Both the position numbers and the translations under genes were made by a program. A stretch of DNA of 64,000 bases, from positions 74,906,688-74,970,687 of the forward strand of contig NC_056000.1 in assembly GCF_018446385.1 (NCBI RefSeq). Reading direction: 5' to 3'. The DNA comes from Zingiber officinale (taxonomy: Eukaryota; Streptophyta; Magnoliopsida; Zingiberales; Zingiberaceae). Positions within the stretch are counted from its first letter, which is position 1. Each line of letters begins with the position of its first letter. Shown here piece after piece: positions 1 through 64,000 of the stretch. The notes beneath the pieces were generated by a model. The model saw nothing but the letters and a program-made list of their open reading frames with translations. It ran no database searches and had not been told where the DNA came from.

Positions 1-149
1 TTAAAATGGGGTAGCCCAAACATGCTTTCCCGGGGCCCAGTTTTTATCCCCTTAACCGGAGTCATACAGTCTCCGAAAAATTCCCGAAAAATTTCTAAAA
101 ATTCAGGAAAATTCTCTTATAGTTATTCGCCCTTTTTCGGTATTTTACA
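1..149 (-). mobile_element. Partial 3' LTR of a Ty3-gypsy element
   Basis: Read on the minus strand, the LTR begins with TGTAAAATACCG at position 149 and runs off the left edge of the window. It lies just after a purine tract and downstream of the gypsy polyprotein stop, as expected for a 3' LTR. The start and the following stretch (GAATAACT, then repeated AAATTTTT/GGAATTTT blocks) clearly resemble the solo LTR at 46615, so both belong to one gypsy lineage. Confidence 0.75.
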
Positions 150-160
150 TTCTCCCTCAC
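150..160 (-). other. Polypurine tract of the gypsy element
   Basis: On the minus strand this reads GTGAGGGAGAA directly before the LTR start TGTAAAATACC. In LTR retrotransposons this site primes plus-strand DNA synthesis. Its place between the polyprotein end (258) and the LTR fits that role. Confidence 0.65.
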
Positions 161-257
161 TAATAAAAATTTGATCCCCAAATTTCGTTATCTACTATTA
201 GGAAGTACTAACAACAGATAGAGTATAAATGTTGAACGGTAAATTGAACCACATACC

Positions 258-512
258 TCAAGTGAAAAGGTGGGGGTATCGAGCTCGGATCGTATCCTCG
301 AGCTCCCGGGTAGCCTCCTCGTCCGAATGATGCTCCCATCCGACTTTAACTAGCCGGATAGTCTTGTTCCGCAGCTGACACTCTTTCTGGTCCAGAATCC
401 GTACCGGAACTTCCTCATAAGTGATGTTAGGATGAATGGGAATTGAGATATCTGTCAGCACATGTGTCAGGTCAGGTACGTATCTCCTCAGCATAGATAT
501 GTGGAATACGTC
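258..512 (-). pseudogene. Chromodomain-like C-terminus of the gypsy polyprotein
   Basis: This is the continuation of the integrase after the inserted LTR. It contains the region with RILDQKECQLRNKTIRLVKV and the aromatic/acidic pattern VGWEHHSDEEATRELEDTIR, which match the chromodomain-like end of plant chromovirus integrases. It ends in YPHLF and a stop at 258. In such elements this domain guides integration to certain chromatin. Confidence 0.75.
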
Positions 513-517
513 GTGGA

Positions 518-2921
518 TGTTGGAGTGTATACTGAAAGCCTAAGTTTTTTGTAAACATTTATTTTGAATAAAGAATCACATTTGGTCAAATTATCTACAT
601 TTGTTTGTAGTTGTTCAATTAATTTATATTGTAGATAACATAGTATGTGGTGTCACATGCAGAAGATAATGTTATCAGTACCTTATAAATTATAAACAGT
701 AGCTCACGACCAAAATGGAAAGGAACAAACCATTAGAAGGTCGTAGTGTAATTAGGTATTAGTTTATCTTGACTATATAATTACACTAGTACACTCAGAG
801 TGTATTGAGTAGGACCATTTGAGGTCGTTTTTTTTATACTGACTTTATAAAGGAACAAAGACCTTGGTTATTATGGAAGTGTGTGCTTTTAATCCTAATA
901 TAATAACAAGCACATATATTTGATATTTATTTCTTTAATTTATCAATGGGTGAGATTTAGTTCGATGAATCAATAAACCCGATAAGTTGGGAAATGATAT
1001 CACTTATAGTGTGTGTTGTTAATTATAGAAGGAAACTGTGTCCTAGAGATACTAGGTTGATAATGTCCCCAAGAGGAGCTCATAAGGATTGTCATGTTAA
1101 ACCCTGCAGGTGGACTTAGTCCGACATGAAGATAAGGTTGAGTGGTACTACTCTTGGACTAAGATATTAATTAAATGAGTTGTCAGTAACTCACTTAATT
1201 AGTGGACATTCAATATCTTAAACACAGGGAGACTAACACACTCATAATAAGAAGGAGCCCAAAAATATAATTTGGGATTGGTGCGGTAGTTCAATAATAG
1301 TTCTCTAGTGGAATGAATTATTATTGATAAAATTAAGTTGTGTGTTCGGGGCGAACACGGGATGCTTAATTTTATCGGGAGACCAAAACCAATTCCTCCT
1401 CTCGGTCCCTATCGTAGCCTCTTATTTATAGAGTACTATACCCACCTTACCTTCTATACCCACCTAAAGGGGGCCGGCCAAGCTAGCTTAGAACCAAGCT
1501 AGGGCCGGCCTAAGCATGGTTTAGGGTGGCCGACCCTAGCTTGAACCCAAGCTAGAGGGGGCCGGCCACATTAAATTAAAAAAAAATTTTAATTTTAATT
1601 TTTTTATTATATGGAAGATATAATTTATTACAGAGAATTAAAATTAAAATATCTCTCTTTAAAAGATCTACAAAAGATTAAAAGAAAGAGATTAGATCTC
1701 TTTCCTTATTTGTAGATTGGAAAGATGTTTATTTTTCTCTTTGAAAAATTATTCACATGTAGAAAATTAAAATTATAGAAATTTCTTTTTATCAACCATG
1801 AAGGGATTATAAAGGGAAATTTTATTTTTAAAAAAATTTCCAAAGACAAATAAGGAAGTTTTAATTGTTGATTGAAACTTTCATAATTTTTCTATTTGAG
1901 GTGGCCGACCATGATTAGTTGATTAAGAAATTTTATTAAAATTTTCTTAATTAATTATTGTCAAAGAAAGTTAAGGAAATTTTATTATAAATAAATTTCC
2001 TTATTTGCTAAAGCCAAGGAATATAAAAGAAGGGGTAGGGGTGCCTTCATTGTAGACAACCTCTATTATTCTCCCTCTCCTATTCCTTGGTGTGGCCGGC
2101 CAACATCCTCTCCCTCTCTTCCTCTTAGTGGTGGCCGAAACATCCCTCTTGCTTGGAGTTCTTGTGGTGGCCGGATACTACTTGGAGAAGAAGAAGAAGA
2201 AGGAGAGAAAGCTTGTATCCATTGGAGCTTGGTTGGTGGTTTTCTTCTTCCTTGGTGAAGCTCTCTTGTTTTGGCCGAACCTAGCTAGGAGGAGAAGAAG
2301 GTGTTTGGTGGTTTCTCATCTTGGAAGATCGTTGCCCACACAACGTCTGATGTTAGAAGAGGAATACGGTAGAAGATCAAGAGGTTTTTCTAAAATGTAT
2401 AACTAGTAATTTTTCTTTCCGCATCATATTAGTTATTTTTGGAAATAATACCAAATACAAGAGGCTTACGATTCTAGTATTTCGAATATGTTTTTCGATG
2501 TTGTGTTCTTTTGTTTTATTTTTCCTTGTGATTTGATTGTTCCTTTCGGTTAACCTAAGTTATTTTAGGAAATTAAATATTAACTTTCTATAAAAGGTTT
2601 TGTCTAGTCGGTGGTGGTTGCTCCCATATCCAAGAAGGTCATGTGCCTCGCCACGTCAGTACTAGGAACCAATTATGGAAATTAATATTTAATGGAATTA
2701 ATAACTTAAGGTGACTTGGGTCGAACGTGTTAAGTTCCGCAGGAGATCCAAGTCAAAACCTAAAAGAACAAATAGATTAAGTTTTGGATCAAACGTGTTA
2801 AGTTCTGCAGGCGATCCAAAATTTAATTTAAAAGAACACATGGTAGCTAGGAAAAGGTTTAGACCTTTGTACAAAATTTTTGTACAGTGGAACCTATAGG
2901 TTTTCCGAGTAGCAACCAACA
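518..2921 (+). mobile_element. Solo LTR (2404 bp, copia-like) inserted in gypsy integrase
   Basis: The insert begins TGTTGGAGTGTATAC and ends CCAACA, so the ends are inverted (TGTTGG/CCAACA), and it is flanked by a perfect 5-bp target duplication GTGGA (513-517 and 2922-2926). A TATA-like TATAAAAG lies near 2021-2028 with pyrimidine-rich leader after it, consistent with a U3-R-U5 layout in plus orientation. No primer-binding site, gag or pol follows, so this is one LTR left by LTR-LTR recombination. The 104-codon open stretch at 2092-2406 lies in the leader and is probably not a gene. The start and promoter layout resemble copia (Angela/Tork-like) LTRs; the lineage is an inference. Confidence 0.88.
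2722..2857 (+). repeat. Two-copy 68-bp tandem repeat near the solo-LTR end
   Basis: The block starting CRAACGTGTTAAGTTCYGCAG and including GATCCAA plus TAAAAGAACA occurs at 2722 and again at 2790, with a few differences. It lies in the U5-like end of the solo LTR. Confidence 0.75.
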
Positions 2922-2926
2922 GTGGA

Positions 2927-3830
2927 CGCCTGCCAGGGACGGTGGTAGTGCCAGATGATAAGCTACTGCTCCAATCCTCTCCAGGATCTGGAAAGGGCCA
3001 ATGTACCGCCGAGCTAGCTTACTTCTGAGGCCAAATCTCTTCACCCCTTTCGTGGGTGAAACTCGTAGAAATACATGGTCGCCAGTAGAGAACTCCAGGG
3101 GTCTCCGTCTCCGATCAGCATAACTCTTCTGGTGGTCCTGCGCCTCTGACATCCTTCTTCTGATAGTACGGACCAACTCTGCCTCATGCTGAGCTCTATG
3201 AGGCCCTAGCAACTGGGCCTCCCCAACCTCATCCCAGAGGGTGGGTGTCCGACAAGGCCTACCATACAATGCTTCAAACGATGCTATCTGGATAGCCGAA
3301 TGAAAGCTGTTATTGTAGGCGAACTCTACCAATGGAAAATGGTCCTCCCAATTGCCTCCGAAATCCAATACACAAGACCTCAGCAAGTATGAATGGTCCG
3401 CTCTGACTGCCCATCTGTCTACGGATGGAAAGCTGTACTAAAACGGAGTTGAGTGCCCAAAGCCTGCTGCAGACTCTGCCAGAATCAGGACATGAACCGA
3501 GGGTCTCTATCCGAAATAATAGTCAAAGGAACACCATGTAATCTGATGATCTCCCAGCAATACATATCTGTCAATCGATCCAAGGAATCAGTCTTCCAGA
3601 TCGCTAAGAAGTGTGTCGATTTGGTTAATCGATCAACAATTACCCAAATCACGTCATGGCCTCGACGTGTCCTAGACAAACCCACAACAAAGTCCATGGT
3701 AATGTGTTCCCATTTCCACTCAGGAATAGGAATCCGCTGAAGTAATCTGGCAGGTCTCTGGTGCTCAGCCTCCACCTGCTGACAAACAAGACATCTAGCT
3801 ACAAATTTCACGATGTTTTTCTTCATACCG
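2927..3830 (-). pseudogene. Gypsy integrase remnant
   Basis: The N-terminal zinc region is partly visible (CLVCQQVEAEHQRPAR). The core carries the first aspartate in TMDFVVGLSRTRRGHD, the second in ISDRDPRF, and the third acidic residue in a TDGQSERT block near 3420, which has a stop just before it (HP-stop-TDG). The C-terminal part (YADRRRRPLEFSTGDHVFLR, KLARRYIGPFQIL) continues to 2927, where the solo LTR insertion cuts the frame. The sequence resumes at 512 with a DVFHISMLRRYV-like stretch. Confidence 0.88.
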
Positions 3831-4399
3831 TTCCATCAGTAGGAACGCCTCAAATCTCGATACATGCGGGTCCCAGCTAGATGGATCGCAAATCGAGAGC
3901 GATGAGCCTCCTGAAGTAGCTCTTGTAAGACCGGGTGAGACTGAGGTACACATAATCTGCCTCGAAAGTATATAATACCCTCCTTATCTCATGTGAACTC
4001 GGTCTGCTGTCCGGAAGCTATTTGGCTACCAATGAACTGAAAATGCTGATCACCGGCTTGGGCTTCTCAGATCCTCGTCCTGATCGATGACTGAGCAACC
4101 ATGGTAACAAGAATACCCTGCTCTATCTGTCCCTGCTCCTCAAGGCCTAACTCAGAAAAACCCTGAATCAAGTCTGTGACTGAAGCCCGGTGGCAAGCTA
4201 AAGTCCCTCTGGACTTCCTGCTGAGTGCATCGGCAACCAGATTAGCTTTCCCTGGGTGATAGCTAATGGTACAATCATAATCCTTTAGGAACTCCATCCA
4301 TTTCCTCTATCGGATATTAAGTTCCTTCTGGGTGAAAATATATTTGAGACTCTTATGATTTGTAAGAATCTCAAAGGTAATGTCGTACAGATGATGCCG

Positions 4400-4843
4400 C
4401 TAAATCTTCAAAGCAAAGATGATGGCGGCTAGCTCCAAATCATGTACAGGGTAGTTCTTCTCATGCTCCTTCAACTGATGAGAAGCATAGGAGACTACTC
4501 TGCCATGCTGCATCAGAACAGTGCCCAAACCCTGAAGAGATGCGTCGGTGTAGAGCACAAATTCGTCCTCTTTGGAGGGTAAAATCAAAATCGGAGCCGA
4601 CACTAATCTCCGCTTCAGCTCCTGGAAGCTGGTCTCGCAATTTTTAGTCCAAGTGAACTTCATGCCTTTCCTGGTAAGGCGTGTCATCGGCATAGCAATC
4701 TGGGAGAAACCCTCGACGAACTGTCTGTAATATCCAACTAGTCCCAGAAAACTGCGGATCTCCTGTACTGATTTCGGCTGTTCCCAGTTGGTGACAGCCT
4801 CGATCTTCTGAGGGTCTACTGAAATATCTCTGCTCAAGACCAC
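4400..4843 (-). pseudogene. Gypsy RT thumb / RNase H remnant
   Basis: The stretch shows the typical link between RT and RNase H ([19 protein letters not shown], then the catalytic DASLQGLG start of RNase H and [21 protein letters not shown]). It ends at a stop just after the acidic helix. The tail of the domain ([14 protein letters not shown]) is found separately at 4067-4297, so the domain is broken by at least one nonsense change. Confidence 0.88.
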
Positions 4844-4940
4844 GTGTCCCAGAAAACTGACTGAGGATAGCCAGAAAACACACTTACTGAACTTCGCATA
4901 TAGCTGATGTCGTCAAAGAGTCTCCAAGACTGCGAAGATG

Positions 4941-5630
4941 CTATGCATGTTCCTCCTCGGAACGTGAGTAGACCAATATGTCATCGATGAAAACGATAAC
5001 AAACTGATCAAGATACTCCAAGAATACGCAGTTCATCAAATCCATAAATACCGCTGGAGCATTGGTAAGCCCAAATGACATTACCAAAAATTCATAATGG
5101 TTGTATCTGGTACGGAATGCTGTATTCTGAATATCAGATTCTTTGGCTCTTAGCTGATGATATCCGGACCGCAGATCAATTTTAGAATACACTGATGTAC
5201 CTCTGAATTGATCCAATAAATCCTTGATCCGTGGTAAGGGGTACTTATTTCTGACGGTCACTGCATTCAGTTGTCTATAATCTATGCACAACCTCAGAGT
5301 ACCATCCTTTTTCTTGACAAATAATACCAGAGAACCCCACGAAAAAGCACTAGGGCGTATAAATCCCCTGTCTAAAAGCTCTTGGAGTTGAACCTTCAGT
5401 TCGTTCAACTCTTTTGGTGTCATACGATAAGGAACTTTCGATGTCGGTGTGGTTCCTGAAATCAACTCAATAACAAACTCCACTTGCCTTCTGGGAGGCA
5501 AACCTGGTAGCTTCTTTGGAAATACATCCGGATACTCTCGGACTACTGGAACGTCGGAGAGTTGAGAACTACTACCGTCTTCAGTATGAATCAAAGATAA
5601 TAGAAAACCCTGACAGCCATGTGACAACAA
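4941..5630 (-). pseudogene. Gypsy reverse transcriptase domain remnant
   Basis: The 229-codon open stretch contains the core RT signatures: the [14 protein letters not shown] block, [12 protein letters not shown], the [12 protein letters not shown] block, [16 protein letters not shown] and the catalytic FIDDILVYS (xxDD) motif. The catalytic aspartates are kept. Upstream the same strand carries the protease with a DIILGMDCL motif. Downstream a stop codon and a frame change separate it from RNase H. Confidence 0.92.
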
Positions 5631-5990
5631 CTTCTGAGCCTGAATCGTCGAAATAGTCGATATGTCATCGTCTCTGATGTCAGTGAAATCTCACGAGGGT
5701 TGGTTCGGAGGCCGAAATGTAGCCACCCTCGTCTGGCAATCAACAGTGGCATGATATGCTGACAAACAATCCATGCCAAGAATAATATCAAAGTCGACTA
5801 TTTCCAGTACTAAAAGATCTATCGTAAGTATCTTGTTGCCAAAGTCTAACGGGCAACCTTTGACCTCCTGGGGACGTCCAAAGCATCACCGGACGATAGA
5901 GACACGGTCAGTCGTTGCAGTCTGAAGGTGGGTAATCTACCAATCTCCCTCATAAAGGTACGAGATATAAAAGAATGCGGTCTCCTGGGG

Positions 5991-6560
5991 ACATTTTCTC
6001 TTGATTCGACTTAGCAAGGATACAAGTTAGTTAAGCATAAACAATTAGCATTAAAAGAAACAACAACTTTTAAAAATAGGTAAGAGACACCAAAGATTAC
6101 TTAGTTACAACCTACGTTGTTGTTAATCTAAGGAAAATGAAAGCACTAGAAAAATCTCTTTCGTTGAAGATGAAGAAGTCTCTTTCACTCTTTAAAAAGC
6201 TCAGAAAATAACTATGAATTGAATACAGAAGTTGTTATTGAATTCCTAGCTCCAAGGAGCTTTTTATAGCTCTTGGAAAAATGTTACCGTTGGCTAAAGG
6301 CACCTCCAAAAAGATCCAAGGCACCTCCAAATGGATAAAATTGTATCCCTTTGCAACAGTCACAGCAACGGTCATTCTTTACATTGGAGGCGCAAGGGCG
6401 CCTCCAACTTCATTCGAGGCACCTTCTCCTTGAGGCGCGAGGGCGCCTCCAAGCCTCTTGGAGACACCTTTCAGTAGATATATCATCCTCCAAGCTGATT
6501 TTCTTCACATGGGTGATGCTCCAGTCAACCGAACCATTTGTTCGGTCGATGGAACATTTA
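5991..6560 (-). mobile_element. LTR fragment, family also seen at 18263-18720
   Basis: On the minus strand this contains a TATAAAAAGC box (about 6260-6270) with a leader running down to about 6000, so it looks like the promoter and downstream half of an LTR. Positions 6371-6530 match 18263-18420 closely (the repeated GGAGGCGC / GGCGCCTCC blocks and TCTTCACATGGGTGATGCTCC-like stretch). Neither edge shows a clean target duplication. It touches the gypsy remnant on the left and an A/T repeat on the right. Confidence 0.6.
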
Positions 6561-7445
6561 AAGTTGCAGTGTTTAAAAAATTATTTTTAATAAGTTTAAA
6601 ATAATTTTTAATACATTTTAAAATAATTCAAAATAAGTTTTAAAATAATTTTTTTAATAAGTTTAAAATAATTTTTAATAAGTTTTAAAAAAATTAATAA
6701 GTTTAAAATAATTTTTAATAAGTTTAAAATAATTTTTACTAAGTTTTAAAATAATTTTTAATGAGTTTTAAAATAATTCAAAATAAGTTTTAAAATATTT
6801 TTTTAATAAGTTATAAAATAATTTTTAATAAGTTTTAAATAAATTTTAATAAGTTTTAAAATAATTTTTAATAAGTCTTAAATAAGTTTAAAATAATTTT
6901 TAATAATTTAAAATAATTTTTTAATAAGGTTTAAAATAATTTTTTAATAAGTTTTAAAATCATTTTTAATAAGTTTTAAATAAGTTTAAAATAATTTTTA
7001 ATAAGTTTAAAATAATTTTTTAATAAGGTTTAAAATAATTTTTTAATAAGGTTTAAAATAATTTTTAATAAGTTTTAAAATAATTTTTATTAAGTTAAAA
7101 ATAATTTTTAATATTTTTAAAATAAGTTTAAAATAATTTTTAATAATTTTAAAATTTTTTAAATAAGTAATAAGTTTAAAATAATTTAAAATAAGTTTAA
7201 AAAGTTTTATTAAGTGTTTAAATAATTTTAATTAAGTTTTAAAATAAGTTTTATTAAGTTTTTTAAATTATGTTTAAATAATTTTAATTAAGTTCTAATA
7301 AATTTAATTAAGTTTTAATTAATTTTAATTAAGTTTTAATTAAGTTTAAATAATTTTAATTAAGTTTTAATAAATTTAATTGAGTTTTAATTAATTTTAA
7401 TTAAGTTTAAATAAATTTAATTAAGTTTTAATTAATTTTTATTAA
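6561..7445. repeat. A/T-rich degenerate tandem repeat, about 880 bp
   Basis: The stretch is built from many degenerate copies of a roughly 20-24 base unit like AATAAGTTTTAAAATAATTT, later drifting to a TTTAATTAAGTTTTAAT form. There is almost no C. It contains no coding signal. It starts abruptly inside or at the edge of an LTR fragment and ends abruptly where copia sequence begins. Confidence 0.85.
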
Positions 7446-8112
7446 GTTTTAATATTGAAAAAGGTTATTGAACCCATGTTAGATTCAAACTTAGCTTTGG
7501 GTTAATCAAGCAGGTTTCCTAAGGATAAGCTTTCAGTTCAGTGGCGAGGCATACGACCTACTTGGATATCATTAGACCACTTGCTGAAGGCTTTCCAAAC
7601 TGTTCCCGCCCAGAAAACTTAATACTAAATTTTGGTCTAACTAGCCCATGTTGGACTGGGGTAGCTTCGGTCAAATCCACTAAGTCTAGTGCTCCAGGTA
7701 GAATTTCATATTCAGCCTAGACATGCCTTTGACAAAGCTTCCTTGACGTACTATCATCCCAATCCATTCTGATGCTATGTTATAGGTTTGGTAAACCTTT
7801 TTCATCTAACCGTTCTAAGCAAAAATAAACCTAGTCCTAAGTATTGAGTTTGGTTAATTAAGTTGGTTGTATTATTTTTCTACTTGCTCCCCCTGAGTTA
7901 TAGCTTAGATAAGGTCTATCTAAGTAATGGATTTGACTCTTAGGGACCAAGTATAGATTTGGTTCAATTTGTTTGATTAAAAATTTTGTTTGAACTCATG
8001 CTTGGACTTGCCTTCCATTATTTTGACTGATTAAGGATAAGTATGATTTGTTTGTTTGTTTGAGTTTGTAACCGAGTCCTGATTTGTTGTACATGTCTCG
8101 TTGCGATCCAAG
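7446..8112 (-). mobile_element. Distal part of the minus-strand copia element
   Basis: On the minus strand the coding trace at about 8000-8112 contains a MYNKSGLGYK block, which is typical of the end of plant copia gag before the protease, followed by a stop. It joins in frame to the gag-like coiled-coil trace at 15293 if the element at 8113-15292 is removed. The remainder (7446-7990) has no recognisable pol; it holds a GGGGGAGCAAG stretch and is cut off at the A/T-rich repeat. The 3' LTR is missing. Confidence 0.65.
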
Positions 8113-8248
8113 TGTTGGTGCAACATCCCTCAGGTCAAGGTTGACCTGGGTGACCAAGCTGAGTCTTGGTTTGAGTTTAGATGTTTGACAATAAGAAATT
8201 GATTGAAGAAGAGTCAAGTAGGTCAAGGTTGACCGGATACTTGACAGG

Positions 8249-8845
8249 GAAGTCCTGGTGAGTGAAGCCAGGCAGAAGGAAAACCCTAGTGAGTGAAGCT
8301 AGGTGAAAGTCCTGGTGAGTGAAACCAGGTGAAAATCCTAGTGAGTGAAGCTAGGTGAAAGTCCTGGTGAGTGAAACCAGGTGAAAACCCTAGTGAGTGA
8401 AGCTAGGTGAAAGTCCTGGTGAGTGAAGCCAGGCAGAAGGAAAACCCTAGTGAGTGAAGCTAGGTGAAAGCCCTAGTGAGTGAAGCTAGGCAGATGGAAA
8501 ACCCTAGTGAGTGAAGCTAGGTGAAAGTCCTGGTGAGTGAAGCCAGGCAAGGGAAAATCCAGATGGATCAAGGATGATCGGACATATGGTGTTGGGAAGT
8601 CCAAGTAGGTCTAAGGATTGACTGGATACTTGGCACGAGGAAATACAGATAGGTCAAAGGGATTGACCAGGCCTCTGATGGAAGTCCAAGTAGGTCAAGG
8701 GAGTGACCAGATACTTGGCATGAATAGAAAAGTCTAAGTGGGTCAAAGGAATTGACCAGACACTTGGTGGGAAGTCCTAGCAGGTCAAAGGAGAGACCAG
8801 ATGCTAGGCATGATGTACCAACAGGTCAAGGTTGACCGGATGTTG
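8249..8845 (+). repeat. Covarying hairpin array in the 5' LTR
   Basis: Eleven short units alternate between CCTGGTGAGTGAAGCCAGG and CCTAGTGAGTGAAGCTAGG; the arms change together so that pairing is kept in all eleven. After these come longer modules of the form arm-GGTCA-loop-TGACC-arm, where the outer arms differ between modules but mostly stay complementary (CCAAGT/ACTTGG, CCTAGCA/TGCTAGG, CCAACA/TGTTGG). Confidence 0.85.
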
Positions 8846-8889
8846 GTTTGAGAGGCTTGAAACTTGGTTTTGGGCAAAAAGCAAGTGTT

Positions 8890-9140
8890 GGATCGATCAG
8901 TGGATTGATCCAGGAGTTGGATCGATCAGTGGATCGATCCAGGCTTCTCCTAAGCGAACAGAGAGCCTCTGGATCGATCCGTGGATCGATCAGTGGATCG
9001 ATTGGGACGCGGCTGCTTCGCGCATAAGCGCTGGATCGATCCGTGGATTGATCCGTGGTTCGATCCAGGCGCTCTGGATCGATCCGTGGATCGATCCAAA
9101 GCCTCCCCGATCGATTGGGAATATTCGAATCGATCGGGAT
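8890..9140 (+). repeat. GGATCGATC palindromic block in the 5' LTR
   Basis: Many copies of GGATCGATC and its complement occur in short order, often as pairs such as TGGATCGATC...GGATCGATCCA. Each unit is itself a palindrome core (GATCGATC), and pairs form larger inverted repeats. Long open frames here on both strands are a by-product of the repeat. Confidence 0.85.
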
Positions 9141-9650
9141 CCGACCGATGGCGTCGATAAAGGCCACAGGCGTTCATTTCCTTCGGCATCTCTTCTCCGA
9201 TTCACTCCAGATTTCTCGCCAGCTCCTCCACAGCACTCACAAAGCTCAGATCACCAGTTCTTGAAGGATCTTGGAAGTTTTCCAAGTCAAGAGGCGGATC
9301 AAAGCCAAGAAGAGAAGCTAGGGTTAGGGTTTATACTCATTGTAAGCTTGTAAGCTTGTATTTCTTGTATCCTTTCTCTCTCTTCTTGTATTGAGTCTTG
9401 TAGGGCTTCTCCGCCCTTGGTAGTTACCATAAAGGAGAGTTTTATTTAGTGGAGGGTGTGTGTGTTGGTGTGGATCCTTGGATTAGTCACCTCTTGTGAG
9501 GTGGATACCAAGTAAACCAACCGTGTTAGCGTTGTGTGATTTTTTCTTTGTATTTCCGCTGCACATCTTTGAAGGAACAAGCAACGCTGAGCAACGAGCG
9601 AACGCGACGAGCTATTCACCCCCCCTCTAGCTACTTTTGGTCCTAACAAG

Positions 9651-9662
9651 TGGTATCAGAGC
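9651..9662 (+). other. Primer-binding site (initiator Met-tRNA type)
   Basis: TGGTATCAGAGC lies two bases after the 5' LTR end and matches the 3' end of plant initiator methionine tRNA, the usual primer for copia minus-strand synthesis. Confidence 0.88.
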
Positions 9663-9782
9663 GAGGCCGCTCTTCACCGGAATCATCGCCGGAAGGGTCA
9701 AGCATAACAAGAAAAGCTAGAGGGTGAAGAAGTTGAAGCAAAAATTGTCAAAGTCAAAGATATCAAAAAGCTCAACTTCAAG

Positions 9783-11560
9783 ATGTAATTCCAAGATGGA
9801 CTTGGATTTGACACAAGGGTGGCTCCACCATACACTTTCACGAGTTTCGATTCTTGGAAATCAAGAATTGAAAATTTTATTATGATGGAGATAGAGCAAT
9901 GGTTTGCTCTAATGGAAGGCTTCGAGGCTCCAAGAAATTCAAAGGGCAAAGTTCTCAAGAGGAGCAAGTGGAGCAAAGAGCAAGTCCAAAGGTGCGAGGC
10001 CAATGATAAAGTGACCAAGCTCTTGGTAAATTTATTGCCAAGCACCATCCTTTGTAAAATTGGAGTATTTGAAGATGCAAAGGAATTATGGAGCAAATTG
10101 GCCAAGCTTCATGAAGAGATCCCCTCCACTGTACAAGAGCAAGAAGTATCCAGAGAGGGTGACTCTTTGGAGCAAGACCAAGAGGAGGGCTCCGAGGTTG
10201 AGAGATGCTCAACCTCCGAGGAAGAGGAAATCCAAGAAGTTTCATCCTCAAGGGAATGCAACGAAGGGAACAAGGAGGGAGCATACTCCTTGTTTCATAT
10301 TCAAGATGATGAAGCCTCCACCTCTAGGATTGAGGGGGAGCAATCCTTGGTGACACCGGATCAAGAAGAAGGAGAAGCTTCTACATCCGGGTCAAGAGAT
10401 GAAGAGATTGAAGAAGCTTCTACCTCCACGAGTCAAGAAAAATCAAATGGAGGAGAATCAAGATCGGATCAAGAGGAAGCTTCTATCTCCGGATCCAAAG
10501 GAAAAGATGCCACCCCTACAAGCAAAGGTATAAATATTTCAATTAAAAATAAAAATCATATTATATGCTTTGAGTGTAGGGAACATGGGCACTACAAGAG
10601 CAAGTGCCCTAAATTGGCCAAGAAGAAGGGCCAAGTGGCACAAAAGGGCAAGGCGAAGCCCAAGGAGATCATCCCCAACACAAAGAAGAGCAAGGAGCAT
10701 ATTATATGCTTCTCTTGCAATCAAAAGGGGCATTACCGAAGTCAATGCCCCAAGGGGAAGAAGATGGTCAAGGCTCAAGGAGGCATTCGTCAAGGGGGAG
10801 CCTCCAAGGTAAAGAAGAAGGTAACATTTATTGAGCCTACCCCTTTACATTATGGTAAAAAGCATGATAGTTCTAACTTATATCATTTTAATGCAATTTA
10901 CCATAAGAATAGAAAGCATGAGGGCTTTAAGGAAAAACATGTGGCCCTACATGCCAAAACTACCCAACCTAAGGTTAGGAAGGTAGATAGACACATGGGC
11001 GGGAACACTAAGGAAAATAGACACATGCCCAAGATCAAAAATGCTCATGGACCAAAACCTAAGGATTTAATGATAGAAAATCAAGTCTTGAGGTCAAGAC
11101 TTGACAAACTAGAAAAGACCCTAAAAAGGATGGAGAATATCCTTAAAGGGCAAAATGAGCAATACCTAGGGCTAGGTGCACAAAGGTCATCCAATGGCTA
11201 TAGAGGTTTGGGATACAAACCCAAAGCTAAAAGGATGTGCCTAGTTATCATAGGGTTCCATATAGCTATGGAACAAACCCTAAGTCTAGAGGTCAAGTCA
11301 AAGATATAAGGGAAGATATCCCTAGAAGTATCTTTGCAACCAAAGTGACTAAGACTTCTAAGAAGTCTAAGAAAGTCACTAACAAGGTCACAAGGGAGGC
11401 TATCCCTAGAGTTGACCTAGAAAATGTGACCAAGGCTTCTAAGAAGCCCAACAAGGTCACTAGGAAGGTATCTAGGGAAGTTATCCCTAGTGAGTACCTA
11501 GAGCATCCAAGGAGCACCAATAGGTGTTGGGTTCCTAGGAGCATCTTCTCTACCCCATAG
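9783..11560 (+). pseudogene. Gag-like protein of the gag-only element
   Basis: The frame from about 9789 to 11309 is open and encodes a copia-type gag: an N-terminal region (TSFDSWKSRIENFIMMEIEQ, ELWSKLAKLHEE) like the UBN2/DUF4219 group, a long Glu/Ser-rich middle, and two CCHC zinc knuckles (CFECREHGHYKSKCP near 10567 and CFSCNQKGHYRSQCP near 10708). The only in-frame ATG upstream (9783) is followed at once by TAA; a single C-to-T change of CAA would explain this. A frame change near 11237-11300 moves the C-terminus to another frame that continues to 11560. Gag binds RNA and forms the particle; this copy seems damaged at both ends, though most of it is open. Confidence 0.8.
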
Positions 11561-13715
11561 ATGGGTTAGAGAGTGTCAACTCCGATTAGAAGGGTAGTTA
11601 ACCCAACTTTGAGGAAATTGACACTCAAGGAGCATTTTCAAGGTTTTAGTTAACCTTTGAAAATGAAATGGACCTATTGATTACTCCTTGAAAGAGTAAA
11701 ATGTGTCTAATGGTGAAAAACTGATTTTATCTTAAAATGGCACAAATTGGGTTAGGCTTTGGCATTCTCTTGAAGCACTTTAGGGCAATCTAGGTTTAAG
11801 TTGTAAGTTTAGCTAAGACTTTAAGGATACTTAGATAGTTAATCTAGGTATATTTTATGTATGCTAAATCTTGCCATGATTGTTTGCCCATCATATGTCA
11901 TGACATCATGTCTAGTTTTGCATTCATGTTTTATTATGAAAAATCCAAAAATACCATGTCATGACATTCATACATCATGTAGTTATAGAATATTTTTCTT
12001 TTGAAAATTATTTTACTTTGATGTATGCCATAACATAATCATGCGTTAAATTTAATTCCTTGTAATTAAGGACAAATGGCATTTAACGACACTTATTGAC
12101 AAGTGACATCCTAGGTGGATGTCTAATATTTCTAAAATGCCTAGATAGATATGCATGATCCCTAGATTAGGGCAAAAACCAAAATCTACATCTCACAAAG
12201 ACTATAAGGTGACTTGTATGTGATTAGTGCACATTAGATACAAGTGAGATGTTAGGATGATGAACAAAGCTCAAGATGTTGATTTAGTGCATTCTTTTGA
12301 GTTTTAGGTTCATCAAAACACATAGTTATGTGTTTTCCCATCATTGGGAAAGCTAATGTACAAGTCATGTGCATTATGCCCAAGGAACATGATGGGATAT
12401 TGGTTTTGAAAATGTTTTAAAATGTTTTTGGAAAACCTTGGTGAAGGCTATCTTTTGATAGTAATCACCATTGAATAGTTAGACACAAACTTGAAGAAAA
12501 ACACTAAAGTTTTTGTAAGTTTTCAAGTTTGTGTCAATCTTTGAAAATATGATGTATTTTCATAGAAAGCTATTTTCCATGATTAAGTATGCCTAAATAA
12601 TGTCTACACGAAATTTCATGATTTTGGATTTTTGTAGAATTTTCTAGGGGTTTCGTTGACCGAAATGGAATTTCAGCAACTATCGAGCTCCGATCCATGG
12701 ATCGATTGAGTGCCTGAATCAATCCGTGGATCGATTCAGAAGGCAAGTCTCGCGAGCAGAAGCTCGCTGGATCGATCAGCCGATCGATCCAGGTAGTCTG
12801 AATCGATCAGTGGATCGATTCAGAAAGGTTCAATCGATTGGAACCCAACTCCAATCGATCCAAGTTGCTGATTTTGGCTGGGAAGGCTTGATTTCAGCAT
12901 CTTTGAACCTCTTTGAGTCTAGGTAACCATTCCAAACTCCTAAAATACATTTGTATACATACAAAGGGTGTTTTCATGTGAAAACAAGGATGGATTGGTT
13001 AAGGAAGGCTTTATTGAAGTTAAGGTTGAGGTTTGTTTCAAATTTTGAGTATTTGAACCTCAAAACTTCTACATTTGGGTTTCCTAAAGGTTTAGGGATT
13101 CCAAGTCATTGTTGGTGCAATGACAGAAGTCACCACCATGTCTTTAGGGGGAGGGACTCTTTAAAGACATGAAAAATTACTTTTCATGAACCTTGGAAGG
13201 TGGTTAACCTTCTGTAAAGAAAATGCTCATGTATGAGCTTTTGAACTTGAAATGGGGAGTGGATATCCTCATTATTTCAAGTGGGAACTCAAGTGGTTAG
13301 ATAATGCTCAAGGTTGGGTATTTGTCTACATTGAGGGAGAAGTTAAGGATAAATGAAGGGTATGAGACCTTCATTATCGTGTTGATCACAACGAGTGATG
13401 TTGTGAACAATGATGAGTAACTCTTCAGGGGGAGAGTCGTCAACAAATGGATTTGTTGATGTGTACCCAAAATTGGGGCATGGGTTGATGTGTGCCCAAA
13501 GATGGGTTGCTGTGTGCCACTAGGGGGAGAATGAAAGGACTTATGAATGGGTGTAAGTTAGGCTTTCATTACCTAGAGGGAGTGTGCCCTCGTAGGGGGA
13601 GAATGAAGAGCTTAATTTATATGTTCATTACCTAGTGGCATGAAGATTGAGGCTATAGGATTATCCTAACTTACATGTGGTATTGTAAGTGTTATTGTGG
13701 TATTGTCAAACATCA
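11561..13715 (+). mobile_element. Non-coding interior of the gag-only element
   Basis: No protease, integrase, RT or RNase H motif is visible on either strand. The region is A/T-rich at first, then has a GGATCGATC / GAATCGATC palindromic patch (12688-12860) like that in the LTRs, and several GGGGGAGA purine patches (about 13150, 13430, 13510, 13595). In autonomous copia elements this space would hold pol. Confidence 0.75.
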
Positions 13716-13728
13716 AAAAGGGGGAGAT
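13716..13728 (+). other. Polypurine tract of the gag-only element
   Basis: AAAAAGGGGGAGAT directly precedes the 3' LTR start, as needed for plus-strand priming. Confidence 0.85.
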
Positions 13729-15292
13729 TGTTGGTGCAACATCCCTCAGGTCAAGGTTGACCTGGGTGACCAAGCTGAGTCTTGGTTTGAGTTTAGATGT
13801 TTGACAATAAGAAATTGATTGAAGAAGAGTCAAGTAGGTCAAGGTTGACCGGATACTTGACAGGGAAGTCCTGGTGAGTGAAACCAGGTGAAAACCCTAG
13901 TGAGTGAAGCTAGGTGAAAGTCCTGGTGAGTGAAACCAGGTGAAAATCCTAGTGAGTGAAGCTAGGTGAAAGTCCTGGTGAGTGAAACCAGGTGAAAACC
14001 CTAGTGAGTGAAGCTAGGTGAAAGTCCTGGTGAGTGAAGCCAGGCAGAAGGAAAACCCTAGTGAGTGAAGCCAGGTGAAAGCCCTAGTGAGTGAAGCTAG
14101 GCAGATGGAAAACCCTAGTGAGTGAAGCTAGGTGAAAGTCCTGGTGAGTGAAGCCAGGCAAGGGAAAATCCAGATGGATCAAGGATGATCGGACATCTGG
14201 TGTTGGGAAGTCCAAGTAGGTCAAAGGATTGACTGGATACTTGGCACGAGGAAATACAGATAGGTCAAAGGGATTGACCAGACATCTGATGGAAGTCCAA
14301 GTAGGTCAAGGGAGTGACCAGATACTTGGCATGAATAGAAAAGTCTAAGTGGGTCAAAGGAATTGACCAGACACTTGGTGGAAAGTCCTAGCAGGTCAAA
14401 GGAGAGACCAGATGCTAGGCATGATGTACCAACAGGTCAAGGTTGACCGGATGTTGGTTTGAGAGGCTTGAAACTTGGTTTTGGGCAAAAACCAAGTGTT
14501 GGATCGATCAGTGGATCGATCCAGGAGCTGGATCGATCAGTGGATCGATCCAGGCTTCTCCTAAGCGAACAGAGAGCCTCTGGATCGATCCGTGGATCGA
14601 TCCAGATGTTCCAATCGATCAGTGGATCGATTGGGACGCGGCTGCTTCGCGCGATAAGCGCTGGATCGATCCGTGGATCGATCCAGGCGCTTTTCCAGAG
14701 CACAGAGGCGCTCTGGATCGATCCATGGATCGATCCAAAGCCTCCCCGATCGATTGGGAATATTCGAATCGATCGGGATCCGACCGTTGGCGTCGATAAA
14801 GGCCGCAGGCGTTCATTTCCTTCGGCATCTCTTCTCCGATTCACTCCAGATTTCTCGCCAGCTCCTCCACAGCACTCACAAAGCTCAGATCGCCAGTTCT
14901 TGAAGGATCTTGGAAGTTTTCCAAGTCAAGAGGCGGATCAAAGCCAAGAAGAGAAGCTAGGGTTAGGGTTTATACTCATTGTAAGCTTGTAAGCTTGTAT
15001 TTCTTGTATCCTTTCCCTCTCTTCTTGTATTGAGTCTTGTAGGGCTTCTCCGCCCTTGGTAGTTACCATAAAGGAGAGTTTTATTTAGTGGAGGGTGTGT
15101 GTGTTGGTGTGGATCCTTGGATTAGTCACCTCTTGTGAGGTGGATACCAAGTAAACCAACCGTGTTAGCGTTGTGTGATTGTTTCTTTGTATTTTCGCTG
15201 CACATCTTTGAAGGAACAAGCAACGCCGAGCAACGAACGAACGCGACGAGCTATTCACCCCCCCCCCCCTCTAGCTACTTTTGGTCCTAACA
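13729..15292 (+). repeat. 3' LTR of the gag-only element (1564 bp)
   Basis: Matches the 5' LTR from TGTTGGTGCAACATCC to TCCTAACA. It is 28 bp longer. Differences cluster in the first hairpin units, in the GGATCGATC block (14500-14790, which has an extra GAGCACAGAGGCG segment and altered repeat order) and in the C-run (longer here). One short hairpin unit near 14056 has unmatched arms (CCTAG with CCAGG). Confidence 0.92.
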
Positions 15293-15456
15293 CCAAGTAC
15301 CATATTTAGACACTTGGATCCCATTTCGAACTTTTCCAATGTTTTCTTGAGTCGCTCGACTTGACCTTTCAAATCGGAATTTTCTTCCTCAAGCTTTTTA
15401 ACTTGAGTTGAAGTTCCGATTTGAACTTGATTAGTCGAGTCACTTAAGTTAACTTG

Positions 15457-16645
15457 TTACTTAAGGAAATGGACCACCTTAAGCAAACATTTAACTACTT
15501 TAAGTAAATTAGACTTGGAATAAATTGTTACCATATTTGGATCTTCTAATCCGTTGCTTTCGTCGGATTCGATGTCGATCTCGGATTTGTACTCTTCGTC
15601 GGACTCGGACCCGGAATCTTCGTTTCTTGCCATAAATGCAAGATGGCTCGAGTCCTTCGTTTGCTCCGTGTCGGATTCGTCGAAAGAAGTTTCTTCCCAA
15701 GATGCTTGAAGAGCCTTCTTTCGTCTTGTTAATTTGGGTCTTCCTTTCTTTCCGATTTGGGCATTCATTTTTGAAATGGCCCTTCTTGTTGCATCCATAA
15801 CAGATCACTTCTGATTTATTTTGGATCTGGTTCGGTGGGGTCTTCTTGGTGCTTCTTCTAAACTTCTTAGTCAACAACCTTCGGACCATGTTGACTAATT
15901 CTTCTTCGTTCGTTGAGTCCGAGTCTGGTTCGTTTTCTGACTCGACCTTCGTTTTTGATTTTGTTTCCTTACTTGAACCTGCATACAACGCTACACCTTT
16001 CTCGACATGGATTGTGTTATACTATTTGTGTAATTCCAATTCACAAAATAACTCATCTAACTTAAGAATTGAAAGATCTTTGGAAACTTTGTATGCATCT
16101 ACAATCGATGCCCACAAAGCATTCCTCAGAAAGGCGTTCAAAGCGTACCTTATCGTGTCGCGGTTTTCCAGGTTGTGTCCGATTAGGTGGAGGCCGTTGA
16201 GTATGTCCTTTAGACGAGCATGTAGTTGTGAGGACGTCTCTCCAGGAAATATTTTTATATTAAATAAATTGCTTAAAAGTAAATCCCTTTTGTTTACCTT
16301 CGAGTCGTCGGTTGCTTCGTGTAGTTTGACTAGTGAGTCCCACAATTCTTTGGCGTTGTCGTAGGGACCGACTCGGTTTAACTCCTCCATTGTGAGCCCG
16401 CACTGAATGGTGTTGATTGCCTTGTAATTCAGTTGAGCCTTCTTGATCATTTGAGGAGTCCATTCTTCTGGTTCTAAAGTTGTTCCGTCTTTCGTCGGTA
16501 GAGTGTAACCTTTTAGGATTGTGAACCAGAGCTCGATGTCGGACTTCAAGTAGCACTTCATTCTATTTTTCCAATAACTAAAGTTTTCTCCTTTGAACAG
16601 TCTAGGCCTTACGGTGTTGTAACCTTCTTGATAAGAATTCGACAT
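15457..16645 (-). pseudogene. Copia gag of the host (interrupted) element
   Basis: From a start at 16645 the minus strand encodes a copia gag: the start region with RLFKGENFSYWKNRMKCYL and LWDSLVKLHEATDDSKVNKR (UBN2-like), then a CCHC zinc knuckle (CYGCNKKGHFKNECP). A single in-frame TAG at 16019-16021 breaks it, and a frame change near 15700-15720 moves the downstream part (KKALQASWEE, then acidic) to another frame. The frame continues as a coiled-coil-like part to 15293, where the gag-only element is inserted. Confidence 0.85.
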
Positions 16646-16811
16646 CCTTGCAAGATAAGAATTAAGAGAAAAATATTTCCAAGATTTTCGTCTTGGGATT
16701 AGTAGTGCTTGAGAAGAAAAATAAAATAAATAAAAAAATGCTTCTAAAAGAAAAGAGAAAAGTTTTAAAAAATTGCTTTGAAAATAGGTTAAGAAATTTC
16801 AGAGCTAACCT

Positions 16812-16823
16812 GCTTTGATACCA
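16812..16823 (-). other. Primer-binding site of the minus-strand copia
   Basis: On the minus strand TGGTATCAAAGC follows the LTR end by two bases and precedes gag, matching initiator Met-tRNA complementarity with one variant base. Confidence 0.75.
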
Positions 16824-16847
16824 ATTGATAGATCGAGTAGTGCGATA

Positions 16848-16869
16848 GAGGGGGGGGGGGGGGGGGGGG
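16848..16869 (+). repeat. Homopolymer G-run (about 22 bases)
   Basis: An almost pure run of G follows GATAGAG. It is a C-run in LTR orientation and sits at the same place as the C-runs in the other LTR family (9619, 15258, 60081). Run length may be affected by sequencing. Confidence 0.85.
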
Positions 16870-17309
16870 AATATCGCGTCTTTTAAAACTTTTCTTATCG
16901 TTTTTTTAACACTCAAAGTTAAGCAGCGGAAATTAGAAAAAGACACAATTCGGTTACTTCGTTCGGAGCCTAGCTCGATTCCTACTCGAAGGTCCGCGGT
17001 CCTTGACCGCACCGATGGGCAAAGCACTATAATCCTTCTTTCCGAAATCCTCGGAAAGAAGTGAATCGTACAATGGAGCAAGATAGTAACACCCTACTAT
17101 CTTGCTTAAATAAAATTACAAAGCAAGCTTTAATTAAATTATACCGACAATGAATTGCAGATGAAGCTTAGGTTGGCACTCCGGATAATGTTGCGTGCTG
17201 AGCTGACGAAGATGAGTAGCGTGAGCAGCTTGCAGAGTAGCACAAGAATTGATCAGAAGGTCCTTGTTTGCCTCTGTCTTCGAGCCTATTTTTATAGATG
17301 TACTGGAGG

Positions 17310-17735
17310 TTCGGTCGACTGATCCCACTGTTCGATCGACCGAACCCGCTCCCTTCCTTCCTGGCTTAAGTTCGAAGCTGGCTCGATCTTTCGCATTTAC
17401 TGGTCTTTAATGGTTCGGTCGACCGATCATTCCTTTCGGTCGACCGAACAGCTTCCTTCCCTGTTCATCGTGATTCTGCCGAGATCATCATTTAATGCTA
17501 AATAAATGCTGATTGAATCGGTCGACCGATCCCCAGGTTCGGTCGATCGATCAGCTTATTTCCTTTGCTGCTGATCGATGCTGATGATCTGTCCTATACT
17601 GAGTCACTATGATTCGGTCGATCGATCAGTCTTTGATCTAACTTTGACTCAGTTCTGATCTAATCTGATTTCTGTGCTGATTCTGCTTGGTTCGGTCGAC
17701 CGATCCTACTATTTGGTCGACCGATCAGCTCAGAT
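17310..17735 (-). repeat. TCGGTCGACCGA palindrome cluster in copia LTR
   Basis: Repeated pairs of the 12-base palindrome TCGGTCGACCGA and variants (TTCGATCGACCGAA, TCGGTCGATCGA) are spaced by short A/T-rich or C-rich linkers, forming larger inverted repeats such as GTTCGGTCGAC...GTCGACCGAAC. Confidence 0.8.
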
Positions 17736-18262
17736 ATGCAAAACAGTATTAGACAAAAAAATCTCCTGCAAAACAGATGTAAGAGCAATAATATAAAACA
17801 GAAATAATATGCAAGACAGTAGGACTGTCTTGATCTCAACTTTTGAAACCTTCCCGGTTTCTTCAGTTGGATCAGCGACCTAAGGTTATTCCCTTCGGGA
17901 ACCCGACCTCACTGTCGCTCCTCCAGTTATTTACCTCAACCTACCTGCCAAACTTAGATCCTCCAGATCTAGTTTGGACTTTTCACTCAGCCTTGATCGG
18001 CTCCCCAGGACTTTTCCTTTGATCTTTGATCCTCCAGACCTCTCGATCACACCGCCAAGCATCTGGTCCCTTCGACCCACTTGGACTTGCACCTGGGTTC
18101 CACGATCTGCTAGATTTCTCCTTCCTAGCCTCCAACTAGGTCTTTCTCGGTTGAGTAAACATCCTGCACACTCAGTCAACTTGTTAGATCACAACAAGAC
18201 TTAACTTGAACCTTTGACAATATCAAAACTTAGGTTTGAATCTAGTGCAACTTGCACCAACA

Positions 18263-18720
18263 ATTCTTTACATTGGAGGCGCAAGGGCGCCTCCAACTTC
18301 ATTGGAGGCACCTTCTCCTTGAGGCGCGAGGGCACCTCCAAGCCTCTTGGAGACACCTTTCAGTAGATATATCAGCCTCCAAGCTGATCTTCTTCACATG
18401 GGTGATGCTCCGGTCAACCGGAGTTAAGTTCACCCGAACCCAACTTCGACCTTCTCCTCGAGCAGGCTTCCTCCCTGGCTTCTTGTCCCTAGGATATGTC
18501 GTGTGCATCCTTCTTGTCCACCGATGTACTCTTCACAGCTTCTCGTCCCTCGGATGCACTAAGCCGTCAATTCGCTTCCTGTGTCATCCTTCTCATCCAC
18601 TACATCTTCCGCTCAACTTGTTGTGCTCCTAAGTTCCTGCACACTTAGACACAAAGCATCAAACACAAAAGATCTAACTTAACTCGATTGATTACATCAA
18701 AACTTACCTGGGATACTTAC
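18263..18720 (-). mobile_element. LTR fragment, same family as 5991-6560
   Basis: The first 160 bases match 6371-6530 nearly base for base. The rest (to about 18720) is the more upstream U3-like part on the minus strand. The copia LTR at 16826-18262 abuts it directly. Confidence 0.55.
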
Positions 18721-20067
18721 AGAAACAACTTTAGGGAATAGTATTATTCTAGATTTTGTGATATAATTTTTCTTAGCTAGTGTCATTGATCCAAAATTGA
18801 TAAAATATTATGCTAAAGCTCATTTGTACCGAGTTAGTAGGATGCTAAATTCCATGACTCACAATTTGGTTCAGCTGTCCAATTCCAAGTTCTATTTAGA
18901 AAAACTCAATCCACTGCGCTTGATTTTCTTTTGGTTTGTATAGGAGTTAGTAGAGAAGAATCATTAAAACTGATTTTATTTTAAAATAATAATAAAATAT
19001 GTTTTGAGTTATTATGAATAGCAAATAAATAATTACAAAATACCATAGAAGTCATTTTGGAGCTAAAATGTATAGAAAACTTATAAGAATATTATATTTG
19101 TTTTAATGATAAATATGATATCTGTTGCATTTATATTCTTGAACCTCTGGCAAACCAAACAACAGTATTAACAATCATACCTAATAAGAGTTTATAAACC
19201 AAATAAGAGCATTGGAATGATTAAACACATTCTCATTCCAGTCTACTCTATTAAATTCATTTTCATTCTTATTCTTATTCCTACACCCAAACCAAATGTC
19301 ACCTAATATATTTTCTAGTGTTTTATGATATTTTCTTGATTTATTTATAGTTTTTTGTTTTCTATTTTTAAAAGGTTAGTTTAAAACATCTTGAGCCAAC
19401 TTTCCAATTAACCCAACCATAATTTATAAAATCATGATCCTGGATCGTAGGATCGCACGATCCTACAATCCTACGATTTGAAAGCACAAACTGGTACTAG
19501 ATCGTGCATAATAGATTTTGTAGTAGAATCAAAGCAAGATTGGTAAGATCAAAACATAATCGATAGGATCAGAGCAAGATTCGTAGAAATTTTGAGTGAT
19601 CATAACTTTTAATTCAGGTTAAATCACATGACTTATAATATGTCAAATTGAAACTTATTTAAAGATCTATAGTTAGTTTTAAGGTTTTTTATTAATCGTC
19701 CAATTTTAGATCTAAAAAATATCATTTAAAGTCTTTTATGAGGCTTTGAAGATTTTTAGTCCTTTTTTATTATTTTTTCGTCTTTTGCAAAGTTAGAGTT
19801 AGGGTTTTGAGGTTATTTAAATATATGTTTAGTTGCTTTTTAGTAAGTTTTTTATCCATAATATTCTATCATTTATTTTTTTTCAAAATGATAAGCTTTT
19901 ATATGTTTATTGTCTGATATTTTACCGAATCAACGGGTCTTTAGAAGATTATTTCCTACATTTGTATTTGAATTAAAGAATTTAATTGCTTTCGCTACGT
20001 TAGTTATTTTGTTGGTCTTTAAATTGGGTCATTTTGTAAAATAAAAGAACATTCTTGAGGTTGAATG

Positions 20068-20122
<55 letters not shown>

Positions 20123-20930
20123 GTGTTAATATACATTTTATACTTTTTCATCTTATAATATAAAAATAAAAATATTATTGAATGCTATTGCATTAGAATA
20201 CAAGTTAAATTACTATTTAATTTAAATTTGTATAGATAATATAATTTGAGGTATTGAATGTCAACGATTGCACATATGTAAAATTATTAATCTATTTATA
20301 TGTTAATAATTTTTTAAAAATATTTTTTCTAATTATTAATTATGTAACATACAATTTTAAGAGTTTTTAGTAGGATAATATGATTCTACGATCTGATCCG
20401 ATCCGATCTTGACTGATTTAATTTTGATCTTGAATCGATTTTATATAGGATAACAATTCTACAAACTATGAACTCAACTTCTCAATTGACCTTCAAACGA
20501 TTGAATCCTTGATTATGATTTCAAACACATGTTTTTTTTTTAAGTTGGCATCAAGTATTCAACTTATATCGACTACTATTGGGATTGATCGATCTAACCC
20601 TATGCAAATTTTCCATCAGCCATTGGGATAAATCAGAAAGTACTCGTAGTTGACGACCCATCAATTAAATATTCTTAGATCAATCACTCATTAAGAGAAA
20701 TTCTCTACTAATCTATTGAAATTGAGACTCAATTCTTAATTCTTAGATGTCTAGAAAATTAAAAAAATATTCTACCACTGCACCATTTTCCGGACTAAAA
20801 CAAATATTTTTTATCAGTAGACATCTAGTAAAAAGTCTACATAAAATCTAAAACTATAATTCACTCGTAATCTCTCGTCTCATACGTTAAAAGTCCTTAC
20901 CTCCGAATCTGCATTGTTGAGATCACGAGT
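18721..20930. other. Intergenic region, no gene seen
   Basis: A/T-rich, many short stops, no long frame. It holds a patch of related GATCCTAYGATC / GGATCGTAGGATCG words near 19435-19570, a related patch near 20385, and a TAA/ATT microsatellite at 20069-20122. It separates the retrotransposon nest from the E2 gene. Confidence 0.6.
20069..20122. repeat. (TAA)n-(ATT)n microsatellite
   Basis: A run of TAA repeats turns directly into ATT repeats, so the tract can fold on itself. Confidence 0.9.
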
Positions 20931-21245
20931 CAATAATGAAGAAGTTGACAACAAAGATGAGAATAGGCATTTTGTTTCATTTCATTTGCCCATGTAAACA
21001 GAGTCAATAGATGCTTTCCCCTCTCCTCTCCTCTCCTCCATTGCGTCTGTCTGTCTCCTCTGCTTTCCGCGTTTGTAAACACAGAGCCATAAAGGGGTTT
21101 TTTTTTATTTTCTCCTTTTCCAAGTGGTTCCCTTTCTGCGATCATTCTCCTTCTGCTGGGCAGGAAGATACGAAGAGATTGGGAGAGTGGAGCATAAGAA
21201 AGGGAAGGGAATTTCAGAAATTTGGTGAGGAGCGACGGGGAGTCG
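20931..21245 (+). promoter_or_regulatory. Promoter / 5' UTR region of the E2 gene
   Basis: The region just before the start codon has a CT-rich stretch (TCCCCTCTCCTCTCCTCTCC type, about 21015-21037), common in plant core promoters and leaders, and then a purine-rich leader. I see no clear TATA box. The transcription start cannot be fixed from sequence alone. Confidence 0.45.
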
Positions 21246-27012
<5,767 letters not shown>

Positions 27013-27330
27013 TCATCGGAACTGGTCCTCTTTAGCAAGAAATATGTTTGTATCAAGCAACTCTTTTAGCATGACTTGCATTCATGCTTAAGGATGGCGG
27101 CATAGTGGCTAGCGTGTTGATATTCTGAAGCCCCTTGAGATGCTCCTTAAATATTTTTCTCATATGCAACTATTTTATAGATTGCTAAATCAAAATTGTC
27201 ATGCTTTTGCTTAAGGTCTATCTTGCCTATGCAAGTTTTAGTGATAGAAGATAATTAAATATTGACTCTCTTTTGTTTGGTGTCTTAACTATGATTATTT
27301 TGTAATTAGTAATGCTGGAAATAAATAATT
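27013..27330 (+). other. Probable 3' UTR of the E2 gene
   Basis: Follows the TGA stop. An AATAAA-type signal occurs near 27313 in GGAAATAAATAATT. The exact poly(A) site is not determinable. Confidence 0.4.
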
Positions 27331-29411
27331 ACAAGTTAAAAATAAAATAAATTTTCAATGTATATTCAACCGCACCAAACCTACAAAAGCAAATAACGCA
27401 AATGTTATTTTATTCCTACTTTAACTATTACAACTGCAAATATTTCATAAGACCTCTAACGAGGATGTTGATTTTTTTTTTTATTTGTATTAAACGCTAA
27501 ATATTTGGAGACTACCAGAAAAGATTTTTAAAAAAAATCTTGAGGAAATAAAAGATTTTTTTAAAAAAAGTTCATAAAATTATTAGTTGATAATTTTATG
27601 CGTTGCGTACAGAATATAAAATTATTGCCCTAGGTGGTACTTATTGCTCCAATAGTTTTGGAATTAATTTTCAATATCTCATTGGGCACTGCAGTAGGAT
27701 ATATGTCTTATCTGATTTATCCCTTTTCATGATGGTAAAAAGATAATTATGTTCGGTCCTGTATCTCCGTTAATCCATTTCAAAATTAATATAAAGTAAA
27801 TTACGAATGATTATTAGTATTTGAAATAATGACTGACATATAAAAGTAAATTATAAATGATTATTAGTATTTGAAATAATGACTGACATATAAGAGAGAC
27901 ATTTATCTCGATTATGCTGAGATTTGAACTTCATATTTTATGGTTGTAATACCTCATGCGCTAATTATTAGATCGTCCTCAGGAGATATTTATCCTACGT
28001 AACTTATGATAACAACACCTCATACGCTAGCTACTAGACCTTCACTTTTCTTCCAATAGAATAAAACATTATTTCAAATAATGAAAAGAATCAATTCGGT
28101 TTAGTTTCTCAATTGACAAAAAAAAACAGAAATATCATATGGTTTTAATGTGATAAAGATTATAGCTTTCTTTTATCTCATAATGACCATTCGCACGGCA
28201 CAACGGTTATTACATAAATCTAATATTACTTTTCCCATTTTTTTCCCTCCAAATCTAGCATAACTTTTATTTTTACACAATTTACCATATCATTTAGATT
28301 TCATACTGATACAAAGTTAGGGAGGTAAGATTTGGTGACTCCAATTGATTCATAGTTGATTTACTTTAAGAGAACTAAGTTTAAAACAAGGTTGCATAAA
28401 TTTGCACCACTTCATAAGTCAATTGTCTTCATTTACTGGATCATTTAAATGCAATAAGTTATAATCAATCGAAACAGTTTAAAGATTAAATTAATTAAAT
28501 CACTAAGTTATAGGAATTTTGTCTAAATTGCTTAAATTTTTTGATATGATATAGAAACAATTTATCCAACGTATTATATTTTCAATATTTCAGTTACTAT
28601 AGAAGAATACTTTAAACTTCCAACATTTACTAAAATATAAACAGGTAGATAGCATTTAGTCAAAACAATGAATCTCCAACTATTATCATTTTTAAAGAAC
28701 CACTGTATGTAACAACTAAAACGAACTACATTGAATCAACTCATAGTGTTGTTGAAAAATAAGTTAATGAAGCATTTGACAAGGATATGAGTTTATTTTG
28801 GTATTCCTTGCACGAACAACTAAAACAAACTACCTTCTAGGCATTCATCATTTCAGTTGTTATAGAAACGTCTGAAATAAGTTAATGAAACATTTATGAA
28901 GGGCATGAATTTAGTTTCACATTCTCCTCTCCCTCTCACCCAAAACCATTGCTTCAGTGCTTTAGTTGCTCTTCTTTGTACTTGGTTATCTCTCCCTGGT
29001 CGGATCAAAATAAAGATGCAGTGGGCATATTGACTTTCAACTAATGCAAAAGAGGGGATATGTTAATGCATTCAAGCATCAATGAACTGGTATTTGGAAA
29101 ATCTCTGAACTGAAATGCCATAAATCCTGTTTCAAAGTTCAATTGGAGGATCTAATTAGTTCCTACTCAAGCATGAAGGGAATGACAATGGTAAAGAATA
29201 TATTCAAGAGTAAAAGAAACTAGCATCTTCTTTCCTGCACCTTCAAATCTTTTGCTGGACTATATTCCATTTCTTGGGACTTCTGAGTTAAGCTAGAAAG
29301 GAATATGAATAAATTTCAGGGTTTGGTACTTCAAACTAGTCAGACGTACTTGGTTATCTCTGTCCATGTCTTCCCATGGAACCACAGCAGCATTTGTTTT
29401 ATGTGTGATCA
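27331..29411. other. Region between the two convergent genes
   Basis: A/T-rich, no gene seen. It contains a two-copy 50-bp tandem repeat (27791-27890) and includes the 3' UTR of the PNPase gene on the minus strand just below 29412. Confidence 0.5.
27791..27890. repeat. 50-bp tandem duplication
   Basis: Two copies containing AAAGTAAATTA and ATTAGTATTTGAAATAATG, period 50, differing at a few bases. Confidence 0.85.
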
Positions 29412-32400
29412 TCAGCTAGTCTTTGTCGACATACCATCTTTAACAGGGCTAACTGATTTACTCAGCTTTTCCTGGGATCTGTCATTCATACTTTCTTGAG
29501 CTGAGGTAACTACCTTAAGTGGAACTTTGATCATTTTCTTAGGATTCTCAAATTTTTCTGCAGTCCTTCCAGCTTTATCTTTTCTCAAAGGCTTCTTCAC
29601 TGTAATTGTAGTAGGACTATCTACAGGAGGAATGTTCTCTTTCATGGAGTTATTTGTTTGTTTACCACTGGTGTCCAGATCTTCATCAGGAAGAAGGGCT
29701 CGACGGCTTAATCGAAGATGACCCTTTTGGTTAATCTAGAATCCAAATATTGTCATCATAATGTCAATTCACAAAGGTTAAGTCCAGATAAAATTAAGAG
29801 AATAAAAGCACCCGCCAGTTCACAATCTTTAATTGGTAGGAAATGAAAGTAATATGAGTGCACAATATTTAAAAAGGCCAATGCAGCACCAACTTGTATA
29901 TATGAAGTATGATTAGTTATGCTTAATTAACAAAATTGAAGATATATCCAGATTGACTGCCTCATACCTTCTTTTATATGAAACTTGTGTATTGTCTACA
30001 CTTTTCGCATAAAGACAATATAAACATCAAGAGCACTAGGGAGATTGATAAACAACTCGTATAACAAACAAGCAAAATTCCTTGCCCTAGACGGCAGTAG
30101 ACAATTTAATCCCTTTTAAAGTAATATATGATATATAGAGAGAGAGTTTTGTTACCCTACACACCCATCCGAGCACCTTGTGAGCACCTAGTGTTAATTT
30201 TATTTTATTTTCACTTCCGTTAGCCTAAATACTATATTCTAAAAAAAATTAACACTAGATGCTCATAGATGAGTGTGTAGGGTAACGAGCCCTAAACCCT
30301 AAATACTATACCCTAAACTCTAAGCCCTAAAAAAAATTAATACTAGGTGCTCACGGGGTACTCACAGATGGGTGTGTTGGGTAACATTCTCCTACAAATC
30401 AACCCAGCAAACAAAGTAGAAGAAATTAAATATCTGATTAAAGTATAACTACAATAGTTATTAGACAATGCAACATTGTTCAGAATCATCTCTCAAACTG
30501 AAGCTTAAAAGTTTACACTATACCTACATGAAGCTGATAATTTTGATCAAACCACTAAACTAAGTGACAGCATAATAGCTTTTATTCAAGTTCCTCATTT
30601 GTTACCAAGAATTCTGATCCATGTTATACGAGGATGGATCTGGTATATCAGGTATATTACCTAGTTTACAAATCATATATTTGTGCATGTGTAGGGAAAA
30701 CAGAATTTTATAAACAGCAAAGATGTTAAGTATCAGAAGGTTATTGGTCTGTACATTTAAAATTGTTAATATTGAGGTTAATGGAGTGTAACTTTCTTCT
30801 TAATGCAGTTTAAATTGTATTACAAAAGGATTAACTGAAACAGACTAAGAATAAACTAAAAATCTTAGCGTAAGGCTAAGCTAAGAGGGAAGCACAGGAA
30901 ATGCATCTAGTAAATGTGGATAGTCAACCAACCTCAATAAGTTTCACATCGATGCGGTCTCCCACTTTTACAACCTGAAATGAGGTACAAAACAAATGAG
31001 ATTGATCAATTCACTGGACATGATGCGTGCAAGTATGATAAACAAGAAGAAATATTGTTCTTACATCTTCAGCATTGGCCAACCAAGTAGAACTAAGTTC
31101 ACTGATATGACATAGGCCCTATAGTAAATGAAGAAGGCAGCATATATTAAATAATAGAATGGCGAGCAGTTTAGAGCAGAAGTAACAACACAAAGGTAGC
31201 CATCCACATCTTCACAAAGAATCATAATAGACAACATAGATGTAAAGAACTTCTCATTGTAGCATTTAAGAGACTACAATACATTTACTAACCATATGTT
31301 GGGGCTAATAAGAGTATCCATTAAAATATTTTTGGTATCAATAGTAAGAAAAATTATCATGAAAAAACCATTATATTGATTCTATCGGTAAGCATTGAAC
31401 AATGCATCAAATCAAGGCCAACAACCTCTCTTCCTGGTGCAATTTCTACAAAGGCTCCATAAGGTGCTATCGATTTGATTTCACAATTCCTGTGTTCAAT
31501 TAGAAGAAAATGTGTCAGTTTCTGAAAAAAAATATATATTGGAATGATATCATGAGACAAAACAACAATTCCCTTCATCCACTAATTGCAGCCATAATTG
31601 AAATACCTAACTCGATACAATTAATATCTTCAATCTTTGAAATGCAAAATTCATATCAAGAAATTTTATTAGCACAGAAAACTTCCTAGGTAATCTTCAT
31701 GTTAGATACCTGTCTAAACGGACCTATACGTAATCACAGGGTTGTAAAGTTATAAATACTTAGGGCAAGAAAACCATAATAATATTCTCACTCACTCCAA
31801 CGTGGTAGGTATCAGAGTCATTTCTTCTTTCGTCTCATGCAGCCTGTAATCGTTGTGGTGACCTAGGTGTATGCCTACTAATGTGATGTTGCTTACAGCA
31901 CTTCTAACAACTGCCCACATCCTCATGCAAATGACAAAACCCTCATGTTGGTACTTGTTACATGGCACTGCTCACTTGCACCCTCTCAAGAGAATATATT
32001 GCACAAGTTGGATTCTCTATAGTGCCACCTTAGTCACTTGAAGTAATCGTGCAATGCCAATCCACCCAAGTGCTGACTCAACTGCCCACTCCACTGTGAT
32101 CCAACCATGTGTTGCCCCTTTGTGTGCTATCCAACATCGTGCTATGCCTCCTCTTGCATATCCTGCATGACAAAAAGAGCTCTTTTGGCAACAAAGAGCA
32201 AAACCTTGGGTTCTATCCTTGTAAGGAAGAAGTGAGCAAAACCTCTTGTTCTCCTTGTTGGAAACTAGGATTCATTGAGAGCTTCTCCCTTGATTTTGGG
32301 TAAGTAAACCCAACAAGAGGTAGGTAAGCTTCCTCCCCTTGTTCTTTGCTTTTGTTCTAACTCATTCTTTACATCATTCTCTTTTCTTAGATGAGTCCAG

Positions 32401-35400
32401 TTTGAGACAATCTTTTTGTGCTTGTACTGTGTCATGCAGACACAAGTATAGGAGGGGTATAATTAACATAGTCCTAAATTCTAATTGGTCTTGGTAAACA
32501 ATGAATGACCACACAACCCAATAACGATCCTTATGAAAAACGATGGTTTAAAGCACCCATATCTATCTTCCAAGTACTCTACCAGTAAGATCTTACCTGT
32601 AAATATCACCAACAGTTGGAACCATTGTCAAATTGGCTATGATAGCTTTTGATTTCTCTAAGCTGGACAGGTCCTTTGCAGTAATTTTAATCTGAGAGAT
32701 GAAGTTATTCCATGTGAATGTCAGATGTGGAATGAGTACCTAAAAACAGTTCAAACAATGCTTACTAGGCCATTTTCTTCTGTATCAATAGAATCTACAC
32801 CAGTATCCTCAATGATGCTTTTAACCTTTTTTCCACCAGTGCCAATGATTATATTGAGTTTGTCAGGTTTAACCTGAAACGAAGTTGATGAGCCTTTGGC
32901 ATAGAAGGCACTGCAACAGTATAAAATAAAAAATATTATTAAAGAGAACAAGGAAACTCAATTGATTACCTTCATAATATGAATAATTGGAGCATATTTC
33001 GAAAGCTTCCTTGATGGTTGGGGGGAGCTCTTCATCATTTCATCTGAAAATAAAATCTTGATTTACTGGTTTCTTTTGATACGATATACAAAAAAATTAT
33101 GTGAGAATGAAAAGGCAAGTCCTACTGCACTTGCATCTCTAGTTATTGGAATCCACCTTGGTTGTTTATGGCATTGAACAACTGGATAAGAGTTCCCTAG
33201 GTCAAGTTCGACCGCTTACAATTTAACATATTATGGGTAAAATTTTATTTCATACCCCATCGCCAGCACCACTTTTTCCTTGATTTGTATAAATATTCAT
33301 TTCTTTCCTTGATTTCTTTATCATTTTGACCTCCATGTTTCACGCATCTATAGTTATTAAATCTCTAAAACCTTTACCTAACTTTGGCAGTCCGGCAATA
33401 TCCTTCACCACTTCTTGTTCTCAGGTTGCATGACAGTTATCCATTGAATGTCCATTGAACTTAATTCTTGCAACCTTTTACCTCAATTTTCATTACTTAA
33501 ATTTTTCAAGTGAATTGATACAACTTCACCCTAACAGCAACTCTCTATATGCTACGCCAAGATTTGATTATCATATTCGTTATTTTATTATCAATCTTTT
33601 CATTCCAGATTTCTTCTTTATTCATTCCACCTTTGACATTATTTTTAAAATATCATCATCTTGTAAAACATTTTGTTTGGTTTTCACATTTCGCAAGACT
33701 ATGGAGGCATAACATGCATCTAGCATACACAAAACAGTTGAAACTAACACATTACTGTTGACATTTCCAATGACCTATATCCATATTGTTTATAGGTGTT
33801 GATTAGTTAAGCATACCCAAAGTATGACTTTACATTTTCTGCACATAATTTTTTCTACTTTTCTAGAAAGGAGAAAAACTGATGGGACTATAATTACTGT
33901 TAGTCTTAAAAGTAATTGAATCTGAAATCATATTACTTGCTCTGTTTCTTCCCCAAATTCAAAGCCTCAATGTGTAATATTTTCCTATGCTGTCCCAGAA
34001 TGCCTGCTTGAGTGTAGGTTTATAGTCATAAGTATATTATGAATAATATCACTAAGATTTTTCAAAATTCATATTGATTTAATGACCCGGTCTTAATTAA
34101 GGGGCATAAAGTACACTAATTTTCCGATTATCTTGACTTTTACAACTTTATTCTTAATATTTATTTATGATCATACCTACTCATTTTTATGTTAGGTATA
34201 CCAAATTCTAAACATATATTGCCTATTTTCTAGTCTCTTCTCTGACCTATTTAATATTTCCCTGAAGTATATTAGGTTTATTTGTTTCGTAATCATGCAT
34301 TGACTTGCACTGGCCAACAAAGGAGAATCCTAGGTGTATGCACTGTGTCGCATGTGACTGATGACATAGCCCTAAAACAAATCCGATTAACACCAATGCT
34401 CACAAACTCTAGATACACTTTATGTTGGTAGTCTAGCTGTCAGTGTGTAACATAATTCTTAACTTTTTTCAATCTCAACTTAGAACTGGATAGACAGTTT
34501 TCTATTGCATTGTAACATCTAGTAAATAAACATATTGGATATGGTTGATTTTGGATAAATATTCTAGAATGGTCCATAATCAGGCTAGTAATAATGTGGT
34601 AGCCTCTGAGAAAGCTAGTTGAGCTCACTTAAAATGCTTTTGTTCCCCCTATGTACTACCAATAACTTGAGGAAAATTACAATGTGTTCTTGAATAGAGT
34701 AGAAACTAGTGGAAGCCTTGAGACTACAAGGCATAGATATAGTCTGCCTTAGTCAATAGTAATATGGGCATTTGGAGATGTAGTGAATCATTTGTAACAA
34801 AATTTATGCAATAAAGTTACCATAATATAGCATGGCACTCTGCAGACAATGTAGCTCACCTAGAACATGTTTACGCCCATTTCTTGCTTGAATAAGTGCT
34901 TTCTGCATTACTGGCAAAGTGATCCCTTCAACCTATAAAAGAGCAGGAAGTCAATGAAAACCTAAACACCCTCCACATGCATATTGAGTTCATACAGATG
35001 ACTTGATGCAAACATAATAGGTGTGTATGACATGAAAAAAAAAACTTATATGGTTCTCAGAGCAATCGACAACCTTGATGTCCATCTGAAATGCAGTAAT
35101 ACCATTCTCATCACCAGCAACCTGCAAAGTTAAATAACTAAGAATGAAGTTGTCATGGAGATATATTAGTACTGAATATAAAAAAGCATACAAATTCAAA
35201 AGCGAATAATATTATTTAAAGAAGAAAATAGCAACCAGGTACCTTAAAATCCATATCTCCAGAAGCATCCTCAGATCCAGTAATATCAGAGAGGATAAGT
35301 GGGGTCCCATCTCCTCCAAATTCTTTAGTATCCATGACCATACCCATTGCAATACCAGCAACAGAAGACTTAATAGGAACTCCTGCATCTAAAAGTGCTA

Positions 35401-38400
35401 AGCAACCACCGCAGACCGATGCCATACTGGAATTGATAGAGAAAAAAAAAAGTAAAAAAACAGGACTTTGCTACAGTTATCACTTCAAATATAAACATAA
35501 ATACACAGACACACACTTGTAAGCTACTTGTCAAAGAGTTTACTGCTTGCAAGAAGAGAGAGAGATTTAAGCACATCATACAGGAAATGAATTTGCTAAT
35601 GAAAGATTACCTTGATGACCCATTACTTTCAGTTATGGTACTCTCAACTCGAATAGTGTAAGGAAAATCCTCTTCAGAAGGCAAAACAGGTTCAATTGCC
35701 CTTTCAGCAAGCATTCCATGACCAACCTCCCTCCTACTGGGAGCTCCTAAGCGCCCAACTTCACCAACACATGATGGTGGAAATGAGTACTGAAACAAAG
35801 TTTCGCAGATATAATACAACATTGCAAGGGATCAGATCTGACATATTGAATCTTGTTAGCCTCAACTTGCAAATCCTAATTGACGGTTAGATTCAATCAA
35901 ACATGGAGAAAGAGAACAAACATAAACTCCTGTTTTAGATAAATGCACTTAGATATACTACTGTTTTCGTGATCAACTAGATTAAGCGCCCTTCAAGATC
36001 TGATTCAAGTTTCTCAGTGAGACACCTGGTACAACTGAACCTAGGATTATAACAAGGAAATCTCAATTGTTAGATTAGGATTCTTAACTGGATTCGTGCA
36101 ACACTGGCAAGAAAGCAACATTATGGAAGTTTTATCAAGCTATTGTTTTGACCAACGTTAAATGTCCTAAACTGGTTTCTTCCGGCGTCTTATTTTTTTG
36201 ATATGAGAAATTGTACCCTGAATGGGGCCAATGGAATAGCATCTTGTTATTTGTCCATGTATCACAGACCATTGTGTTTGTTTTCATACTCTGCCATCCA
36301 AGATACGAAAACTATGTGGAGCATTTTGAAAAAGCAAATAAAATTTTGGCGGTGAAATGAAATTTCCTTATAAATTATTAAATTACAGGACAAATTGCAT
36401 ATTAGTAAAGTCATCATATACAAGTCTATATTAACTTATAAAGAAACAAGCTAATGAAAAAAGTTATCTATTTAACATGAATGTGACAACTCAAGAAAAA
36501 AAGTTGCACAGTTATTAAAATTGGAAGTTCATAGTTCAGATTATCCTTGTTAAAAGCTTTGAAGTTGAGTCACTGCTAATAATTACCCTAAACCTTGTCC
36601 CCGAGTCATGATGCATGCCTGACACATCAACAAATGGGGCATGTAACCCGGAATGGGAAACCTCAAAAAAGTGGGGGTTTTCTTAATTCTGTGGTTAACA
36701 AAATTTTCTTTCCAAAATTATCCTCCGATATTTACCCTTTGGGATTAACAATTTATTAAATGACAATCCGCCCATACTTATACCCAACCTTGCTGACTCA
36801 CGATCGCATAACCCAACTCGTGAAACCCTAGCAGAGGTATTCGAAGTCGTCCGTGAAACCCTAGCGGCATTTGAAGGCACCCCCACTCCGCGAAGAACCC
36901 TAGAAGCATTCCACTTGCAAAAGCGTCCCACCAGCAAAGGCATAGCTTTCCCGACTCGCGATCACGAAGAACCCTAGCGGCATTCTTCACAGGTATTTAT
37001 TTGATTAACAGCAAGATTGTTTAGATTTTAGGTGAGTGCATAACTCTGTCTTTGTCATCTCTTGTTTTCCTTACAGAAACGACAGATCTGTTTCTGTTTG
37101 GTTGGTCGTCGTGGAACCTAGGTTTTTCTTACTCGGCTTGTTTGTTTTAGCATTGTCCTATTGCCCTTTTGTACTTGCAGCAAAGCTATGTATACCAATG
37201 ATTGCATTTTATGTAATTTCATTGACTCGGTGATCATGTAGTTTTGATTTAGTTAAGATTTAGTTAAGTTCTGTTTAGTTCTTGCTAGTTTGCTTCATAC
37301 TCAGAAATAATGATGTATCCATTGATGTCCATGTTATTACTTTGATATTTTCCTACCAACTATCTCTTGGTTCAGGGATAATGCTAAATCTTGCAACTTG
37401 TAAGTTGAACCTAAAAGACTTAAGGAATCATTTTTAAAATGCCACCCTGGATGAAAGATTCAGGGCAGTATGACAATTTGAAAGATGGCGTTTTCTTTGC
37501 TCCTGCTTCATTTGTCTAATCTGCATTTTTGAGCCTTTTTATTCTTCTTTATCTTTATGATCAGGCTCAACTAACAATACTCAAAGATTAGTGATGCAAT
37601 TTTCTTTTATCCTTTGTACTTCCTAGTATCAGTAGTTTCTCAGATTCTCCCCATTTTTTTCTTTGTGATAGCTACCTTGATATGCTTCTTTCTGTTTACT
37701 TATGCAACTATAATTATGCATTTTATTGTCCTGCAACTATAATTATGCATTTTATTTAATAGCATTAGCTTAACATTCATCTGGGAAATTTATATTTTGA
37801 TGCTCAGTTCACAAATACTATTTAATGAAGTATCATTGGATTAGCATAGTCTTTTAAGATCAACCTCTGAACTATCATATAGCTATGTCTTTAATTAGAT
37901 TCATTGAGACGTAATTCTCTGTCTAATTTAGGCTTGTTAACTATGTTCGTTGCCCTATTTACATGATAGGCTGAACTGGCTCGGTTAGCAGTATGGCAGG
38001 AGATGAAGATGATTTCCGTACTCATTAGGCACATGAAGATGATGGAAAGCAAGTTATTTATGCTTTTATCGTTAACAATTGTTTTAGCGATCAAGAGGAG
38101 TGCAAGGTTGAGGAGGAGCATATCATATGCTTATCAGGCATTGTCTAGAAATAATATTAGGTCTATAAACTTAAATGAGATGGTTTTTCATAATGATCAA
38201 CAATATGTTGATAACCGTAGGATGGATAGGTCTTTAGGCAAACTTTGTTCTTCGCTAACAACTCATGGAAAATTGTCAATTGGTGAACTTGTAATATCTT
38301 TTCTTCACATTATTGCACATAATATGAAGAATAGGGTCCTAAAACGCCAAATAACTAGATCCGACAAGACAATTAGTAGGCAATTTCATTTAGTTTTGAA

Positions 38401-41400
38401 CTCCATTTTGCGGTTACGCAACATTTTGCTTAAGAAGCCGGAACCAATCCCAAAAAATTACACGGATGAAAGGTGGAAATGGTTTAAGGTACAAGTATAT
38501 AATTTCTATAAATTTATTTTTTAATCATTTTAATGTACACAGTAAATTAATTTGATTTTATGTTACTTCTCTGAGTGTAGGGTTGTTTCGGAGTATTAGA
38601 TAAGACTTATATTAATGTCAATGTCCGAGCAGTTGATAGACTTAGGTATTGAATAGAAAAAGGTGAAATCGCAACCAATGTGTTAGGTGTACGCACACCA
38701 AACATGCAATTTAGCAATGTTCTACCGGGTTGGGAAGGATCTGCGGCAAATGGTAGTCTTAAGGGAATTAGATCCATCCAAAATGAATTAGATATTTTAA
38801 TTAGGTTGTTGATACTTATATTTTGATATACTTTTGGACAGGTAAGCTTATCTCCTGTAAGATGTGGTGATCAGTTTTAGGAGTAGAACAAGATCAGTTT
38901 GCACGTTTTGTTGTCTCTAGCATTTACATTGAGTTTGAACATTTTCAATGCTTGTGGTTGGTGTGGTTCTTACAAAATATATATTCACTAAGATTATTTG
39001 TTGTTAATTTATGAAGCATTCAAATCTATATATTTTCAGCTATTATGTGAATCAATCAAACTATTTATGTATTGGTGTTGTTATCAGAATCGTTGATGAT
39101 GTGCAGGTCAGGTTGGTTTTCTTCTCCATTTTGCACCTCTTATCCTGTGTGATGTGCAGGAGTAATTAATAGTGCCAACAAATTATAGTTGCTCTTATTA
39201 AACACCAATCCTGTGCATGTGATAAATAAATGGTATCCTTTTTCATTAAAAGTAGTAATCTTCTATTCTCTCAACTAACATTTGTTTCTTTAAACAATAA
39301 CAGGAGCCTGTGGAAGCTGTCCTAGCTCAACAACAACCATGGAGATGGCATCAAACAAGTTCTAAAGCAAAAGTTGTGGTGAAGCAGTCAAGGATGTCAA
39401 GGATATCCAGCAAGTTGAGGAGGCCAATATTGAAACAACTGTTGGATTAGGTAGTAACTTTTGTAAGGGAAAGAAAATGATAAGCGAACAAATAATTGGC
39501 AGCTGCTGATTTTTTATTATTCATGTCTCACATCAGGCAGTAAATAACCATTTGGAAATGTTATTGAGACCTGCTATCAGAAACTACGGAGGTATCATAG
39601 AAGTGGTTTCTGTAGTGTGGGGATTGCAGCGTGAGGTACAGTGGGCCAGATTCAATAAGCAGTGGCATCAAAACAGCCATTAAGGAGAAATTTACAGATA
39701 TCATCAATGTTGTATTTGTTAACTGAATATAAATTGAACTGAAATCTCTGAAAGTGACAAATGCAAACAACAGTTATTTTTGTTGCTTCTAAGATATGAA
39801 ACTGGAATAAAAACATGTATCTATTACAATTTTGAAAGTTCTGATTCTTGTGATGGCCATAGTTCTGATTCTTGCGAGTTCCTTAGCCATCACACTTTCA
39901 TGTTCAGTTACCTTATTTTTGTCACAAAGTTTGTGGAAATTCGTTAGCAGACATATTTTGTTGACAATTTTTTGAACATTGTTATCTAGGTGTATATTGT
40001 TTATATATAATATTTTCATTAAAAGGGGGATAGAATTTTGGAAAAATTACACATTTGTCTTTTTTACACCCAGACCCGATTTTAAAGGGTCTTGGCATCT
40101 TAAATTTTCATAATAAATTACATCGAGATTCTCTATTTTTTAAAAGATTTATAAATCCTCTATATTTTTCTCCTTATTTTCTTATTATTTTAATTTATTT
40201 TTCAAATTTGGCACTAGCACTTTCTTTTTTTTAAAATTCTTCTAACTTTTCATTTCACACTAAATTGTACTATTTTCTGATAAAAGTCTTAAAAAATTTT
40301 TAATTTACCACCTACATTGTACATTTTAATTTTATTTAGAAATTTTACACCATACTCATAATTTTATTATTTCTAATTATTTCCAAAGATAATTTAATTT
40401 TACTTTTATATGTTTTCACATAAAATAATATTTTACACCTTATTAGAAATTTTTATCTAAGCATTAAAATTCATAGATATCAACCAAAATCCAACGAAAA
40501 GCAAACTCCATTTGCCCCGAGTTGAGCTCATGACCAAGGTAATACAGTAAATGTTCAACTAGGTTATATACTAAAACCTCCAAACAAACAAGTTTTTATT
40601 GCATTACATAGGATTGAACTAAACAACATTAAGTTATATTTTATTCTCTATAACCTTAGTTATGTAATTACCAGCCAAAGTTATGCATGATAACTTAAAC
40701 CAAACGCACCCTAAAGGTAAGAAGCATATAAGAAGCAACTCTCATCATATCTTATAATTGCTGTGACAATTGAATTAACATGTAATGGTCAATTAGCATG
40801 ATCATATATATATATATAATCAAAGAAATAAAAACAAAAGAAATAATATTCTGCTCAAAGATTATTTAATAGATATGAATTTCCACAGAAATAAGACACA
40901 CCTGAAGATAAAATCTCTTTAGTTCTTCTGTATCTACCAGATTATCTATTCTTTGTGCCATTTGCTTGTCTCCAAGAGTGACCACTGCAAGTGACTGAAA
41001 AACCATAACGTCAAAGGCAGATTTCATGAATCTCAAGAACATCCTTCTATCTGAAAAACATGGAGAATTGCCCCAAGATTAGGGCTCATAAAGTTGAAAA
41101 CCCAACTAGAGCCTTTTGGTTGAAAATGACCAACAAGTAACTGTCTAAAAAAATACCACGTTTTTTGTTTTTGTTTTTAACAAAAATATCTAGATGGAAC
41201 AACAGCACAAACAAAAAATCCTTTGCAAAACATATTCATGGACAAAAATTGGGATATCATTATGTGTATTTATTGTTTTTGCAATCATTTATGAACTCAA
41301 ATTTTTTAACAATATTTTTGAACTTTTTACAGTTTCAAAGTATGTTTAAAACTTCATAAGTATTTTGAACCATGATTTGAATGGTATACCAAGCCAAGTA

Positions 41401-44400
41401 AAACAGTCTAATATCTAATAAATTACAAGAACTCAAATAATAGTTAGCACAAACAATGTCTCCCATGTCATTGTGCCAATAACATTTCATGTTGATGAAT
41501 GTCATTTCACCTCTTAGCACACTAATCAATATAACTTGAGATAATATTTTTTTTAAGTTTGTGTCAATACAAAAATAATATCAAAATCAGGCAATGCCAG
41601 ATGGAAAATGAAATTTAAATTAAGTATATAATTATCTTATCTTCTTTTTTTTCTTCATCCTTCCAAGCCTAATGTTTCATTGACACTATACATCAAAATA
41701 TCTGCATGATACTAAAATAATATCATTCCACTCAAAAACCAAAATATTCGCACCAATCAAGATTTTGAACCTCGGAAAATACTATTGTTCAATTAATAAA
41801 AGAAAAACTACTCACCACTATGTGATCACATGGTAACAACTAAGCTATACATTAATTCCCAGCTGCCAGTTAAAGCTTACTTTAACATGACTCAGCTAAA
41901 CAGAAACAAAAAGAAAAGACATGAAGAGAATCTTAATGCTGAAAACTGAAAAGTAGAGCTTTAGTTCACTTTACCTGTGTTTCTCCACGAGTGAACAATG
42001 CACTTCCATGTGCCCTAGGAAGTAATCCACATTGTGAGTTTATTGGGCGGATTTCTGTTGGTGTTCGACCGTCACTACGTCTTCCGTCCTGTGCTTGGAA
42101 GTGTATACAAACTTTAACAAAGCTAAAAAAAAAATGAGTTAAGAATGTGATAGTAGATGTTCGCCATTCTTGAGTTCTCGAATTTAAGGAATAGATGAAT
42201 TGATTAATTAACAGAGTAACGTTGAAGCAGATAATTTAAAGGACATAATGTAAAAAGACTACTGATGTTGAGTATACAAATTGTACGCTGAGATAGATCC
42301 AGTATTATAAAATATTACTTTAGAAGTAGTAACTGTCATGTACATTTAAAGCATGAAGTACGCTAGGAAAAAGGTTATAGGAAACAAAAACATAATCTAA
42401 ATTAAAAAATATCTTCAAAACAATTTATACGAGCACAATCAAATACAAGGACCATGAAGTGATTTTCTTGAGAATAATGCAACCAAAAGATGCTTCCCAT
42501 TATCTGATTAACCAAAAAAAGCCTGCAGCAAAGACTCAATTGTCCAAGTTTGAGTTATTTTTTCACACTATTGATTTTGTATTTTGCATTTAGGTTTTCA
42601 TAGAAAGAAATGTTATCCAATGCAATTTGTACTTATACTTTAATATTTGGTTGGTTACTTGTGCGTTGAAATCGAAATGAATCAGGATCAAATTGATTTG
42701 GATAGAGATTAAATTACAACTCAAATTTGGTTTATAGTTGGATTTGATTATTTAGGATCAGACCTAGTGATGGCACCATTGCAATTAATTATATCTAAGA
42801 TGATATCCTTTCTTTTCCATGTGATTGATTATGATTCAACTATATGTTTGATTGATTGGAATTTGCTGAAGTGTGTAATTGAGGGGTGGTGAGTGGCTCC
42901 TTATCCTCACTGTGATCAAATTAAGCTTTAGTACTTCTATTATCACACATAATAATATATGATAGTACTTTATCTCAATAAAGAGTATTAGCTAAACTCC
43001 CAAAAATCACATTGATATTCAATGTTCTCAAACTTAGCAGTAAGATTGTTATTATCACACAATAATAATTTTCCAATAGATCTTTCTGAGCCAACCAACG
43101 ATTCAACTCCAAAATAAAAATATCATGTCAAGGCGCAATCTACAACCCCTCTTTCTATCTCAAGGTTATATCAGCGATTAGGTTCGGTGGCCCATCGTGT
43201 GCTGCAAAAGTTTCTAACAGTTGTGTGTGTGCGTGCGCTTAAGATATTGTGTATGTAGTGGAGAAGACTTATGGCATATTATATGTCAAGGGACAGATCA
43301 ATCGATGTCAGAGAGAAAATGTGAGGGAGTTGGTTTATTGTGATTTTGACCCAAGAGAAATGTAATGTATTTGATGTGGGTAGTTGATTGAGCTACAAAG
43401 TATGCCGATTAGGTCGCATTTTATGTTGGGGTTAAGATTTTGCAATTGTTTGGTATTCCATCTTGTGGAATTGTGTCTGGATCTATAGGACCTATTTGCC
43501 TTCTACAAATGTGGATTTTTGTTCTTATTGGAATTCACATTTTTGGATCTTGTACTTCGTCATGTGAAAGCATAAACAGATTCAACATGTATGTAAACTG
43601 CATCGGTATAATGAAAACAATACCTCCACAATCCGCTTCCTGAGAAAATTGGATGAAACTTCTTTAAAGACCAGCTTCACATCAACTTCAGAGAATAACT
43701 ATATTATGACAAGATAGACTATGTTAAAGATGTAGAAGTATAAGAAAGGGGCATATAAAACAAAATTATTTACATATAAGCAATGCAAGGATTTGTGTAG
43801 ATCAATAGAAGCTAAATGCACACTCTTGCAAAGCAATGTTGACAGTGTTGGCACACTGTCAATTCTTTTCTCAGTTAAAACTGAACATAAAGGTGAGGCA
43901 AAATACAAGAGAAAATGACTTCTGAAATAGAAGGATATCAGCCTAATCCATAACTACATTGCTTAGACAAAACAGTTTCTTTCACCATGTCTACTGAAGA
44001 TAATAAGAGCAAGCAAATTTCCCAATGTCAAATCCAGCTAATGCATGTACTTTTTACCTGTTAGCACTTGACAAGATGTTCACCTACAAGAATTCCAATG
44101 ATAAGAAAGAGGACAAAATAGGATGACTGTTGTTCTCCATTCGCACAAGAAGAAAAAAAAAGAATAAAAAGAAGGAACCAAATGTCAGTCCCAAATGTCA
44201 GCCCATATATTAACCAAGTTAAGAAAGCAAAATTGTCATATCAAAGACAATATGTATATTCCAAATCTAATTAGACATGACTCAAACTTGATAATTAACT
44301 AAGCAATCTAATGAAGAAATCAAGGCACTCAACTGACCACCAGCTAGTAGGTTACAGATCAACATACGTGCAACAAATACTTTAAAAAACAATTGCAGGT

Positions 44401-46632
44401 GGACTTTGTTTGGTATCTACAATATCTATTCTAAGAGTACCTAATATATATAATACAATGTCATCTAGTATAAGGTCATGGATTAATGTGCTTGAAACAA
44501 ATATTTCAAAAATACAGTTCCAAGTGCTCTTTGTTTGGTATATACATTATTTATTCTAGGAGAATCTAGCACCTATATTCAAATACAGCCAGTGAAGACG
44601 GATGCAAATTCCTAGTTTATAGTAAAACTTGAGTTGTGGAAAGCAAAATGCAGGAAACTAAAGGTATAGATAAGTAGAACAAAAATTGAATAAAAGAAAT
44701 GCAATTTCAATTAAAATAAAAAAATTGATGGAATAATTAAGAGGGATGTTCATGAAATCCTTGTAATTAAAAGCACTCAATATCTTGCATCTTCTAGCAT
44801 TCATGTGAAAGGAATAGATGATGAAAGAATAGAGGGTTGAAATGCAGAGAAGCTTCTCGTGTCATCGTCACATTCCCTTCAAGATAACAGAAATTTTTAT
44901 AAGGTATCGTTTTGTTCTGGTTTCTAACCAAACAATACAGTTTTGGTAGTATGTCATGCCAACACTCACACGCTGCATATGCTTAGGTAAATTCAAATGA
45001 GTTTTATTTCTAAATCCTCTTACACTTGACTTATTTACCTCCAAATATAATCCTGTTGCAAATAAAAAATGAATTGAATTAAAATTTTAAAATAATAAAT
45101 TAACAAGATAACAATTGTAGTTATAATATGCAAGGTTCAAAATTTCGAACAATGCCGAAGTTTCAATCTGAGTGAAACAATACTGTTTCGATATCGTGTA
45201 AATGTTCTGATTCATAACGTCGGTGATAGATTGAAAATCAAAAGAAGAGGGAAATGAAATAAAGAAAGGAGACATTATTTGTGCTAAGTGCTCGAATTTT
45301 GACAATTTACCGAAACAAGACGTTTAATGGTTTGCCTGCCGAAGTTTCAATCTGAGTGGAACAATAGTGTTTCAATATCGTGTAAATGTTCTGATTCATA
45401 ACGTCGGTGATAGATTGAAAATCAAAAGAAGAGGGAAATGAAATAAAGAAAGGAGACATTATTTGTGCTAAGTGCTCGAATTTTGACAATTTACCGAAAC
45501 AAGACGTTTAATGGTTTGCCTGGCACAAAAAATATTTAAAATGGCATCATCAATAGCCTATAGTTAAAAGTTAAATCTATTTGAGAAGAAAGTGCAAGGG
45601 TAGAGTCAATCTTATAAAAACAATAATTTTAATTAATTTAAATATTTTTTAAAAATTATAGATTTTCATTAAGCGCGATTGAGGGATAAGAGTCATATGG
45701 CCATCCTCAAATAATTGGCACGGCTTAACAACTATACACATTAGTAAAAAGAGCTTGATTGGAGGATAATTTAATAGGCACATCTACCAAAGACTTCTCA
45801 GGTCTCTGATGTTGATGAAGAAACCAAAGGTCAAATCACAGTCCTTCAAAGAGAAGCTATACAGTAATCAATCAAAATAGAAAAACTAGAAATAAAGCAA
45901 TATGTTATACACCTGCAAACAATTACCATTTAAAGTCAAGGGAAACTCACCAAGGGCATAGGTCTACGCAAGACAGGCTTTATATGGACATCACCTTCAT
46001 CAACTTCACCATCAGCAACTATAAGATCATCTTCCTCTTCGTCCACGTAAATATTATCAGAGTCTTCAGCTGCTCCTAAGGTATCCTCTTTGAAAATGTA
46101 GCCTTCTTCTGTAAGTACCTTTAATACATTTTCTTCTATAGCAGAAAGAGCCCTTCTTCTTGGTATTTTGTGTTTTATTTGCAGTGCTTTTATCAAATCA
46201 TCCCCAGCAATGTCCTGAATACAAAAAATACTTATTTACAAACAAAAAGAAAGAAGGTTAGCATTGCAATGCAAATTCATCTGTGGCCTGTGGGACTAAA
46301 TCCTAGTTTAACCAAAAGACAAGAAAAATTTGTTAATATGCAAGTATATTTAGTCATAAATGTACAAGCACATATCTGTGTAAATATAGATAAAGAAAAT
46401 GCTTAATATCGCATTATTATGTTTATTCACCAACTAGTTCCACATTCACACTTTGTCAAATCATCCATTTCCACAAGTCAATATTGAATAGTTTTCTACC
46501 CTTTGCTTTTCCAATTAACTGATAATTGATAGGTACTTAGCAAACATCATAGTCATATCTTGAGTTTAGCTGGAATGATTTAAATGGCCTCCAATCTATC
46601 ACCGACACCATGCATGTAAAATACCGTAACAC

Positions 46633-46670
<38 letters not shown>

Positions 46671-49298
46671 GGTTTAATGGACGAATAACTTTAACGAAAT
46701 TTTTAGAAATTTTTAGGAATTTTCTGGGAATTTTTTGAAGCTTGTATGACGTATTTTACGGGGATGAGTTTATTGGGCTTGGAGGAAGCCTATTTGGAGT
46801 ACCCACTTAAGTGGGAGTTGATTAAGGAATAAACTTAAGGTTTAATTAATTAAACCCTAAGTATAAATGTGAACTACTGTGCCCTAATCTCCGCCGAAAC
46901 CTTTTCTTCCGATCTCCTCCTCCCCTCTCCTCTTCACACTGCCACCGCCGCATACTCCCGATTCCTCTCTTCACCGTGCCCTAGCCACTTCTCTTCCTCT
47001 TCTCCTGAATCCCTCTCCTTTTCCTCTTCACCGCCGACCCTCCTCTCCCATCTCCCGATCTCGCTGCACCGCCCGATCGTGGGTCGTCGCCGCCCGATCC
47101 GTCGACGCCTTCCCTCTCATGAGCATCCATCATAATTCCGACGTTAGATGGCACGCACAGCCTGAGCCTTATTCCGATCCACTGTCGCTCTCTCCCTCTC
47201 GTCTCCGATTGTCAAAGCTGGTCGCCATCTTCCCATTCCTGGCTGTGGACACCAAGCACTCGTCGTGAGCCAAGCATCCGACCCTAACGTGGTTGCCGCG
47301 TCGGCTCAGATCCACCGTCTCCGTGCCCTAGCTCCCGATCCACTCACGGTGTCGAGCCTAACCAGGCAGCGTCGTCATTCTCCTCTGCCCGGTTCACCAC
47401 CACAGCAATATTTGGGTTTCCGTTAGAGAGGAAGCTACAGATCTAGATTGAGGTAAGACATGTTGGTCTCATACTAGTAGCGATCCGAATTCCATCGTTG
47501 TATTGGGAGGTTTCGATTGTTACTTGCAACCATCTTCACACGTCGATCCTTGATAAGGCTCCTTGCTAACTAACCACAGTTGGTCAGAAGGTCTGCCGAC
47601 AGTCCAGGAAACAGAACAAAGACCATGGTCACCATTGCGGCAGTAGACTCTGATTATCGCTGATTATCTCCAGTTATGAGCCACCAGCAAACCTCATTGG
47701 ATTGTGGTGAGTATGAAGGATTGAGATTTGAGTCAATTCAGTTTTGAATTGTTAGTTAATGGAAATGGTTTGAGTTAAGCCTAATTGGAGTAATGAATTT
47801 GGTTAATTAATAGATTTGGTGGTTAGTAACTGATCATGATGTAAATGCGTATGATAGATCCAATTAGGGTTAGCTAATTGGTTTATGTATAACCTAGCTA
47901 AATTGTATATACTGATGCAGGACTTTAATTTGAGACAAGGGTCTCGACGTGGAATTGTTAGCACAATCGACAAATAAAGGCAGGTACCTTTGACTTATCT
48001 CTTTTGATATTGTCATTCTGATATGCGTAATAGGTTATAGCTAGTAATAATGGTTATGTTTATATTTGCTTGGTATGTCACTACTTGATACTCGTAGTAT
48101 GCCCATATTGTTATCTGTTATGCATTTATGTTTATGCCTCTTGATTCTTGCCATGTGTATTTATGTTCATAGAAGTAGTGACATACAATGCATTACCAGA
48201 TATAGGCCTAGCTACTAGATATACTTGGCATGTGTACCTAGATTTATTATCTGGCATATGTACCTAATTTTATTATCTGGCATGTATACCTAGATCCTTG
48301 TTATGGACTCAGTTTTCCTTTTGGTACATATTATATGGAGGTTGATATTTTCAGGAGTTACATGCTTTAATGTCATGCATCATTTTGCATGATTGCATGC
48401 TGAGCGATTGTCGGCTCCTTTATAGTTGAGCACATCGCTAGTTACATGATCTGCACACACAACCACTCATGGGTTAGTGGTACATCAGGCAGTGTGTGCA
48501 GTTTGCTCTGTCAAGGCTCCGTTGGTCCGCTCATGGGTAGTGTGACTGCAGCATGGTAGCGGGCAAAGATCCCTCCTCTTGACTATGACACAGGGAGATG
48601 AGAACTTAGGCTCCCCCACTATGTTTGGGGTACGAGGATAGGTGTACTCCGATAACATCCTATCCACTCGGTCACTCAGGAGTAGTGATAGCAGAGTGCA
48701 CAGTTGTCATAGCCCTACCCACTCAACCTCACCATCGCGTGTGAGGTGGTTGACTGGCGTTAGGGGTGACCATGTCATTTGCATCATATGCATGGATTGC
48801 ATTTATTGCTTGTGATTGCTACATTTTGGATGTTGCATTTTGGTGGTTACATATAATTGACATGCATACAGGAGACGAGGTATTTGGTCTGACGACCCTT
48901 GTATCCGGATAGGAGGTCCTGGTGAATACAGCTTCTTCTGTTGTTCAGTTTTGCATTTCCTGTTATTATTCAGAAGACTGTACTGCATGATTATTGCTGA
49001 TAACTATATCTTACTATGCATGTCTGCTCGATACCCACTAAATTCTTGAACTCACTCCGTTGATTATTTCCTATTTCAGGTTGAAGCCGTCAAGAGGTTC
49101 CAGTTGCTAGTCCCCACTCTGTGTCGATATGGTTTTCTATTTCCGAACTTTGGTTCCTTGTTATGTGAACTAGACTTGTGATGTGAAGTTCTTGCACTCG
49201 TGTATTCTATATCGAGATTTTGGTATGCTGGCCATGTTTTCCGCTGCAATGGTTTTCCATTGTGGGTTGTGTTTTCCTCACTGTAGTGAAACAGGTTT

Positions 49299-49339
<41 letters not shown>

Positions 49340-52300
49340 CTGCGTGGAATGTTTATTTAAATTATTATTTATGTTCCGACCGTGTTGCCCGCGGATTGAG
49401 AGACCCTGAGGGTTGTGTATTTATGGATTCAGATTGTCACCGATACAGGGGAGATGCTGTCGGATTTTTCTCTAGCAGGGACTCCTGGGGTGTGACAATG
49501 CATTAGAGCATCAGCATGATACTAGAATAATATCTTTCTAGTCAAAGACTTAGACTACAACACAGCTCGAGATTTTGAACCTTTATGTCAAGTGGTATCG
49601 AGTTTTGGTGATTTACTAAAATGACATATTTTGGCAGGTACAAGATTTCAAACCATGAGTGATAGATTTGCTAACAAAGCCCTAAGGGTGCGTTTGGTTC
49701 GGGGTTATTCTTGATAACCTTGGTTATCCATCCAAGGTTATCAACAAAAACCTTGTTTGGTTTAGGTATTCGATGATTCCCAAGTAATGTTCTATGCCCG
49801 ACACGTCAGCAAAAGGGTCATGCAGCCCGGAATCGGAAAACCTCAGAAAACTAAGGTTTTTGTTGATTCCGGGGTTAACGAATTTTTTTTACCAAAAATA
49901 CCCTCCGATAAGAAAAAACATGAAAAAAAGAGAAAAAATGTAAAAAAATATTAAAAAATGTAAAAAAATGTTTTAAAAAATTTAAAAATTTATTTTAAAA
50001 AAAAATAAATAATTTTAAAAAAATAAAAAAATTAAAAATAAAAAATAAAAAATAAAAAATAAAAATTTTAAAAATAAAAAATAAAAATTTTAAAAATGTT
50101 AAAAAATTTTTAAAAATTTTAAAAAAGATTAAAAAAAATTTATAAAAATTTAAAAATTTAACATTTTTAAAAAATTAAAAAAAGTTTAAAAAATAAAAAA
50201 AAATTAAAATTTTAAAAATAAAAAAAAAATTAAAAATAAAATAAATAAATAAAATTTAAAATGTAAAAAAATTAAAAAATATAAATATAAATAATATAAA
50301 AATATAAAAACATTAAAAAATAAAAAAACACATAAAAAAGTAAAAAAAAATATACAAGGAAAAAGAAAAGTAAAAAAAATAAAAAAAATAAAAAATAATA
50401 ATAATAATAATAATATTATGTATAGTTGATTTTATAACTGAGGGTAATACGGTAAAATATTAAACTAGGGTATTCATTAAAACCTTCAACCAAACAAGTT
50501 TTTATTGCATTACCTAAGTTGAACCAAACAACATTTGGTTATGTTTTATTCCCTATAACCTTGGTTATGTGATTACCTGGTAATCACATAACCAAGGTTA
50601 TACATGATGACTTGAACCAAACGCACCCTAAGAGATACTAAGACTTAGTCTATTTATTACAAGAAGATAGGTATTCATAATAATTTTTTGCCAACTTGAG
50701 AGGGAGTGCTAGAGACCTAAAGGTAAATACCAAAGGCCGCCTAATTGTAAATATTCTCACTTAGAGGATTAAAGCTAAAGGTAAATACCAAAGGCCGCCT
50801 AATTGTAAATATTCTCACTTAGAGGATTAAAGCTAACATTATAGTGATGAATAATGCCTACAAGTAGAGGGGCCTATAGAGGGGAAGATTCAATAATTTT
50901 CTCATTAATTCATGAGTTATAAGTTATATTCAATTGTTAAAAAATTTATAATTTTAACAATATAATTTACTTATAAAAAAGTGCCGATAATAACATACAT
51001 ATTTATGGATAACTTATAAGTAATATCAATATATATTACATTAGAAATATACTTTATAAGTTTATATATTATACTTAAGTTATAAGTTAAACATTTGTAT
51101 CAATTATTATAAATTAATACAAACACCACAAAAGTATATGTTGAAGCTATCTTATAACAAAGCCAATCACCCACCACATGTGGTGGTACTCATCTGCCAT
51201 GCATGCCCACTTACAAGCTAAAAATCCTAGAATTGAAGGAAGCTTAGATCTCCATCTACCTGATCCTCATCTAATGATCTTGTCCATTCTCATTCAATGA
51301 TCTTTGTCTGGAAGTAAGAGTGACTTTTCATCTCAATTGATACAAAAATACACAAGGTCCGTACTGCATTATACTATCAGGCTGCGTTTGGTAGGGGTGA
51401 TAGGATTAGGATTATATTTTCAAAAAGTTACTAATATGCCGTTTGGTAGGATTTATTAGGGGTGGGATTAGGGTTGATTAAGAGTGGGATTCACAATCCC
51501 TAGATTTGAGGAGTGATTAATAATCCTATCCCCAATCCTATCCTACTAACTCAATACTAATCCTATCATCCCTACCAAACGGAGCCTCATAGTTTTGGCA
51601 GACACAAGAAACACAGTAGCAAGCTACCAATGCAAGTGTAAACCTATATTGATATTCACTCAAAAAAAGTAAATTTCACCGCAAACTTTCAATCATGCTC
51701 TAGGAAAGTTGTCTCAATGAATCAATGGAAAGTAAGGTAGGAGAGAGTTCATACTTCAACATGCCTATAAAGATCATTTGGAGGTAACTTGATAGCTTCA
51801 ATCATTTTCTGCTTTCCACACCTTTTTACCAAGGCCTCTGCTCCATGGCATATCTCTCTTATTGCAACCTAGTGTGGAAGGATCATGTTAGGAAATACTT
51901 TAATCATAAAAATTTGAAAAACATTACTAAAGAATTCTGTACAGAATTCTGGTAAAGAAAGCACTTTAATCATTTCAAAAGAAAAAAAAATTACAATAAT
52001 CAATGCATTACTTAACAATAAAATCAGTAAAACGATGGCAACCACAGATACAAAACTAGTCAGCGTATAAAAATGGAGATGTGAAAAAGTTTTCCTCGGA
52101 AGATATAATGAAGATGGATAATCAAGTAAAACAAGTATTGCACATATCTATCTGTATAATAATTAATTAGTAGAAGAAAATTTATGAAACAAATAATGTA
52201 GACGATAAAACTTATGTTCAAATACACATAGGAAGAGACCCATAGATAACTTCACAATGTTATTGAAAATAATAGAACCTGTTCCTTCAAGCATCAATAT

Positions 52301-55300
52301 CTAGCAATGAATTCTTAGACTACCAAAAACAAAACAAAAAAAATTATCAACCCATTTAATTCAGCAAGAATACCAATTAACTGATGTATCGTAAATCTTA
52401 CCTAGTAGCTTAAGCTTTAGGTGAATGGTTACCAATCAAATCATATCATCAACCCATTTCTACCCAACCATTTGGGTTAACAACATGAATATCATTCCTC
52501 CATAAAAGTATATCAATAGTAATACTTGGCTCCATATGCAACAGGAGATGTCCTCTTTTAGACGAGCTCTAAGAGTGTTTGGGAGATGTTACTGTAGGAA
52601 TAGGATATTAACGAAGGCTCGGTCCTTAGCGTTGTCTTCGTTAATACACTATGTATGGAGAACTAGAAATAAATGTATCTTTGAGAGTGAGCAATTAAGT
52701 GTTGAGAGGATATTCAGGATTATGGTCATTAGGAGTGTACTCTGATTTGATGTTGTGTCAATCATAAGTAGCCACTATAGACTCTTGAACTATGATATGA
52801 AATTTTTTCTTATCAAAAAAATATCAATAGATAATGTTCATATTTCTTAAATAACTTTTGGTCTCCCTCTTCAACAAAGATACCTTTATAAACTATTTAA
52901 ATCTAATTATTGAATTTATTAGCCGACTTCTTTGTTATAGAATTTACAACAAAGGTACCGCTATAACAAAGATACCATCCTAATCTATTTTTAGCATTTT
53001 ATTGTCGATTGAACCTATGCTTTATTGCTACTAATAGTATTTTTATTTTGGTTCTTCTTTTGTAACTTCACAAGTTCATTTTAGCATCAACAACTATGCT
53101 AAACAAACATTTGTATGTGTTATTTCCTGATTTCTCAACAATCCATATGATGAATCATTCCATAGTCTTATGAAATGTTTTTTAGCCTAAGAGGCACACT
53201 ATGATCCAACAAAACTTCAAAAGCTCCTGCTAACCTCAAGGACAAAGAACATAAGTGCATGAATTGATGATTAAATGATGAAGGAACAGTTGGCATAAAC
53301 CAAAAATGAGCACAAGAGAAGGATCAAGCCAAGACACAACCAAATTAGCCTGTTAATCCATGCAGTCGTCAGTAATCAATATTAAACAATCAAGTCTCTT
53401 GAAGTTGAGACTGAATTTAGTTAGTTGAGATAGATTCTGGTTTCTACTATTATTCAATGATCACATCTATCAAAAATACCCACATGCATCGTTGATGCTC
53501 AAAGGATATATCAGGGCCACAAGTCACAGTTCATGAGGAGATAGATTGTGATACTCATTTATATTTTCTGAGGACTCCACTGAACAACTTCGTTTGTTCA
53601 TAACGCCCTCTCTTAATGACTACATTTGGTACTTAGGCAAATACTTTGAGACATCAAAAATTTCTTACCACCCTCATTTCTACTCAGGTAGCATTTAACC
53701 TGCTTTACATAGCTAACCCCAGGTTAAAAATAACAGCAAACATACCAGAAAATGAATGGAGTTGTTGGTTTCAAACACCAACAACTAAGCTATCACAATT
53801 CAACGAGGACATAATATATAAGAATTTTCTTTTCACACGTGTCTGCATCATATAATTTAACCAATAAAGAAAAGCCAAAAATGTTAAATTGCAGCCACAT
53901 CTCTGAATTGATGAGAAGTACTAGCCTAGTTCCTACATCCTCAAACAACCTCCACAGTTACATATATAATGAAATTGACACTTCAATAAAAATAATAAAA
54001 AAACATAAAAAGAAACTTAGTAACAATACCTGCCCAACTTCTAATGCCTCAAGCAATTTCTCCTCAGTGAGGAAGTTACAGTAGCCCTGCATAAAAGAAT
54101 ATTACATTTAGATGCTTACTTAGATTATTATTAACCCTAGTCCACCCTAAAGCTAACAAACTATTGACTTATTCACTTTGTTCAACTAGGCGAGCATAGT
54201 TATGCTTAAGAGAAAGTATGGAATCATATGCAACACATAATGACGGTATAGAAGTAGTGTAGTATCACTAAAGCAAAGAATTTTCCCCAAAATAAATGAT
54301 AAAAAAAGATGCTAACTCGTTCATCATCCACATTGTCATCATAGCTTCCTTATCCTCCTTGGTATAAAGAGCACTAGTAGACTCTCTCCATTAGTCCACC
54401 TCTAGTTTGTACCAAGAGACACCAATCATGGTGCAGGCATCAATACTTTTTATTGAAGTTGGTTGATTAAGATCAGTAGAATGTTAGAATATTGATCATT
54501 GAACTGCCAATATGAAGCCATCAAATAATTCTGCTAGAAAATCACCTTAAATCCTGTAATATAAAAGTTGTTTGAAAGATTCTTTCCCCCTTACCACAGA
54601 CTTGTAGTGACTCATCCTGGATACAAATACATGGAATTAATTTGCAAATCTTTTCTATTTATAGTTAATTTGCCATATTTTTTTTCTATCTCCCAGTTGC
54701 AGATTTTATCTTCAGTCCCACTAATTGAATGTAGCTAGTATAATGCGACAACAAGGCCTCCCATTCCTTCAAATCCTTTTTCATTTTGTACTACACTTGT
54801 CTCTCCTTATGTCTCCTCCTCCACAATGATTTCTATCCCTATTCTCCAATCCTGAGCACCTAAGGATTTTGCCATAGCCAAATAGACTGAATCTTGAGAA
54901 CTGCATCTTCTCAAGTAAGCTTCTCCATGTAATCTGATCCAGACTGTATTGTTCCTTCTCAGATCAGATCTTGCATTGCCCACTGTCAAGTGTGGTGTGT
55001 GGTATAATGGTTCTCTTTTGTTTCCCTCTCAAATTTTGTATTAGAGAATGTTTTCTATCTCAACGTTACAGATTTTATCTTCAATACCCCTAGGGGAATG
55101 CAGCCAGTATAATGAGACAAGAAGGTATCCCCTCCCTTTAAAATCCTTAATTTTTTTGGTGGTACACTTGTCTCTTCTTATGTATCCTCCTCCACAATGA
55201 TTTCTATCCCTACCCTTGAATTATGGGCACCTAGGAACTTTTTGCCACAGCCAATTAGACTTTGTGTGATCAGACTGCATCTTCTCAAGTGTCTTCTTCA

Positions 55301-58300
55301 TGTAATCTGATCCAGGCTGTACCTCTCAGATCAGATCTTGCATTGCCCACAGTCCAGATCTGCATCCCAAGCTGCAGTAGACACAAGTTGCATTGCCTCC
55401 AGATCTAATCCAAACTACACAAATCCAGGTTTTATCTTCCTGGTATCAGATTCTTCTAACCATAGATCCCACCATTCTAGCCAAAACGTTGTGTCAACTG
55501 CGGTTATCTCTTCTTCGTCCCGTCTTCAAATGTTTCTCATATGATTATGATACCATACCCTCCACCACCACATGTTTCTGCAGCACCTCTACGGCCAAAC
55601 TCTTGCTCATCTGTTTCTCCTGAATCAACAAACCAAAAAGAGATCATAGATACTTTGCCCTTCTCTCAGATACTAGTTGAAGACTTCATTGCTAGTAGCC
55701 TCCCGGCACCCAATGTGAAGCAATAGCAGCAGCCTCCACTGGCACTACAAGGTGCACTAGTCATTTTAAGCTCAAGGCACCTATATCTGCTCTTCTCTAA
55801 AATACTCATCAATGACTATGTTGCTAGTCGCCTCATGCAATAACCTATATGAAGACATAGAAGCAACCTCCACTGACACAACAAAGCATACCTTCCATTT
55901 TAAGGTATGAAGTTGGAAACATCTTCTCAAATCTCAATCCAAGCTGGTCAGACAGGTAAAAATTTTTATTCCATCTTTATTCCACCAATTGACCAGCACT
56001 AGATAAGCTCAAATACCTTGTATGTGTGCAGAAGACTCTGTTATGCTGCCATCGTGACGATCACCCTCCATGAGACCAAGCTTCTTCCACAACCCTCCCT
56101 GGAGCCCGAGTTCATCCACAACCTTGAATGCAACACTTGAGTCCAAGCATCTTCAGCCATTTGTCTGCAACCCTCCCCCAAGCTTGTGTATCTTCTATTG
56201 TTCATCCGAGAGCCTCCATCCATGCTCTAATGTCTTGCACAATCTACGTCAAAGCTTGTGGGCTCCTCTAGACATAAAGCCTTAAATGTTATGAATGATT
56301 GTGAGGAGCTTCTTCTCCCAGTTTTGCAACTTGGAAGAATCTTGTAGTAGAGAGATCATGACTCGTGTTTCTCCAGTGACAGTCTACACCTTCTCAAGCT
56401 AGCTTCCTTCCCACTCCTCTTATTCTTCTTCTTTTCCCCTACCCATCAGAGTGGCCAATATCATGCCAAAACTATATCATTCTGTTCAGAGAGACCCAAC
56501 TTGTAGCATGAGTGAAAATTTTAAACCTTGCCTGTAAGCACATCCATACTTTTTGCCCCCAAAATTGTGTGAACCATTCAACGCTCAGTCCAACGAGACT
56601 AAAATATAGAAAAATAACTTTAAAAATGGATGATTTTGAAAACAAAGAAGCAGTAAGGATAAAGCATCTTGATCCATACATATTGTTAGTAGATGTACAA
56701 TCATAGTATGAGCTCACAATGATCCAAATTGTTTTACATGTTTATCTAACTTAACTCGTTGACAAAGAATAATAGCGCAATTGTAAATCATGTTAATCCC
56801 TATAGATTTATGTTTAGATACATGGATGCTATTTGGCCTTTCAACTCGATTAGGGTGATAGGCATCGAATACTAAAATATATTAGATACTATTAGTTTGC
56901 TTTTGCAGATGAATTACTACAAAAGTTCATGTCGGGGAATCAAATTCTAAAGATCGAACCTCTATCATCAATATAGCACTATCAGTCCCCGCAATTATCA
57001 AATCTAATTCTGAATCTTCCATCTCTTTGGTAGTGGGATTGACAATAAATTTATCTCCCACTAAGCCAATTCTGACTCCAGCAATTATTTTAGTATTAGG
57101 CACCTCCGAAAGAGCTCTGCGTTTAAGCAATAATTAGCACAAAGTATTGCACTGTAACTAACCAACGGTACAACTTGAAAGGCTAATAACAGTATCTCCG
57201 GTAGAAACAAGACAAAGATACATAAATGTGCATTAAATAGACTTACACAGCTATGCCTGCTGCAGTGACAGATAAACAATCAGGAGAATGAATGCCATCA
57301 TAACTAAATACCTACAGAACATAAGATTTTGCAATTTAAGCTGCACTCACACTTTACAATTTCAAAACTGATAGCAAGGGATCATTTATGGTAAGTAAAA
57401 GATCAGAAACTAAAGACTTAGTGAGAAAGAGGATTTAAAAATTTCACAAAATCCATTTCACTAAACTAACCAGGTTTAATACACTACAAGTAAAAGAAGC
57501 AATGTCTTCAGAGAATATAGGAAACTTCAATAACAAGAAGTAATAGCTGATCCAGTGAGATGAAAGGAAAAAAAAAACTAAAGGACAGGATCAGCTAACA
57601 AAGTGAAAGATATCCGCATCAGAAGCATTCTTGTGAATTTAGTATCTGCTATATATGTTGGACCAGATGAAAAAATTTAACTTTGCTACTAGCAACCAGA
57701 TTCCAGAAGTTGCTAACATTTTTCAGACTGAGCTACACGATATTCTCAAAATAAGCTGATAAGATTGTTGGTGCAATATCCCCTAGGTCAAATTGGCCAG
57801 GTTGACTAAGCTTGAGTCTTGATATTTGGGTTTCGATGGTTGACAATATGTGGAGATTACAGATGCAATCGTCCAATTGGGGAGATTGTTGGAACAATTC
57901 CCCTCTGGTCAAGACTAGTTTGATGTGAAGAAGAGTCAAGTAGGTCAAAGTTGACCGGATAGTTGACTAGAAAAGTCCTAGTGAGTGAAGTCAGATAGAT
58001 AGAAAGTCCTAGTGAGTGAAGTCAGTAGAAGGAAAATCCTGATGAGTGAAGTCAGGTGAAAGCCCTAGTGAGTGAAACTACGCAATTAGAAAGTCTTGGC
58101 GAGTGAAGTCAGGGAGGCGAAAGTCCCGGTGAGTGAAGTCGGGCAGTGGAGAAATCCTGGTGAGTAAAGCCAAGTGAAAATCCTAGTGAGTGAAGCTAGG
58201 TGAAAGTCCTAGTGAGTGAAGCTAGGTGAAAGTCCTGGTGAGTGAAGCCAGACAGATGGAAAGTCCTACTGAGTGAAGCTAGGCAGATGGAAAGACAGGG

Positions 58301-61300
58301 TGAGTGAAGCCGGACACATGGAAATCCAGGTGGATCAAGGTTGACCGGACACTTGGTGTTGGTAAGTCCAAGTATGTCAAAAGAGTGACAGGATACTTGG
58401 CACAAGGAAATCCAGATGGGTTAAGGGTGACCGGACATCTGGTGGAAGGAAATCCAAGTGGGTCATGGAGGACCGGACACTTGGCACTAGACGGTAAGTC
58501 CAAGTGGGTCAAGGTTGACCGGACACTTGACACGAGAAGAAAAGTCCAAGTGGGTCAAAAGATTGACCGGACACTTAGTGAAGAAGTCCCAGCAAGTCAA
58601 GGTTGACCGGATGCTAGGCATGAAGAAGTCCCAACATGTCACGGTTGACCGGATGTTGGGTTTGGGAACCCTAGACTTGAGTTAAGCAAGTCAAAGGAAG
58701 GTCAATCGATCGGATCCTGATGAGTGAAGCCAGGCAGGCGAAAGTCCCGATGAGTGAAGCTGGGGGGAAATCCTGTTGAGTAAAGCCAGGTGAAAATCCT
58801 AGTGAGTGAATCTAGGTGAAAATCCTAGTGAGTGAAGCTAGGTGAAAGTCCTAGTGAGTAAAGCTAGGTGAAAGTTCTGGTGAGTGAAGCCAAGCAGACG
58901 GAAAGTCCTAGTGAGTAAAGTTAGGCAGGTGGAAAAACCTGGTGAGTGAAGCCAGACACATGGAAATCCTGGTAGGTCAAGGTTGACCGAACACCTGGTG
59001 TTGGGAAGTCTAAGTAGGTCAAAGGGTGACTGGATACTTGACACAAGAAAATCTAAATAGATTATGGGTAACCGGATATCTGATGGAAGGAAGTTCAAGT
59101 GGGTCATAGAGGATCAGACACTTGCACGAGACGGTAAGTCCAAGTGGGTCAAGGTTGACCGGACACTTGGCACGAGGAAACTAGTTCAAGTGGGTCAAAA
59201 GATTGACTGGACACTTGGTAAAGAAGTCTCAATCGAATGCTAGGCATGAAGAAGTCTCAACAGATCACGGTTGACCGGATGTGTGATTTGGGAACCTTGG
59301 ATTTGAGTTAAACAAGTCAAAGGAAGGTCAATTGATCAGCCGATCGAATTGAACCGTGTTTCAATCGATCAGCCGATCGATTGAAGGTGGGCTGCGATTG
59401 AATGCTAGCCCAATCGATCGATTGGAAGCAAAATCGCGAGCACAGAATGCTACCCAATCGATCGGGCGATCGATTGGGGGATGGAAATCGCACGCGACCC
59501 GACACGAGGAACGCTGAATCGATCGGGCAATCGATTCATGCTTTTTCTAGAGAGCACAGAGGCGCTCTGAATCGATCAGCCGATCGATTCAAGCCTCTCC
59601 AATCGATTGGGATATGACCGTTGCGAAAGAAGCGCACAAAAGCCTTCTTCCTCATAGCGATTCGGCAGTTCTTCCACTCCACTTCTTGCGATCATCTTTC
59701 ACAGGTTTACGCCAGTTCTTGAAGGTGTCTTGGAGCAGAGTGTAGCTGCACTTCCAAGATCAAGAGGCGTTCCACACAAGAAGAAGAAGCTAGCTAGGGT
59801 TTTCATTTATGTAAATCTTGTAAGAGATTCTTTGTATTCGCTTCTTCTTTTCTTATTGTTGTATTGAGAGGTTGTACAAGGTTTCTCCACCTTCGGTAGT
59901 TACCGAGGAGTATTTTTTATAGTGGATGAGTCAGTGAAGGTCGGATCCTTGGATTAGTCACCTCTTCTTAAGGCGGATACCAAGTAAATCTTTGTGTTAA
60001 CATTGTGAGCACTGGTTGAGTGTTTTCCGCTACAACAATATCATCAAAGAAAGCAACCGAAGCGCGACGAGCTATTCACACCCCCCCCCCTCCCTCTTCT
60101 CTAGCTACAAATCGACCCTAACAAAGATGAACATTAAATTAGCGATAGCAAATTAAAGATATCCTGAAACACAGTCTCATGGTGTAGCAAACATCCTCTA
60201 CCAATAGATCAGGTAGTTGACTTTGCTTGTTATCAGAAAGTTTGTTAAGGCATTTATTGAAAAAATTGAAATCATTCATAAATACAAAGTACAAAAGCAT
60301 AAACAAGTTTCTTTTTTTTGGAAGGAAAAATATTTTTCTCCTAAACAAAAATGTAAATTTCATATGCATCCAGAACAAGATCAATAAACTTGTTCTATAA
60401 AATTAAGAGAAAACTACTATGTTTTGCAACTGTCATGCCTCGTGATAAGTTGCACTCATTTGGGAAGTGCAACAATAATATTTTAACTATCATTTTAATA
60501 TACTACTACATGAAAGTACAAAAGCATCACATTTGGACAATTCCAATTGACAGGTATGAAGAAACCACAGCAGTTTACCCATGATAATATTTGTGTTTCG
60601 TGATAGAAACCCTTTGGCATGGTTGGACGCAATGGTCTATCTATCAACCTGCAAATAAGAACCTGAAAAATACCATGACTTTTTTAGCAACATAGAACTT
60701 TCTGCAACTCTGTAAAAAAATTGTTTATCCTGACCTCATGATCTTTTGCTCTTCCTTCTCGTTTGAAGTAACCACCACTGGATCCATGAAAGATATCAGC
60801 AATCAAGAAGGAAGATATCAAATTAAATAATTCTGTACGATACATACCTAGTTCGACCAGCAGCTGAGAGACGCTCTTGATAATTTACAGTGAGTGGGAA
60901 AAAATCAGAAGGCTCGCTGGGTACATCAGATAAGCACACCGAGCAGTGAACAATCTGCAACTCCAAACATATAGAGTAAAACGAATAATATCTGGAAAAG
61001 GCACTCTATCAACCAAACAGGACAGTTAATTTTTCAGGCACTTGACCTGCTAAATTCTTAGAAATTTTAAGATTCACAGTTGCATAAAGTATATCAGACA
61101 ATTATAAGCTTGTTTAAGATCATAAACACCAGAGTATCGGATTCAAGCTCAACTGACAATGAAAAAACAATTGAAAAATGCTTTAAAATGAGTCACTATA
61201 AAATAATGTGGAAGAAATTGAAGGATTAGCATGATTACACTATCCAATATCTAAACTCTTGGTTAACTAGTGATAACATGGAAAAGAACTGAAGGAAATT

Positions 61301-63349
61301 TAGGGGAGTTTTACAGAAGTTTTGAGCCTTAAAAGAATAAGATTGCTAAGAATTGGAGGTTAAAAGGGCTTTAGTAAGAACCAAAATATTTTCCAACCTA
61401 AGAAAGACTAAGTAAAAGTTTTGAGAGTTGGAGCTTAAAAAAGCTTTGGTAAGGCCCAAAATATTCTCCAAACCAAAAAAAAGTAAGCCCAAAATATTCT
61501 CCAACCCAAAAATAAGTAACTAGACCTCCACTAGAATTGAATTGTATATCATAGAGCAAGGATTAAGGACTTCTATGTGCTATTGGAATATATTCTCCAA
61601 TACAAAAAAAGTATCTAAGCTGAGTTTTATATAAGCATGAACTAAGGACATAGTTGATGCTGCCCAAAAGTAGCAGCGTGTGCTAATTAGTTTCCTTGTG
61701 CAAGGTTTAAAATTTCGATCCGTGTCAAGATTTCGGTCTCAGCTCGGAATGATATGGTTTCAGTATCGTATCGTCCCATGCCGATATGGTTTCGGTATTT
61801 TTTTATTTATATATAGTAATTATAAGATAAATATGTTTATGGTGTGTATAAAAATAAATTGTATATTAATTTTGTATAAGATCTCAATTATTGAACAACT
61901 TAATATTGTTAAAAAAAATAATTAAATATAATTTTCTTTAAATAAAATTGATCTATCAATAACTTAATTAAAATTGATCTATCTATAATAATAAGTATAT
62001 AAATTAATACAAAGATATATAATAATTATATAAATTAACTATTTATTCATTTAATTAATTATTAATTAAATAATATATATTTTAAATAGTAAAAAAAATA
62101 TCAAGTAAAAAAGATATAAAATAATAAAAAAAATATCAGAATATAAATCTAAATTATTAGAATTTTTAAAGAATTTTTAAATGAAATTTAAAATAATACA
62201 AAAAATATTAGAATATAAATAGAATTATTATATTTTTTAAATTTTTAAATAAAATTTAAAATATTAAAAAATAAAATTTTAGAATATTAATTAATAAAAT
62301 TTATTAAATTTATTTTAATTTTAAATATATTTTTTTATATATTTTATTAGGATAATTTAATGAGGGTTTATAAAAATCTGTTCGAAATATCACACTTACA
62401 TTAGAAATTGTTTAAATTAATTAAATAGAAAGAAAAAAAATGCGACGTGCGGCGAGGGGCGGCAGATCACGGGGGAGGGCGAGGGCGCTTCAAGCGGCGC
62501 CGAACGCATAAAAACCGTCAGTGTCAGGTAGCACGGAACAACATTTCATTCTTTGTCATTGTGTAGGAATACCCGAGAGCTTTCTAAGGAGATAAAGAAG
62601 GTGGCATGTTCATCGACGAAGAGCATTGCAATGAAGTAGTTGCAGAAGTTGTCTTCTCACCTCCCAAGAGTCAACTAGCACCACACAAAGCAAAGATAGT
62701 GTGGCATCAAATGTAGGTGCCTAAAGAACATGGAGAATATGTCGAAAATAAGAGCAATAATAAGGGAGAGGAGTTCTTGCAAAAATGAAGAAGAACCAGA
62801 GTTTAGGTTGGTATCTAACATTCCAAATAGCATGGAGGGATACCTAGTCGTATAGCCTGAAGACTGATATGCTGTATACAACCCTTAGTCCTTTGTCAGA
62901 CATGTACAAGTAATCCTTAAGACTTTTGTCAAACACGTAAAATAATGCAGTACAGGACTTGAACCATGGTTCTATTGTTCTCAGCACTATGTGCAAATAT
63001 AAAGATGAGCTAAATATGAACATTATCAAGGTCCTTACAAACAAACTACTTTTGAATAGTTGTCACCATGAGCATCTTAGGTATTGGATTGACAACAATG
63101 ACAAGAGGATAAGACTTTTTTTTCTTGTAGAACTCCTCTGGGTCTATTCTATTCCACTATAAATCATTAATAAGGAAATCACATTCATCATCATTTTTTA
63201 AGGTGGTGACCTTTCAGAAAATACAAGTTCTTAAAAGAAAGAAGCAGAGTCAGTATTGTGTAATAACAAGACAGGCTTACAGTCTCCCCATCAGTGACTG
63301 TCACAGAAGCGCTAGCCTGCCTGCCAATATGGCCTGTTTCCACCAATAT
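29412..63349 (-). CDS. PNP1: Polynucleotide phosphorylase, chloroplast type (partial, 23 exons seen)
   Basis: Coding exons in reading order: 63349-63281, 60954-60848, 60777-60735, 60662-60579, 57311-57247, 57116-56960, 54086-54030, 51868-51755, 46214-45951, 43698-43624, 42088-41975, 40994-40902, 35789-35611, 35426-35243, 35121-35074, 34932-34860, 33043-32970, 32873-32766, 32691-32597, 31489-31426, 31118-31065, 30974-30933, 29735-29412. All junctions are GT-AG and phases match; 828 residues plus stop. Domains (in-window residue numbers): first RNase PH core 1-175 with YFKREGR loop; helical linker to about 340 with an acidic DEEEDD patch; second core 345-580 with FTRGETQ and the catalytic [14 protein letters not shown] 600-667 ([12 protein letters not shown]); S1 665-732; Lys/Ser-rich tail. 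The enzyme degrades or extends RNA 3' ends using phosphate. The linker, KH and S1 resemble plant PNP1 (RIF10), not mitochondrial PNP2. Start and transit peptide lie beyond 64000. Confidence 0.96.
30151..30385. mobile_element. Foldback / MITE-like element in the last PNPase intron
   Basis: The ends are inverted: GTTACCCTACACACCCATC at 30151 and GATGGGTGTGTTGGGTAAC at the right. A second inverted half (GAGTGTGTAGGGTAAC) lies inside near 30270-30285, and the middle has CCCTAAACCCTAAATA-like words. No coding capacity. Confidence 0.65.
31730..32480 (+). mobile_element. Possible old LTR-element relic in a PNPase intron
   Basis: GGTATCAGAGTC at about 31808 looks like a decayed primer-binding site, followed by a C-rich region and, near 32450, a purine run ATAGGAGGGG like a polypurine tract. 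No LTR pair or coding trace could be confirmed. Confidence 0.3.
36590..40711 (+). mobile_element. PIF/Harbinger DNA transposon remnant in a PNPase intron
   Basis: The right end AACCAAACGCACCC (40698-40711) is followed by TAA and equals the right terminal repeat of the 943-bp MITE at 49686-50628. Just inside the left side, CCCGGAATGGGAAACCTC (about 36647) matches the MITE's CCCGGAATCGGAAAACCTC, but the left terminal repeat itself is not recognisable, so the left edge is truncated or diverged. A transposase remnant lies inside. Left boundary is approximate. Confidence 0.75.
37993..38780 (+). pseudogene. Harbinger (HARBI1-like) transposase remnant
   Basis: The main open part (38003-38524) encodes a segment with [19 protein letters not shown] and [18 protein letters not shown], typical of the N-terminal half of plant Harbinger transposases. 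After an apparent intron (donor GTACAAG at 38489) the frame resumes at 38581 with [15 protein letters not shown], which carries the first catalytic Asp, then a stop (RY-TGA) and [16 protein letters not shown]. The later catalytic DDE parts are not found. It cannot make a full transposase. Confidence 0.8.
45154..45521. repeat. 184-bp tandem duplication
   Basis: Two nearly identical copies (45154-45337, 45338-45521) beginning GCCGAAGTTTCAATCTGAGTG. They lie in a PNPase intron between exons at 43698 and 45951. The unit is part of a dispersed repeat with GTTTCGATATCG words, also seen near 49565 and 61700. Confidence 0.9.
46615..49497 (+). mobile_element. Gypsy solo LTR (2883 bp) in a PNPase intron
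   Basis: Begins TGTAAAATACCGTAAC and ends GGGGTGTGACA, flanked by a perfect 5-bp target duplication ATGCA (46610-46614 and 49498-49502). The first 200 bases match the gypsy LTR at 1-149 (minus). It contains a C-rich leader (46880-47400), an AAT microsatellite near its start and a TA microsatellite near its end. No internal element sequence remains. It sits between PNPase exons 45951-46214 and 51755-51868. Confidence 0.9.
49301..49338. repeat. (TA)n microsatellite
   Basis: Pure alternating TA tract within the solo LTR. Confidence 0.95.
49686..50628 (+). mobile_element. Harbinger-type MITE (943 bp)
   Basis: Ends are inverted: GGGTGCGTTTGGTTC and GAACCAAACGCACCC, with a TAA target duplication on each side (49683-49685 and 50629-50631), typical of PIF/Harbinger. 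The centre (49900-50410) is very A-rich low-complexity sequence. The subterminal regions match the Harbinger remnant at 36590-40711. No coding capacity. Confidence 0.9.
50554..50602. repeat. 49-bp near-perfect palindrome
   Basis: Two 24-base arms (TATAACCTTGGTTATGTGAT... and its exact complement) are separated by one base at 50578. It lies near the right end of the MITE. A shorter version (GATAACCTTGG...CCAAGGTTATC) lies near the left end at about 49710-49742. Confidence 0.93.
50717..50832. repeat. 58-bp perfect tandem duplication
   Basis: CTAAAGGTAAATACCAAAGG starts both copies (50717 and 50775). I see no differences between the copies. Confidence 0.92.
51380..51586. mobile_element. 207-bp MITE
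   Basis: Inverted ends GGCTGCGTTTGGTAGGGG and CCCTACCAAACGGAGCC with inner ATAGGATTAG / CTAATCCTAT arms; flanking direct repeat TCA (51377-51379 and 51587-51589). Looks like a Tourist/Harbinger-type MITE with a slightly unusual target site. Confidence 0.82.
52530..52840 (+). mobile_element. 3' end of a LINE (L1-type ORF2 tail)
   Basis: The 69-codon frame at 52536-52745 resembles the end of plant LINE reverse transcriptases, with [19 protein letters not shown] close to the final zinc-binding part. It ends in a short tail with TATGAAATTTTTTCTTATC and a run of A. The 5' part is missing, as is usual for LINE copies. It lies in a PNPase intron. Confidence 0.7.
54684..55353. repeat. Diverged tandem duplication, period about 368
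   Basis: Both halves share CAGATTTTATCTTCA, CTCCTCCACAATGATTTC, GATCAGATCTTGCATTGCCC in the same order. Divergence is about one base in ten by eye, so it is older than the 58-bp and 184-bp duplications. Confidence 0.8.
57766..60123 (+). mobile_element. Copia LTR derivative (2358 bp) with target duplication
   Basis: Starts TGTTGGTGCAATATCC, ends CGACCCTAACA, and is flanked by AAGAT on both sides (57761-57765, 60124-60128). A second LTR start, TGTTGGAACAATTCCCC, occurs at 57888 directly after a purine tract TTGGGGAGA. So the block is a 5' LTR head, a short piece of the interior's end, then a full 3' LTR. It belongs to the family of 8113-15292, more diverged. A 626-bp segment is tandemly duplicated inside it. 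It lies in a PNPase intron. Confidence 0.85.
58055..59336 (+). repeat. 626-bp tandem duplication inside the LTR derivative
   Basis: The hairpin-rich part ending in CAAGTCAAAGGAAGGTCAAT occurs twice, anchored at 58681-58710 and 59307-59336. Many single-base differences exist between the two copies. Confidence 0.78.
61690..62430. other. A/T-rich repeat sequence in a PNPase intron
   Basis: Starts with a dispersed-repeat motif (CAAGGTTTAAAATTTCG, then GATATGGTTTC words like those at 45130 and 49565) and continues as very A/T-rich DNA. No gene. Confidence 0.5.
62440..62530. other. Short GC-rich island
   Basis: About 90 bases rich in GGCG and GAGGGCG words within otherwise A/T-rich intron DNA. 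It could be the edge of a mobile element; no frame or known signal is seen. Confidence 0.4.
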
Positions 63350-64000
63350 CTGAAATAAGAATATTTGTGCAAAATCAAAAATTCAGAATATAAAGGGGAA
63401 AATGCCAATCAGAAACCATAGCTAAAGAAAACGAACGATATCATTAATGTATGTGCAACATATATAGCAGGCATTCTCAATTTTTTTTACCCTTGAAGCA
63501 AGAAGAAACCTCAGTGAGGATAATATGGGAAGGTTTAAACTGGAGTGGGTACACGAAGAAGTCATTCAATGAAAGCTATCAAACAAGTAAACGAGAAAGA
63601 AGCACTCAAGGAAAGCTTGGATGGAAGAGGTAACTGATCAGCCTCCTACTGACGGAGATACCGGAAAGAAAAGGTTGCCAATCGAAGAAGCAAAAGGAAG
63701 AAAATGTCACATGCAATTTAAAGTATTAGGTGAAAGCCTATGCATGATGTGGGGAGAAAAAATAAAAAATATATTAATAAATTTTATTAAAAAAGCATAG
63801 AGATAATTGTTTGATTTAAAAAATTTCAGTTGAAAGAGTTAGAGAAATGAAATCACATTCAACATTGCTGCTGGACACACATACAGCCATAGTTGATCAT
63901 GAAAAATATTCAAGATGCGGTAGTCTAGAGAGTGCAACAAACCACAAGGGCACCCTTAAAGGTCGTGCAATGAATTTGACGTAGTCAAAAGTGTAGGATC
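63350..64000 (-). other. PNPase intron 5' of the first visible exon
   Basis: No exon that could end just before the ILVETG start is visible here on the minus strand. The transit-peptide exon(s) must lie beyond the right edge. Confidence 0.5.

What the first reader, a model, noticed from the sequence alone, without database searches (positions are those of the whole stretch)
8249..8845. LTR built from hairpins whose arms change together
The sequence shows eleven short units of the form CCTRGTGAGTGAAG-CYAGG in which every CCTGG arm is answered by CCAGG and every CCTAG arm by CTAGG. In the relative at 58030-58200 other pairs occur (CCCGG with TCGGG, CCTGA with TCAGG). The following longer modules (CCAAGT/ACTTGG, CCTAGCA/TGCTAGG, CCAACA/TGTTGG around GGTCA...TGACC) do the same. 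Compensatory change is the mark of structure kept by selection or by a copying process that works on hairpins. I know of no described plant LTR organised this way. Inference: the transcript or single-stranded cDNA folds into a hairpin chain, perhaps acting in packaging, strand transfer or escape from (or production of) small RNAs.
Basis: partly seen in the sequence, partly recalled or inferred. Interest (0 to 1): 0.75.

Follow-up and report, generated by a model that had tools for sequence, protein, structure and literature searches.

The report
Plant retrotransposon built from hairpins
The flagged stretch is the control region of a defective plant jumping gene, and the hairpins noticed there turn out to run through nearly the whole element, far more densely than in the DNA around it, for reasons that are not yet known.

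Summary
The stretch is the U3 part of the 5' LTR (8113-9648) of a gag-only Sirevirus (Ty1/copia), 8113-15292, target duplication CCAAG. All 11 short units pair perfectly, but there are only two arm classes. The longer modules differ: 9 of 12 stem pairs change on both sides (covariation 0.398, shuffled 0.214, 0 of 500); a third palindrome block co-varies too. Palindrome-rich Sirevirus LTRs are already described (PMC2829016). Unexpectedly, hairpins tile the element from gag to U3: excess folding energy averages 36.8%, 33 of 33 fragments above 3%, and 14 of 14 further copies of the internal piece average 25-39%; the 262 fragments of 18-58 kb average 3.0%. The folding ignores strand and reading frame, and recent changes are not compensated. 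Long-term selection for a compact fold, or palindrome-correcting copying, fit best; the data do not decide. Divergent subfamilies could not be fetched.

The parts
8113..9648 (+). 5' LTR of element A (TGTTGG...CTAACA), 1536 bp
   Evidence: LTR alignment, ends
8214..8244 (+). first long module, arms TCAAGTA/TACTTGA around GGTCA..TGACC
8254..8547 (+). short-unit array, 11 hairpins, two arm classes
8559..8847 (+). seven further long modules: outer arms vary between modules, inner stem GGTCA/TGACC (inverted W-box-like cores, name recalled)
8887..9138 (+). third palindrome block (ATCGATC-n4-GATCGAT), CpG-rich, counterpart in kind and place of the published Sirevirus repeated motif
9155..9163 (+). 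TATA-like CGATAAAGG downstream of the third block (weak match to the published motif)
9617..9631 (+). polyC-rich stretch near the LTR end (Sirevirus integrase-signal position); coordinates counted by eye
   Evidence: sequence printed, LTR end
9649..9662 (+). AGTGG + PBS TATCAGAGC
9789..11309 (+). gag-like ORF (506 codons stop to stop), zinc knuckles, weak Retrotran_gag_2; hairpin-tiled
11310..13728 (+). non-coding internal region, hairpin chain; no Pfam domain in the three ORFs of it that were scanned
13146..13726 (+). five AGGGGGAG octamers (13146, 13427, 13522, 13594, 13719); the last is the terminal PPT followed by AT/TG
13701..13809 (+). inverted repeat around the PPT/3' LTR junction (17 of 18); coordinates reckoned from the offsets
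13729..15292 (+). 3' LTR of element A, 1564 bp; K2P 0.0159 to the 5' LTR
8108..8112 (+). target site duplication CCAAG (partner 15293-15297)
57766..60123 (+). solo LTR B, related, TSD AAGAT; two short arrays (57977-58314, 58716-58956), long modules and third block, partly decayed
16826..18262 (-). LTR of a second Sirevirus-like element C with CGGTCGACCG motifs

Best explanation
Shown: the stretch is the U3 of a gag-only, non-autonomous Sirevirus, and is the U3 segment of a hairpin chain that runs from the gag ORF through the non-coding body to U3. In the U3 and the part of the body that were sampled, the chain is a property of the family, not of this copy. Two layers overlap in U3: conserved palindromic cores (GGTCA/TGACC; ATCGATC/GATCGAT), of the kind known as Sirevirus repeated motifs, and outer arms whose sequence varies between modules while pairing is kept. 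The alternating short units are tandem copies of two founders. Inferred: over the long life of the replicating lineage pairing was kept because a compact, locally folded RNA or cDNA helps an element that is copied in trans (stability, packaging or poor access for silencing), similar to genome-scale ordered RNA structure of some RNA viruses. Once a copy sits in the chromosome nothing repairs its stems and they decay.
For: Identity: five PPT octamers, AT/TG site, 17/18 inverted repeat, CA/AGTGG-TATCAGAGC, polyC, TSD. Tiling: local folds without G-U, z -13.6 (gag), -18.5 (non-coding), -18.0 (U3); three 2-kb host pieces z -0.6, 0.0, -1.2. MFED 36.8%, 33 of 33 fragments above 3%, against 9.0% and 10.9% for 1.1-1.3 kb coding segments of two viruses (MNV, HCV) in passages of PMC3950689. 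Fourteen of 14 other copies average 25-39% over the internal piece. Covariation between modules. Palindromic cores: 14 TTGACY sites in 748 bp (8113-8860) versus 1.06 per kb outside the elements. Paired sites change less than unpaired ones among 14 copies (0.034 versus 0.047 per site). The older solo LTR B has decayed stems.
Against: No sense-strand signature: z alike on both strands (Wilcoxon p 0.50); G-U share ratio within about one sd of shuffles. Among 14 copies, distinct stem changes seen in two or more copies are 11 G-T, 15 A-C, 10 other, 0 compensated, so present-day selection on sense-RNA pairing is not seen. The synonymous-codon result (z -10.4) does not show a preference for synonymous sites: the same fraction is lost in wrong frames and in non-coding DNA; helix register is not significant. 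Other retroelement pieces of the window have milder excess too (C gag side 9.8%, 4000-5900 9.7%, C LTR 20.5%). One of 30 host pieces reached z -9.1; 109 of 262 host fragments exceed 3% MFED and 5 exceed 36.8%. In some searches the counts of pairs changed on both sides and of pair types do not exceed the shuffles (77, 412 and 140, 349 of 500).
Confidence: 0.4

Rival explanations
1. Palindrome-correcting copying: during reverse transcription or replication the nascent strand folds back and copies its own other arm, turning imperfect palindromes into perfect ones. Hairpins then accumulate everywhere without being useful.
For: Strand-symmetric, frame-blind, mostly Watson-Crick stems; dense in gag and non-coding alike; covariation in two module families and two paired double changes (with one uncompensated change) in a tandem duplicate beside gag. 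Such a mechanism is argued for RNA genes in PMC8794818 (abstract and Discussion read).
Against: Changes in stems within the young family are almost never two-sided: 2 of 318 changed cells among 14 copies of the internal region, 2 of 188 non-reference cells in the long modules of 40 copies. Gag of the other Sirevirus C is only mildly enriched (z -2.4; its side of the element MFED 9.8%) though it too is reverse-transcribed.
Confidence: 0.28
2. DNA-level cis-regulation only: the palindromes are paired transcription-factor sites (W-box-like GGTCAA/TTGACC, CpG-rich ATCGAT motifs) and folding is a by-product.
For: Core columns are among the most conserved; 28.9 TTGACY per kb in 8550-8860 against 1.06 outside; strand symmetry; a regulatory role is proposed for Sirevirus repeats in PMC2829016.
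Against: Outer arms co-vary without a fixed sequence; gag and the non-coding body are tiled too; only 15 (left) and 14 (right) of 23 modules keep an intact W-box-like core.
Confidence: 0.15
3. Whole-unit copying of founder units with no constraint on pairing.
For: Short array: two classes make 442 of 479 units in 40 arrays; array length varies from 10 to 21 units.
Against: Does not explain the long modules, whose arms differ from one another, nor the unrelated hairpins of the body.
Confidence: 0.12
4. Hairpins as small-RNA sources in the host's silencing of the element.
For: Maize Sirevirus LTR palindromes attract small RNAs (passages of PMC10760457).
Against: Perfect arms in element A are 6-12 bp, short for Dicer-like substrates (recalled); five weak miRNA-model matches are far below gathering scores. 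No small-RNA data available.
Confidence: 0.05

Closest known systems
Sirevirus LTR repeated motifs (PMC2829016; OPIE-2/PREM-2 CACCGGACTGTCCGGTG)
   Same: Palindromic repeats in the upper part of the LTR upstream of the promoter; PPT cluster, AT/TG, PBS junction, polyC signal; third block is CpG-rich as published (o/e 1.37)
   Different: Two extra upstream blocks without CGG-CCG core and CpG-poor (o/e 0.10); several module types with variable, co-varying arms in one LTR; hairpins through the whole body
miRNA-like structured regions of maize Copia elements (PMC10760457, section 10 and passages)
   Same: Copia elements enriched in local hairpins
   Different: There concentrated in the LTRs; here gag and non-coding body are hairpin-rich as well
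Genome-scale ordered RNA structure of RNA viruses (PMC3950689, passages)
   Same: Folding excess spread over a whole genome including coding sequence
   Different: Here a DNA-integrated retroelement; MFED about 37% versus 9-11% in the two quoted viral segments (different folding program)
Gag-only non-autonomous LTR elements (TR-GAG; listing only, definition recalled)
   Same: LTRs, gag-like ORF, no pol found
   Different: Sirevirus signature and hairpin tiling; gag aligns to C's gag over 91 residues only

Membership tests
Sirevirus | Terminal PPT AGGGGGAG followed by AT/TG | tested here: met
   13719-13726, AT, TGTTGG
Sirevirus | Several PPT copies in the linker, near the 3' LTR | tested here: met
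   five octamers within 583 bp of the 3' LTR; two more in gag (10333, 10793)
Sirevirus | Inverted repeat bordering the terminal PPT | tested here: met
   17 of 18 bases
Sirevirus | 5' LTR junction CA/A(T or G)TGG + TATCAGAGC | tested here: met
   CA/AGTGG TATCAGAGC
Sirevirus | PolyC-rich signal near the LTR end | tested here: met
   CACCCCCCCTCTAGC, read by eye in the sequence printed
Sirevirus | Palindromic repeated motif with CGG-CCG core in a CpG island before a TATA box (13 of 21 elements in the paper) | tested here: inconclusive
   CpG-rich palindrome block present but core ATCGAT; TATA only weakly matched
Sirevirus | RT/RNaseH phylogeny in the Sirevirus clade | not testable with these tools
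   no pol found in element A (ORF lists; Pfam on selected ORFs)
Gag-only non-autonomous LTR element | LTRs, TSD and gag ORF without pol | tested here: met
   Pfam run on selected ORFs, not on every frame
Genome-scale ordered RNA structure | MFED above 3% across the genome | tested here: met
   33 of 33 fragments of 9649-14790; 45 of 45 of 8113-15292
Genome-scale ordered RNA structure | structure formed and used in the RNA | not testable with these tools
   no probing data; strand signature absent

The most novel reading that the evidence does not exclude
A lineage of LTR retrotransposons whose transcribed body, coding sequence included, has been remade into an almost continuous chain of short perfect hairpins, with pairing kept while sequence changed. 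The LTR array is only its most visible part.
Probability: 0.4. Interest if true: 0.8.

Novelty: new variant of a known kind. Interest (0 to 1): 0.62.

Why it matters
Palindromic LTR regions of Sireviruses are known, but why they exist is open. An element that is hairpin-rich from gag to U3, with at least 40 full-length U3 matches and 2374 unscored or scored first-look candidates in one genome, makes that question testable: one can ask whether pairing is kept by selection on the RNA or made by copying errors, using natural copies of different age.

Tried and rejected
Rejected: short-array covariation as proof of structure (two founder classes). Rejected: the synonymous-codon test as evidence for selection at silent sites (control). 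Inconclusive: G-T versus A-C mismatches. 7 to 5 in near-perfect palindromes of 9649-15286; 11 to 3 on the plus-strand fold of gag, non-coding and U3; 10 to 2 at arm position 4 of the 40 arrays, the ten G-T in nine contexts of which some share descent (that rescan, without the filter, lists 10 and 3); 112 to 116 cells in 14 internal copies. Taken together no sense-strand preference. Rejected: described RNA families (best matches far below gathering scores). No relatives found in viral contigs or in the protein collection (which scored 7264 candidates and kept none). Four single matches in bacterial and archaeal contigs are about the number chance gives (estimate of my own, not computed by a tool). 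Paper searches for prior reports. Their listings (capped, e.g. 12 of 76, 6 of 70) showed no LTR element tiled with hairpins throughout, but only openly licensed papers are held and I opened four. Bousios 2016 was not held; I know it from passages in PMC10760457 and from recall. Rows dropped: units with fewer than 3 of 5 paired arm positions were left out of the 479, which favours pairing; 26 of 40 internal pieces were not used (25 without a match, one matching only the far end), as each insertion was fetched on both sides. Pieces of both LTRs of one element are among the 38, so copies are not all independent.

Full report
What the stretch is. The finding (8249-8845) lies inside the 5' LTR of an LTR retrotransposon. 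The LTRs are 8113-9648 and 13729-15292, both TGTTGG...CTAACA, flanked by the 5-bp duplication CCAAG, and differ by K2P 0.0159 over 1523 aligned sites (which took the 3' LTR six bases short). Between them is a gag-like ORF (9789-11309, zinc knuckles; weak Retrotran_gag_2, E 0.0089) and non-coding DNA in which Pfam found no domain in the three ORFs scanned. Residues 19-109 of the ORF align to the gag of a second element C in the window (28 of 91 identical). I tested the Sirevirus features listed in PMC2829016 (parts 1-3 of 7 of its body read). Five AGGGGGAG octamers before the 3' LTR, AT/TG, a 17/18 inverted repeat at the junction, and CA/AGTGG-TATCAGAGC are met; a polyC stretch sits near the LTR end. 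I call it a gag-only, non-autonomous Sirevirus ('element A'). B (57766-60123, TSD AAGAT) is a related solo LTR. C (16826-18262, minus strand) is the LTR of another Sirevirus-like element with CGGTCGACCG motifs.

Layout of U3 (offsets in the 3' LTR). First the short-unit array (from 137 bp), then the long modules (from 437 bp; one lies before the array), then a third block of ATCGATC-n4-GATCGAT palindromes (from 751 bp), then a weak TATA-like site (1066 bp). The third block is CpG-rich (observed/expected 1.37) and matches the published Sirevirus repeats in kind and place; the short and long modules are CpG-poor (0.10). The long modules hold inverted TTGACY cores: 28.9 per kb in 8550-8860 against 1.06 per kb outside the elements. 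I recall TTGACY as the W-box bound by WRKY factors.

Is the co-change real? Short units: 11 of 11 in A5, 10 of 11 in A3, but 3 of 12 and 3 of 9 in the two arrays of B are perfect. On 21 distinct units the covariation score is 0.319 against 0.238 shuffled (1 of 500 at least as high), resting mainly on one position. After the genome search answered I fetched 38 further U3 copies: 442 of 479 units in 40 arrays are CCTAG/CTAGG (244) or CCTGG/CCAGG (198), and arrays of 10-21 units largely alternate the two. That is copying of two founders. Long modules: 23 modules (A3 8, B 15), 9 of 12 pairs changed on both sides (2 of 500 shuffles reach this), 33 cells, score 0.398, shuffled 0.214, 0 of 500; slid versions at most 0.099. 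Third block: 14 units, score 0.256 against 0.139, 0 of 500, but the number of pairs changed on both sides (4 of 11) is reached by 77 of 500 shuffles. A tandem duplicate beside gag (11342-11421/11423-11502) has two paired double changes and one uncompensated change (my reading). Units and modules are related by descent, so these shuffles are not probabilities.

The larger feature. In a scan of 319 windows of 250 nt 25 of the 40 most extreme lie wholly in element A and one straddles its end; 30 of 35 A windows have mean z below -3 (gag 7 of 7, non-coding 10 of 11), against 7 of 191 in 19.4-57.5 kb, 7 of 40 left of A, 3 of 6 in C's LTR and 5 of 11 in B. Local folding without G-U pairs gives z -13.6 for gag, -18.5 for the non-coding body, -18.0 for U3, -2.0 for R-U5, -2.7 for the 5' UTR, -2.4 for C's gag, -7.1 for C's LTR, -6.8 for B, -3.5 for 4000-5900, and -0.6, 0.0, -1.2 for three host stretches (20 shuffles each). 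Ten of 10 further sub-segments of A from gag to U3 have z between -4.6 and -15.8 (60 shuffles). As MFED, 9649-14790 averages 36.8%, 33 of 33 fragments above 3%; R-U5 11.9%, C's LTR 20.5%, C's gag side 9.8%, B 16.6%, 4000-5900 9.7%, three host stretches 0.4, 1.9, 0.3%. Over the whole window the means are 32.5% for 45 fragments of A and 3.0% for 262 of 18263-57765. In PMC3950689 (passages) the threshold is 3% and coding segments of two viruses have 9.0% and 10.9%; the folding program differs. Fourteen of 14 other genomic copies of the internal piece average 25-39%, with single fragments as low as 0.7%, so it is a family trait there; gag of other copies was not fetched.

What keeps it? The folding is alike on both strands and G-U use is not clearly skewed to the sense strand. 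Synonymous shuffling of gag destroys it (z -10.4), but equally in wrong frames and in non-coding DNA, so this says nothing about silent sites; helix register is not significant. Differences that arose within the young family are mostly uncompensated. In 40 U3 copies the long modules show 2 cells with both sides changed against 83 G-T, 54 A-C and 49 other cells; of these, 40 of each kind belong to three positions that are the same in 40 of 40 copies, and 34 G-T to one common wobble, leaving 9 G-T, 14 A-C and 9 other. In 14 internal copies 112 G-T, 116 A-C, 88 other and 2 two-sided cells of 4762 (the structure was taken from A's own fold, which favours pairing in A). Paired sites changed somewhat less (0.034 against 0.047). 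So pairing is not repaired in the chromosome, and the covariation is old. Either long-term selection for a compact fold or past palindrome-correcting copying (compare PMC8794818, abstract and Discussion) is open. I lean to selection, without strong evidence.

Limits. Divergent subfamilies could not be retrieved: the genome search answered once in 29 tries. The 40 full-length U3 matches are 91-100% identical to the query, and only 40 of 2374 first-look candidates were scored. One of 30 host pieces reached z -9.1, and 5 of 262 host fragments exceed A's mean MFED, so strong local structure by itself is not unique; its extent along one element is what stands out. Organism and autonomous partner are unknown.

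Noticed in passing
window 11751-11752: The window copy lacks about 171 bases that the other aligned internal copies have; that stretch also folds into hairpins.
   Followed up: partly
window 30001-30450: Strongest single folding signal of the window outside the element (MFED 89.9% at 30151), perhaps an inverted repeat.
   Followed up: no
window 50554-50602: Perfect 23-bp hairpin with a 3-base loop, MITE-like.
   Followed up: no
window 6374-6531 and 18263-18420: Direct repeat of 158 bp (97%) carrying the palindrome TTGGAGGCGC-n4-GCGCCTCCAA, abutting the LTR of element C.
   Followed up: no
window 58004-59300: Solo LTR B contains the hairpin region twice (copies 642 bp apart).
   Followed up: partly
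L034, L046, L017, L026, L045: U3 copies with expanded short arrays (21, 18, 16, 16 and 15 units), so array length changes by unit gain and loss.
   Followed up: partly
window 4941-5630: Reverse transcriptase fragment (RVT_1) on the minus strand, another retroelement.
   Followed up: no
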